From: Lycium barbarum
Taxonomy: Eukaryota; Streptophyta; Magnoliopsida; Solanales; Solanaceae
Direction of reading: 5' to 3'
NCBI RefSeq assembly: GCF_019175385.1
Contig: NC_083346.1
Coordinates: 87,372,543 to 87,436,542, forward strand
Length of the DNA: 64,000 nt
The notes below the pieces were generated by a model. The model saw only the letters and a list, made by a program, of their open reading frames with translations. It was not told the origin of the DNA and searched no databases. The translations under genes and the position numbers were made by a program. Position 1 is the first letter of the stretch; each line of letters begins with the position of its first letter. Below are positions 1 through 64,000 of the stretch, piece by piece.

Positions 1-822
1 TCATGAATTTCATCCATTTTAGCATACTACAACACATATAAACCATATATAACACATAAAACAAGATCAAAACTCACCTTTCTTCTTCAACTTCTCACTT
101 GACTACAACTTGACAACTTGTATGATTTTGAATTTTTCTTGCTCCAACAACAACTCCACCTTGTTAATCACCCTTTACTTGGTAGAAAATGATTTTTGGA
201 GAATTTTTGCAAATTTTTCTTGTGAAAATTGCTCTTGGCCGAAATGGCCTTAAGTTTTTCTCCTCTCTCTCTTGTTCTTGCTTTTCTTGAAATTTCTAGA
301 ACATTATGTGGAATAAGATGACTTAGTCATCTTATTTTTTGACCAAATTTTATTTAATATTGGCTTGGGCCATAACCATGGCCGGTTGGGCCTCAAATAT
401 TTGGGCCTTATTATTTTTTTTGATTTTTTTTGGGCCAACTCGGTTTGGTCCCGAGTTGGGCCTAGCCCACTGACCTTTCGACCTTAAAATGTTCATATCT
501 CCTTGTATCGACGTCACCTGGGCACCCACGACCTATGGTTGGAAAGCTAATTCAATTATCTACAACTTCCAGTTCTTGGTACGTTTCCAAATTCCAAACT
601 TATAATACCGTTTTTGCCCCTTGAAGTCAGATCACCCGAAAACGTTTTCTTAAAATATTCGTTTGGAGGACTTCCACTTTGATTTGGCCCAAGGGTCCTT
701 CTTGAGTTGTGTTTAACTTCTCATATGTGATTCATATGAATTTTCAGATGTCCCAAAAAAATCTCGATGTGTGGGTCCCACCTCAGCAATTAATCTGACG
801 TTCAAAAATACGGGATATAACA
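1..822 (-). mobile_element. LTR fragment, sense on minus strand, cut by window edge
   Basis: Read on the minus strand, this stretch begins at 822 with TGTTATATCCCG, a TG-type LTR start. It continues through AT-rich and T-rich sequence to the left edge of the window. No coding frame is present. The other LTR end and any target duplication lie outside the window, so the family is not fixed; Ty3/gypsy is inferred from the TGTTATATCCC start. It could also be the end of a longer composite repeat. Confidence 0.5.
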
Positions 823-1128
823 CCACCCCATTATGTTGTTGACTTATCATGGTCTATTTACTTATTGGCTTGTTGCCACGTTGATACATTGGGTATTGGT
901 GACTAGTGATATACCATGACTGTGATATTGCGATACTTTACTTGATTTGATATTGAGAAGAGAATTGTGATTCCATTGTGGCGTATTGTGTAGCCTTATT
1001 ATTGATATTAATGGTGTGCTATGTGTGGTACTATTTGGGATTGAATTAGTTGTTGATATTACATTTTATCGTGTTCATGCTCATTTCCATGATACATTGA
1101 TATTGCATTGTTACGATACATAGGATGG
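823..1128. other. Repeat remnant left of the solo LTR
   Basis: There is no gene here. It is T-rich, low-complexity sequence with many 'gatattg' and 'ttgatat' strings. It resembles the sequence resuming at 3457, on the other side of the solo LTR (both rich in 'tgatattg' and 'gatgacttg' type words). The two stretches were therefore probably continuous before that LTR inserted. The last five bases, 1124-1128 (GATGG), are the left copy of the target duplication. Confidence 0.45.
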
Positions 1129-3451
1129 TGTCACGACCCGACTAAGGGGCCGCGACGAGCACCCGGTGCTAGTCCACTCGGGCACCCTCTTAGCTTACTC
1201 TTATGCTTACATCTAGGTGAGCCACGTAATTAGACATACATTTCTATTCATTCATCAACTAGTCCCATTGGACGACAACATCTTTAATCATCATAGGCAT
1301 CTGTGCCACAACAATGTACATGGGCCGACGAGGCCAACAAAATGACATACAAAATATAGGCCGACAAGGCCGGACATATCTAACCATATACACCTGACTA
1401 CGAGCCTCTAAGAAGAGTATAACATATCACATGAGCGGGACAGGACCTCGCTATGCCCATAATTATATACACAAAAGAATAAGTACCCAAAAGATACGGC
1501 TCCGAAAGAAATGGAGCTTTGCTATGCAATCTCTGAATAAGCAGCTATGGATCAAGTCTGTCTCCCTGTGCACCTGCGGGCATGACGCAGCGTCCACAAC
1601 AAAAGGACGTCAGTACGAAGAATGTACTGAGTATGTAAAGCATGATCAACATCGATATATAAGCATAATGAACAACATATGAAATAGCATAGGAGGGGAG
1701 ACAATAATATCATCGTCATAGTACTTACCTGCCTTTCGTAGGACTTTCCATTTTTCATACGTATTTGTACACCTACGTCATCATCCGTATTCCATAATAG
1801 TACTCGTACCATACTTGTGCTCATATTCGTATACATGTCCTTATTCGTATTCTTATACATAGTCTTATCACATTCATATTCATATTATATACATAGTCAT
1901 TTCATATACATAGCATTTACATAGCATACCCGACCTCTTAGGATCGGTGTTTCATACATACTTGGCCAACCAAGGCTCAAGGTTACTCATACCTGGCCCT
2001 ACCAAGGCTTCAGAGTTATCCGTACCATCTGCAGATGTGTGCGCGCGTTTCGTAATCGTATACATACTTTATACATATTCATATACATATATCCTACCCG
2101 GCTTTATAAGCTCGGGGTGTCATTATAGCCCTTCATAGGCACATGTAAATATAATAGCCCGTATGCACCTTTAGCATCATTATTATTATCATCGTCATCA
2201 CTATCATCATCATTTTCGCTACATCTATATCTTATGCTTACTCGTCATATGGGGTGCGTAGTACAATCGTAGCACATATCGAGGATCGTGAGCTTATGAC
2301 CTCGGAGTGTCAATCATTTGAATACAACATACTCATATAGAGGATTTAAGAGTTTGGCCAAGGAACCATGCCTTATGAAAGAAGGGTTAGCCTTACATAC
2401 CTTTTCGTCGGACTATTCTACACTTGCACGCTTCCTTCCAATGCTAGCGTCTATACCTTCATTAATATCATAACAATGGCCATTAGTCATTCACATTATC
2501 CACATTATCTAGATTCCTTAATTTGCCTCTAATTCACCCATATTTATGGTCATAACATCCAACTTCGTCCGTTCGTCTAAAGTGTCTAGTTCATGATCTT
2601 AGTACCATTTATAATACATTCATATCACAACACAACAACATTCATGATTCAATTCAAACTATTCCTCAAAATGTCACTATTCATCATTCATGACCTACTT
2701 GACCATATTTTCTACAATCCATGTATTTCAACTCTTCAATACCTTAAACATCATGTAAAAATCATGAATCTTACCTTAGAAGTTGTAGGAACAAGCTTTG
2801 GTTAATAATACTCCACTTTGAGCAAAACCCTAGTTTTTCTCCATTTGGATTTCTTTACCTAGATGATTTGATGATGTTCTTACTCTTGATTCACCTTGTT
2901 TTATGTTGTTGATCCTCAAATATCCTTGAAAACTTGTATAATAAATGTAGAGAGAGGTTTTAGAGAGAAGTAGTGTAATGTTGTAATGAATTAAAACAAG
3001 TGTTGGTCCCTTTATTTAATGACTTGCAAAATCTGTGCAGAGTAAACAGTGATCGTCCATGGAGGTTTACGGTCCGTATTCCATTTTACAGACCGTCCCT
3101 CGTGGTCTTCTTTAACCATAACAGAACCAGAAAACTCAGGCTGCCAACATGGTGATTTACGACCATGGTTTACGGGCCGTAAATCACTTTACGGTCCGTC
3201 TTCCTGGTCGTATTTTACCACTTCTCAACTGGGCAGAAAGTTGAAACCTTGCATGGCAATTTACGACTGCCAGTTTACGGACCGTATACCAATTTACGGT
3301 TCATATTTTGCACTTTACGACCACTTGGCAGATTTCAAATCTACAACTTTTCATATTTCTTAGACTTCTCATTTTAATCGTCCACATCTATTTGCATGCA
3401 TTGCTAATCCATTTACTTGCGTTCCAACGGGAAATTTTCCGAGGTGTAACA
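1129..3451 (-). mobile_element. Solo LTR, Tekay-type, with GATGG target duplication
   Basis: The sequence runs TGTCACGACCCG...GAGGTGTAACA on +, so in sense (minus) it starts TGTTACACCTCG and ends GGTCGTGACA. These are the same termini as the LTRs of the nearly complete Tekay element at 36187-46159. The repeat GATGG lies at 1124-1128 and 3452-3456, directly abutting both ends, so this is one LTR of 2323 bp with no internal region. A solo LTR is the known product of recombination between the two LTRs of one element. It carries TACGGNCCGTA palindromes at 3068-3078, 3171-3181 and 3276-3286. Short frames inside it are not coding. Confidence 0.88.
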
Positions 3452-3456
3452 GATGG

Positions 3457-4472
3457 AAAGTGAGAAGGAAATATTAATTCATTGAAACACATTATATATC
3501 GAGTCATCTCTGGGCTGTGTGCGGAATTACTAATATGAGGTGTATAGGTGCGAAGGAGTCATCTCTGGCCTGTGTACGGAGTGATTGGTTCATGGACTTT
3601 GCAGGTCCCCCATGGGTTGTGGTGCCGAGATGTGATGTTCCATCGGTCGGAGTGCATGTGTACGGTGCATATGCATTGCATTCATCATTCATACATTATT
3701 GCAGTGCATTATACCTCTTGGTTTTTTGTGATATGATTGTGATATACTGGTTCAGAATGGTTATACAGAGAATTGGCACAGTTGGGTTTAGATGCTATGA
3801 TATAGGCGATGACTTGTTGTGATATGATTGTGATATATTGGTTCGGATTGGTTATACTGAGACTTGGCACAGTTGGTCGTAGAAGCTATAACATAGGTGA
3901 TGACTTGTACCATGGTTATGGATTCGTGTTGACTTGTACCTTGTTGTTTTACGTGTTTTTCTTGCTTTGTTGTCTTTATATGTGTTAGCTAGTCTTAGTC
4001 GGCCTATGATACCTACCGGTATTTGTTGTTTGTACTGACCTGCACTTGCTGCATTCTTTTATGAATGCAGAGTACCAAGTTGGATCTACTTCTACCCCTC
4101 GTGGCTGATACTCGAGGATTGCTGATTCGAGTCTCTTCAGGGTGAGCATGAGGACGTTCGCTGCCCGAAGACTTTTCCTATTACTTATGTCTTGTTTTCC
4201 ATTCTGAGACATGATTTTGAGACTACTTATGTATTATTATTTAGACTTGTAGTATTTGGATTTAGATGCTCTTGTATGATCAGACCACATACTAGGGTGA
4301 ATTTCATTTACTTCCGCACTTATTTATGTTATATTTGTGAGACTTACATTATTTTTCTTTCTTCTGCCGATTTAGATAAATTGTGAATGTTGAGTTAAGG
4401 TTCGCTTACTGAGGTGGGAAAGGTAGGTGCCCGCATGACTTAGTGAAATTAGGTCATGACAAATTGGTATAT
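3457..4472 (+). mobile_element. 3' part of a + strand LTR with primer-site remnant
   Basis: This sequence reads like the U5 side of a chromovirus LTR. It ends GGTCATGACA at 4461 or within a base or two, followed by TTGGTAT, the beginning of an initiator-Met tRNA primer site (normally continuing CAGAGC). The match breaks after TTGGTAT, and an oppositely oriented protease fragment follows. The upstream part of this LTR was probably 823-1128 before the solo LTR split it; its true start is not seen. A near-repeat, 'gatatgattgtgatata', occurs at about 3730 and again at about 3820. Confidence 0.5.
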
Positions 4473-4960
4473 ACACCCCTTCGAAATCTTCTTAGAAGCC
4501 TTATGATAAGATATAAATCTACTTTGAGGCTTAGAAATATCGCCCGTCCATTCGATAACGGGTTCATTAGGGAATTCAAATCTAACTATCCTGGATCCCC
4601 AATTTTGGGTAGCATAATCTTTGAAATCCAATCCGTTCCCATAATGACATCAAAGTCTACCATCTCTAGTTTGATTAAGGCAGTGATAACCTCTCGACCT
4701 TTGACTACAACCACATGGTTTCTATAATCGCTTGAAGCAATATTTTGGATACCAATAGGAGTTGTCACAAAAAAGGTTCAGAGAATTACTCAGGCTCCAC
4801 TCTGAAATAACGAGCAAAATATAGTGTCCCATATGACGAATTTGATCTAGGATCAATTGATGATTATACAACATAAGTTCAAACAATAATATTACCTGTG
4901 ACAACACATCTGAGGCTTCAGCTGCCTCCCCACAACCCAATCCATAGAGTTGAGCTTGAC
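4473..4960 (-). pseudogene. Fragment of Tekay-type gag-pol (protease region)
   Basis: On the minus strand, 4768-4586 encodes ...LEMVDFDVIMGTDWI... and 4631-4449 encodes ...VRFEFPNEPVIEW... and RFISYHKA. These match the protease-RT linker of the 1530-residue Tekay frame in this window ([15 protein letters not shown] and [13 protein letters not shown]). Frames shift between the two pieces. The catalytic Asp segment, reverse transcriptase and everything else are absent. Homology on the nucleotide level continues to about 4960, where 'acctgtgacaaca' parallels 42205-42220. It abuts an LTR end of opposite orientation, so it is rearranged debris, not a gene. Confidence 0.75.
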
Positions 4961-5646
4961 CCCCGAGTACATGTATTAGCAACGACATTACCTTTCCGTA
5001 CCTTAAAACAATATACTCATCATGTAATCCCATTTAAACATGTCTCCCATAGTTTCCTTGACATGACGAATGGCTCAATAACCCTCTCTCAAAACTTCAT
5101 TAACCATAGTTTGATTAGACGAGTGTAAACTGCTTTTTCCTAATTGAAAGTATGTCTATCATATTGGAAACCTTGTCCATCTTCACAGGTCTCTTATGTC
5201 TAAAGAAATATCAGCAGAGTTTTCCCCATTAATTAGGACTAGTGCCATTTTTATACATGTCATAAAACATCAACAACCCCACCCTACAATCACCATATAT
5301 ACACCAATTACCTACAGTAGGATTCTAGCGACTCTGTACTGCCCATCACACTATACATTACAATCAATTTGCACTTCATAGCTCCAGTTCTCACTTAGTT
5401 AGCGGTTTCAGCATGAGTTAAAGCCATTTCCATGTGATACGAGTAACGAATACATCATGGCCATCCTAAAGTGAAGTTCAAGCTCTATAGCACAATCTAG
5501 AATCAAGATGAGAAATACTTAACATGTCTTGGTAGTCTCAAGTCCATACATGTGGGCGCCTACACAAGTACGAAGAGGACTCCACTAGACACATCTCCAC
5601 AAACAATCTTAGGACACTTCTAAACTTAAAGCTCTGATACCAAGCT
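4961..5646 (-). other. Decayed internal leader with initiator-Met primer site
   Basis: No open frame is convincing here. At 5631-5642 the + strand reads GCTCTGATACCA, the complement of TGGTATCAGAGC, which matches the 3' end of plant initiator-Met tRNA. This is the standard primer binding site of chromoviruses and many other LTR elements. Four bases later an LTR edge begins (5647). The stretch is therefore the start of the internal region of a minus-strand element whose body has decayed. Confidence 0.6.
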
Positions 5647-5736
5647 TGTCACACCCCAAAATCCACCCTGGTGCAATATGCATCCGATGATAAGGAATCA
5701 CACCGGAAGCACCTCATAAAGTTAGTAACTACAAAC
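5647..5736 (-). mobile_element. Edge of minus-strand LTR interrupted by the Ogre insertion
   Basis: TGTCACACCCC at 5647 is the 3' end (sense) of an LTR directly next to the primer site at 5631-5642. Only 85 bp remain before the CAAAC target site (5732-5736) of the Ogre element. The LTR resumes at 17962. Confidence 0.6.
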
Positions 5737-5889
5737 TGTTGACACCCAATTTTGTCCCGCCTCTCTGCCAAAATACCTATTTTTAAGCTTCTAATATTTT
5801 TTGAAAAAAATAAAATATATATATTATGTTTACTATAATTATTAGCCTCTTATCAATACCGACACTTTATTATTCTATTACAGTTACTA

Positions 5890-5922
<33 letters not shown>

Positions 5923-8900
5923 AATTTTTATCATTTTCAGTATTTTACCAGCTTACGCACACGCATAACATTTATCTTTGCATAATTAAATAGTAGTATT
6001 TATTTAGTGCGGATTTTCAAAGAAAATAACATATATTATTACACGGCTATTATAACACCATATGATTTTATTACCCGAGTCTAATAATCACACATTTTGG
6101 TATTAAGCAATATTTTGTCACCCTCGGTATATCATTAATTAAATTAGGTCCTCTATTTAAATTTAGAAGACAAACTATTTCTTGCACTCGATCCGTATTT
6201 TGACTTATCGGACCCCAAACCAAAATCCGATTAACCCCTAATATTTTTTGGACTAGTCCGTATCTCTTATCTCAATTTTTAGAATAATCCGTGTTTTAAT
6301 TTATTAGCCTATTCTCTTAATACCCAGTCTAAAAAATTGACCCAGTCCATAATGGACTGGGTCCGATCCATTTTGCATCCAAATAAGGGAAACCCTTTTC
6401 AGGGTTTCCCATTTTCACTTTCCTCTCCACCCATCTCCGCCTCCCTCTTCCCCTTTCCTCTTCTTCACCCGCCACCCATCGCCGTCTCCACCATCCCCTC
6501 CATCATCGCCTCCACCACACCACCATCTCCCCATCGTTCCCTTCCTCCCCTTCATCATAAAACCCTAGCCGCAACACACCCCCTCACTATCTTCTTCACA
6601 CCGCACCCATCACCGACACCTCTGACACACCCCACTACTTCATCGTCCACACCCATACCTCCACTCACCCGATATCTCTGACACCCGACACCCTCGCCAC
6701 TATCTCCATCTCCACCTCGTGACTTCCACTTCGTCATCGACACCCCATCAACATCCCACTCACCCCGACATCCCCGTCACAACCATCTAACATCACCACG
6801 TCTTCCTCTATCACACCCATACCCCGACACCCATGCGCAGCTGCCTAAAAAAAGAAATAAACAAAAAAAAAAAAAAAAACCTAAAAGGGAGGCTCTATAA
6901 GATGAACTGGGGGAGACGGAAAAGAGGGAGGAGGAAGGGAGAGGAAGAAAAGGAGTGCATTTTTTCTCTTACACAAAAAAGATCTTGAATCAAAAATAAA
7001 AAAAAACGAGGAAGATCCTGGAAATCAAAACGCCTTCAAGAAACAGAGGGAAAAGGGATTGAAACAAAATACTGAGTCGCACAAAATCCTTTGAAAGATC
7101 GAGTCCTTTAGTCACCTTTAATTCCTTGAAATACGAGCTCGATTCGCAGTTTTTTTTTGTTTTTTTGTTTGTTCTGTTTTTGCTATCGAGTCGAAATATC
7201 AAATCAATTCTTTGTTTTTCTGTCATTTACTGTGGTGTTGCTGTGAATCCGAGCATCGCAAGCTCGGATTTGGTAGTGTTCGAGTGTAGATCGAAGACTC
7301 GAAGCCTCACTTCGCTGCACCCGAAGAAGGTAAATTTCCTTCCTTTAAGTTATTTTAGCAATTGTTCGAGTGCTTTAACTGTTTATGTGATTTTTTGGCT
7401 TTGGTTGTATTTTAGTTTCGTTTACAGTTATGATGGTTGAATTAAGCATATTCAGTTCCTCTTAGTTTAAATTAGTGAGTATGTTAGTCTTGTATGAGTT
7501 TAGATTCGTATGGTGCCTCAACTTCATGTGTGTTGATTAGCATGTCATCAGATTGGTCTTACATCATTTGGCAAACCTTCTTACAGGTCTAGTTCCCTGC
7601 ATTTAGTTAAACTCAGATTAATCCCTGATTGAATCCTTTAGAGAGGTTGAGGCTCATTAAAATGATAATGGCATAATGAAATGATCATTTCCTATTATGT
7701 ATAAACATGTCCGTATTCACTAATGTCATTTAAGAGTGTTATGAGGATCAATTGAGTATAAGTCTCGACGTATTATTTTGTTTGAAACTGAGAATTATGA
7801 TATTGTCATATTTCACTGAGATCATGCTTTATTCAGTTTTTTTAAGTAATCATGCCAGAACAAGAAAAGTATTCAAGCATGCTTTCCTTATTCCAGGGAG
7901 TCTGATATTTCGTCTGTCTATGCCCCTGTTCCATTTGCCCCCCTCCTCCTCTGCTTATTTAGTGATGACATCGCATATCTGCTTACCTTTTAGTGTGTTT
8001 AATTTGTAACATTAGTTTGAACCTGTACGGATAATGGGGTTGTTGTATCTAGTTAATATGTTAGAATGAGAATACCCACATATGCATGATTAAATGCCAC
8101 GTCTGATCACTATCCTTATGCTCGCGATGCTATGGCTATTAGTTATAACACTGCCTGCCACTGTCCTCTCTGCGTGTCTGTTACGTTGAGATTGGGATCA
8201 TTATATTTGGTTGTGATCGTAGCCTTATGCTCTGTTTACTCAGTTTAATGAAATGCTTGAACCGGCTGTCCCTGTTTCTTCATCACAGATTGCCTTAAAA
8301 ACTAAGTAACTTTCAAAGGAATCCTGCAAATATGTGGCACGTTTGATTAAGACCTTGCCTAATATCAGTTGGTTCATCTGAGATTCAGTAGGATATACCA
8401 TGCCGCACCAAATTGAATGTCTTTGTTTAGTTTTGCCTCACCTTTGTTGACTACTTTACCGGAGTATTTGTTATGCAATTGTTTGTTTTGACTACGTTAT
8501 GGTGACTTTGTTTTGGCAATGCTGTCCAAGAATGAGAAATATTGATGATGGATTATTATTTTGTGTTCTTCCAATGTGATGATAGTATTAGCTGCTCATT
8601 CTAAGTTACATGTTCATCAGTTACACAGAGGTATTGAGATTTCTCTGTTTTGAAATCTCAAGTTTAAAGCCTTTTGTTTTCTGGAAACCTGCCTTTGTTC
8701 CTTTCTGATTTGTTTGGAATTTATATGTCACGTGTCTAATCTTAAGATACTAATCCTTTTTTCTTTCATTTTTATGCATGACCATCGTATACGAGTCCGA
8801 GGGACTCGTTCTTCTTCCACATTCGGTGTTGGGCTAAAAGCCCAATGAAATCTTTTCCGTGTCCAGCCCAACAGCAGCAGATCAGCCATCCTTCAAAATG

Positions 8901-8989
8901 GGCTGAGTCCGTGCCCGATTACAGCAGCCCTTCCTTAAAATGGGCTGAGCCCATTTAACTTATTTACTCCTCTATTTTTTATACATTTA
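5737..8989 (+). repeat. Left LTR of the Ogre element (3' truncated)
   Basis: The sequence is colinear with 13655-16907 at a constant offset of 7918. By eye only two substitutions were seen (near 6593-6595 and 6997). The match stops at 8989/16907, where the right LTR continues for 1049 bp but this copy jumps into the protease frame. It contains an (ATT)n run (about 5890-5920), a C-rich stretch (6420-6780) and a TATA-like box near 6894. The proline-rich frame at 6337-6681 is the same in both LTRs and is probably not coding. Confidence 0.93.
6890..6902 (+). promoter_or_regulatory. TATA-like box of the left LTR
   Basis: GCTCTATAAGATG lies here after a long A tract, followed by a purine-rich stretch (gggggagacgg) where transcription could start about 30 bp downstream. 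That places U3 at about 1.19 kb, with a very long R-U5 of about 3.1 kb. The identical box in the right LTR is at 14808-14820. Start-site placement is inference. Confidence 0.5.
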
Positions 8990-8999
8990 GTACTCAGTT

Positions 9000-10097
9000 G
9001 TGGATCAGTTGAAAAAGACCAATGCTCAAATTCCTATTCTCTCTTTGCTTTTGAGTTCAGATATGCACAGGAATGCATTGTTGAAGATCTTGAATGAAGC
9101 GTATGTTCCAAGCGAAACAACTAGTGAGGCGTTAGGTGGGATGATTGAGCGCGTACTTGACAGCCATCGAATCAGCTTCGATAATGAAGAACTGCCGCCA
9201 GAAGGATGTATGCATAACAAAGCACTCTATATAACTGTCAAGTGTCGTAACATGTTTGTGGCTAAAGTATTGATTGATGGGGGTTCTGGACTCAACATCT
9301 GTCCATTAGCAAGTCTGAAGAAGATCGGATATAATGTTAGTGAGTTCAAGACCAGTGATATGAATATTCGAGCATTTGATGGGGCTCAAAGGCGCCCTAT
9401 TGGGGAAATAGAGTTGAAAGTGTTGATTGGCCCTGTTGAATTCATTATGGACTTTCAAGTACTTGATATTTCTACATCATACAATATGCTGTTAGGTAGG
9501 CCGTGGATTCACCTGGCTGGGGCCGTACCATCTACTTTGCACCAAACTGTCAAATTCGAGTGGGATCAGCAACAAATATGTATACACGGAGAAGGAGACA
9601 CGTCTTTCTATCTAGAGCAATCCACCCCATTCGTCGAGGCAGAAGGAGGGTTCGACGGAGCAGCTTACCACGCTTGGGAGGTTGTGAATGTCACTAAAGA
9701 GAGTGAAGTGTGTCAAACTCAAGAGTTCAAAAGATCATGCGCCGCAATTATGGTTGCAAAAGAAATGCTGAGAAATGGGTACCAACCTGGATTTGGGCTA
9801 GGGAAAACACTAAATGGGCGGGTTGAGCCAGTCGTTCTCCCTACGCAACAGTTTACATTCGGTTTGGGATATGAGCCAACTGAGGAAGAAGTGAAGAAAG
9901 CACGAAAGAATAAAAGGAAGGAGATTGCATTGCCAAAACCTATTCCTACCATTGATCAAACTTTCTCAAAACCTTCAGATCTGATTGTTGAAGTTGCCTA
10001 TGATGATATCGTGGAGGGAGTCAAGAACCTGTTCGTGGAAGATGAAGATGATCATGCTGCGATAATCAGAGACTTTGCTGAAATATTGACTTTATAG
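9000..10097 (+). CDS. Ogre aspartic protease with G-patch (5' truncated frame)
   Basis: This 365-codon open frame encodes the protease part of a Tat/Ogre polyprotein. Residues 92-97 carry the retropepsin site I-D-G-G-S-G, and LLGRPW at 164-169 is the typical second-half motif. A G-patch follows at about 256-294 (NGYQPGFGLGK ... FGLGY), a glycine-rich nucleic-acid-binding motif also known after the protease of some retroviruses. The frame has no ATG at its start: codon 1 is GTG and an in-frame TAG sits at 8988-8990, exactly at the LTR/interior deletion junction. The first ATG is at 9063. Gag and polymerase parts are missing on either side. It is still free of stops and frameshifts, unlike the two minus-strand relatives (about 49183-50053 and 62254-63845). 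Whether it is translated is unknown. Confidence 0.85.
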   Translation: MDQLKKTNAQIPILSLLLSSDMHRNALLKILNEAYVPSETTSEALGGMIERVLDSHRISFDNEELPPEGCMHNKALYITVKCRNMFVAKVLIDGGSGLNICPLASLKKIGYNVSEFKTSDMNIRAFDGAQRRPIGEIELKVLIGPVEFIMDFQVLDISTSYNMLLGRPWIHLAGAVPSTLHQTVKFEWDQQQICIHGEGDTSFYLEQSTPFVEAEGGFDGAAYHAWEVVNVTKESEVCQTQEFKRSCAAIMVAKEMLRNGYQPGFGLGKTLNGRVEPVVLPTQQFTFGLGYEPTEEEVKKARKNKRKEIALPKPIPTIDQTFSKPSDLIVEVAYDDIVEGVKNLFVEDEDDHAAIIRDFAEILTL

Positions 10098-10300
10098 GCT
10101 GCTGAGCCAGGACCTGAGTTGCAAAATTGAACTTCTATCTTAGCCCCGGTTCGTCGGGAGTTTCAGTTTTTAAGTTTAAATTTCCTTTTGTAGTAGGCCG
10201 GAGGCATCAACTAGAACATTTAGTTCCTTTTGTCATGTTGCCTCTATGTTTTATTACGGCCTTTTTTAAATTAAGATTCTGTCATTTTGTATGTAACGAA
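10098..10300 (+). other. Start of Ogre 3' region
   Basis: This is non-coding T-rich sequence between the protease frame stop (10095-10097) and the hairpin array. Where reverse transcriptase should begin there is instead 3'-untranslated-like DNA, so the polymerase deletion junction lies here. No motif marks its exact place. Confidence 0.5.
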
Positions 10301-10662
10301 CTACGTTTGGCCTGACTTCCTGTTGGATACGTAGGCAGCCCACATCGGGTTCGGCCACTCTTTTCAAATCATTCCAGTATCTTTGTTTGTGGTTGGAACT
10401 ACGTTTGGCCTGACTTCCTGTTGGATACGTAGGCAGCCCACATCGGGTTCGGCCACTTTTTCAAAATATTTCAGTGTTTTGTTGTATGAGTGGAACTACG
10501 TGTGGCCTGATTTCCTTTTGGATACGTAGGCAACCCATATCGGGTTCGGCCCCCCCTTTAGTAAAAAAACAAAACAAACTCAAAAATCTTTATGTTCATC
10601 ACGAACTACGTCTGGCCTGATTCCTTTGGGATACGTAGGCAACCCGAGGCGGGTTCGGCCCT
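10301..10662 (+). repeat. Four tandem copies of a two-hairpin module
   Basis: Copies start at 10301, 10399, 10496 and 10606 (spacing about 98-110 bp). Each reads CTACG ... CCTGA(T)TCC ... GGATA CGTAG GC followed by A(A/G)CCC ... GGGTT CGGCC. CTACG pairs with CGTAG (10301-10305 with 10330-10334, and equivalents). The inner TCC pairs with GGA, and the following A(A/G)CCC pairs with GGGTT (10337-10341 with 10347-10351). The spacers between copies are unrelated A/T-rich sequence, so conservation is confined to the module. Eleven more copies lie in the minus-strand Ogre elements and near 13489; see findings. Confidence 0.85.
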
Positions 10663-10781
10663 TCTATCTTAAAATTTTTATCTTCAGTTTGTCCAAACAT
10701 TTTGGTTCCTATAAAATACATAAGGATTTTTATACAAGACTTGGTCTTCCCACCGCTTAAATTCATGTGTCTTAGTATCTT

Positions 10782-11015
10782 GAAACTAGGACAAATTTTT
10801 GAAATCGGTCAAATCACTTTCAAAAATTTTCATTACAACTTTCTCACTTTTCGATTGTTTAGAACCAAGTGTTTCCAGGACTTGAAACTGGGACAAATTT
10901 TGAAGTCGGTCAAATCACTTTCAAAAACTTTCATTATAAGTTTTTACTTTTCAAATTGTCTAGAATCAAGCATCTCTAGGACTGAAACTGGGACAAATTT
11001 TTAGAAGTAGCATAA
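10782..11015 (+). repeat. Three diverged copies of an AACTGGG/AATTTTGA hairpin module
   Basis: GAAACT(A/G)GGACAAATTTT(TT)GAA recurs at about 10782, 10883 and 10984. In the first two it is followed by TCGGTCAAATCACTTTCAAAA. TTTTGAA can pair imperfectly with TTTCAAAA downstream. The same opening (AACTGGGGCA then AATTTTGAG) recurs in elements A (34765-35040) and B (57955-58150), in the same position relative to the 3' end. Confidence 0.6.
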
Positions 11016-12097
11016 AAGTGGTCTTAAATAAAAGTCCATTCATATTTCTAAAAATGTGAGTAAATTCAAAAATCGAGTCTTCTTAATCATGTTACATATT
11101 AGAGCCACTAAGTATTTCCTTTCAAAGTCATCCAAATCTCATTACTTTTATTTTCAAAATACATTTTTTTTATAACTGAAACTCCCCGGCGAAGCAAGAT
11201 ATGTGGTGAGACATCGAAGAACGTGGACGCGACCGAGACAAAAGTCAATTCAAGGGCCAAGTTCCCCTACATGCACAAGTCAACCAATTTTCTTTTAAAC
11301 TCACAATTTTTCTTTGTTGAGACAGGTCCAATTAACATGAACACGGTGCATGTATTAAATTATGGGCGTGATAAAAAAGTTAACTTTCTTCAAAATGCAA
11401 ATACTCTTCAGCGTGGATGCAAAGGTAGCTTATGCCGAACGGTGGGCGTCGTTCCACTCATCACGAAATTTCAATTGCAACAGTGGACACAAGTTCATCT
11501 TCTCAACCAAGGGCTGTAAGTATAATTCTTTTAGACCCAGTTATTGATTCTTATCACTAACAGTTGTTTTAGCTCGTGACATTCATCGATGGATCGAATA
11601 CATATAATCACGGACACTGACCTTGATCACCTGTTATTGGTTAGAATTCCTCAATTTCGTCATCACTTCATACATGTTCAAATCATTATCAAATTCTTTT
11701 AGAATGAAGTATGTTAATAAGATAACAAGATCGAAATATTGCATTGTATATCAAATTGTGGGGGTTAATTATAGATTTAATTTCCGTCACAACGGGACAA
11801 GGATTAAGATGTGGATATCCTTTTACAATACTATTTCTAAAGTGGACGTGGATTTACATTTACATTGTGGATGCGAGCATGGAAGTGAAAATAGAATTAT
11901 ATTACGGAAAATATACCTACAATTGTAGAAAGTGGATACAGATTTACGTTTTCGCCGTATAATACGGATGTGAAAGTAGATATAGGTTTGTTTTGCACCG
12001 TATAATACAGGCGTGAAAGTCGACGTGGATTTATATTTTGTACCGTGAAAAATGGGCATGGATTTACATTTTTGCACCATAGGAAGTGGACATGATT
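11016..12097 (+). other. Ogre 3' region, non-coding, with degenerate repeats
   Basis: No frame here looks coding; all are short. From about 11840 to 12095 a diverged repeat of about 60 bp carries 'gtggatttacattt', 'ccgtataatac(a/g)gg' and 'gaaagt(a/c)ga' in three or four imperfect copies. It grades into the 40-bp minisatellite that follows. This hints that the minisatellite grew from, or next to, an older repeat. Confidence 0.45.
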
Positions 12098-13105
12098 AGG
12101 CGCCCACCTTAGAATGCGGGTATGTCAATTTTCAATATAGGCGCCCACCTTAGAATGCGGGTATTTCGATTTTTAATTTAGGCACCCACCTTAGAATGCG
12201 GGTATGTCAATTTCAATCCAGGCACCCACCTTAGAATGCGGGTATGTCAATTTCAATCCAGGCACCCACCTTAGAATGCGGGTATTTCAATGTTCAATTC
12301 AGGCACCCACCTTAGAATGCGGGTATTTCAATGTTCAAATTAGGCGCCCACCTTAGAATGCGGGTATGACAATTTCAATCCAGGCACCCACCTTAGAATG
12401 CGGGTATGTCAATTTCAATCTAGGCACCCACCTTAGAATGCGGGTATGTCAATTTCAATCCAGGCACCCACCTTAGAATGCGGGTATTTCAATGTTCAAT
12501 TCAGGCACCCACCTTAGAATGCGGGTATTTCAATGTTCAAATTAGGCACCCACCTTAGAATGCGGGTATGTCAATTTCCAATTTAGGCACCCACCTTAGA
12601 ATGCGGGTATTTCAATGTTCAGTTCAGGCACCCACCTCCGAATGCGGGTATCTTATATTTCAAGTTCAGGCACCCACCTCCGAATGCGGGTATCTTATAT
12701 TTCAGTTCGGGCGCCCACCTCCGAATGCGGGTATCTTATATTTCAAGTTCAGGCACCCACCTCCGAATGCGGGTATCTTATATTTCAAGTTCAGGCACCC
12801 ACCTCCGAATGCGGGTATCTTATATTTCAGTTCAGGCGCCCACCTCCGAATGCGGGTATATTATATTTCAAGTTCAGGCACCCACCTCCGAATGCGGGTA
12901 TCTTATATTTCAAGTTCAGGCACCCACCTCCGAATGCGGGAATTTTATATTTCAGTTCAGGCGCCCACCTCCGAATGCGGGTATCTTATATTTCAGTTCA
13001 GGCACCCACCTCCGAATGCGGGTATTTTATATTCAAGTTCAGGCACCCACCTCCGAATGCGGGAATCTTATATTTCAGTTCCGGCATCCACCTCCGAATG
13101 TGGAT
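12098..13105 (+). repeat. 40-42 bp minisatellite, two homogenised subtypes
   Basis: About 25 copies of GG(C)(A/G)CCCACCT[TA/CC]GAATGCGGGTAT are separated by short T/A-rich arms. The first half (12098 to about 12615) has CCTTAGAATG with arms such as gtcaatttcaatcca. The second half (about 12627-13105) has CCTCCGAATG with arms such as cttatatttcaagttca. The switch is abrupt, as expected if each block expanded separately. Three overlapping + frames (283, 173 and 151 codons) stay open through it only because the repeat has few stops; they are not genes. Variable tandem repeats in this place are a known feature of Ogre 3' regions. Confidence 0.93.
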
Positions 13106-13488
13106 TCAACTTTCGAAGCAGGGGTTGCAAGTGTAACTTCTCCAACCCTGCCTTATTTACATATATTTCTTTATTGCTAACAATTGTTTTTAGCTGGTGG
13201 CTTTTGACAACATCAAAGTTGGCATCACACATCAAATCGTGGAACTATTTCTTCGGCAGCGAACTGGGGCAATTTGTCGGGAAGGATAATCAGACTTCCC
13301 GACACGGGTCAAAGCTCTACCTCGAACACTCGTCTCTAATTACAAGTATTCTCTTGCGTTCCAGCAATACAATTTTCAGAATTCTCAAGTTTCTATCACA
13401 ATACCCAGTGTTATCATAATTCAGCACTGAAACAATATTTTGCAAGCTTCGCGCCAATTGGGGTTCAAGTGTCGTAATTGTCCCAGAA
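13106..13488 (+). other. Ogre 3' region between minisatellite and terminal hairpin
   Basis: This is a non-coding stretch with no repeat or motif I can name. The phrase 'ccttatttacatatatttctttattgctaacaattgttttag' is T-rich and echoes 11545-11575 ('gattcttatcactaacagttgttttag'). That suggests an older duplication of the segment flanking the minisatellite. Confidence 0.4.
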
Positions 13489-13554
13489 CTACACTCGACC
13501 TGATTCTCGTATAGCCCGAGATATGTAGGCAACTCAGAGACCGGAGTCCGGTCA
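13489..13554 (+). repeat. Single two-hairpin module near the polypurine tract
   Basis: CTACA (13489-13493) pairs with TGTAG (13524-13528). The inner TCTCG (13505-13509) pairs with CGAGA (13517-13521), and the following ACTC pairs with GAGT before CCGGTC. Every stem differs in sequence from the 10301 array but keeps its pairing. In elements A and B modules occur at the matching distance from the 3' LTR (33038, 56366, 56511). Confidence 0.7.
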
Positions 13555-13636
13555 TAATCCTCTCAAGTTTCCTTTAGCCGGGACAAAATAGGCTACTGAG
13601 TCAACGTCTTTGCCCGACAACTCTTTCATCATTATC

Positions 13637-13654
13637 GGGCAAAGAGGGACAAGT
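13637..13654 (+). promoter_or_regulatory. Polypurine tract
   Basis: GGGCAAAGAGGGACAAGT ends directly before the right LTR start TGTTGACACC. In LTR elements this purine-rich tract primes plus-strand DNA synthesis. Element B has a similar tract (sense GAAGGGGCAAT) in the same place. Confidence 0.8.
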
Positions 13655-13807
13655 TGTTGACACCCAATTTTGTCCCGCCTCTCTGCCAAAATACCTATTT
13701 TTAAGCTTCTAATATTTTTTGAAAAAAATAAAATATATATATTATGTTTACTATAATTATTAGCCTCTTATCAATACCGACACTTTATTATTCTATTACA
13801 GTTACTA

Positions 13808-13840
<33 letters not shown>

Positions 13841-16800
13841 AATTTTTATCATTTTCAGTATTTTACCAGCTTACGCACACGCATAACATTTATCTTTGCA
13901 TAATTAAATAGTAGTATTTATTTAGTGCGGATTTTCAAAGAAAATAACATATATTATTACACGGCTATTATAACACCATATGATTTTATTACCCGAGTCT
14001 AATAATCACACATTTTGGTATTAAGCAATATTTTGTCACCCTCGGTATATCATTAATTAAATTAGGTCCTCTATTTAAATTTAGAAGACAAACTATTTCT
14101 TGCACTCGATCCGTATTTTGACTTATCGGACCCCAAACCAAAATCCGATTAACCCCTAATATTTTTTGGACTAGTCCGTATCTCTTATCTCAATTTTTAG
14201 AATAATCCGTGTTTTAATTTATTAGCCTATTCTCTTAATACCCAGTCTAAAAAATTGACCCAGTCCATAATGGACTGGGTCCGATCCATTTTGCATCCAA
14301 ATAAGGGAAACCCTTTTCAGGGTTTCCCATTTTCACTTTCCTCTCCACCCATCTCCGCCTCCCTCTTCCCCTTTCCTCTTCTTCACCCGCCACCCATCGC
14401 CGTCTCCACCATCCCCTCCATCATCGCCTCCACCACACCACCATCTCCCCATCGTTCCCTTCCTCCCCTTCATCATAAAACCCTAGCCGCAACACACCCC
14501 CTCACTATCTTCGTCACACCGCACCCATCACCGACACCTCTGACACACCCCACTACTTCATCGTCCACACCCATACCTCCACTCACCCGATATCTCTGAC
14601 ACCCGACACCCTCGCCACTATCTCCATCTCCACCTCGTGACTTCCACTTCGTCATCGACACCCCATCAACATCCCACTCACCCCGACATCCCCGTCACAA
14701 CCATCTAACATCACCACGTCTTCCTCTATCACACCCATACCCCGACACCCATGCGCAGCTGCCTAAAAAAAGAAATAAACAAAAAAAAAAAAAAAAACCT
14801 AAAAGGGAGGCTCTATAAGATGAACTGGGGGAGACGGAAAAGAGGGAGGAGGAAGGGAGAGGAAGAAAAGGAGTGCATTTTTTCTCTTACACAAAAAAGA
14901 TCTTGAATCAAAAATCAAAAAAAACGAGGAAGATCCTGGAAATCAAAACGCCTTCAAGAAACAGAGGGAAAAGGGATTGAAACAAAATACTGAGTCGCAC
15001 AAAATCCTTTGAAAGATCGAGTCCTTTAGTCACCTTTAATTCCTTGAAATACGAGCTCGATTCGCAGTTTTTTTTTGTTTTTTTGTTTGTTCTGTTTTTG
15101 CTATCGAGTCGAAATATCAAATCAATTCTTTGTTTTTCTGTCATTTACTGTGGTGTTGCTGTGAATCCGAGCATCGCAAGCTCGGATTTGGTAGTGTTCG
15201 AGTGTAGATCGAAGACTCGAAGCCTCACTTCGCTGCACCCGAAGAAGGTAAATTTCCTTCCTTTAAGTTATTTTAGCAATTGTTCGAGTGCTTTAACTGT
15301 TTATGTGATTTTTTGGCTTTGGTTGTATTTTAGTTTCGTTTACAGTTATGATGGTTGAATTAAGCATATTCAGTTCCTCTTAGTTTAAATTAGTGAGTAT
15401 GTTAGTCTTGTATGAGTTTAGATTCGTATGGTGCCTCAACTTCATGTGTGTTGATTAGCATGTCATCAGATTGGTCTTACATCATTTGGCAAACCTTCTT
15501 ACAGGTCTAGTTCCCTGCATTTAGTTAAACTCAGATTAATCCCTGATTGAATCCTTTAGAGAGGTTGAGGCTCATTAAAATGATAATGGCATAATGAAAT
15601 GATCATTTCCTATTATGTATAAACATGTCCGTATTCACTAATGTCATTTAAGAGTGTTATGAGGATCAATTGAGTATAAGTCTCGACGTATTATTTTGTT
15701 TGAAACTGAGAATTATGATATTGTCATATTTCACTGAGATCATGCTTTATTCAGTTTTTTTAAGTAATCATGCCAGAACAAGAAAAGTATTCAAGCATGC
15801 TTTCCTTATTCCAGGGAGTCTGATATTTCGTCTGTCTATGCCCCTGTTCCATTTGCCCCCCTCCTCCTCTGCTTATTTAGTGATGACATCGCATATCTGC
15901 TTACCTTTTAGTGTGTTTAATTTGTAACATTAGTTTGAACCTGTACGGATAATGGGGTTGTTGTATCTAGTTAATATGTTAGAATGAGAATACCCACATA
16001 TGCATGATTAAATGCCACGTCTGATCACTATCCTTATGCTCGCGATGCTATGGCTATTAGTTATAACACTGCCTGCCACTGTCCTCTCTGCGTGTCTGTT
16101 ACGTTGAGATTGGGATCATTATATTTGGTTGTGATCGTAGCCTTATGCTCTGTTTACTCAGTTTAATGAAATGCTTGAACCGGCTGTCCCTGTTTCTTCA
16201 TCACAGATTGCCTTAAAAACTAAGTAACTTTCAAAGGAATCCTGCAAATATGTGGCACGTTTGATTAAGACCTTGCCTAATATCAGTTGGTTCATCTGAG
16301 ATTCAGTAGGATATACCATGCCGCACCAAATTGAATGTCTTTGTTTAGTTTTGCCTCACCTTTGTTGACTACTTTACCGGAGTATTTGTTATGCAATTGT
16401 TTGTTTTGACTACGTTATGGTGACTTTGTTTTGGCAATGCTGTCCAAGAATGAGAAATATTGATGATGGATTATTATTTTGTGTTCTTCCAATGTGATGA
16501 TAGTATTAGCTGCTCATTCTAAGTTACATGTTCATCAGTTACACAGAGGTATTGAGATTTCTCTGTTTTGAAATCTCAAGTTTAAAGCCTTTTGTTTTCT
16601 GGAAACCTGCCTTTGTTCCTTTCTGATTTGTTTGGAATTTATATGTCACGTGTCTAATCTTAAGATACTAATCCTTTTTTCTTTCATTTTTATGCATGAC
16701 CATCGTATACGAGTCCGAGGGACTCGTTCTTCTTCCACATTCGGTGTTGGGCTAAAAGCCCAATGAAATCTTTTCCGTGTCCAGCCCAACAGCAGCAGAT

Positions 16801-17956
16801 CAGCCATCCTTCAAAATGGGCTGAGTCCGTGCCCGATTACAGCAGCCCTTCCTTAAAATGGGCTGAGCCCATTTAACTTATTTACTCCTCTATTTTTTAT
16901 ACATTTAATTTGTATCGCATGACTAACACTTGTTAATTTAGATGAACCGTAGTGAAATTAGTGGGGTTTAGTCTTAGTAACGGGTAGTAAACCAATAATT
17001 AATTCCATAAGTTTTATTCTCTTCTTTTCATGTTAGAACTATTTATAATGTCTAATATCTATTTTATTTGAAACAATTGATTTGCAAAATAACATGACTA
17101 TATATTTCAAGTAAAGGGAAGCATATTTTACTATTATAGACACTTCAAAACATCATTAATACTCAAGTATATTTTATAAACACTGTTTTCAAGATTCATC
17201 CAATTATACATATTTATAGCCAAGCATAATTAAACAAAAGAGAAAGAAAACTCATTATCTTTTGCATTCTATTTATAAAAAAATAAGTTTAGATTTTCTA
17301 CACTATTATACTCATATAATGTAATTTTATTTCCAGCTTAAATTGGCTAGGTCTTCCATTAAAAGCATCTATTTATATGCAAGTCTCATTTTTTTAAATA
17401 ACATTATTATTTAAAGCTTAACAATATTTATCATTTATTTTAAATAGCATTTTGAAATCTCTTTTTGTGCGAATTATTTCACAAATCATATCTAAATCGC
17501 ATTATCATATTTTTTTCTTCAAAATCTTAACAACCCTGTCTTATTTTAAAATAGCCCTTTAAAGTTCTCCTTTAATACAAATTATTATATTTCTCGTAAA
17601 TCTTATTTTAACATTATTTTCCTCTAAAACTTTAGCCATATTAAGCTATTTTATAAAATTTAAACACTTATTTAATCTAAGTTAATTAACCTAAGTTGAT
17701 CGGATAATCGTAAGTTAACGGATTTTAAAGGATGCCTAACCCCTTCCCTTTAGAATAATATAGAGCCCTTACCTAGAATCACACTGGTTAAACAGACTAT
17801 TAATTGAGGTTTAGTTTTAACTTTGCCTTAGTTAATCTCTAGGTGTCCTAATTCACCGTTAAAATTAATTAGGTGGCGACTCCTTAAAAGAAAATAAACA
17901 GGAATCACCAATACGTCATACTCCCTAAATCAACCCGGTTAAAATGGGGTGTGACA
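13655..17956 (+). repeat. Right LTR of the Ogre element, complete (4302 bp)
   Basis: The LTR runs from TGTTGACACC to GTGTGACA. The first 3253 bp equal the left LTR except for two seen substitutions. The last 1049 bp (16908-17956) exist only here and are A/T-rich, ending in a stretch with 'ggtggcgactcc' and the CA terminus. It carries the second TATA-like box (14808-14820). Frames at 14255-14599, 15044-15358 and 15670-15927 duplicate those of the left LTR and are unlikely to be coding. Confidence 0.93.
14808..14820 (+). promoter_or_regulatory. TATA-like box of the right LTR
   Basis: This is the same box as at 6890-6902. A promoter here could drive transcription outward into 17957 onward. Confidence 0.45.
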
Positions 17957-17961
17957 CAAAC

Positions 17962-19452
17962 AATGCCCCATACTTTTTCATTTAATCCGATTATGTAGAC
18001 TTAAATCAAGACAATATTTAGTAAGTATAATCAAGTGATATAATTATTAATAATCTGCAATATTCGCCACACATGGAAAACACCCACAAGCCAAGTGATG
18101 ACTTGCACAATACTACCCATAATATGACACTTGTCTATGGAGCTTCTAAGAAGATAAGCTAACTCAACACATAGCTCGAAACTACTAAGAAAATAATAAA
18201 TGTCTCAATGGAAATCCACGAACAAGTGTGTGGGCTTACCAATAATATGGAAAGCAGTAAGTACTCCTAGCCCGTGAGATGTTTGTACATGCTCCTCTTC
18301 GTTACCTAACATGCCATTAAAAACAACAATGGTATGCCTGAGTACTGAGTGCTCAGTGAGTGCCTAAAAGGCAATAGTTCACATATTAAAATAATAATTA
18401 TATTCAGTATAATGAAACAGTTTAACAACAGTAAACAGAGTGAATCATGAAACTCAGTGACATTAACAGTGAAGAAATAAGTCAATTTCAGTTCGTTATG
18501 TTTGAGTGTGTTATCAGAGTAAATTATGAAAGTTCAGTGTAAAATAGTAGTGATGTCATTATTCGTATTAAATTCGTTTTTTTCATGATCATCAAAATGC
18601 CAACTCATGGCGAACTATAGAATATCACATGCCAAATTACCATCGAACAACCAGTAGATTCATCGGGGCTATCAATCCACGATGAATAATCGTTTTCTAG
18701 ACTGACACAACAACACTGGGAGAGCCACTTTAGGATCCCATACTTATAGATGAATCGGGGTGATCAACCCACGAAGGTCAATCATCTTTTGGAGTGACAC
18801 AACAGCTCAAAAGTGATACATTATGATTCATAACAGATAATCGTCCTCTAGACTAGCACAGCTTGCCCATAAAGGCCCAAACTCAAATAATTTAAGTCCT
18901 GGCACATTAGTCGAATCATCAATCATGGCCTATTAGCCCAAATAATTTCTCAAATAATCTTCTCATTAATGGAGGTATCATAAATCTATTTAAAGCCATG
19001 TTCAAATTATTAATCCATTTCAATCCTACATAACCCGTTCATAGGAAAAAACACATTAAGGACCATTGCTTTTAAAAACCAAGTTCAATCATCCCATCAT
19101 AGGGGAAAATCACATTAAAGATTTTCACTTTAGAAATAATTTCGATCATCCCAAAATAGGGGAAAACAGTTTGAAGTTCATCACACTCAAAATCAAGTTA
19201 AATCAAACTATTATAGGGGAACATCACAAATATGATCGTATAATAAAGCATGTAATATACATAAAGGTTCAATGCGGGCTTGACCATACACACGCACAAA
19301 TCCTTGTTCAAAAACCATCCTCAAAGTCAAAAAGTATGTTCAACTGAGACATACCTCAATTCCCGCTAAAAAGCTACCAAACATAATTCCCCCATGTTGA
19401 ACAATCGCTCCACATTATATTTTGACGATAAAGATTAGAACTTTAAGCTAAA
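17962..19452 (-). mobile_element. Continuation of the LTR interrupted by the Ogre insertion
   Basis: This joins 5647-5731 once the Ogre element and one CAAAC copy are removed. It has no coding frame. It contains the phrase 'tgagtactgagtgctcagtgagtgcc', and between about 19030 and 19230 there are three or four degenerate 50-60 bp repeats with 'catcataggggaaaatcac'. Its outer end is not sharply marked; the next recognisable LTR start is TGTAACACTCCG at 19453, so I end it there. Confidence 0.5.
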
Positions 19453-21522
19453 TGTAACACTCCGTAAATCCGAATAATGTGTGAATATGTTAAATAAGTG
19501 TTAACATGACATTTTAGCCATATAAAGTCCCATCGGAATGAGTTTGGGTGGAAATAGTTGTTTTGGAATCAAGACGGATAGTGAGGTACATAAGATTCGA
19601 TAGAATCGACTAAGTTTATGCAAAGTCTGCCTTCCAGTCTGATTTTGTGAAAATCTGTTAGGAATTTGAGGAAACATAACCCATGAAATATGTAGCCCTT
19701 TGAAATATCTTTCCAAGAATATATTCTAGAGTCCAAACAGAGCTCTGTACAAAAAGTTATGCCCATTTTACTGAAGCGCGCTAGGCAGGCGCCAAAGCGA
19801 CCTGGGAGCTCACTGAACGAGGGCCAAAGAAAGGTTTGAGCTCACCTTGGAGCTCACTCAGTGAGGTCTAGAGTGAAGGGTGATATTTCTTTAGAGCTCG
19901 CTCAACGAGCCAAGGGGTGCTTCTCCCCAGGCCTATAAAAGCGACCCTTAGACGATTTTATGTCATTTTTTATGTTCCAACTTCGTTCTAAAGTCCTAAG
20001 CAGCCGTTTTAATCCTCTTTTCATCCTCCAATGTCAAGTAAAATATCTCTAAAAATTCTTAAGTAATTCTAACATTAGGTCATGATTAGTAACATGATTC
20101 TTCAGCCAAAACAGAGGATTTCCAAGGTAAATCCTTCTCAAGTGATTCAAAGCTAGAGTTTTGGTGTTCTTCATTAGAGAAGCAGTTTAGTTCATTAAAT
20201 TGGAGCAATTACCGGTATGTAAGGCTAACTACCTATGTGTGGGAATGTTATTAATCTTCTCCATGCCTCGTTATTCATGATTATTACGAATTGCATCAGA
20301 AATAGAGATTATGACCTAGTTTAGAACTTTTATCCTTTGAGAATATAGTTTATAGTTGTTCATGATTATCATTATGAATATTGAGAACTAAGTACGTAAT
20401 CAATATAGACTTGTGTTTGATACCCATGAGTCTCAGTCTAGAATACTCAACACGTTTATAAATAGTTAAAGCTTCAAGTCTCATAATCAGTTCATGAATA
20501 CATGTCTCAGTGAGTCCCTAGTTTATGAAAAGTTTAGAACTTTTATCCTTTGAGAATATAGTTTATAGTTGTTCATGATTATCATTATGAATATTGAGAA
20601 CTAAGTACGTAATCAATATAGACTTGTGTTTGATACCCATGAGTCTCAGTCTAGAATACTCAACACGTTTATAAATAGTTAAAGCTTCAAGTCTCATAAT
20701 CAGTTCATGAATACATGTCTCAGTGAGTCATTTCTCAGTGTGTCAGTGTTGTACTTTTCAGCATGATTCTCAGTTCTTTTATGTAAATTGTTTTATGTTG
20801 AACATATGTGTTTTGGGCCTAAGGCCACAGTTATGTATACATATACTTGAACCCGAAGCCAGAGATTTGTGCACATATATTGGGCCTGAGGCCACAGGTT
20901 TTGATCTCACTTAAACAGGTGATTCTTCATTGAGAACAGGAAGTATTCATATTCTTACTTCTTTGTTCACTTCAGTTATTAGTTATCAGTTCAGCTTCAG
21001 TTTCAGTACTTACAGTTCTTTTTTTCCAGTTATTTTACATACCAGTACAATTCAAATGTACTGACGTCCCTTTTTCCCGGGGGCTTGCATTTCACGATGC
21101 AGGTACGAATTTACAGGATGACGGATCTGCTCTCTATGATTCTCTTATCAGCTGCTTGGTGAGTCCAGTTCCTTTGGGGCGTTATCATATCTTCAGTCTT
21201 TACAATATTTCAGTCAGTGAGGTATGTCGGGGCCTTGTCCCGGTAAACAATCAGTATTTTAGAACTCTTTAGAGGTTTCCTACACTATAGTAGCAGTTAG
21301 TTAGAGTCGCTGGCTTTTATGTTAGCCATTCTGGGCATCAGTTTATGTTTCAGACTCATATCAGTGTTTTCACACTTATGATTCATTTCATTCAGACTTT
21401 AGTAGATCATTATGTGTTAGTTTTATTTCTGCATTCAGTATGTTTTGATATCACATGTTGATTCAGCCATCCAGTTAGTTCACTCAGTCACATGCAGTCT
21501 GACACCGAGTATCATGTTACGT
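19453..21522 (+). mobile_element. Second LTR-like segment, + strand
   Basis: It starts TGTAACACTCCG, a common Ty3/gypsy LTR opening. Further on it has 'tatgtcggggccttgtccc', a phrase typical of the U5 side of such LTRs. No internal domain follows; the Athila-type LTR begins at about 21523. The right end and a target duplication were not found, so it may be a solo LTR or one truncated by the Athila insertion. It has no coding content. Confidence 0.45.
20318..20729 (+). repeat. Tandem duplication, 199 bp units, period 213
   Basis: 20318-20516 and 20531-20729 appear identical, from 'agtttagaacttttatcc' to 'tctcagtgagtc'. A 14-bp joint (cctagtttatgaaa) lies between them. Lack of differences points to a recent duplication within an otherwise old LTR segment. 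The phrase 'cctagttta' stands before the first copy and in the joint, a short homology that could have seeded slippage. Confidence 0.9.
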
Positions 21523-21667
21523 TGATGTGCCGTGAAATTATGGCACATTCGATATATGTTTATGAGAAGTTTTACTTTTTTTAAGCAAGTATGTGTTGTT
21601 TTGATGTCTTTTGAGGAATTTGAGGACAAAAAACAGAAATTGCATAAGTTGGCACTGTTATGAAGTT

Positions 21668-21972
21668 ATTCGGGCCGTATATCTTTATACGGACCGCCAT
21701 CCTGGCCATGAAAGATGGAGAAGAGAAGCAAAATGTTTAAGTTGGAGGATGCTGTTATACGAGCAACTTTCACGGACCGTATAATATTATACGGGCCGTG
21801 TAGTTTGCCGTATTTAGTGGAATTTATCTGAGACAGAATGCTGATTTTGAAGTAAAGTTGTACGACTCGAGTTTCACGGACCGTATAAGGCGATCGTAAT
21901 CTCAAATGAAGACTTGAACAGATCCTGGTCGTATACGGTCCGTATTTTATTATATGGACCGTGCAATATGCC
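21668..21972 (+). repeat. Palindrome cluster in Athila LTR
   Basis: Units (T/C)ACGGNCCGT(A/G) are spaced by 10-14 A/T-rich bases, in pairs, each pair followed by a 'tggtcgta' or 'gccgta' half-site. The pair at 21771-21800 forms a 30-bp inverted repeat with one mismatched position. The same architecture appears in Tekay LTRs (3068-3330, 38180-38426, 45760-46006). Confidence 0.8.
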
Positions 21973-22019
21973 GTCAGGGTCTTTAGTGCAAATTTGTAAT
22001 TTTATGTTTTTTGGAACCT

Positions 22020-22028
22020 TATAAATAG
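22020..22028 (+). promoter_or_regulatory. TATA box of the Athila LTR
   Basis: TATAAATAG is a near-ideal plant TATA box. It lies just downstream of the palindrome cluster, so U3 would contain the palindromes and transcription would start near 22050. Confidence 0.65.
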
Positions 22029-22892
22029 TTTCTTGTAGGGTTTAATTATTATCAGTTGTCAGTTTTAAACTATTATTCCTTAGCATTGAATACTCATAGT
22101 TTTTGGAGTTTTTTGGAGAACAAACAATTGCAATTACTTTATTTCAATTCCGATCAATCAAAAGTAAGAATTACAATTTCTATTTAATATCTTCTTATTC
22201 TTCTTCCACTATGAGTAGCTAATTTCTCTACTAAGGTTGTAAACCCTAGGATGGGTGTTTTGTGAGTGGTGATTGGATTGATACACACATAATGGATTGT
22301 TAGGGTTTATTTATTATCTGTTCTTAATTCATAATTGATGGTTGCAAACATTGATTAAAACCATAAACTTTGCTTAACTTGGGAAAGTGAGTAGGGTTTG
22401 GTAGGGATAAATAACAAGAACTCAAGGCGTTAACCCTTGTTTAATAAATTCACTTAGGAATAAGAGGAATTTACTTGACACAATTAATCGTTCTTCATAT
22501 ACACTCTTTTATATTTGGGAAAATCATAAAGAGAAATATTATTTAATATTGGGAAACATTAGGGATTCAATTAGAGGTTAAGTGCATTCTGATAGAGATC
22601 CATTAGAAGTATATCATGATCAATCACCATAGCATACACTTTATGTAATGGGGACACAACCTTGGCTCCTTTTACCATATATTTTATAGTCCAAAGCCAT
22701 TAATCATAAAACAACGAATCTTCTACAAAACCAACGGAATACGACATTAGACCTAAAGAAAGTATTCTACGATTTGAATAATCTTTTCATACCATATTCT
22801 CTGTGGGATTCGACCCCAACCTTGTTGGATTACTATATTTGACATTGTCCACTTTATGCTAATAAAAGGTGTAATTTGAGCTTATCAAATTT

Positions 22893-22910
22893 TGGCACCG
22901 TTGCCAGGGA
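22893..22910 (+). promoter_or_regulatory. Primer binding site, tRNA-Asp-like
   Basis: TGGCACCGTTGCCAGGGA differs at two places from the complement of the plant tRNA-Asp 3' end used by Athila elements. It follows the LTR end by five bases. Confidence 0.75.
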
Positions 22911-23007
22911 ATACGGTTTTGAAATTACTAAATAGTGATTAGTTTACTTGAAGTCTTTTTCTTATTCCATCACACCTTGTTTGCTATTCCTTGTGAACCA
23001 GGTGATC

Positions 23008-23491
23008 ATGAATCGTCATCAACGAGGAGCAAATGGTAACCAGGGTGGTCAACAAAACCCCCCAGTTATAGCGGAGAACGAGAATATATTTGCTGATCTG
23101 ATAGACGGGGAGGACTATGCATCTGCTATTGTTCATCCTCGGGTTGGAGCTACAAGTGTCAAAATTGATTCCTCTCTCTACCAGTTGCTCAAACTTGAGG
23201 GCTATTTTCGAAACTTCACCGACCATGATCCTCATCAACATTTGCAGAATTTTGTGGATGTATGTGCTAATCACATCCAAAATAATGTTTCGTAAGATGC
23301 TATTCGGCTAAGGCTCTTCAAATATTCGTTAGCCGGAGATGCAAGAGTGTGGTTTGAAAAGCTGCCCCGAAATTCTGTTACTTCATGGGAAGAGATGGTT
23401 TCAATTTTTCTCAAGAAGAAGTATCCCCCAAGCAAGAAGGCTGAAAATTGTGACAAAATTTATGAATTCAAAAAATGCCCAGGGGAGCAAC
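23008..23491 (+). pseudogene. Athila gag, 5' part
   Basis: I take the start at ATG 23008 (MNRHQRGANGNQ); an upstream in-frame ATG at 22948 is less likely. A stop (TAA) at 23293 interrupts the gag domain. The frame then continues with LRLFKYSLAGDARVWFEKLP and SWEEMVSIFLKKKYPPSKKA, the conserved capsid-like signature of plant Ty3 gag. It is cut at 23491 by the solo LTR and resumes at 25733. Confidence 0.8.
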
Positions 23492-25727
23492 TGTCACGAC
23501 TCGGCTAGGGGGCCATGATGGGTCCCCGGAGCTGATTACTGAGCACCTCACATTAGGCTAATCATCATACTCAACTTGAACATATATAATCTCCAAAGCA
23601 ACACATGTCTATATACATAAGCCCTCATGGCTGCAAAATGATATACAAAAATACAACGTAGTCATCATGGGACATCTGCTACCCACACATACGTATTTAC
23701 GAGCCTCTACTAGAGTACTAGACATAAGGAAGGGATAGGATCCCGTCGTGCCCAAATATATACATAAAAGAATATGATCATAAGTAGCACCTCCAGAATA
23801 GTGGAGTGCTCCTGTGAATCCGCTGATAAGCTCGTACGGATCTGCACCGTCTCCCTGTCTACCTGTGGGCACAAACACAACGTCCAAAAGAAAAGGATGT
23901 CAGTACGAATAAAGTACTGAGTTTGTAATGCATGAATAATACTAACATCGTAAAGAAATCATAAAACATGAGATGAGGATATAACCTACTTAACCTTTAA
24001 AAGAAAACACATGTCATACATATCACATATACCATCAGTGTTAACCCGCGTCTGGGTAACCATCGCACACCGCCCATTAGTGGTGTCATGTCCGGCCCTC
24101 TAGGCACTGTGTAATCATATACAGCCCGCCTTCGCGGTGACATGTCCAGCCATCTAGGCACGGTGTAATCATATGTTGCCCGCCTTCGCGGTGACTTGTC
24201 CGGCCATCTAGGCACGGTGTAACGTCATCATCGTATACTTATCAGAAACCATGCGCTAGAGCTCAAACATAATCTATAACTATATCGGGGTGACGTAAGG
24301 TCAAGAACCCCCGATTCCATTATGGAGTAATCATAATCATCGTACCTCAACTTGAAGGAACTAACATCATAAGGTGGGTCTAGCGACAATGAATAACATC
24401 AAAGAATCGTACAAGGATCGTTAGCTCCATGGAAATGTCATATCATAAGCTTTTGGACCTCTAGACTTGGACTCATCATTATCGTTATCATACTCATGAC
24501 ATATCTGTTATCTTTATCTCACAGGAAGCTTTTTATAAACATCGACTCATATTTTTTAGAATGTAAGAAGGTCATGGAAAGATAAAAGAAGTCATGTCAT
24601 AGGAATAATGCCTTAGAAAAGAAAGGACTAGCCTTACATACCTTTACGTTTTGCTAACTTTATCACTTGAACGCTTCCCTCCAATATTCATGTTTCTACA
24701 TTCAAGAGAGTTCGTACTAAAATTAGATAATCGAAAACATAGTTAAGCTTAAGCTAAAGCTAATGAAAATTGGGTACCATCTCCTTTATTTTGATGACTT
24801 CTTCCACATAATAAACAACTCCTGACATCATTAACAACACCCACGATATTTAATCAATAGCTTCATCAAGCTAGACATTATTAAATCCTCAACATTCCCT
24901 ATCAAAATCCTTCATAACCCGAGCTATGGCACCATACCATATCCATCTTCATACAATGCCTCTACAATATCTTTAATACTATTCATAGCAAGATTTTACT
25001 TATTACACATCAAAAGCTACGATTCAAGAATAATCTAAGTCTTTCAACCTCTCAATACTTTTAATAACATAAAATAAACATAGAACTCACCTCAAGCACT
25101 TGGTAATAAGCCTTGAGTCAATCTACTCCATTAGAATGAAATCCCCCACTTGGGTATCAAAGAAATTCTTACTCTTCACCAACCCTAATAGGCTTCGTAG
25201 TATATGAATCTCTTAAACTTGGATTTTGATCTTGGTTTCTTGGTATGGTTTTGTTGTAGAAATAGATGGAGGGTTTTGGATAGTTCTACAGAGATGTAGG
25301 ATCGGTTTTTGGAAAAAATAATGGGATAAAAACGTGGAATCTTATATTTATAACCAGGGCTAGAAAGTTCCAGATCTGCGGGTCGATGAGTAGGGTCGAC
25401 GGTCCGTTGACATGCCCTGTCAAACTGCCGCCTGAGATGTCTGAGTGCATAATTTTGTCGACGGTGCCAGACGACGGCTCGTCGTCGTATCGACGGTCAT
25501 CTTTTAAGTCGTCGAAGCTGACTGGTGTCAGCAGTTTTTTCTGAACTGCTCCGCTTTGCTCCGATTCGATTCGTTTCACTTCTAATTCCCTCGTAATGTC
25601 AAGAATACTCCTCTACGCATACAAGAAAAAATATCTCATGTCCAAAACTCTGGTGCGGATTACCGGACCGAAGGTACACACCGCCAATTAAGCCAAAATC
25701 TCCTTGCAATACAACGGGAGTGTAACA
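23492..25727 (-). mobile_element. Solo LTR, Tekay-type, inside Athila gag, with GCAAC duplication
   Basis: It runs TGTCACGACTCGG...GGAGTGTAACA on +, so its sense is minus. GCAAC at 23487-23491 and 25728-25732 abuts both ends. Length is 2236 bp with no interior. Around 24055-24225 a repeat of about 60 bp ('cgcggtgacatgtccagccatctaggcacggtgtaa') occurs three times; the other Tekay LTRs hold fewer, diverged units (36835-36975). Several short frames are not genes. Confidence 0.9.
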
Positions 25728-25732
25728 GCAAC

Positions 25733-26955
25733 AATATGAAGCTTAGGAGAGATTTAAAGAATATTTGCAGAAGTCTCCAAATCATGGTTTTTCGGAGAAT
25801 ATATTAATGAAGAAATTCTATACAGGGCTGGATCCTATAACACAATCAGTCGCGAACAATGCAGCTGGTGGGTGTTTCATAGACAAAAATTATACCCGAA
25901 TCTCTGATATGCTTGACAGATTGACTACACATAATCAGGCATGACACTCGGGTAATGCTGATAGTTTACCGTATGGGGGTGCAATGATCCACAATATAGT
26001 GAAAGAGAACCGTGATACAGAGTAGACGTTGGCTCATCTTGCAACGAATGTTTCCTTGCTGACCAAGAGGTTTGATGAGAAAGAGAATAAAAAGGTGAAT
26101 GTCTATAACGAAGCTCAAGGAATGCCTAAAAGGATTTACCAAGTTTAAGAGGGTCCATTTCTAGAGGGACCTCCTATGCAGGTTGAAGATGCTATCTATG
26201 TGAACAACTCTCATGGGGGTTATCAAAGGCAAAATTACCAAGAGGGTTACCAGAATCAAAATTAATGGAGACCTCAGCAGGGACAAGGTACTTATAACAA
26301 TAGCCAGGGGAACTACAATAATAATTATAGTTGTGCAAACCAAGGGAACTATGACAACAACAACAATTTCGGAAATAAGAGGTCCAATCCATATATTCCA
26401 CCAAAGGGGCAATCAAATGATCAAGGTAGTTCGCGGTTGGAGGCTATGCTAGAGAAGGTTCTAGCAAATCAAACCAAGGATGAGAAGACTTTATTTGGGA
26501 TGGATAAAATAGTGGGATCTCATACAGCTTCCATTCAGAAGCTCGAGTCACAAGTACGTGATATTTCCAGAGTGTAACACCCTCCTCAAAAGGGAGGACT
26601 TTATAGTGACACTATTCCCAATCCGAAGAATGGGGGAGGTGGTGTAGATTGTGTTTATGCTATCAGTACTTGGAGTGGTAAAATACTCCAAGGTGTTGAA
26701 AAGAAGGTAGTAAATCTCGAGCCAGTTGCTAGAGAAGAAGAGGTGCAGCCTGACGTACCAATTATTGCTGAAGAGGTTCCCATAAAAATTCCAATTGTCA
26801 AGGAAGTTGCTAATATTCCAGAGGGTTCGAAGATGACTGATGACAAGAGCAAACAGACTGTAAAAGGGGCTTTCCACCTTTTGACTCAGCTTTTCAAATC
26901 TAAACCTCCGTTTCCTCAAAGGTTGGTGAAGAAGATGAAAGATGCTAAGTTTTAA
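25733..26955 (+). pseudogene. Athila gag, 3' part
   Basis: This continues the gag frame after the solo LTR: FYTGLDPITQSVANNAAGG, then an N/Q/G-rich stretch (26200-26400), then LESQVRDISRV. Stops fall in several places (for example TGA at about 25942, TAG near 26024, TAA near 26146). After 26580 comes PPQKGGLYSDTIPNPKNGGG, a conserved phrase before the protease in Athila. A basic/acidic linker follows to 26955, where the frame ends. Confidence 0.75.
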
Positions 26956-27658
26956 AAAATTTATAATCAGTTGTCATTGAATTTCTCATTCTTTGATGCT
27001 GTCAAAGAGATGCCTGGATTTGCGAAGTATTTGAAAGATCTTCTTACAAAGAAGAGGTCTGGTGCAACATGAAACTTTGAGTTTGACTCACACTGTGAGT
27101 TCTATTATTTCGACAACAACTGTCTAGAAGAAGGGAGATCATAGGGCATTTACCATTCCTTATTTTATCAGGTGTTTTTATTTTGCTCGTGCTCTGTGTG
27201 ATAAAGGAGCTAGTATAAATTTAATTCCACTTGTTATTTATAAGCAATCAGGATTGGGGATGCCTAGGCCGATGACTATGCCATTATAGATGGCTAACAG
27301 ATCTATTAATAGGCCAGTTGGTGTGGCTGATGATGCTCTTGTGCGAGTTGGTGACTTTTTGTTGCCTGCAAATTTTGTAATTCGTAACTGTACAGTTGAT
27401 CACGATATTCCCATTATTCTTGGAAGGCCATTCCTTGCTACGAGAAGGGCTCTTATGGATTCAGAAAAGAATGAAATAAAATTTCGTGTCAATGATGAAG
27501 AGGCGACTTTCCAGGAAAGTAAGGGGATGAAGTTACCAAGTTCTTACGAGAGAATTTTGGTGATTGATTCTTTTGATGTTTTTGATGAAGACGTGGAATT
27601 CAAAAATGGAAGAAGAAAGTTTGAGAGAAGCTCTTGCTGCTATTCTAGTGAATTTTGA
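26956..27658 (+). pseudogene. Athila aspartic protease region
   Basis: The frame switches at about 26955. At 27195-27240 LCDKGASINLIPLVIYKQ marks the protease site region; the expected catalytic Asp lies in the CDKGASINL motif, where the residues around D are D-K-G-A, an acceptable but altered form. A stop follows at 27288 (TAG). Then VGVADDALVRVGDFLLPANF and HDIPIILGRPFLATRR (second-half motif) are intact to 27658. Multiple breaks show it is inactive. Confidence 0.75.
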
Positions 27659-28204
27659 TGCTGAAGACATGGAAGGCTATATAGAGATAGTGAATTTGCT
27701 TGTTGGGTAGTGAATTTGCTTGTTGGGTTGGGTTCATATTCTTACCACCCAAAGAAGCTTGGTCTTGATCTGGAAAATATAAAGACACCACCAGCAAAAC
27801 CATCCATTGTTGAGCCGCCTAAGCTTGAGCTTAAGCAGCTGCCTGCAGATCTAAAGTATGAGTTTCTAGGCCCAGACAACACTTTGCCAGTTATTATGTC
27901 TGCATTGTTGAATAAAGAGCAGACAAAGAAATTATAAGAGATATTACGAGAATACAAGCGTGCTATAGGCTGGACAATTGCAGATGTTCGAGGGATTCCC
28001 TCGGGCAACACAAGATTCAACTTGAGGAAGATAAGACACCAAGTGTGGAGTATCACCAGAGATTCAACCCATCAATGCAAGAGGTGGTGAAGAAGGAGAT
28101 AATTAAATGTTTAGATGCTAGGGTTGTATATCCTATAACAGACAGCAAATGGGTAAGCTCGGTACAATGCGTTCCAAAGAAGGGAGGTATCACAGTGGTG
28201 CCTA
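27659..28204 (+). pseudogene. Athila protease-RT linker and RT start
   Basis: The frame 27710-27937 reads LELKQLPADLKYEFLGPDNT, the usual linker before reverse transcriptase. After a TAA at 27935, further pieces (TIADVRGI..., then VVKKEIIK...DARVVYPI) lie in shifted frames. A 20-bp direct repeat ('gtgaatttgcttgttggg', near 27689 and 27708) marks a small slippage duplication. Confidence 0.65.
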
Positions 28205-28912
28205 ATGCAAAAAAATGAGTTAATTCATCCGCGTACGGTTACTAGGTGGAGGGTTTGCATGGATTATAAGAAGCTAAATTCTGCCACTTGCAAGGACCAT
28301 TTTCCCATGCCTTTTATTGATCAAATGTTTGATTGGCTGGCTGGAAGGTCCTACTGTTGCTTCCGAGATGGGTATTCTGGCTACAATCAGATCAATATTG
28401 CTCTTGAAGACCAGGAAAAGACAACATTCACTTGTCCTTATAGGACTTTTGCTTTTAGCAGGATGCCATTTGGTCTTTGCAATGCACCGGCTACTTTCCA
28501 GAGGTGTACGATGTCGATTTTCTCAGACATGGTTGAAGACATCTTGGTTGTCTTTATGGATAATTTCTCTGTGGTTGGTCACTCTTTTGGTGATTGTCTT
28601 GACCATCTGGGTCGAGTGCTGAAAAGATGTAAGGAGACTAATCTTGTGCTGAATTTGGGAAAGTGCGATTTTTTGGTGAAGGAAGGGATCGTTCTTGGTC
28701 ATAAAATCTTTGTAAAGGGGATTGAGGTCGATCAGGATAAAATTGATGTGATTTCACAACTTCATCCACCCATCTCAGTTAAAGGTGTTCGGAGTTTCTT
28801 GGGACATGCTAGGTTATATAGGTGCTTTATCAAAGATTTCTCCGAAATTGCGAATCCGTTGTGTAAGCTTCTTGAGAAAGATGCTAAGTTCGAGTTTGAT
28901 GAAAAGTGCTGA
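28205..28912 (+). pseudogene. Athila reverse transcriptase
   Basis: The open stretch covers most RT motifs: CMDYKKLNSATCKDHFPMP, DGYSGYNQI, FGLCNAPATFQRC and then VFMDNFSV at the catalytic box. The family has two adjacent Asp there; here the second is Asn (GAT then AAT), which should abolish activity. The thumb and connection follow up to TGA at 28910. The 5' end joins the previous segment through a frameshift near 28200. Confidence 0.85.
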
Positions 28913-29250
28913 AAGGAATTTGATCAATTGAAGGAACGTCTGACTTCTTCTCCCATTGTTGTTTCACCTGATTGGTCTCTGCCGTTCGAGCTGATGTGTG
29001 ATGCGAGCGGTTTTGCTATTGGTGCTGTGCTTGGCCATAGGCACAGTAAAATTATGCACCTAATATACTATACCAGTAGAACATAGAATGTGGCACAGAT
29101 GAACTACATAGTGATTGAGTAGGAGCTGCTTGCTATAGTCTATGCTTTTGAAAAATTTCGAGCCTATATGTTGGGGTCCAAAGTTGTGGTATATACTGAC
29201 CATGCTACTTTGAGGTAGTTGATGGCAAAGAAAGAAGTAAAGTCGCGATT
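28913..29250 (+). pseudogene. Athila RNase H
   Basis: Read on in the same frame past the TGA: FELMCDASGFAIGAVLG contains the first catalytic Asp, and VVVYTDHATLR a second one. Stops at about 29085 (TAG), 29120 (TAG) and 29216 (TAG) break it. Confidence 0.8.
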
Positions 29251-30636
29251 GATTTGATTATCCTGCTGTTGCAAGAGTTTGATTTGGAGGTAAAAGATCG
29301 AAAAGGGACTGAAAGTCAGGTTGCTGACCATCTCTCACGGTTTGAAGAAGCTGGGAGACCTTCAAAAGAGTTAGATATTGATGATGCTTTTCTTGATGAG
29401 CGGGTTCTAGCAATGACAGCTGAGGTAGCACGTTGGTACGCAGACATTGTCAACTTTTTGGTGACGGGCATTATTCCAGATGAGACGAAATCATACCAGA
29501 AGAAGAAGTTTTTGAGAGATGCTCATCAGTACTGGTTAGGGATTATCATAGCGGTACTTAGACTGCTGCTAAAGTTCTTGAGTGCGACTATTACTGGCCC
29601 ACTCTATTCCACGATGCAAATTTGTTGGTGAGGTCTTGTGATCAGTGCCAAAGACAAGGGATTATTGGTATGAGGCAGGAGATTCCTATGAACTTTGTGA
29701 TGGAAATAGAGGTATTCGATGTTTAGGGAATCGATTTTATGGGGCCTTTTGTGAGCTCTTGTGGCATGAAGTACATTTTGGTTGCTGTGGACTATGTGTC
29801 TAAATGGGTAGAAGCGATGGCTTTACCTAATAATGAAGCCAAAAGTTTCATGGGGTTCTTGAAGAAAAACATATTCACTCGTTTCTGAACTCCTAGGGCG
29901 ATAATCAGCGATGGTGGGTCTCACTTTTACAACAAATCCTTTGCAGGATTGATAGAGAAGTATGGTGTAAAACATAGGGTGGCAATCCCTTATCATCCTC
30001 AAACAAGTGGGCAAGTTGAAGTCTCCAATCGGGAGATAAAGAGTATTTTGGCCAAGACGATCAATGCTAATAGGACTAACTGGTTTCGAAAGCTTGATGA
30101 TACTCTATGGGCTTATCGGACTACATACAAGACTCCGATTGGGACTTCACCTTTCAATCTAGTTTTTGGCAAGGCGTGCCACTTTTTAGTCAAACTTGAG
30201 CATAAGACCATGTGGACCTTGAAGAAGATGAATATGGATTGGGAAGAAGCAACTAAACTTTGGTTGTTTCAAATCAACGAAATGGATGAATTCTGGTGCC
30301 AGGATTATGAGAGTGCAGTATTGTATAAGGAGAGGATGAAACATTATCATGACAAGAAGATCCTCAAGCGAGAATTTTACAAGGGCAATTCTGTCTTGCT
30401 ATAAAATTTCCAGACTAAAGCTGCTACCAGGTAAGTTGAAATCAAAGTGGTCCGGACCTTTGGAGGTGGTAAGTGTTTCGCCCAATGGGGCAATTGAATT
30501 GAAGTTCAGAGATGGAACTCGGACATTTAAGGTGAATTGCCAGAAGGTGAAGTACTATCATGGAATGGTTGATGGGGATTGGGTCGTTGACAGGTACTGG
30601 TTGAAGCATTTGGGGACAAATTTTGATCCGGAGTAA
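29251..30636 (+). pseudogene. Athila integrase
   Basis: It starts with the RNase H-integrase linker (QVADHLSRFEEAG). A shifted CDQCQRQG at about 29640 is half of the HHCC zinc site. The catalytic core follows: IDFMGPF and [15 protein letters not shown] at about 29730-29815, [10 protein letters not shown] with the second Asp near 29910, and [17 protein letters not shown] with the Glu near 30010. LLPGKLKSKWSGPLEVV at 30421-30480 is the GPY/F-type C-terminus. Stops at about 29726, 29886 and 30402 and frame changes show decay. Confidence 0.85.
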
Positions 30637-32077
30637 ATCGGTAACACCGTCCTGCCGCGATGTTAAATCAAGCACTTCTTGGGAGGCAGCCTAAGTTTAT
30701 ATTCATGTATTTTTTTGTTTTTAGAGTAGTTTGGCATTTGATTTGGTGTAGGATGCGACTGCAGAGAAACTTCATGATGAGAAGTGGAATACAGATCGTA
30801 TCTCCAAAGTGAAAGGTAAGTGAAATATACAGTGAACACTATTTTGTTACATGCTAAAATACGAATCACTTTCACGAACCATATACGGGCTGTGTAATTG
30901 GTCGTATTTTAGCATGTGACCAAAATAGGGGAACACTAAAAAAAGGGATGAAATACGGACCGTGTCATGTTATACGGCCCGTATTTCATTTAGGGGAAAC
31001 AAATCGAGCAGAGGGTTTTTTTAAACAAAAAACATCGCGCCTTTTCCCCTTCCATTTCACAATCCATAACTCCCACTACTCTGCATTACTACCCAGAACC
31101 ATATTCAATTAACCCACTTTAATTTCTCCTTAAAACTCCACAAATACATTCAAGTTTGTCACTAAAATCCATCTTCACCATCAACATCATACCCGCAAAC
31201 CCTCTGCTCAAGTTCACTAGTTTTTCTTTGTTTTTTAACTCAATCTCAGCAAGTGTTCTTCATATATTCATCATCACAAAGGTATGTTGACGCTCTATTC
31301 TTACTACTTTGCATATATGGGTGAGATTTCATTAATGGGTGTTGATAACCTTAGGGTTTTATGTGAGCATTTCATGGTTAATGATTTTTCTTTGTTGGGA
31401 TGAGCAATATTGAGTGTTAAAGACTCTTGGGGTTGGGAAATCAAAACCCTAATGGGTTGGAGGGCATTTCGATTGACGGATTCGAGTTGGATTCCAATAT
31501 TGTTATGCCCGCCAATTGCTCAATTGCGCGAAATTGTAAAAATTAGGTGAAGTCTGAGTAACCTAACCCCGTAGGATTTGAAGCCATGAAAAGTGTGGAT
31601 GTGTGGTGTTTGAATGGAAACCGAAGCAAAATTTTGCAAAATTAGCTTAACTGTGGTCATTACGAAAAATTGACCTACGATATACGGGCTGTATTTCATT
31701 ATAAAGACTGTATCTTGGGTCGTAAGTTAGAAGGTTAACATGAGGTGTTTCTGTCTTGGCAATATATGCTTAAGTACGGACTGTATAACATTATACAACC
31801 CGTATTTCTGATCGTATTTCCAAGGTAGAAACTTTAGCTGTTTCAGTCTCAGACATACATGCTTAAATATGGTCCGTATTTAATTATACAGACCGTATCT
31901 CTAATCGTATGTCTGAGATTGAAACATTACGACCAACTTATATGGACCGTATGATTTTATATGGCCCGTATTTTTTTATACGACCACACAACATAAAAAT
32001 ACAAAAATTCCTATTTTTTTATTTCTTTTGTGACTGTTTCTTCATGGCCCATTCCTAACGATGCTTCTTTTATAGGT
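30637..32077 (+). other. Athila post-integrase spacer with palindrome clusters
   Basis: This is non-coding. GGGAGGCAGCCTAAG at about 30680 is a family phrase after integrase. Palindrome clusters of the TACGGNCCGTA type lie at 30885-30990 and 31675-31985, in the same paired layout as in the LTRs. Between them is a C/T-rich leader-like stretch (31030-31280) without a frame. The clusters in this spacer are more decayed than in the LTR, for example tatacaacccgta and tatggaccgtat. Confidence 0.6.
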
Positions 32078-33030
32078 ATGGATGCCAAAAATTCACTGAA
32101 GAAAGGTACTGAGCCAAGAGGCCAAGGCCGAGGTCGTGACCAAGCAGATGTCACATATGCCCTACATGACTCCCCCTCCCAGTCTGAAGAGGAGAAGGAG
32201 GTCATGCCTCAGAAGATGATCCGGTGGGGGGGGGGGGGGGGGGGAGCACAACATCCCAACCCCAACCCATGATACCGTCACCTTCTTACTCCCCCTCCCA
32301 GTCTGAAGAGGACGAGGAGGGATCCTTAGAATCTGCTTCGGGAAAGGCAGGGACAGAGGGTACTGAATAAGGAAGTGGAGTGGAGACTGAGGCACTGAAC
32401 GAGTGAGTGGTTTAGGAGAGGCCTCCTCTTCCCCTTCTAGTCCTGGGGTTCCATACACTGAACATGAGGGCCGAAGCTGGAGATCTGGACTAAGCAGCTG
32501 GAGGAGGATAAATTACGGTTCCCACTCAGGGAGCCAAAGAATTATATGAGCAGGGGATCGCCTCAATGAAAAAGTGGGGCAAGCCAAAAAGCAGCATCTG
32601 GGAAGAGAGGCGACTAACCTTCGATGGTTTAGAAGCCTTTCCCGACACTATTGAGGCACTTTGGTTATATAGGCTTGTAGTTTTTTGTGTCTCCCCAGGT
32701 GAGTATTTCCTAGTGCTTGTGCGAGAGTTTTATGCCAACTATGGGGCCACATTGCATTCGAAGAAATGACCTAGCGTGCCCATGCACACTTTGCCTTTCC
32801 TTGAGACTGTTACGGTCCGCAATGCCAAGGTGGACATTTCCAGTAAGGCCATTAACAAGTTCTACTTTGGTAAAGACTTCGTGGACCCAACAAATGAGAC
32901 AAAATTTAGGGAGAAACGTGATAGAAAGGGTGAGAAAATGGTGCTACAGCGGGTGGTTGCGGTCATAGCTCGCGGTACTCCATCTTGGGCAACACAGCCG
33001 ACTCAGAGCATGGCTGACTTTTTGATGTTG
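32078..33030 (+). pseudogene. Third frame of the Athila-type element (env position), broken
   Basis: The ATG at 32078 starts MDAKNSLKKGTEPRGQGRGR, a basic start, followed by a Ser/Glu-rich stretch duplicated in part (the DNA 'ccctcccagtctgaagagga' occurs at about 32170 and 32292). A run of 19 G at 32226-32244 shifts the frame. Later, 32566-33030 in two frames encodes GLEAFPDTIEALWLYRLVV, VREFYANYG and VDISSKAINKFYFG. These resemble the plant-transposon-associated domain often found in this position. Its function is unknown even in intact elements. It ends at the junction with Ogre element A. Confidence 0.6.
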
Positions 33031-33037
33031 AGTTCGC

Positions 33038-33075
33038 CTACATATTCCTGTTCTTGGGAATCAAGTCACTTGTAG
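33038..33075 (-). repeat. Two-hairpin module at the truncated end of element A
   Basis: CTACA (33038-33042) pairs with TGTAG (33071-33075), and inner ATTCC pairs with GGAAT. The adjacent sequence 'ttcgactcgat' also follows the module at 56511-56548, so this marks the matching place in the 3' region. Its third stem is cut by the junction with the Athila fragment. Confidence 0.65.
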
Positions 33076-33544
33076 TTCGACTCGATCGGACGTAAAGGAT
33101 ATCCCTTACGCGGGAATACTTTTGTGTGTGCCGATGTGTGTCCGACCGGTTGCGCAATAAAAGAAAAAGAACAAACAAGCATATAAGCGAATAAATGTTC
33201 TTGTATGGCTGAACGGGGAGAAGCGATCTTCCAAATTATGGTCGGAGAGCTTGACTTTCATGGGAACCCTATCTCAACCGGCTCTGTAAGAAAAAGTTCT
33301 ATGTTTGCTCCCCATTTGTCTGAATTTGATTTTATCAGCTTGCTTCGTCTGAATCACATTGGTTGGTTTTGATGAAAAATACTGCAGTCATCTGACCGGA
33401 TTTACATCCTCTTGATCTTTTAGAGCGAATATTGCGATCACCTGACCGGATTTACGTCACTTTATCTCTTAGAGCGAATACTGCGATCACCCGACCGGAT
33501 TTACATCGCTTCTCCATCTTGTTTGTACCATGTAGTTTGCATGA
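33076..33544 (-). other. Element A 3' region, non-coding
   Basis: No frame is present. A diverged repeat with 'gcgatcacctgaccggatttac' occurs three times between about 33385 and 33510 (spacing about 55-60 bp). Other parts resemble 56545-56760 of element B. Confidence 0.5.
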
Positions 33545-34020
33545 ATTACCCTCTTGGAAGATGTTTGTATGAATGGCCCTCTTGGCATGTTTGTATTAAT
33601 GGCCCTGTTGGCATGTTGGTATGAATGGCCCTCTTGGCAGTTTGTATGAATGGTCCTCTCGGCAGTTTGTATGAATGTCCCTCTCAGTATGTTTGTCTGA
33701 ATGGCACTCTCGGCGTGTTTTTATGAATGGACCTCTCGGCATGTTTGTATGAATGACCCTCTTCGCATGTTTGTATGAATGGCCCTTTTGACATGTTGTA
33801 TAAATGGCCCTCTCGTCATGTTTGTACAAATGACCCTCTTGGTAACAGGAAAATAGATATACAATGGCCCTCATAGAAAATAACAAGGAGTGATGGCCCT
33901 CTCGGCAACAGGAAAATAGATAAGCAATGGCCCTCATGACAACTAAGAATAAGTGATGGCCCTCTCGGCAACAGGAATATATATATGCAATGGCACTCAT
34001 GGCTAATAAGAAGAAGTGAC
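33545..34020 (-). repeat. Minisatellite of about 30-36 bp ('atggccctctcgg')
   Basis: About fifteen copies of TGTATGAATGGCCCTCT(T/C)GGCA(TGT) run here, then a longer variant with 'acaggaaaatagata'. A minus-strand frame of 134 codons (33596-34000) is only the repeat read through. This is the hypervariable tandem repeat of this element's 3' region, unrelated in sequence to the one at 12098-13105. Confidence 0.88.
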
Positions 34021-34189
34021 GAGAATGACAGGTATGGCCCTTTCGGCTAAATCGACTTTCTTTCGTCCTTTATGCCGGCTATGATCCTCTTGGTCAGGTA
34101 TGCCGTGTTGTCTTACTATGACCCCATTGGCCGATGATTTTATCATTTACAACCTTTTTTCTTTTGTGAGCCCTAATGGCCAGGTGTTT

Positions 34190-34385
34190 GCCCTCATGGC
34201 GTTTTTGTCCTTTTGTAGCCCTTATGGCTAGATATTTTCCCTTTGTGGCATTCAAATCTTTTTATAGCCCTAGTGGCTTTGTGTTTGCGTTTGTGGCATT
34301 CAAATCTTTTTAGAGTTCTCGTGGATAGGTATTTGCCTTTGTGGCATTCAAATCTTTTTATAGCCCTCGTGGTTGAGTATTTTTT
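34190..34385 (-). repeat. Short tandem repeat of about 60 bp
   Basis: TTTGTGGCATTCAAATCTTTTTA followed by 'tagccct.gtggc' occurs three times (starting about 34231, 34291, 34339). It continues the 'ccctNNtggc' theme of the minisatellite before it. Confidence 0.7.
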
Positions 34386-34764
34386 TGAAAACCTGATCTC
34401 AGCAGTCGTCTTGACCTTCTTTGGCGAACCATTTCCTGCACATGAAGCAAAGTTAGAAAAATGATCGTATTCCGACGTCCTGAGGACCTACATCAGAAAT
34501 TGATTAGTTTTTCCTTAATTAATGTTGATTCGTGTTGCCGGCGCTGTCGCATCTTTGGCTTTCTGGACTCGAAACCCCTTCGACTTCGGTATTCAAAAGA
34601 TGAATTTATTTTCATTATGCAGAAAATCGCTTTTGTAAAGTTACCATAAAGATCTCTAATTTTTAAGGAAATAAATGCTTTGTTTTGGAAGCTGTAAGGT
34701 TAATTGTCATGACATATGCTTTGAATGAGGGAGATCCCTTCTTCCGTGGGTGGGGTTCTTCACT

Positions 34765-35040
34765 TCCTCGCGCAGAATTTTTGAGACCTTTTCTCAAAAA
34801 TTATGCCTCAGTTTAAATCTTGATCGACGAAATCTCGTGCCGAATCTTCTGAATTGTAGGACATTTTGAGGTCCCCTCAAAATTTCTGCCCCAGTTTACG
34901 GTATTGAATAAATGAGAAATTTTGAGAGCTTCTCAAAATTTCTACCCCAGTTTGAAATTTTGGGTTGGCTGACTCTTTGTAGCTGATTGATGGCACAAAT
35001 TTTGAGATCTTCTCAGAAATTCCGCCTTAGTTGGGTGTGT
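34765..35040 (-). repeat. Four copies of the AACTGGGGCA hairpin module (element A)
   Basis: Copies lie at about 34773-34815, 34860-34900, 34915-34965 and 34995-35035. In sense, each reads AACT(G/A)(G/A)GG(C/T)(A/G) and then an AT-rich inverted repeat. The one at 34917-34943 is a perfect 12-bp-arm hairpin (GAAATTTTGAGA/TCTCAAAATTTC). At 34862-34882 the arm end has changed to GAGG/CCTC with pairing kept. Confidence 0.75.
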
Positions 35041-35133
35041 GGCGATCCTTGCGTCGTTCGTGAAGTCCTATCTCTGAGGCCTCTTAGGGTTTTCTTGGGT
35101 GTTTCTCTTGGTGCAACCGAGCTCAAAAAGCGC

Positions 35134-35275
35134 CTGCGTATCCTGTCGCAGCAGGAATCAGGTCAAACGTAGTTATTAATAAAAGTAAATGAGTTTTTTC
35201 TTTTAATAATAATGTGACCAGGTCCCAAATGGACTGCCTACGTATCCCACTATGGGGTAGTTAGTCATTGCGCAG
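35134..35275 (-). repeat. Two copies of the two-hairpin module (element A)
   Basis: The first runs 35134-35172 with + ends CTGCG and CGTAG (one A-C mismatch in the RNA sense) and a strong inner stem TCCTG/CAGGA. The second runs 35238-35275 with ends CTACG and CGCAG (a G-U pair in the RNA sense), followed in sense by GTCC/GGAC. Confidence 0.7.
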
Positions 35276-35367
35276 TTCATATTACAAAAGTTGTTTTGTT
35301 TTTCCCATCTATTACAAAACGATTACAAACAAAAGGAAATAGCTAATACAAGCAAATCACATAACGA

Positions 35368-36186
35368 TTACAAGCAAAAGGTACAATTACAAATTGAGAA
35401 ACTCGTCTGTATGCATAGTAGCGCTTGATTGGCTTTGGCCACTCTTGTCCGTCCATTTCTTCCAATACTACTGCTCATCCGGAGAGTATTTTGCGGAGCA
35501 TAAGGACCTTTCCAGTTGGGAGCGAATTTCCCTTTGTTCGTCTTGATGTGGGAAAATTCTTTTGAGCACCAGCAGCCCAATTTGGAAAAGCCGAGTCCTG
35601 ACTCACTTGTTGAAGGCTCTTGCCATTCTTTGTTGATATAGTTGACCATGACATACGACAACCATCCTTTTCTCGTCAATTAAAGCTGACTGCTCATCTG
35701 CTTCTTGGATGATCCTTAAGGAGGGTATGTCGACTTTAACAGGTATAACTGCTTCAGTACCGTAGACCAGCAGATATGGAGTTACTCCTGTTAAAGTTCT
35801 AGCCGTAGTACGCTATCCCAGTAACGCATAAGGCAACTGCTTATGCAAACCTTTGTAATTTTATGTCATTTTCTTCAATATCCTCTTGATATTCTTGTTG
35901 GCTGCTACTACGACTCCGTTCATTTGTGGTCGATAGGCTGTCGAGTTTCGGTGGGTGATCTTGAATTGTTCATAGATATCCTTCTTCAGATAACTATTCA
36001 GATTTCCCCTATTATCAGTTAGGATGGACTCGGGTACGTCGAATCGGCATATGATATTGTTTCACACGAAATCGGCTACCACTTTCTTTGTTACTGACAT
36101 GTGTGATGTTACTTCCACCCATTTGGTGAAGTAGTCGATAGCTACTAAAATAAATCGAAGCCCATTTGAGGCTGCAGGTTCGATGG
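35368..36186 (-). pseudogene. Ogre element A integrase, C-terminal half
   Basis: In sense it resumes at the target site and reads ILVAIDYFTKWVEVTS, then ESILTDN with the second catalytic Asp, then TAYRPQMNG..AANKNIK (Glu region), and PYLLVYGTEAVIP. It ends with GKFAPNWKGPY, the GPY-type C-terminus (35500-35545). Stops occur (for example in FV*NN near 36060 and in the LG* segment near 35815) and the second frame is shifted, so it is inactive. It joins the N-terminal half at 46165-46516. Confidence 0.82.
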
Positions 36187-38579
36187 TGTCACGACCCAGC
36201 TAGGGGCCGCGACGGGTACCCGGGGCAATTACCGAGCACCGCTTACTCTACTGCTTGTCTCGCTCATTTAATACTCTTTTATCAATTTACATACCAATTG
36301 TAGGAAAATCATATTTAATCAAAATATACATACTTTATATACATTGCCCCTTTGGCCATCAAAATAACATACATACATATGAAAACATCTTGTGAGACCA
36401 TCTAACCCACACTGCGTATCTACGAGCCTCTACTAACATAATGAATACATACACGGAATAAGACTCCGCCATGCCCAAAATATGCATATATGAATGTACA
36501 TCAAAGGAATAGCCATAAGCACCTTCGAACAATGGAGTGCTATCTATCAGCTGACAGCTACTGAGGACCTGGGCCAAGCTCTCCTCCCTGTCTACCTGTG
36601 GGCATGAACACATCGTCCGAAGAAAGGACGTCAGTACGAATATTGTACCAAGTATGAGAGGCATACATAATGAAAGGAGACATCAATAATATGGAGATAA
36701 CATCAACATGAGACATCTGAATCTGACTGATAATCATACATGAAGTAATGCATGCTGTCTTACTCATCATCATAACATGTATGCATCATATGCAAGCTGC
36801 CCGTCCATGTCGGAACGGTGTGATAATCAATAATATTAGCCCGCGTCCAGGCCTCCCGCGTCCGGGGTACCATCTCTTGCCGCCCACTAGTGGTGTCTGC
36901 CCACGCCCGTAGGTCGTGGTGTATCCGTATCGCCGCCCGCCGAAGCGGTGTCTGCTCGACCAACTAGGCCCGGTGTGAATGCAATCATGACATGCTTAAC
37001 GTAAATACTCATAGTAATATGTTTATCATAAAATACTTATCTTATCATAATGCGTATATAAGACTCAGGATAAACTTTACTCTATCGGCGTGACGTAAGG
37101 TCGTGATCCCCCGATTACATTATGGAACCATCATGGACATTCTGCCTCACCTTGAAAGGACTAGTACATAAGGTGAGTGTAGGCAAGGAATAACATCATC
37201 ATCATTCTAGTGTCATCGTATCGTATAACTTATCTCATATAGACATTCATAAGTATAAGCTTTTAACTTCTTAGAATGTAAGAACTCATGAAAGAAATAG
37301 GGATTTAAGTTAAAAGATTCATGCCATTAGAAAGAAGTACTAGCCTCACATACCTTGGTCGTTTAGCTAAGATATCGCTCGCTTGTTCTCCGTCGATATC
37401 ACGTCGTTACCTTCATAAGAGAATCCGTATCAACATTAGTGAACTAACTACAAGAACGCATCGCTAATTCTAGGAAAAGTCGGACAACGCTTCCTTCGCT
37501 CATACCATTTTTCTCATGTTTTATATCAACTCCCAACATTCATAATATTACTCGCAGTATCATAATCGACAATCGTCATTTATGTACATTTGGCACAATC
37601 CACCATTTTCCTCCAATTTTCCCTTATTTCTACTTCTAGCTCATCCTTGAGTTTTCATGCATTTAATGCCTGTTTCATGATATAAACATCATTTATAACA
37701 TATTTGTACTCACAACACTTCAACATTCATAGTTCAATTCCACTATCATTCATTTATGGCACTATTCACTCAATAATAACCCATTTCTATGTTCTTCTAC
37801 ATTTCAAGTGTCTAAGCTTTCCAATACTTCAAACAATATGGAATAATCATGAAACTTACCTTGGAGGATGGTTGAACAATCCTTAAGTGGAAATACTTCA
37901 ATTGGCCAAAACCCTAGTTCCACCTTCTTGGGAATTTTTTGACAAAGAAGATCCTTTGATGTGTTCTTACACTTATTTTCATGAATTTAGTGGTGATGAT
38001 CTGGATATTCCCTTTGATTCTCTTGAATTCTTGTGGAGGAATTATTTGGAGAGTTCTAGAATGTTCTTGAGTTGTATGGATGAATAATGGAATGAATTGA
38101 AGTCCAAGTCCCTTTTAATAATCACAAAAACTGATCTTTAATGAATTCTTGTCGGGATGAACAGTGGTCGTAAACCACCATCTACGGACCGTATTTTGAT
38201 TTACGGTTCGTCCACTGTGGTCGTATTTAACCATTTCTAAGACAGAAAGTTTTGGCTGATGGACATGGTAGTTTACGACCTGGTTTACAGTCCATAAACC
38301 AGTTTATGGGCCATAAACTGGGTCGTATTTAACCATATTCAACATTTACAGATAGTTGAGATTTTTGACAAGCTGGGGGACGATTGCACTATACGGTCCG
38401 TAAACTACTTTACGGGCCGTATAGTGCCATATATGACCACTGGGCTGAAAATTTTTTCGCGACTTTCTTATTTCCAAAAATTCTAAATTAGCCATTCCCG
38501 ACTTAATAAAACATCATTCACTCAACTTTTCATCATTTCACTCACCATACAAGTACGGAGAAATTTCCGAGGTGTAACA
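36187..38579 (-). repeat. 3' LTR of the Tekay element
   Basis: On + it runs TGTCACGACCCAG...CCGAGGTGTAACA. It holds the palindrome cluster (38180-38426), whose inverted repeat at 38387-38426 has 18-bp arms. Short frames (36359-36963, 37704-38087) are repeated in the other LTR and have no recognisable domain. Confidence 0.93.
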
Positions 38580-38594
38580 TTCTTCCCCCCTTTT
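38580..38594 (-). promoter_or_regulatory. Polypurine tract of the Tekay element
   Basis: In sense AAAAGGGGGGAAGAA directly precedes the 3' LTR start TGTTACACC. It is the plus-strand primer tract. Confidence 0.88.
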
Positions 38595-38783
38595 GGAACA
38601 TTCGTCCTCGAATGTTCGACACTCGGGGATTCTGGAAATTTTTGCCAGAGTTTCCTTTGTAATTTGGATACTACCTTTCCATTACAACAACCCACAATAT
38701 CTTCGTCTCACAGGGCTATATCACAATATCAACACATTTATGGCCACACACGACTAAAAACATAAAACTAAAACATACATACC

Positions 38784-41700
38784 TTACACCATCGACGTCT
38801 CATCTTGAATCTCTTCTGGGGATTGGAACAAATGGGGGTACATAGATTTCATCTTCTCCTCCGCTTCCCAAGTCATTTCTTCCCGATTATTGTTCCGCCA
38901 TAGAACTTTGACTGAAGTAACCTCTTTATTCCGGAGCCTTCGTGCTTGTCTATCCAAAATGGCAATGGGCATTTCCTCGTACGTTAGCTTCTCTGGTACT
39001 TGCACATCATCAACCGAAACTATTCTTGTTGGGTCTCCAATACACTTGTGGAGCATCGAAACATGGAATACTGGATGCATGGATTCGAGCTCTGAAGGCA
39101 AGTCCAATTTATAGGCTACTCGACTCACCTTACGAACCATTTGGTAGGGTCCGATATATCTGGGACTTAGCTTTCCCTTCTTGCCAAATGTCATCACTCC
39201 CTTCATCAGCGATACCTTCAGGAACACCCAATCTCCTACTTGAAATTCCAAGTCTCGGCGGCGATTATCTGCATAAGACTTTTGGCGACTTTGAGCTGTT
39301 AACAATCGGTCTCGAATCACTTTAACCTTCTCAACTGCTTGATGGATCAAGTTGGGGCCTATCAATTGTACTTCTCCAGTTTCAAACCATCCAATTGGAG
39401 ATCTGCATTTTCTTCCATATAAGGCCTGGTATGGAGCCATTTGAATACTGGAATGATAGCTGTTATTATAGGAAAATTCAATAAGAGGCAAATGCTCATC
39501 CCAACTACCGCCAAGTTCCAATACACATGCCCGTAGCATATCCTCTAAGGTCTGAATAGTGCGCTCGGCTTGTCCGTCAGTCTGCGGATGGAACGCCGTG
39601 CTGAGCTTAACTTGGGTACCTAGACCTTCTTGAAAGGAATTCCAGAACTTGGCTGTGAACTGTGCCCCTCTGTCTGTGATAATGGCCAAAGGAATACCGT
39701 GAAGTCGTACAATCTCCTTGAGATACAATTTAGCATAATCTTCCGCTGAATATGTGGTTCTAACGGAGAGAAAATGAGCTGCTTTCGTGAGTCTATCCAT
39801 GATCACCCATATAGAATTATACTTCCCTCGCGTACGGGGTAATCCTACCACAAAATCCATGTTAATTTCTTCCCATTTCCACGTAGGAATTTCCATTGCT
39901 TGCAATAAGCCTCCTGGATTTTGATGCTCGGCCTTCACTTGCTGGCAATTTGGACACTGTGCTACAAATTCTGCTATGTCTCGCTTGATGCCATCCCACC
40001 AATATATCAATTTGAGATCGTGGTACATCTTGGTTACACCTGGATGAATAGAATACCGGGAATAATGTGCTTCCTCTAAAATCCGTTGGCGCAAGTTTGC
40101 CACATTCGGTACACATAGCCGGCCTCGATATCTAAGAACTCCTTCTATGGAAACTTCGAATGGCGACTTTTCCTTTCTATGGGATAGATCTCGATAGTGG
40201 CTTAACTGAAGATCTTCATATTGCCGGTCCTTCACTTCTAGATTCAGTGATGAAACTGTGGGGTCATGGATGGTAATACTTGCATTTCCTGAATCAATGG
40301 GCCGTACGCCGAGACTTGCTAACCGATGGACCTCACGAACCATTTCTCGCTTTTCCGAAGGAACTCCACATAAACTACCCATCGATCGGAGGCTAAGTGC
40401 ATCTGCTACTTCATTCGCCTTCCCTGGATGATATAGAATGTTCACATCATAATCCTTCTGTAATTCTAACCATCTCCTTTGCCGCAGGTTCAACTCCTTC
40501 TGTTTGAAAATATATTGAAGGCTTTTGTGATCCGTATAGATGTCCACGTGCACACCATATAAATAGTGTCTCCACATTTTCAATGCATGAATGACCGCAG
40601 CTAGCTCAAGATCATGAGTGGGATAATTCTGTTCATGTTTTCGCAACTGTCTCGAAGCATATGCAATAACTTTCCCATTCTGCATCAATACACATCCTAA
40701 TCCCACACCGGAGGCGTCACAATATACTACATAGCCATCTGATCCTTCTGGAAGTGTTAGCACTGGCGCTGAGGTCAACCTGTTTTTCAACTCTTGGAAG
40801 CTACGCTCGCAGGTATCACTCCACTGGAATTTAGCCGACTTCTGGGTTAACTTTGTCAATGGGGCTGAAATAGATGAGAAGCCCTCTACAAATCTTCTAT
40901 AATATCCTGCTAACCTAAGGAAACTACGAAATTCTGTAGGCGTCGTAGGTCTTGGCCAAGTCTTCACAGCTTCTATTTTCTGAGTGTCGACTCGGATACC
41001 ATCATCTGAAATAACATGGCCTAGAAATGCCACTGAGTTTAGCCAAAACTCGCACTTCGAAAACTTTGCATACAATTCCCAATCTCGAAGAATGCCAAGA
41101 ACAATTCTTAGATGATCTGCATGTTCTGACTCTGTGCGAGAGTACACCAAAATATCGTCGATGAACACTATCACAAAAAGGTCCAAAAATGGCCTAAACA
41201 CATTATTCATTAAATTCATGAACACTGCCGGGGCATTTGTCATCCCAAACGACATTACTCGAAACTCGTAGTGACCATATCTTGTCCTGAAGGCGGTCTT
41301 GGGAATATCTGCTTCCCTAATTCTCACCTGATGATAACCCGATCTCAGATCTATCTTGGAGAACCATTTAGCACCTTGCAATTGATCGAACAAGTCGTCA
41401 ATTCTAGGAAGGGGATATTTGTTCTTCACCGTCACTTTGTTCAGCTGTCTGTAATCAATACACATTCGTAACGAACCATCTTTCTTCCTTACGAACAAGA
41501 ATGGTGCTCCCCATGGCGAGGAACTAGGCCTTATAAACCCCTTCTCAAGTAAATATTTTAGCTGTTCTTTTAGCTTTTTCAGTTCTGCTGGAGCCATTCG
41601 ATATGGAGGAATAGAAATAGGCTCAGTGTTTGGTAATACATCAATGGCAAAGTCGATTTCCCTTTTTGGAGGAAGGCCTGGTAACTCGTCGGGAAACACA

Positions 41701-43376
41701 TCTGGGAATTCATTCACTACCGGGACAGACTGGAAAGTTGGCACTTCCGCTTCCGTGTTATGAACCCGAACTAGATAACAAATATAACCTTTGGCTATCA
41801 TCTTTCTCGCCTTAAGGTAGGAAATAAACCTACCCTTTGGGGAAACTGTATTTCCCTTCCACTCGAGTATGGGCTCTCCCGGAAATTGGAATCGAACTAC
41901 CTTTGTCCGGCAACCAACATTAGCATAGCATGATGCCAACCAGTCCATGCCCATAATTACGTCAAAATCTATCATCTCAAGTTCAATTAGATCAGCCCTT
42001 GTCTGACGATCACATATAATGACTACACAGTTCTGATATACTTGCCTCACTATTACTGGATCACCAACCGGAGTGAATACCTCGAAGGGTTTAATTGGCT
42101 CAGGTCTTACCCCAGCACAATCATCGATATACGGAGTAATATATGAGAAGGTAGAACCTGGATAAATCAGAGCATATACGTCACGGGAAAATATAGTCAA
42201 GGTACCTGTGACAACATCTGGGGAAGACTCAAGATCCTGTCGCCCAGCTAAAATATACACACGGGGCTGAACAGCACCTGAAGTGGATGCTCCCCCTCTA
42301 CCTCTGCCTCTGCCTGCTGTAGTCTGAGGAGTCTGTGCTGTCGGGCGCGCTGAAGAAGACCCCGCGGCTAAACCTGTGGGCTGAGTCCCCGCTCTATCTC
42401 TCGCTGAAGGGCAATCTCTCATCATATGACCAACCTGCCCGCAAGCATAACAAGCATCCGAACCCTGACGACACTGTCCGGAATGTAATTTTCCACACTG
42501 GCTACACCGCGGTATTGAAGGTCTCCTCTGGCTAAAGTCTCCCCTAGACTGCGAATCTGAGGCCCTCGAACTCTGCCCCTGGCCTGACTGAGTAGAACGA
42601 TCAACCCTCCTAACTGAGAATCTAGGAGGTGCACTAGTCACTGACTGAACTGAGTGCCTAGAATATGTCTGTCTCGGTCCCTCTCGGTACTCACTGCTCT
42701 CCCCCATAGATCTAGCCCTCTTACCTTGTCTTCTGTCACCCTCACGATCACTTTTCTGCTGTCGTTGGCGTTCCTCGAGGTTCTGAGCATGGGCCTGTAT
42801 CCGGGAAATATCCATCCCGTCTTGCAAAGAGGCTGTCAGGCAATCTCTGAACAAGTGTGGTCCTAAACCACTCACAAATCTATAGACTCGGTCTCCCATG
42901 TCAGCCACCATAGTCGGAGCATACCGGGCCAATGAGTTGAATTGCATACTATACTCTCGGGCACTCATGCTTCCCTGTTTCAAATTCAAGAACCCGTCCG
43001 CTCTAGCTCGGCGGACTTCAGGTGGCAAGTAGTGACGAATAAAGGCATCTACAAACTCTTGCCACACGGGAGGTGGTGCGTTCTCCCCTCTTGTTATCAC
43101 CCAATTCTTATACCATAGTACCGCCACGTCGCGGAGTCTATATGAGGCCAACTCCACGGATTCAGTCTCAGAAGCATGCATAAGTTTCAGCGTCTGCAAC
43201 ATCTCATCGATAAAACCTTGTGGGTCCTCATCCGGCTTCGACCCGAAAAGTTCTGGAGGATTTAGAGTAAGGAAATCACGGGTTCTTGTACTAGCTGAAT
43301 GATCACTTGGGCCCGCATTCGGTCGTTGTGCCTGAGCGGCAACCAACTGCGTCAATAAATGTATGGCCTCAGACAC
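38784..43376 (-). CDS. Tekay gag-pol polyprotein (1530-codon open frame)
   Basis: This is one frame with all domains in order. Gag is at about 1-290, with a CCHC knuckle at 309-322 ([14 protein letters not shown]). The protease is centred on residue 405. RT has FIDD at 738-741. RNase H has CDAS with D887. Integrase has the HHCC region (H1111) and D1174, D1235, E1271, that is 35 residues between the last two. A chromodomain-like tail is at about 1470-1520 (EEMTWE). Two flaws stand out. The protease site is LIYPGST, with Tyr405 where the family has Asp (one base change). And the natural gag start is most likely ATG at 43557-43559, from which codon 35 is TAA (43455-43457). The open frame listed starts at the later Met (43376), so the annotated N-terminus is a fallback. 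It probably makes no working protease. Confidence 0.9.
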
Positions 43377-43559
43377 TTGTTGACCCGAAGCACCCGATGG
43401 AGGAATCGGAGCTGAGGCTCCTCCCTGCTTTTCTACATTGGTCGCGGCCTCACTTTACGATTCACTTTCCTCTACATTTGCCGGAGGCTCTCTTTCCGCC
43501 TGCCTCTTTGTCGAAGCTTTGCCTTTCTGGGCAGCTGTAGCTTTTCCTTTCGGCGGCAT
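43377..43559 (-). pseudogene. N-terminal gag extension with nonsense codon
   Basis: In the same frame as the 1530-codon frame, 61 codons upstream start at ATG 43559 with MPPKGKA, a Lys/Ala-rich start usual for this family. TAA at codon 35 is the only stop. The rest of the frame is open, so a single mutation separates this from a full 1591-codon frame. Confidence 0.8.
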
Positions 43560-43750
43560 TTTCTGAAACCATAACGCACTTTTAGGAATGATATAATCCT
43601 AGACATGGCTCTATCGCATGATCTCATGAGAAGAAAGATGGTCATTTTCCTACATGCCCTGTAGCCTCTTGTTTATTAGCGTGGAGCGCAACACACCATA
43701 AACAAGACTCTACTAGACACGGCTCGTAGACACTTCCTAGGGCGAACCTG

Positions 43751-43762
43751 GCTCTGATACCA
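43751..43762 (-). promoter_or_regulatory. Primer binding site, initiator-Met tRNA
   Basis: GCTCTGATACCA on + is the complement of TGGTATCAGAGC. It sits four bases from the 5' LTR end (43767). Confidence 0.88.
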
Positions 43763-43766
43763 CTTA

Positions 43767-46159
43767 TGTCATGACCCAGCTAGGGGATGCGACGGGTACC
43801 CGGAGCAATTACCGAGCACCGCTTACTCTACTGCTTGTCTCGCTCATTTAATACTCTTTTATCAATTTACATACCAATTGTAGGAAAATCATATTTAATC
43901 AAAATATACATACTTTATATACATTGCCCCTTTGGCCATCAAAATAACATACATACATATGAACACATCTTGTGAGACCATCTAACCCACACTGCGTATC
44001 TACGAGCCTCTACTAACGTAATGAATACATAGACGGAACAAGACTCCGCCAGGCCCAAAATATGCATATATAAATGTACATCAAAGGAATAGCCATAAGC
44101 ACCTCCGAACAATGGAGTGCTATCTATCAGCTGACAGCTACTGAGGACCTGGGTCAAGCTCTCCTCCTTGTCTACCTGTGGGCATGAACACAACGTCCGA
44201 AGAAAGGACGTCAGTACGAATATTGTACCAGGTATGAGAGGCATACATAATGAAAGGAGACATCAATAATATGGAGATAACATCAACATGAGACATCTGA
44301 ATCTGACTGATAATCATACATGAAGTAATCCATGTTGTCTTACTCATCATCATAACATGTATGCATCATATACAAGCTGCCCGTCCATGTCGGAACGGTG
44401 TGATAATCAATAATATTAGCCCGCGTCCAGGCCTCCCGCGTCCGGGGTACCATCTCTTGCCGCCCACTAGTGGTGTCTGCCCACGCCCGTAGGTCGTGGT
44501 GTATCCGTATCGCCGCCCGCCGAAGCGGTGTCTGCCCGGCCAACTAGGCCCGGTGTGAATGCAATCATGACATGCTTAACGTAAATACTCATAGTAATAT
44601 GCTTATCATAAAATACTTATCTTATCATAATGCGTATATAAGACTCAAGATCAACTTTACTCTATCGGGGTGACGTAAGGTCGTGATCCCCCGATTACAT
44701 TATGGAACCATCATGGACATTCTGCCTCACCTTGAAAGGACTAGTACATAAGGTGAGTGTAGGCAAGGAATAACATCATCATCATTCTAGTGTCATCGTA
44801 TCGTATAACTTATCTCATATAGACATTCATAAGTATAAGCTTTTAACTTCTTAGAATGTAAGAACTCATGAAAGAAATAGGGATTTAAGTTAAAAGATTC
44901 ATGCCATTAGAAAGAAGTACTAGCCTCACATACCTTGGTCGTTTAGCTAAGATATCGCTCGCTTGTTCTCCGTCGATATCACGTCGTTACCTTCATAAGA
45001 GAATCCGTATCAACATTAGTGAACTAACTACAAGAATGCATCGCTAATTCTAGGAAAAGTCGGACAACGCTTCCTTCGCTCATACCATTTTTCTCATGTT
45101 TTATATCAACTCCCAACATTCATAATATTACTCGCAGTATCATAATCGACAATCGTCATTTATGTACATTTGGCAAAATCCACCATTTTCCTCCAATTTT
45201 CCCTTATTTCTACTTCTAGCTCATCCTTGAGGTTTCATGCATTTAATGCCTGTTTCATGATATAAACATCATTTATAACATATTTGTACTCACAACACTT
45301 CAACATTCATAGTTCAATTCCACTATCATTCATTTATGGCACTATTCACTCAATAATAACCCATTTCTATGTTCTTCTACATTTCAAGTGTCTAAGCTTT
45401 CCAATACTTCAAACAATATGGAATAATCATGAAACTTACCTTGGAGGATGGTTGAACAATCCTTAAGTGGAAATACTTCAATTGGCCAAAACCCTAGTTC
45501 CACCTTCTTGGGAATTTTTTGACAAAGAAGATCCTTTGATGTGTTCTTACACTTATTTTCATGAATTTAGTGGTGATGATCTGGATATTCCCTTTGATTC
45601 TCTTGAATTCTTGTGGAGGAATTATTTGGAGAGTTCTAGAATGTTCTTGAGTTGTATGGATGAATAATGGAATGAATTGAAGTCCAAGTCCCGTTTAATA
45701 ATCACAAAAACTGATCTTTAATGAATTCTTGTCGGGATGAACAGTGGTCGTAAACCACCATATACGGACCGTATTTTGATTTACGGTCCGTCCACTGTGG
45801 TCGTATTTAACCATTTCTAAGACAGAAAGTTTTGGCTGATGGACATGGTAGTTTACGACCTGGTTTACGGTCCGTAAAACAGTTTACGGGCCATAAACTG
45901 GGTCGTATTTAACCATATTCAACATTTACAGAATGTTGGGATTTTTGACAAGCTGGAGGACGATTGCACTATACGGTCCGTAAACCACTTTACGGGCCGT
46001 ATAGTGCCATATACGACCACTGGGGTGAAAATTTTTCCGCGACTTTCTTATTTCCAAAAAATCTAAATTAGCCATTCTCGACTTAATAAAACATCATCCA
46101 CTCAACTTTTCATCATTCCACTCACCATACAAGTACGGAGATATTTTTGAGGTGTAACA
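43767..46159 (-). repeat. 5' LTR of the Tekay element
   Basis: It has the same length as the 3' LTR. It keeps palindromes better: 45863-45893 has intact ttacggtccgtaaa where the other LTR shows ttacagtccataaa, the pattern expected from CpG decay. The inverted repeat is at 45967-46006. Confidence 0.93.
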
Positions 46160-46164
46160 GATGG

Positions 46165-46530
46165 GTCTAATGACATTTATGCCCCAGGCAACGAAAGGCC
46201 ATGGTGATCTCATAGCATTAAGCTCACTTGGAGAAACCTTGATTAAATCACCGTGGATCTGGCATTGATGGCATCTTTGTACATATTTGCAACAATCACT
46301 TTCCATGGTCATCCAATAAAATCCAGCTCGCACAATCTTCTTTGCTAGTACAAATACGTTCATATGGGTCCACGCGTCCCAACATGTATTTCCTCTATAA
46401 GTTTGATGGCTTCGTCGGCATCTACGCATCAAAGCAGACCTAAATCCGACTTTCGTTTGTACAACACTTCTTCGGCCTATTCCATGCCATTCTTCTGACG
46501 GTTTTCTTTTGTCCACCTCTGACTTTCTCG
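46165..46530 (-). pseudogene. Ogre element A integrase, N-terminal half
   Basis: In sense: HMNVFVLAKKIVRAGFYWM, then CCKYVQRCHQCQIHGD, the zinc-binding half with C-x2-C, then SPWPFVAWGINVI, the start of the core with its first Asp position replaced by Asn (GIN in place of the GMD seen in element B). The frame runs into the Tekay LTR at 46159. The upstream part is frameshifted. Confidence 0.8.
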
Positions 46531-47149
46531 AGATATTCCAGTTTGTCTAGGTATATTTTGATGTCATTGTACCATGGCTTGCCATCCGACTCTGCTTCTA
46601 CGTGGCAACAATGAGCATGCTCTTAGCTTATCCTCAGCGGGTTAATGTGACTGCTTTCAGGATGTTGGATCATTGACGCTATTGTGGCCAACGCATCCGC
46701 AAACTCGTTCTGAGCTCTTGGAGTATGTTGGAACTCAATATTTCTGAATTTCTTGCACAACCTTCATGCCAAGTTTACGTATGGCAAGATCTTTTCGTTT
46801 CTGGTGGCCCATTCGCCTTGTACCTGATGAATTAGTAGGTCGGAATCTCAAATGACCAACAATTCATCGATGTCTATATACTGTGCCATTCTGAGATCTA
46901 AAATGCAGGCCTCATATTCAGCCATGTTATTGGTACAACGGAACTGGAGCTTCGCGGCCATCGAGTAATGTTGCCCATTTTTTGATATTAGAACTGCTCG
47001 TATTCAGGAACCTTTGCAGTTGACTGCTCCATCAAAGATTAATTTCTAGCCTGTGTATGGTTCCACTACCTCATCTTCTATGGATGATACCCCTTCGTCT
47101 GCGAAATGAGTGCGGAGGAGTTCAAGTTCTTCATCCACAAGACTTTCGG
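46531..47149 (-). pseudogene. Ogre element A second (archaeal-type) RNase H
   Basis: In sense: CTNNMAEYEACI, then DSDLLIHQVQGEWATRNEKI, then HTPRAQNEFADALATIASM. These are the motifs of the additional RNase H that defines the Tat group. Stops lie between them (for example before DSDLL and in the linker). The same module is open in element B (about 59950-60370). Confidence 0.78.
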
Positions 47150-47470
47150 CTAGGAGGTCTGCCAAGCTTGTCCTTTAACGGCCTTTTGTGCTATGTATAC
47201 AATGTTGAATTCACTCAACAACATTTGCCATTTGGCCAACTTCCCGATGGGCATAGGCTGACGGAAGATATGCCTCAATGGATCCATCTTGGATATGAGG
47301 TGAGTGGTATAGGAAGACAAATAATGTCTCAATTTCTGGGCAACCCAAGGTAAAGCACAACATGTTTTCTCCACTATCGTATATTTTGTCTCACAGGCGG
47401 TGAACTTTTTGCTCAGGTAGTAAATGGCATGTTCCTTTTTCCCTTCTTCATCTGTTTTCCTAAGGCGCAT
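47150..47470 (-). pseudogene. Ogre element A first RNase H, C-terminal part
   Basis: The frame reads HAIYYLSKKFTACETKYT, then CCALPWVAQKLRHYLSSY, then QPMPIGKLAKWQMLLSEFN, and VKGQAW at the end. It is the second half of the first RNase H and its connection, leading to the second RNase H. It overlaps the previous frame by a shift near 47440. Confidence 0.8.
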
Positions 47471-48510
47471 CCGATGGCATTTTCAGCAACCGATAAGTAT
47501 AGCAACAGTGGACTCCCAGGCCTTGGTTGTACCAAGACTGGTGGATTGGACAGGTATCTCTTGATAGTATCAAATACCTCTTGGAACTCTTCTGTCCATT
47601 TTTTGGGAGTGGCTTTCTTCAAAAGCTTGAGGATGGGCTCCACAATGATGGTGGATTGAGCTATGAATCGTCCAATGTAATTTAACCATCCCAGGAAGCT
47701 CATGACTTCCTTCTTGGCTTGGGGAGGGGGTAATTCTTGGATTTATTTGATCTTTGTTGGGTCTTGCTCTATGCCCCTTCACTGACTATAAACCTCAGTA
47801 TATTTTCGATCGGTACCCCGAACGCACATTTAGCCGAGTTCAATTTCAAGTTGAACTTTCGGAGCCTATCGAAGAATCCTCAAATGAGTAGTATGCTCCG
47901 CATTTTCCCTTGATGTGATAATGACGTCATCCACATATACTTCAATTTCTCTATGAATCATGTCATGGAAAATGGTGGTCATGGCTCTCATGTAGGTTGC
48001 GCCGGCATTTTTAAGGCCGAAGGGCATTACTCTGTAATGGTATACTCCCCATGGAGTGATGAAGGCTATTTTCTCCGCGTCCTCTCATTCCATCAGGATT
48101 TGATGGTAACCGGTGAAACAATCCACAAATGATTGTAGCTCGTGCTTGGCATAGTTATCTATGAGTATGTGGATGTTTGGCAGCGGGAAATTTTCCTTTG
48201 GAATGGCTTTGTTGAGATCCCGGTAATTCACACAGATCCTTAGCTTTCCATTTTTTTTGTGTACCGGCACTATGTTTGCCAACCAGGTGGGGTATGAGGT
48301 TAGTTCTACGACCTCGAACTTGATTTGCTTTTCTACCTTATCCTTGATGTAGATATTTAGGTCCGACTTGAATTGTCGGGTTTTCTGTTTTACAGGAACG
48401 AAACTCATGTTGATAGGTAGCTTGTGGGGTACTACGCTGGTACTTAGCCCTGGCATGTCGACGTATGACCACGCGAAGATATCCACGTATTCCTTCAGTA
48501 GGTTTATCAA
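47413..48510 (-). pseudogene. Ogre element A reverse transcriptase
   Basis: 48510-48085 encodes FAWSYVDMPGLS, VNYRDLNKAIPKENFPLPN and VDCFTGYHQILM. After a break at about 48085, YVDDV at about 47930 carries the catalytic pair. 47703-47413 gives MSFLGWLNYIGRFIAQS and LLLYLSVAENAIGCAL. At the latter the first catalytic Asp of RNase H is replaced by Ser, as in element B, which is typical of Tat elements that rely on the second RNase H. Stops at 48090 and 47740 and shifts inactivate it. Confidence 0.82.
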
Positions 48511-48555
48511 TTCTTCTTTTAAAGGTGCTGCTAGGTGTGCACTTATCCCTGTCTC

Positions 48556-48804
48556 TTAGATATTCTCTTCGTCACATAGATTTGTGGCTTCTGTTTCGTC
48601 CATGTTTGGTTTCCGCTCACTTTCTAACTGCTCTACCTCTTCTGCGAGACCCTTGGGTAACATTATGGTCTCATCATATTCCTCGTACTCTTCTTCCTCT
48701 ACGCTGCTCGACTCATTCGTTTCGCAGCATGTCATGACATTTAGGGTTGTTTCATCCTTTTTATTAGTGAAAAATTCAAAGCAAAGTATGTTAGTGTAAA
48801 ACAT
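48556..48804 (-). pseudogene. Ogre element A acidic linker before RT
   Basis: It reads NVMTCCETNESSS, then EEEEYEEYDETI and MDETEATNL. The equivalent in element B (62056-61800) has NVMTCYKI and NLEETEAINL. This acid-rich stretch joins the G-patch to RT. Function unknown. Confidence 0.65.
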
Positions 48805-49182
48805 GCATGCGCAATAAATAAATAAAATTATTTTGATTAAACCAAGGCTTTTTTTGATTTAGATTAATAGATGTACAAACTGTGGTCCTGGTTTGGATCA
48901 ACATCAAGCCATTTCTATTTTTGAAAATATTACGAGGTACATAGAATGATAAAAAATGAGTAATCGGGCCTCGACTGATTCTCCCTATTTTCAAAATAAA
49001 TTCATCTTTTTTTACCGACGAGCCAGTAACGAGGTAGAGGTCCAATTGGACAGCTGCTCGCCCCGATCTGCGTCTCTGATGGTGGATGTCTCTACATATT
49101 CTTCTAAGATGATTCAGCAATCTTCTTCTTAGAATAGCATCCCTATCCCTTCTTCAACGCCAGCATCGTTCGGCATAGGCAT

Positions 49183-50053
49183 TCAGAAAGAAAATGACTG
49201 GTACATGTTACAAATGGGTTTGCGGAGATCTGTGGCCTCTTGCCTCTTCTTAGTAGGTATCTCATCTTCTGTTGGGACATATCCCAGTCCGAAACGAAAA
49301 TTATCTTGGTAAAAGGGAATTAACTCAGTAATGTCATGCAAATTCTTTCCCAGACCTTTCCCGGGTTCGAACCCATTCAAGAGCATAGTTGAAGCAATTA
49401 TCTTATATACTACCAGCATGGGAGTCTCGGGGTGTTCAATTTTGTGAGCAGCCTCTACGAGTTCCATTACTTGGAAATCCGTTCCTTTGGGTGCCGCTTT
49501 GATGATAGGCAAGGAATTATTTGGATAATTATGCATGCTTGCCTCTCCACGGATTATCACTTCTTGTTCTCCCTAGACGAATTTCAAAGACTGGTGAAGT
49601 GAAGATGGTATCGCTCCTACCATATGGATCCATGGCCTCCCCAAGAGTAGACTGTAGTTGGGTGGTATTTCCATAACCTGAAACTCGGTAGTGAACTCTG
49701 CTGAATGTCCAAGTCCACTACTCCGGTGGCATCACATCGGCCTCCGTCAAATGCTCTTATATTAGTGTGGTATAACGAACCTTTCCAAGGTCATATCCAA
49801 GCTAAGCTAGGGTAGATTCGGGATAAATATTGAGTCCCACTTTGTTGTCGATCAGCACAAGAGTCACCACCTTGTTGCGGCACATGACAGTGATGTGCAG
49901 TGCTTTGTTGTGATCCGTGCCTTCCTTGGGCAACTCCTTTTCCGTGAAGGTAATTCGGTGTTCCTCCATAACATGGGCGACCATTTTGGCCAGATTTTGA
50001 ATACTCATCCTAGCTGGGACGTAGGCTTCCTCCAACGCCTTCATCAGAGCCAA
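49183..50053 (-). pseudogene. Ogre element A protease and G-patch
   Basis: 50053-49802 holds MKALEEAYVPA, HNKALHITVMCRNK and VLIDNKVGLNIYP, where the site residues D-G-G are changed to D-N-K, so the protease is dead. The second half (about 49620-49700) is shifted. 49560-49183 holds the G-patch: NGFEPGKGLGKNL and then FGLGYVPTEDE. It is colinear with the intact + strand frame at 9000-10097. Confidence 0.82.
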
Positions 50054-50552
50054 GAGGTGCTAGGGTGAACTTTGTAAAAGTGCCACCATTGAGATTTGGA
50101 CCGGCCTTTTCTTTAGGTGCTCCACAGTGGAGTATTCATTGGGCTACATCCGGTGCTAGAAATCTTCAGCTTCACCCTCAGTGATCGCCCTTTTCTGATT
50201 CTCTTTCTTCGAGGTGCCCCTTGGGCTAGATCTTCGGGAGTATAACACCTTCTCGATCTTGTAATTCTATGGGCCACAGCGACTTGGACCACAAATTATT
50301 TTCGAGGCGGTGCAGGGGTTACTTGGGCCACATGCGCAACAACCGACGCAGGGATTAGCACTTTGAATAGTGAGCGTTCTTATAGATAAAGCGACGCCAC
50401 TGTGCGCTAAAGTTCTCTCATGGTTCTTGGATTGTAGGCTTGCCTGCGATGCAAACCTCTTCTTTTTCAATCAAATGAATCACGTTGCTGCCATGGTTTG
50501 GCAAGAGGTTGGTGTTCACATTTGGAGGAGCTGTTTGGAGCACAATCTCCTT
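50054..50552 (-). pseudogene. Ogre element A gag-protease spacer
   Basis: This is broken coding sequence between the gag knuckle and the protease. Frames such as 50470-50267 are shifted and without recognisable domains. Element B has an open equivalent (63845 to about 63400). Confidence 0.5.
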
Positions 50553-51706
50553 TCAGTCAATCGTGTCTTGTATCTTATACTTGAAATTGATACAGTCCTC
50601 AGTACTGTGTCCTATGCCATTACAATGGTAGGCACATGCTTGGTCAGCTCGGTAGAACCAGTTCTTTAGGTCAACGACCTTTGGGGGAAGCGTTTGGATC
50701 ATCCCGACCGCGCTCAATGTTTTGAACAAATCAGTCCGTGATTCCATTAATGGAGTGAACACGAGGGTAGGATTTTCTTCGAAGTTCTGACATGGCGCAT
50801 TATAGGTATTTGGTGGTGGCTGATTTTGGTAGGTATTAGGTTGGTTATTTTGTGAAGGACGGTAAGCTGGTGGGGGGGGGGGGGTTGATAATTTGGCTGT
50901 AGAGCTTGGTAATTTGGGGGAGATAATTGGAAGGTATTTTTTGGGGTTTGGTAATTTGGCGATGGTGTTTGGAAGGTCGGCTGCACGTAATATACGGGCA
51001 CCGTATTGTAAGGAGCAGGTATGTAAGTATTTGGGGGAGTTGAAGCATCTGCTTCCATCGGGAATTCTTCCCTTGTTTTGGGTTTTAGGCTAGGAGTGTG
51101 GGATATGCCTGCCACGTCTTTCTTTTTCTTCCCTATAAACCCAATCGAGCTTGACCCAGTGGACTTTCCAGTCATGCTTATGATTCGGCCTGTTTTGAGA
51201 CCATCTTCTATAGCTTCTTCCATTTTGACTAGTTCAGAGAATGGTCTTCTGGCCATTGAAAGTATTCTGTCATAGAAATCTGTTTCTTGCGAACGGATGA
51301 ATACTGACACCAGTTCTTCCTCACCAATTGGCGGGTTTACCCGAGCAACTTCTGTTCTCCACCTACTTGTATATTCGCAGCAATTCTCAGTGGATTTCTG
51401 TTTGACCTTTTCCAAATAATACCTGTCCGGTACCGTTTTCATGTTAAAGGGAAGTCTTTCCATGAAGGCAGTAGCCATGTCTTCCCATGTAATCCAATAG
51501 TGAATGTCTTGCGCCGTGAACCATTCTGAGGCTTCCCCGCTCAAACTTAGGCTGAACAGCCTCATGATGAGCGATTGAATGTCACGGACACCGACCAATT
51601 GGTCACAATAGGCCCGTAGATGTGCTTTCGGATTGCCCATCCCATTAAATAGCTCAAAAGGTGGCCCCATGAAGCCTTCGGTTAAATCCAATTTGGATGC
51701 ATACAC
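50553..51706 (-). pseudogene. Ogre element A gag
   Basis: 51706-50747 is a 319-codon frame with a typical capsid region: FELFNGMGNPKAHLRAYCD, LSGEASEWF and SRWRTEVARVNPP. A Pro/Gln/Tyr-rich tail follows. The next frame, 50762-50553, carries CAYHCNGIGHSTEDC, a knuckle of the form C-x2-H-x4-G-H-x4-C. A 13-G run (50872-50884) lies in the tail and probably caused the shift there. Confidence 0.82.
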
Positions 51707-52032
51707 AAGTCGTCATAACTTAGGCCAATGCTTGTGTGAGTGGTTTTAATGGTTCGCTCCAGCATTGCAGTCATCTTTCGCTTGAGCCTCTCATCTTGTT
51801 TTTCCTACTCGGACTTCTATGCTTTTTCCATCTCCTCGTAGTGATCAATTTCTTGATCGGGTGAAAAAGTGCCTGGGGTGACAGGTGTGTGGAAGAAAAC
51901 AGCAGGGCGAGTTCGGTGAGCAGGGGTAGTTTTGGCGGTTGGTAGCTAGATGATGCTTGGCTGTGTAGTGATATCAGGATGGGTGTTTTGTAGTGCTGGG
52001 TAAGAGGGGATAGAGTGAGCAGTCTTGGGAAT

Positions 52033-52480
52033 TTAGATAGTGTTAAGTGGTGTTAGGGTATGGCAAGAAGTACCAATGTGACCCTCGTGAATTGGGGTGA
52101 ATGGTATGGTAGTCACAGTGGACTGGATGGGAAAATGATTAGGTAATAGTGAGTTCAGAGATGGAAAAAACGGTGGAGGCCTTCTTTCTTCAGCAGGGGA
52201 CCTCTCGGGCAGTATTAGCAGCTTTGTTTCACGCCACTTCCTCTTGAAGATGGGCGATTTTCTCAAACATAATTTTCATGACATCTTCTGTAGGTGATGA
52301 CTCAGGCAGCTCACGCACAAGCGATTCTCTGAGAGCAATGTCAGTAAGGGTAGTTTCGTTCTCTGATATACCAGTTATCGTTTCTTTGCCTTTATCTTGT
52401 CGGGATAGGGATGCTATTGCAGCTTTGGATCTTGTGAAGTATGCCAGTGTGAACCCGAATCAACCTCTCTTTCTATAAGA
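52033..52480 (-). pseudogene. Ogre element A gag N-terminus
   Basis: In sense, starting near 52440: ASLSRQDKGKETITGISENE, then TLTDIALRESLVRELPES and EDVMKIMFEKIAHLQEEVA before TGA near 52230. It is a helical, acidic N-terminal gag segment. Beyond the stop the sequence is degenerate to 51706. Confidence 0.6.
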
Positions 52481-52712
52481 AAATAATAACTCAAAGGAAA
52501 ACAGAGTTAGTTTCGTTAGGTAATAGAAAGATAATCGAGATATTACACGTAGTTGACAGTTTTAAAAAAAAAACACTTAGCATATAAATAATCATATGTT
52601 TGATTTAAATGCTCAATTGATCTCTTGTACCAGGTCTTAGGTACTTGGGCTTTGTTAAGTGAGCGAAATATAATATTTATAATATATAGGGACCGAGTCT
52701 TATGTAGACTGC

Positions 52713-52853
52713 CTACGTATCCCTTCGCGGGAAATCAGGCCCTTCCGTAGTTCGGTTTACATAAGACAAGACTCCCTACCTTAAACCTACCCGTGACCAG
52801 GCTCGATAGGGGCTTCCTGCGTATCCCTCCTTGGGACAATCAAGTCTGCGCAG
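52713..52853 (-). repeat. Two copies of the two-hairpin module before gag
   Basis: The first runs 52713-52750 with CTACG/CGTAG, inner TCCC/GGGA, and in sense AGTCT/AGACT after it. The second runs 52817-52853 with CTGCG/CGCAG, a paired double change, and inner TCCC/GGGA. Unlike the others these lie upstream of gag, between it and the ORF1-like region. Confidence 0.8.
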
Positions 52854-53039
52854 TTTCATTTAAAAAAAAATGAGGGGGGGGGGGGGGGGATATCCGTATT
52901 AAGTACACAAAATGGGATCCCTAAAACTACCCAAAAGATGACCTTTCTTTTGAGGTCAAAGCAGGGTTTGTCCGTTCAAACCTATCCTGACCCTAAAGGC
53001 CCTAAATCCTAATACTGAGGTGGGAGCACCAACTAAATG

Positions 53040-53997
53040 GCGCCTTTGTGGACCAGGTTCTCTACCTCAAACTTGAATGCACCGCACTCTTCTATGTCGT
53101 GCCCAAAATCTCCAGAATGGTACAAACACATTTTGTGACGGCTAACTCCTTCAGTTTGAGCCCTTCTAGTTTTAATGGGGCTAACTTTCCCGACTCTGAC
53201 CAACTTTTGAAAGATGTGGCATAAGAGTCCTTAAACACTATAAAGTGATAACACCAAATGTGAATGTTCAGTGTAATCCTTTCGGTTGGGGAGATGCTGT
53301 CGTGGACCAAAAGTGACTGTGGGCCCTACATCTTAGTGATGCTTTTCTTATCTATCAACTCGATGAGTCTTCTTTTGAAGGACAAACATTCGTTGATGCT
53401 GTGCCCAGCCTGATCCCGGTGATAATGGCATATCTTGTGAGCGACAATCTGAGCACACGGTGGTAACCTGTCGAAGCTGATACTGACTAGCCCTTTGCTT
53501 CGAAACTTGATCATCATCTCCTCACTTGTTATGTGCTTAGGCGAGACGCGGTAGGGACAATCCAATGCCTTAAGCACAATGGCCCACCATTCAAGCGAAG
53601 TTGGTCAGACATGCTCTATTTGTTCTTCGGGCTCTCCCCTGGGACTGGATGGCGCAACAGAAGTTCCTTCTCTTTTTGTGCCAAGTAGTGCAGCAGAGGT
53701 AGCTTCCCTTGATGGCCAAGTAGGTTCCTGCGGGTCCAATTCCATTTCTTCCTCTTCAGACTCCTCCATTATCGTGATGTACTCCGGAAGGATCGCTTTT
53801 CCCTCATCTAGGATGTTCTCTCCTTGAGTTTCAATTGGTTCCTTGGGCGGACTTTCTGCCGAATCGATTAACTCATCAGCCTCTTTGATCTTGACCTTGA
53901 CTGCTCGGATTTGCTTTTCGAGATCCTGAATCTTTCGGCGAAGCGAGACCTCATTCTTTATCATAACTTCCAGCTCTAGTGCGTTCTTGGTGTTCAT
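53040..53997 (-). pseudogene. Ogre ORF1-like region, element A
   Basis: Three broken frames lie here. 53997-53605 starts MNTKNALELEVMIKNEVSLR, a heptad-rich, likely coiled-coil start, with an acidic tail. 53577-53326 holds PYRVSPKHITSEEMM and the knuckle-like CHYHRDQAGHSINEC. A second knuckle-like CLYHSGDFGHDIEEC lies near 53090-53135 in a third frame. Ogre elements are known to carry an extra frame of unknown function before gag, and this fits by position. The two C-x2-H-x4-GH-x4-C motifs suggest nucleic-acid binding. It may instead be a displaced gag C-terminus. Confidence 0.55.
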
Positions 53998-55092
53998 CTT
54001 CAGATTCTGAGAAGGTTGCTAGACTTAGTACAGGTATATTTTTTCATTGTTTTTCTTTAGGAGAGTGGACGGTACTTGAGATCAATTATGCATTTAGGCG
54101 AAACATATAAAAGCAAGTGAGTCACAAAAAGCAGTTTATAAAATTTACACTACTCACGCTCCTAAACATACTAATCGTTAGAAACATAAATGTGCCATTT
54201 GAAACAAACCGTTGCCCCTTAATCATTAATAATAATATTCTTCCCCAAAGGGGTACAAAAGATAATGTCAATACAATACATAAAGTATATCAGCAAAAGC
54301 GTCCTCCGGTGGTGGATGATGAAGCCCGATCTCGATCGGTCTGGCCTTTTTCGCCTTTCAGAGGGTAGTCTAGATATGAAGATAGGCCGACGTCCAAGTG
54401 GCTTCCATCAGAAACCCCTTCTGTGTGAAAGTCAGCAGAGCAACATCATCTAAATTTTTCTTCATCCGATCGTCAAGCTCAACCAACAGTCACTAGTAAG
54501 CTTTAATTCATGTCTCAAACTTTCTATGACGGCTTTTATTTTAGTCTTAGTGCCTAGTAACTAATGATTGAAATCTTTAAAACTTCATTATGTGAGTGTT
54601 ATAACACAATAACATGATAAGCTTAATAAAACATCAAACAATCAGCCTTTATACTAACATGAACAACATCAACATGTATATGCTAACTAGACTCATGAAA
54701 CAATGACTCTAAAACAACTTTTAAAATAATCATTCACAAGTTAACACATAGGGTAAGATAGAGATAGGAATAAAAAAAATGAACTAAAATAGAGTATTAC
54801 CTTTTCAAGGGGCAACCTAAGGATCAAATAAGGGGGATTAGATCAACACTTCAACAAGCACTTGAAAAACCCTTTAAAAGATTTCTTTCTTTCTTTCCTT
54901 TTTTTCAAATTCTTCTTATATATTAGTATATACTATAGTTTTCTCTTGTGTTTTCAGTAGAGCATGGTATATTGAAATGTATATGTTATGCATTATAAGG
55001 TATATTTCATGTATATAGGCTATACATTTTCAGAATTTTTTAGGAGATTTTTTCAGAGAAAAAGGGATCCCTCAAATGGCCAAAAGACTTTC

Positions 55093-55100
55093 TACTTATA
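55093..55100 (-). promoter_or_regulatory. TATA-like box of the minus-strand Ogre LTR
   Basis: In sense TATAAGTA lies within TTGCTATAAGTAGAAAG, followed by a purine/pyrimidine-mixed leader. Position suggests U3 of about 1.1 kb, like the + strand Ogre LTR. Confidence 0.5.
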
Positions 55101-55750
55101 GCAACTTAAGTAGGGTTTTAAGGACAGACCTGGAAAAATCCCATTCTTACCCTAATTTAAAACTCCTCCCATTCAACTTTAGAAAAGCCAACTCGATTTT
55201 CTCACAATTTTTCCCAAATTTGTACCCCTATCTAATCACAAATACATACTAAATCACATAATAAAAAAATTGTACCCTAAGATCAAATAGATCAGCCAAA
55301 AAATGAAATAGTACATTTAGTCATACAACAAAACAAAAAATACAACATCTCAATGGTACAAAACGTACATAAATAGATAAAATCCCCCAAACCTAGTAAT
55401 CAATTTTGGAAGGGACCCATGGGAAATTACCCTAGGTCCTTCACACTTTGTGGGTAGTGCACAAGTTGGCTAGAGGCTCAAGGCCTTGCCCATGGCTACT
55501 ACACACGTGAAGGACCGGAGCAGCATCCCCATCCCCTATTCGGGTAACAATTCAAAGATCAAACAGACGAAATATGCGAAAATAAACCTAGTAACCATAA
55601 GAAAACAAGATAGAGGGTGAAAACCCCCAAGAATCCGTCGTAAAACAGCCATGAGACGACGTGAATTAGCCCAGAGACCAAACCCTAATGCCGTTGCCAT
55701 TCTCTCTCAAAAGAGAGAAGAGGAGTCGAGTGGAAACAAAAGAAATGATA

Positions 55751-55837
55751 GGGGGGAGGTGGGGGGGGGGGGGGGGGGGAATAGTTTATTAAGTTAAACT
55801 TCCCCCCTTTTATTTTAATAGATTCCCCCCCCCCCCC
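55751..55837. repeat. Long G run followed by long C run
   Basis: GGGGGGAGGT then 19 G (55761-55779), a 45-bp A/T-rich spacer with CCCCCC at 55803, then 13 C (55825-55837). The runs can pair with each other as a hairpin, or the G run can form quadruplexes. Confidence 0.85.
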
Positions 55838-56223
55838 TCCAAGTTTTACAAAATTAAAATCAGAACCCTCCCCTCTTAATATAAACCATATAATAACTAA
55901 GTGATATAAACTGTATTGATATAGTTCCGGATAATTTTTAGGACGGTTAAAAATGCGGTCAAAATGAGCCGTAATTCATTTGTCATCATAATTAATAATT
56001 TTCCCGACTTAGACAGAGCGGGATATGTATTCTCTTTCTGAATAATATTTATGAAAGTAAATAACTCGTAATTTCTTGTAATAATAATTAAACGTCAATT
56101 TTTGCAATTACCTTGGGATTTTTAAATTCTTAAATTTTTTAAGGGCATCCTTATTCCGCCTTGGACTCGGGAAGTTTGAAAATTAAAATATGCATTTTAT
56201 GAGTTGAAAATTAGGTGTCAACA

Positions 56224-56237
56224 ATTGCCCCTTCGAA
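56224..56237 (-). promoter_or_regulatory. Polypurine tract of element B
   Basis: In sense TTCGAAGGGGCAAT directly precedes TGTTGACACC. Confidence 0.75.
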
Positions 56238-56365
56238 GTTCAAGGATGGCAAGGCCATCCTTGAGCTACGAATTTGACAAACCTAATTTTTACCGAATAA
56301 CAGAAATCACAGCCTTTTTTGCGCGATATTTCGGAAGTAGGGCCAGACCCTGGTTTCTGGGCTTC

Positions 56366-56548
56366 CTACATATCTCAGGCTAAATGAGAATTCGGGCCAC
56401 TTGTAGTTCTGACTGCATGAGGACTATGAAATGAAGAGTTTTCTTTAAACTATCCCGAGATGTCCCAAGATAATTATAGGAATATGGCCGAGCCTCGAAA
56501 CTTGAGTAGCCTACATATCCCTGGCTTTGGGAACCAGGACAATTTTAG
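56366..56548 (-). repeat. Two copies of the two-hairpin module near the 3' LTR
   Basis: The first runs 56366-56406 with CTACA/TGTAG, inner TCTCA/TGAGA (both changed in a paired way) and then GCCC/GGGT. The second, 56511-56548, keeps only CTA/TAG outside but a full inner TCCC/GGGA. Confidence 0.68.
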
Positions 56549-57829
56549 TTCGACTCGATAGCCTGAAAAGGAATATCCATTTATGTGGGAACCCATTTGG
56601 ATATTTCCGGTTGAAAATCCAAACCGGAGGCAGTTTTTGGAAAGGACTTATTAGTGCTGATGCTTGAAATGATCTCCAATCCCCGGTGTAAAAAACTTGA
56701 CTCTCGCACACAGTTTTTGACCGGTTGCCCAAGAAAAAGTTCTACGTATGCTCCGCATGTTTTGAATCTGGCTTTTGCTTCTATCTTCGGTAGCTTCTAG
56801 CTCGTTTCCAAGTGCTGAGTCCTGCGTGTTAGTCTTTTGAAAATTTTGATCTTAATGTAGTCATACCTGTGTGGCATTTTGCCATTTTGTTGACATTGTA
56901 GTCATCCTCCACTATTACATTCGCCCTTTCGCAAACTCTAGTCCGTCTTCTTTCCTTTTCTCATGTAATTGTGTGTTTTTGTATATATTTTTTGAAAAAT
57001 AATCTACTCTGGATAATAATCATGATACTTTGACCGACTCTTTTTTCATCGTCTTCAGATGTTTCCATCGTTCAATGATAACTTCTGTTGGGATCTGGGT
57101 CGGGCTATCCCACATTTCTGGGAACCTACACACCCCAGTCCAGTTGTCGTTTTCGTAAGTCAATATGTCAATCATGAAACCCATGTTTTCTCTTGCGGGG
57201 CCATTTTTGTTTCTTACGACGTCCACTACCCTCGAAAATTTGGCGTCACATCATGTTTCCATATAGCGATGACTGTTCAAATCTGGTGTCGCATGTCCCG
57301 TTATCCGCATACGGTGATCGCGGTATATCAGTTGGTCTAACATCACCTATAGTCAAAAATACCCAGATGTAGACTGCACATCAGAGTGCGGCATCATATT
57401 CCTCTGATGATGATGATTGCTAACCCCTGTGTACAGAATTACAAAATTTAGTCAGAATTTTCAAGTTAACTACTGCATATTCAAGTGCGAAGCCTTTTCT
57501 CATGACTACCACTATCCCTGAACCATGATTACTTTAACTTGAAATACACTGCAATAGCGACCGCAAATCTTGATGTAGGAATCACATTCGTATTTCAATG
57601 ATAGCGGACATCAAGCTTGAAATTATGGCTATATATATGGATGACAACTCAGCCCCTTCGGCACGTAGTCATTTAATCAATATCGTCATCTTGAGGAATG
57701 AAGCTCACCTCGGTGGCAAGACTTACACCTTCCTTTTTTTACTCCGGGGAAGAATACTCGCCCGTCGACAGGATTCACATCTTCCAAAAGGACTAGACTC
57801 GATTGTGAGTAACAACATACAATCTCGTT
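56549..57829 (-). other. Element B 3' region, non-coding
   Basis: No coding frame is convincing (short frames at 57020-57340 lack any domain). No tandem array of the kind seen in A or the + strand Ogre was noticed here; a TTC microsatellite takes that place. Confidence 0.5.
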
Positions 57830-57878
57830 TCTTCTTCTTCTTCTTCTTCTTCTTCTTCTTCTTCTTCTTCTTCTTCTT

Positions 57879-57908
<30 letters not shown>
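57829..57908 (+). repeat. (TTC)n microsatellite, about 26 units
   Basis: An uninterrupted TTC run (GAA in element sense). It creates a poly-Phe frame (57598-58005) that is an artefact. Confidence 0.97.
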
Positions 57909-57909
<1 letters not shown>

Positions 57910-57954
57910 ATCTCGACTCAAGTTTGTATATGTCTTTCTACCAACTCAAGTTTT

Positions 57955-58150
57955 GTAATGTCGATGGAATTTTTAAGACCCTCTCAAAAAATTTCTCCAG
58001 TGTAAGTGTGTACTCGTTATTTCTTTATTTCGCCGCGTTTGAGGAATTTTTGAGATCTTTCTCAAAAATTCTGCCCCATTGTAGAAATTTAAATCCGTCC
58101 ATTCCTCAGAACTGATATATATTTAAAGGATTTTGACGTCCTCTGAAAAT
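57955..58150 (-). repeat. Three copies of the AACTGGGGCA hairpin module (element B)
   Basis: Copies lie at about 57966-58000, 58028-58080 and 58118-58160. The second has perfect 12-bp arms in sense (GAATTTTTGAGA/TCTCAAAAATTC) preceded by AATGGGGCA; the third is weaker (AACTGGGG then ATTTTC..GTCAAAAT). Confidence 0.72.
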
Positions 58151-58263
58151 TTTCCCCAGTTCCTTGTGGGGTTACCTTTATCTCTCTTTTTGCCAAATTA
58201 TTTATGATGTTTTCTAAGGTTTATTGTGAATTTTATTTGGAATGACTGAGCTCGGGAGAGCGC

Positions 58264-58488
58264 CTACGTATCCCGTTTCGGGAATCAGGTCGAACCGTAG
58301 TTCGGGGTAAACATATTTTAGTTTTTTGGTGAGACTGAACTCAAACGAGCACCTACGTATTCCCAATGGGAATCAGGTCATAACGTAGTTTAAAATACAT
58401 AATTTTTGATTTTTGGTTTAAAGCGACCGAGCTTGGAAAAGCACATACGTATCCCCTTATAAGTATAGGGAATCAGGTCCTTGCGTAG
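58264..58488 (-). repeat. Three tandem copies of the two-hairpin module (element B)
   Basis: Copies: 58264-58300 (CTACG/CGTAG, inner TCCCG/CGGGA, then in sense GCTC/GAGC); 58353-58388 (CTACG/CGTAG, inner ATTCCC/GGGAAT, then GCTC/GAGT); 58445-58488 (four outer pairs, inner CCCT/AGGG, then GCTT/AAGC). Each is followed by T(C/A)(A/G)GTC. Spacing is about 90 bp. Confidence 0.85.
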
Positions 58489-58604
58489 TTCGTACATAAT
58501 TTTGGATTTGGTTTTTTCTAAGAAAAAATGCAAAATTGCACGTAAAGGGAATGCAACTAAAGAAACCCTAAACTATGGAAACTCTGAATCCTTGTTACTG
58601 TCTT

Positions 58605-58859
58605 TTCTTCACACGTAGTACCTTTTGATTGCATCTGAATTTATCACTTTTGGCCATTCTTGACCATCCATTTCGGCAACTACTGCAGCTCCTCCTGACA
58701 GTACTTTTCGCACCATATAGGGCCCTTGCCAGTTTGGTGCGAACTTTCCTTTGCATTCTTCTTGATCAGGGAATCTTTATTTGAGTACCAATTGCTCAAT
58801 TTGAAACACCCTAGTTCTCACATGGTTGTTAAAACACGCGCCATTTTTTGCTGGTATAG
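58605..58859 (-). pseudogene. Element B integrase C-terminus
   Basis: In a frame shifted from the long pol frame, sense reads GKFAPNWQGPYMVRKVLSGG and MDGQEWPKVINSDAIKRYYV, then TGA at about 58607. This is the GPY-type integrase end, the same as in element A near 35500. Confidence 0.75.
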
Positions 58860-61070
58860 TTAGCCATGGCAAACAGCAATCATCCTCTTTTCATAGATAA
58901 TAGCCAGTTGCTCATATCTTTTATGGATCCACTCTGCATCGTCTAACTCAACTTCTTGTATTATCCGAAGTGACGGGATTTCTACTTCGGCTGGTATCAC
59001 TGCTTCAGTGCCATACACCAACAGGTATGGAGTGGCTCCAGTCGAAGTCTTGGCAGTAGTGTGGTATCCCAGTAATGCGAAAGGCAACTGTTCATGCCAG
59101 TCTTTGTAGTTATCAATCATTTTTCGGAGGATTTTCTTGATGTTTTTGTTGGCGGCTTCCACAGCCTCATTCATTTGTGGTCGGTATGCGGTTGAATTTC
59201 GTGAGTGATCCAGAACTGCGCACACATGTCTTTCATCAAGTGGTAATTCAGGTTGGCCCCGTTGTCTGTTATGGTTGATTCTGGGATGCCAAACCGTCAT
59301 ATGATGTTGTTGCGCACAAAGTCTGTGACCACTTTCTTTGTCATCAATGAATAAGATGTTTTCTTCCACCCACTTGGTGAAGTAGTCTATGGCGACCAAG
59401 ATGAGACGATGTTTATTTGATGTAGCTGGAGCAATTAGTCCAATGACATCCATGCCCCAAGCGGCGAATGGCCAAGGTGACGTCATAGCATTTAGTTCTG
59501 TTGGAGGGACCATTATCAAGTCACCATGAATCTGACACTTGTGGCATTTTTTGACAAATTTGCTACAGTTATTTTCCATGGTCATCCAGTAATAACCTAC
59601 TCTCAAGATTTTTTTTGCTAGCACAAACCCATTCATGTGGGGTCCGCAAGTTCCAGCATGCACTTTTTCAATCAGTTTTGTAGCTTCAAAAGAATCAACA
59701 CATCTAAGCAATCCCAAGTCTAGAGTTATTTTGTATAGGACATTCTTGTTGAGGAATAAACCATTTTCTAGCTTCCTAATAGTCCTTTTCTGATTTAAAG
59801 TGATTCTGTCGGGATATTCTCCCTTCTCCAAGAACATTTTAATGTCAACGTACCAAGGTTTTCCATCTATCTCAGCCTCTACAAAAACACAGTGGGCTGG
59901 CTGATCTCTTATTTCAATTTTGACAGGATAAATGTATCTCCTGTCAAGATGCTGAATCATGGATGCTATTGTTGCCAACGCATCGGCAAATTCATTCAGG
60001 GTTCTTGGTATATGTTTGAACTTGACCTCTAGGAAATGATCTGCCAATATTTGCACAAGTCCAACACACGGTATGATTTTTTCATTTTTGGTGGCCCACT
60101 TTCCTCGAACTTGATGGATTAGCAAATTCGAGTCGCCAATTACCTGAAGATCATTCACATCCATGTCGAGAGCTAAACGTAGACCGAAGACACAAGCTTC
60201 GTATTCAGCCATGTTGTTAGTGCATTTGAAACTTAACTTGGTTGCCACTGGATAATATTGACCTAAGTCTGAAACCAAGACGGCTCCGATCCCTGATCCT
60301 TTAAAATTGACTGCTCCATCAAAGTATACTTTCCATCCTGACTCGTCTTCACTTTTCTCGTCTTCAATTGTTATTATTTCTTCATCTGGGAAGTAAGTCC
60401 ACAAGGGCACAAAATTGTCATCTACCGGGCTTCCTGCCAGTAGATCTACCAATGCCTGCCCTTTAACTGCCTTCTGTGCGACGTACTGGATGTCGAACTC
60501 ACTTAACAACATTATGGGCATAGGCTGGTGAAACATGTACCTTAGTGGATTCGTTCTTGAGATCAGATAAGTCATGTATGCAGCCATATAATGTCTCAGC
60601 TTCTGAGATACCCAGGTTAGAGCACGACACGTCTTTTCCACCAAGGAGTATTTGGATTCGCAAGGTGTGAACTTCTTACAGATGTAATAGATGGCTCTCT
60701 CTTGCTTGCCTGTTTTGTCATTTTGTGCTAGCATGCATCCAAAAGCATTTTCTGATACCGACATGTATAGCAACAAAGGGCTTCCCGGCCTTTGTGGGAC
60801 TAAAACAGGCAGATTTGACAAGTATCTTTTAATGGTGTCAAATGATTTTTGCCAGTCCTCTGTCCATTTTGTTGGAACATCTTTCTTGAGGAGCTTGAGG
60901 ATCGATTCTATGATTATGGTGGACTGAGCGATGAAGCAACCAATGTAATTCAACCTTCCAAAAAAGCTCATAACCTCTTTCTTTGTTCTTGGCAATGGTA
61001 GCCCTTGGATTACTTTGATCTTGGTGGGTTCTAACTCAATACCACGACGAATGACTAAGAAACCTAGCAA
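58860..61070 (-). pseudogene. Element B RT end, two RNase H domains and integrase
   Basis: A 736-codon open frame. Residues 1-95: RT thumb (FFGRLNYIGCFIAQS). 95-200: first RNase H, with LLLYMSVSENAFG, Ser where the catalytic Asp should be. At about 195 (QPMPIMLLSEF) seven residues present in element A (GKLAKWQ) are missing, an in-frame 21-bp deletion. About 245-375: second, archaeal-type RNase H (VYFDGAVNFKGSG, NNMAEYEAC, GDSNLLIHQVRG, NEFADALATIA), apparently complete. About 470-520: integrase zinc region (HMNGFVLAKK, CHKCQIHGD). Then the core with GMDVIG. From about 59375 to 59215 the frame is shifted and back-shifted: the conserved ITDNGAN with the second catalytic Asp is found only in another frame, with a stop. 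Integrase is therefore dead despite the open frame. Confidence 0.88.
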
Positions 61071-61573
61071 TTTTCCAGCAGGTACTCCAAATGTGATTTT
61101 GCAGGATTCAACTTTATATCGTACTTGCGGAGTCTGTCAAAGAATCTTCTTAAATGTTCGAGGTGGTCCTCACCCACCCAGGATTTGATGACGACGTCGT
61201 CTACATACACCTCAATCTCTTTGTGCATTATATCATGAAAAACGGCAGTCATAGCCCTCATATAAGTAGCGCCGGCGTTCTTGAGTCCAAAAGGCATTAC
61301 CAGGTAATGATACACTCCCCACGGTGTGATGAATGTCGTCTTTTGAGCGTCTTCTTCCTCCATCAATATCTGATGATAGCCTGCGTAACAATCCAAAAAA
61401 AATTGTACCTCATGCTTGGCACAGTTATCAATAAGTATGTGAATATTTGGTAGTGGGAAATTATCCTTTAGGCTAGCACGGTTGAGATCACGGTAGTCCA
61501 CACAAATCCTTATTTTTAAATGTTTCCTTGGTACCAGAACTACGTTTGCCAACCATGTCGGGTATGGTGTCAC
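61064..61573 (-). pseudogene. Element B reverse transcriptase, main part
   Basis: Sense: YPTWLANVVLV, CVDYRDLNRASLKDNFPLPN, DCYAGYHQILMEEEDAQK, FGLKNAGATYMRAM and the catalytic box VYVDDVVIKS with both Asp present. It ends NPAKSHLEYLLENC at 61064 where the frame shifts into the next. The RT core itself looks intact. Confidence 0.86.
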
Positions 61574-61654
61574 CTCAACAACCCCCGACTGAATCTGCTT
61601 TTCTACCTCTTTCTTAATCCGGATGCTGACATCGGGCTTAGGCTACCTGATTTT

Positions 61655-62056
61655 CTATTTTACCGGGGCAAATCCTTTGAGGATCGGCAACCTATGGACA
61701 ACAATATTCGTACTCAAACCTGGCATATCGACGTATGACCAAGCAAAGACATCTTCATACTTTTTCAGCAGGCTCCGATACCCTTCTTTCTCAGCTTCTG
61801 TCAAGTGCACACTTATTCTAGTTTCCCGTACCAGCTCCTCACTTCCTAGATTAATTGCCTCTGTTTCCTCTAGGTTTGGCGTTGGTCTGTTCTCATATTC
61901 TTCTTCGGCATCTATTAACCCTTTCGATTCAGTTATCTCTTCTTCTTGATGGTCATTTTGTTCATCGCCATTTTCACTTATTTTGTAACATGTCATGACA
62001 TTATTTGTAGCCTCTGTATTATTACTGTAAAATAAAATAACATGGTTATTAATCAT
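61655..62056 (-). pseudogene. Element B acidic linker and RT start
   Basis: Sense: NVMTCYKISENGDEQ, EEEITESKGLIDAEEEY, NLEETEAINLGSEELV, then KKYEDVFAWSYVDMPGLSTN and PVK. A stop and shift near 61650 separate it from the RT core. Confidence 0.75.
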
Positions 62057-62253
62057 GTAAAAGCAATCTTAATTATGTACTGGTATATGGTCATTGAAAT
62101 TTTAAAAAGTAGTACAAACGATGGTCCTGACTCAGAATGGAATATCGATCCATTTCTGTTATTAAACAACACGTAATTAAGAAAACATTAAAAGCCAATA
62201 AGCCGTACCTCAAAGCCGACTTTCGCCGTTTTTCTTGAAAATGAGCATTCTTT

Positions 62254-62803
62254 CTACGGCAGAGTGCGCAACGGGGTAGAAGTCCATCCACTTGTTGTCT
62301 CTGCTGGTTCCGAAGGACGAATCTCTAATGCTTCAAAGAATTCTTCAATGATGGCTGCATATTTTTCTTCCCAAAACAATGTCCTTAAACCCTCATCTGG
62401 ATCTCCGCGGTTGTGACCCAATAGGAGTGTTATGAAGGATCGGTAGAGATGAGGGAATGGCTTTCTCATTTCAACAGGACCTTTTGGCCTGTATTCTGCT
62501 TCTTCTTCTTCTACCTTGCATGGCTCGTATCCGACCCCATCGGCACTTCCCATGTTTGATACTCACTGGTTCTCTGATTCCTTGCAAGTTCTTTCCCAAA
62601 ACTTTCCCGGGTTCAAACCCATTCCTCATCATAGTTGTAGTAACCATCTTGTAGACCAGTGGCATAGGGGTATCTTCATCATTTTCCCTACGATCTACCA
62701 TGGCTAGCTCAACAGTATGAAAATCAGCACATACTAGTGATTTCTCTATGACTGGTACAGAGTTATCTGGATAGTTATGGACACTTCCTTTGCCGTGAAT
62801 CAC
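62254..62803 (-). pseudogene. Element B G-patch region
   Basis: 62803-62471: VYKMVTTTMMRNGFEPGKVLGKNL, a G-patch with Val at one conserved Gly, then a shift into 62553-62254 (GSADGVGYEP, PFPHLYRSFI). It is the counterpart of residues 230-365 in the + strand frame at 9000-10097. Confidence 0.75.
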
Positions 62804-62818
62804 GACTTCTTGATCATC

Positions 62819-63289
62819 CTATATGAAATTAAGAAATTGATGTAACGAGGATGCCACAACTCCAGCGGCGTGCAACCATGGTCGGCCCAACAACAGGTTA
62901 TAGCTTGTTTTGATGTCCATGATAATAAACTCTACTACGAACTCCGCGGGGCCCATTTGTATGTGTAGATCTATTTCTCCCATCGGATCGCTGGTTGCAC
63001 CATCATAAGCTTTCACATTGGTCCGACTCTGACGGATCTTTCCAATATCATACCCAAGCTATTTCAGAGTCGTTAAAAGGCACACATTCAACCCGGCTCC
63101 TCCATCAATTAGCACTTGAGGAATAATTTTGTCACGACATTTGACTGTTATGTGCAGGGCTTTTATTATGGGACTTCCCTTCCTTAGGTAATTCATCATC
63201 AGAAAATGATAGCCTATGTGCTCGCACAACATACCCCACAATTTCGGCCAATGTTTCACTTGTAGTACCGATGGGTACTTGGAATTCAT
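62819..63289 (-). pseudogene. Element B aspartic protease
   Basis: 63289-63059 encodes KALHITVKCRDKIIPQVLID and GGAGLNVC: the site I-D-G-G-A-G is intact. After a stop at about 63059, 63016-62819 encodes KAYDGATSDPMGEIDLHIQM and YNLLLGRPWLHAAG. A frameshift near 63170 connects to the upstream frame. Confidence 0.82.
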
Positions 63290-63845
63290 CCAAGGCTTTC
63301 ATCAAGGCCAAGCGATGTTGGGACGAACTGTGTGGTAGTGAAATTACCGATAACCTATCAGGAGTATTATGTAGGTGTTCAACAATCAAATAATCCGTGA
63401 CTGGCATTTGCCTCACGAAAGTTTCAGCTTCACTTTCGGTTATTGTTTTTTTCTGAGGATTTTCGCGACGAGGCGCTTCGGGCACAGGTTTTTCTGGGGC
63501 ATAACACCTTCTTGACCTAGTCATACCCTGAACCACAGAAGCTATTTCTTTTTCTTTATCGATCATTATCTGGTGCGGTGGTTTGATCACAAAGGGTACA
63601 TTCTCAATTGATCCTGATGCTTTGAGTATGAATGGCTCGTTGTGAATTCGAGCGACTGTTGAGGGGTATTTGAGCATGAAAGGCTCTCTTTTGGATATGG
63701 CGGACATCTCAGACTCTTTTGTCAAAAGGCCCAGCGCTTCTTCTCTCTCTTGTAAAGACAACGAGGCGACGGTGCTTTCTAACCCTTCAATATCTGGACG
63801 AATTATCGCCGAGTTCTCTTCCCATTCATCACCTTTTTCTATCAT
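63132..63845 (-). pseudogene. Element B gag-protease spacer frame
   Basis: A 237-codon frame: ESTVASLSLQEREEALGLL, then VQGMTRSRRCYAPEKP, KKTITESEAETFVRQMPVTD and LMKALDEFQVPIGTTSETLA, leading to HRLSFSDDELPKEGKSHNK. The last part matches residues 10-70 of the + strand protease frame (EAYVPSETTSEALGG). It is the region before the protease, with unknown role. It ends out of frame after KSHNK. Confidence 0.72.
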
Positions 63846-63904
63846 GTGAATTTGGTTTCCTCAGTGCTTTGGGAGCGGATTTGTGTCCACATTTTGAGGT
63901 GTTG

Positions 63905-64000
63905 TGTTACACCTCGGAAAAAAAAATTCGTTGATGCATAGTGGATAGACTAACGAGGGGCACAAAGTATATGATGTTTCAATAAGTAAGAAATAGCATT
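63905..64000 (+). mobile_element. Start of a Tekay-type LTR on +, cut by window edge
   Basis: TGTTACACCTCGG at 63905 equals the sense start of the other Tekay LTRs here, now on the + strand. It interrupts element B. The preceding five bases (63900-63904, TGTTG) should reappear at its far end. Confidence 0.75.

What the first reader, a model, noticed from the sequence alone, without database searches (positions are those of the whole stretch)
58250..58490. A two-hairpin module with covarying stems, 15 copies across three Ogre-type elements
Seen directly: in element sense the module is CTACG-(8-14 nt, ending CCTGAT or similar)-TTCC-loop-GGGA-TA-CGTAG-G-(stem 3)-loop-(stem 3')-T(C/T)(A/G)G(T/C)C. 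Outer stem forms: CTACG/CGTAG (10301, 10399, 10496, 10606, 52713, 58264, 58353), CTACA/TGTAG (13489, 33038, 56366), CTGCG/CGCAG (52817), with single imperfect pairs at 35134, 35238, 56511 and 58445. Inner stem forms: TCCC/GGGA, TCTCG/CGAGA, TCTCA/TGAGA, TCCTG/CAGGA, ATTCC/GGAAT, ATTCCC/GGGAAT. Stem 3 forms: AACCC/GGGTT, AGCCC/GGGTT, AGTCT/AGACT, GTCC/GGAC, ACTC/GAGT, GCTC/GAGC, GCTC/GAGT, GCTT/AAGC. Both sides of each stem change together while the unpaired CCTGA and TA stay constant. That is the signature of selection on folded RNA or ssDNA, in elements whose other UTR sequence is unalignable. Possible roles (packaging, RNA export, translation, priming) are inference. I know of no described element of this form, but cannot search.
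Basis: partly seen in the sequence, partly recalled or inferred. Interest (0 to 1): 0.9.

Follow-up and report, generated by a model that had tools for sequence, protein, structure and literature searches.

The report
Pseudoknotted RNA module in Ogre retrotransposons
Giant plant jumping genes (Ogre retrotransposons) in a goji-berry-like genome carry many copies of a small folded RNA element, probably a knotted structure, that is kept almost unchanged while its surroundings drift, including in relatives without their own copying enzyme, which suggests it is a tag the element's RNA needs in order to be multiplied.

Summary
In detail: 15 copies, all in element sense, in three Ogre/Tat-clade elements, in non-coding gaps (two upstream of gag, the rest after the last recognised ORF, the last one 101-117 nt before the 3' LTR where that was located). 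A covariance model built from two elements recovers all five copies of the third and all five of a fourth element fetched from the same genome, with nothing significant in 290 kb of other stretches. The covariation score exceeds a tree-aware null (p about 0.0005). This fourth helix has moderate, mixed support. Purifying selection is visible: between two elements the tandem modules agree at 234/235 positions, adjoining non-coding DNA at 382/419, coding DNA at 1047/1107. One carrier is a very recent gag-protease element (LTRs identical over 3,324 bp) in which no reverse transcriptase or integrase was found. Best reading: a cis-acting genomic-RNA recognition (packaging/trans-mobilisation) element; export, decay resistance and translation remain open. 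No Rfam or literature match was found.

The parts
10298..10356 (+). module copy A1 (element A, tandem array after the gag-pro ORF)
   Evidence: CM R1 E=5.9e-23; blind model R2 from B+C only E=3.8e-17
10396..10454 (+). module copy A2, identical to A1
10493..10551 (+). module copy A3
   Evidence: R2 E=2.6e-17
10603..10660 (+). module copy A4
   Evidence: R2 E=2.1e-15
13486..13553 (+). module copy A5, terminal, ends 101 nt before the 3' LTR start motif at 13655
   Evidence: R2 E=1.1e-16
33012..33078 (-). module copy in element B, 3' region, degenerate P4/P2
   Evidence: R1 E=2.8e-10 and R2 E=3.1e-12, not used in either model
35115..35175 (-). module copy B, after pol
35216..35278 (-). module copy B, after pol
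52691..52753 (-). module copy B, upstream of gag
52795..52856 (-). module copy B, upstream of gag
56341..56409 (-). module copy C, terminal, ends 117 nt before the 3' LTR start motif at 56223
56486..56551 (-). module copy C, second from the 3' end
58244..58303 (-). module copy C, tandem array after pol
58333..58391 (-). module copy C, tandem array after pol
58425..58491 (-). module copy C, tandem array after pol
8991..10097 (+). element A: frame matching the C-terminal (protease, weak G-patch) part of L015's gag-pro frame, joined directly to the 5' LTR
   Evidence: protease named from recalled motifs, no Pfam protease match
5731..8989 (+). element A 5' LTR; repeat copy 13649-16907, 99.9% identical over 3,259 bp
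50747..51712 (-). element B gag
   Evidence: Retrotrans_gag
58860..61136 (-). element C pol: RNase H, second (RVT_3) RNase H, integrase zinc domain; RT in 61064-61642
35434..48502 (-). element B pol (35434-36169 and 46165-48502), split by a nested Ty3 element 36187-46159

Best explanation
Each module is a ~58-70 nt RNA domain (one copy up to 83): an H-type pseudoknot (P1, CUACG/CGUAG type, 5 bp; P2, GRCY/GGYC type, 4 bp) with one hairpin (P3) between the P2 5' arm and the P1 3' arm, set off by conserved UGA and UA joints, and a second hairpin (P4) between the P1 3' arm and the P2 3' arm. The order P1-P2-P3-P1'-P4-P2' is that of HDV-like ribozymes. Shown: the copies, their sense orientation and placement, covariation of the nested helices, purifying selection, presence in a recently mobile element in which no RT or integrase was found. 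Probable, not proven: P2. Inferred: it works as a cis-acting tag on the genomic RNA, bound by a protein that the autonomous Ogre/Tat elements supply or recruit (Gag/NC, RT-integrase or a shared host factor), so that the RNA is collected into particles; several copies raise the avidity, and relatives without pol must keep the tag to be mobilised in trans by autonomous Ogres.
For: 15 copies in sense in 3 elements. Model built from 9 B and C copies finds 5 of 5 A copies, 5 of 5 copies of element L015 and the left-out 33038 copy at E<=3.1e-12; its best match in 29 other 10-kb stretches is E=0.11. Covariation score against a tree-aware null: all helices p~0.0005. Ranks 1, 2 and 5 of 861 ranked column pairs by APC-corrected mutual information are P1, P4 and P3 pairs. 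P2: 93% of cells paired versus at most 50% when slid; its variable pair is A-T in 7, G-C in 4, G-T in 1 of 14 distinct copies, tree-null p=0.007. Selection: A versus L015, tandem modules 234/235, adjoining non-coding 382/419 (Fisher p=8e-7), coding 1047/1107 (p=2e-4); the one module change lies in the P4 loop; in the terminal module 3 of 68 positions differ, two in loops and one next to P4 that turns A.C into A-T. L015/L037: open gag-pro frame of at least 1,095 aa (runs off the stretch), no RT/integrase match, LTRs identical over 3,324 bp. Among 30 fetched 10-kb stretches the only one with an Ogre-clade gag-pro (tblastn, E<=1e-6) is the only one with modules.
Against: No functional experiment. 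P2 is weak by several measures: best pair only rank 43 of 861, p=0.10 in a plain shuffle, percent paired not above the tree null (p=0.52), and 4 of 14 distinct copies have one mismatch in it. Ranks 3 and 4 are pairs outside the helices. Numbers of pair types do not exceed the nulls. Minimum-free-energy folds show the P1 helix in only 4 of 15 copies; several prefer a competing CCU/AGG helix. The alignment for the tree tests was made by hand to fit the helices. The terminal module alone is not more conserved than its surroundings (65/68 versus 178/186). L015's upstream neighbour stretch L037 holds no module, whereas packaging signals are often 5' (recalled). Export, RNA stability and translation predict much of the same pattern. 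Homogenisation between elements could mimic part of the conservation.
Confidence: 0.4

Rival explanations
1. RNA export element: the module recruits the mRNA export machinery so that unspliced or weakly spliced element RNA leaves the nucleus, like the constitutive/RNA transport elements of animal retroelements.
For: Most copies lie between the last recognised ORF and the 3' end (13 of 15); multiple copies; the murine musD transport element also uses a pseudoknot, and Medicago Ogre elements have functional introns (both stated in PMC12786077, passages read).
Against: No Rfam relation. The copies upstream of gag in B are not required by this reading. Export of plant LTR element RNA has not been studied directly (PMC12786077 passage).
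Confidence: 0.22
2. Decay-blocking or processing structure: tandem pseudoknots stall 5'-3' exonuclease and protect or generate a stable 3' RNA, as tandem xrRNAs do in flaviviral 3' UTRs (recalled).
For: Compact modules of ~60 nt in tandem at 89-110 nt spacing in the 3' UTR; a further copy close to the 3' end.
Against: No Rfam match; copies upstream of gag in element B would protect only the RNA 3' of them; ring-forming geometry not shown.
Confidence: 0.14
3. Translation element: internal ribosome entry or cap-independent translation enhancer.
For: Copies upstream of gag in B (52691-52856); plant viral 3' UTRs hold such enhancers (recalled).
Against: 13 of 15 copies lie after the last recognised ORF; none was found between protease and RT of B or C.
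Confidence: 0.1
4. Self-cleaving ribozyme of HDV-like connectivity.
For: Helix order P1-P2-P3-P1'-P4-P2' and a C in the P4-P2' joint of every copy.
Against: P1 5 bp, not 7; first pair C-G; no P1.1 seen; no C-N-R-A in J4/2 (HDV features recalled); no Rfam HDV match at E<=5 in the four regions scanned, which hold 11 of the 15 copies. Cleavage at several tandem sites would destroy the genomic RNA.
Confidence: 0.05
5. No function: tandem repeats of the hypervariable Ogre 3' UTR that share recent descent.
For: Ogre/Tat 3' UTRs are known for tandem repeats (PMC7004042, passages read); the four A tandem copies are near-identical.
Against: Tree-aware covariation, cross-family model and tandem modules more conserved than adjoining non-coding and coding DNA.
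Confidence: 0.05

Closest known systems
HDV-like self-cleaving ribozymes (features recalled; papers seen only as search listing)
   Same: Order and crossing of helices: pseudoknot P1/P2, hairpin P3 before P1', hairpin P4 before P2'; HDV-like ribozymes occur in retrotransposons.
   Different: 5-bp P1 opening with C-G, unpaired UGA and UA joints around P3, 1-3 nt J4/2 without C-N-R-A, no P1.1 seen, several tandem copies, LTR element. Not filed as a member.
RNA transport elements of LTR elements (IAP RTE, musD MTE: PMC12786077 passages; CTE recalled)
   Same: Structured cis RNA in LTR elements; MTE has a pseudoknot.
   Different: No Rfam match; many short copies; export function untested here.
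Tandem repeats of Ogre/Tat 3' UTRs (PMC7004042 passages)
   Same: Same elements, same region after gag-pol.
   Different: Those are described as hypervariable; this module is conserved across families and structured. Element A has such an array separately at 12098-13103.
TR-GAG type non-autonomous LTR elements (search listing only; definition recalled)
   Same: L015 keeps gag-pro and no pol was found; element A keeps part of gag-pro.
   Different: The known class is defined by coding content, not by a shared RNA module.

Membership tests
Ogre/Tat lineage of Ty3/gypsy LTR elements | second, archaeal-type RNase H between RNase H and integrase | tested here: met
   Element C: RT_RNaseH 117-204, RVT_3 272-389, Integrase_H2C2 484-536; B pol pieces align to C at 52-73%. 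Element A and L015 have no pol to test
Ogre/Tat lineage of Ty3/gypsy LTR elements | very long LTRs and tandem repeats in the 3' UTR | tested here: met
   Element A LTR match of 3,259 bp and repeats at 12098-13103; L015/L037 LTR match of 3,324 bp. For B and C no LTR pair was found in the window
Ogre/Tat lineage of Ty3/gypsy LTR elements | extra ORF upstream of gag | tested here: inconclusive
   A 137-aa frame at 53605-54018 lies upstream of the B gag; no domain
Ogre/Tat lineage of Ty3/gypsy LTR elements | spliced intron between protease and RT | not tested
   no transcript data
HDV-like ribozyme | nested double-pseudoknot helix order | tested here: inconclusive
   Order present if P2 is accepted; P2 support mixed; P1.1 not seen
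HDV-like ribozyme | J4/2 with catalytic C followed by N-R-A (recalled) | tested here: not met
   J4/2 is TC, CC or CT, in one copy a single C and in one CTC, then P2
HDV-like ribozyme | match to Rfam HDV families | tested here: not met
   no family at gathering in the window; at E<=5 seven weak matches to unrelated families, none HDV, in four regions holding 11 of 15 copies
HDV-like ribozyme | self-cleavage 5' of P1 | not testable with these tools
   needs an in vitro assay
RNA transport element (CTE/RTE/MTE) | drives export of unspliced RNA | not testable with these tools
   needs a reporter assay
RNA transport element (CTE/RTE/MTE) | match to an Rfam family of that kind | tested here: not met
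   whether each such element has an Rfam family was not checked
xrRNA | stops 5'-3' exonuclease | not testable with these tools
   no Rfam match

The most novel reading that the evidence does not exclude
The module is a catalytic, or formerly catalytic, RNA fold with the HDV connectivity but a different active site, amplified in tandem in LTR retrotransposons, where cleavage or a cleavage-dead relic trims, circularises or marks the genomic RNA: a ribozyme class so far unseen in Ty3/gypsy elements of plants (recall).
Probability: 0.05. Interest if true: 0.95.

Novelty: new variant of a known kind. Interest (0 to 1): 0.62.

Why it matters
How plant LTR retrotransposons select their own RNA, and how relatives without polymerase are mobilised, is largely unknown (recall). 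A conserved structured RNA shared by autonomous-type and pol-less Ogre elements, whose 3' UTRs are otherwise hypervariable, gives a concrete cis element to mutate, probe and pull down. It would be the first covariation-supported RNA family that I know of for the Ogre/Tat clade (recall; none among the papers listed by searches), and its probable pseudoknot has the connectivity of HDV ribozymes without their signatures. Small RNAs from it may be mis-called as microRNAs in Solanaceae (one candidate).

Tried and rejected
Genome-wide count and alignment in the window's own assembly: the genome search was 'busy' at 27 requests, so no genome-wide number is given. Relatives in IMG/VR and GTDB contigs: patterns and pol-based searches gave nothing or matches that I judged chance (of L001-L008 the model was run on L001, L007 and L008 only, the others were judged by eye). 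Plasmid and phage collections gave nothing relevant. A loose regular-expression scan was useless and its output was cut. L001 scored only E=0.62 with the model and was dropped. L038, fetched next to a partial A-like LTR in L030, gave only a weak match (E=0.032, E=1), not counted. Window 57103-57152 (E=0.28) may be a decayed copy, not counted. Hammerhead, tRNA-like and Pol III box readings were considered by eye and dropped. The competing CCU/AGG helix seen in several free-energy folds shows no compensatory changes by eye, whereas P1 does. Copy 33038 was left out of both model alignments (A2, A7) because of its long P4 loop; it was included in the hand alignment. Residues of J1/2, L3, L4 and parts of other joints were left out of the hand alignment before the tree tests (45 columns kept), and pairs closer than 4 columns in it were not ranked, which removes some P3 and P4 pairs.

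Full report
SETTING. The window is plant DNA: the pol frame of element C is 100% identical over 57% of its length to a Lycium barbarum protein, and two further L. barbarum hits lie on contigs of about the lengths of contigs C1 and C2 of the window's assembly. It holds parts of three Ogre/Tat-clade elements: A (plus strand), B and C (minus strand), with a Ty3 element with a chromodomain nested in B. C has RT, RNase H, a second RNase H (RVT_3) and an integrase zinc domain, the Tat arrangement (recalled).

OBSERVATION. Reading the 15 stated places in element sense shows the same layout: (G/A/T)AA - P1 5' arm (CTACG type) - 2-4 nt - G(G/A)C(C/T) type - TGA - P3 hairpin - TA - P1 3' arm - G(C/A/T) - P4 hairpin - 1-3 nt - GG(C/T)C type. 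A covariance model R1 from 14 copies finds exactly 15 places at E<=2.8e-10 and then drops to E=0.016. 14 of the 15 are distinct sequences.

CROSS-FAMILY TEST. A model R2 from nine of the ten copies of B and C (33038 left out) was run on A and L015, which it had not seen: it finds 5 of 5 A copies and 5 of 5 L015 copies at E<=2.1e-15 and copy 33038 at 3.1e-12. In the 29 other 10-kb stretches (290 kb) its best match is E=0.11. Of the 30 stretches fetched, only L015 has an Ogre-clade gag-pro by tblastn with five query proteins, and only L015 has modules; weak 24-32% pol matches in seven others, which also match the nested Ty3 element's polyprotein, I take as other Ty3 lineages. The sample is small and not random in the strict sense (round positions, two stretches placed beside earlier ones).

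COVARIATION. On a 45-column hand alignment (checked), simulations along a FastTree tree with each column's own number of changes (2,000 replicates) give for the covariation score p=0.0005 for all helices, 0.0035 for P1, 0.009 for P3, 0.0005 for P4 and 0.044 for P2; for percent paired 0.0005, 0.018, 0.011, 0.0015 and 0.52 in that order; the number of pair types does not exceed the null (0.23 for all helices). Double-sided changes occur in all four helices. A count on the model alignment gives 0 of 500 shuffles at the observed covariation or pairing, 187 of 500 for pair types, and 50% or less pairing for slid arms versus 89%. By APC-corrected mutual information, ranks 1, 2 and 5 of 861 ranked pairs are P1, P4 and P3 pairs; ranks 3 and 4 are not helix pairs. 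R-scape itself was not available. The hand alignment was made with the helices in mind, which favours them; the cross-family search does not use it.

FOURTH HELIX. 93% of cells pair, against at most 50% in slid registers; the one pair that varies on both sides has p=0.007 in the tree null. Against it: one mismatch each in 58264 and 58353 (C-A), 33038 (A-C) and 56511 (T-C); rank 43 of 861; p=0.10 in a plain shuffle; percent paired p=0.52. I take P2 as probable (about 0.75, a judgement). With it the helix order is P1-P2-P3-P1'-P4-P2', as in HDV-like ribozymes (recalled), but the HDV signature of J4/2 is not met and Rfam gives no HDV match. Simple folding recovers the P1 helix in only 4 of 15 copies, so the nested fold is mostly not the lowest-energy one by the standard model.

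SELECTION. Element A and its relative L015 were aligned through the tandem array: 234 of 235 module positions agree, 382 of 419 adjoining non-coding positions without gaps (115/124 between modules, 267/295 outside) and 1,047 of 1,107 positions of the upstream coding frame; Fisher p=8e-7 and 2e-4. The single module change is in the P4 loop. In the terminal module 65 of 68 agree against 178 of 186 around it, so it shows no excess on its own; two changes are in loops, one converts an A.C next to P4 into A-T.

PLACEMENT. Tandem copies follow the last recognised ORF in A, B, C and L015. A terminal copy ends 101 nt before the 3' LTR start in A (13553 to 13655) and L015 (3426 to 3324), and 117 nt before it in C (56341 to 56223). 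B has two copies upstream of gag; its 3' LTR was not located. The stretch L037, with the 5' LTR of the L015 element, has none. All 15 are in element sense (sign p=6e-5, which ignores shared descent).

A MOBILE, POL-LESS CARRIER. L015 reads as a gag-protease frame of at least 1,095 aa, open at the stretch's edge (gag domain, G-patch just below Pfam's cut-off), that stops 204 nt before the first module. C's pol finds no match in L015 or L037. Its LTRs are identical over 3,324 bp, so it moved recently. B gag matches L015 gag at 44%; A and L015 frames match B and C gag-pro pieces at 33-49%, apart from a 14-residue piece at 64%. An element without pol that keeps its modules nearly unchanged probably needs them in cis.

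MECHANISM. The shared module, otherwise dissimilar UTRs, multiple copies and retention without pol are best explained by recognition of the genomic RNA by a factor common to Ogre elements, most simply for packaging or use by a partner's pol. This step is inference. Export, exonuclease blocking and translation are ranked behind it (see rivals).

LITERATURE. Among the papers listed by searches (listings were capped in 47, 88, 103 and 104) none appears from title and abstract start to describe such a module. Passages were read of PMC7004042, PMC12786077, PMC6431247, PMC12513839, PMC4214822, PMC5036098, PMC11397162 and PMC3882208; the rest were seen as listings only. In PMC5036098 the tobacco 'novel-miR23' contains GGATATGTAGGCAGC, which fits the P3'-UA-P1'-P4 part of the module; this may be a small RNA from a tobacco relative, but a chance match is possible since short strings were searched in many papers.

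VERDICT. A real, conserved, structured RNA family of Ogre elements; architecture probably pseudoknotted; function open, with a genomic-RNA recognition role favoured.

Noticed in passing
L015:6711-9998, L037:2425-5748: Recently inserted gag-protease element in which no RT/integrase was found; LTRs identical over 3,324 bp.
   Followed up: partly
window 8989-8991: Element A's 5' LTR copy runs directly into the later part of the gag-pro frame: LTR end, PBS and gag are missing.
   Followed up: no
window 8991-10097 and L015: G-patch match just below Pfam's cut-off in the Ogre gag-pro frame; two of the 120 listed pol homologues carry PF01585 (P0015, P0077).
   Followed up: no
window 12098-13103: Tandem repeat array (shifts of about 82 bp) in the 3' UTR of element A, holding no module match.
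   Followed up: no
window 36187-46159: Nested Ty3 element with chromodomain, open 1,556-aa gag-pol frame, LTRs 98% identical.
   Followed up: no
window 57103-57152 (minus): Weak model match (E=0.28) lacking P3, perhaps a decayed module in element C's 3' region.
   Followed up: no
window 20318-20516 / 20531-20729: Perfect 199-bp direct repeat, unexplained.
   Followed up: no
window ~52871-52889 and ~55764-55850: Long G/C homopolymer tracts near the gag-upstream modules of B and downstream of C's 3' LTR start.
   Followed up: no
phage record OR849512.1: A 1,473-base 'Listeria phage' record matches the plant Ogre gag at 30%; it may be mislabelled.
   Followed up: no
protein P0044: An Ogre-type pol listed as Salmonella enterica, probably plant contamination of an assembly.
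   Followed up: no
PMC5036098, novel-miR23: Tobacco 'novel microRNA' resembling the 3' half of the module.
   Followed up: partly
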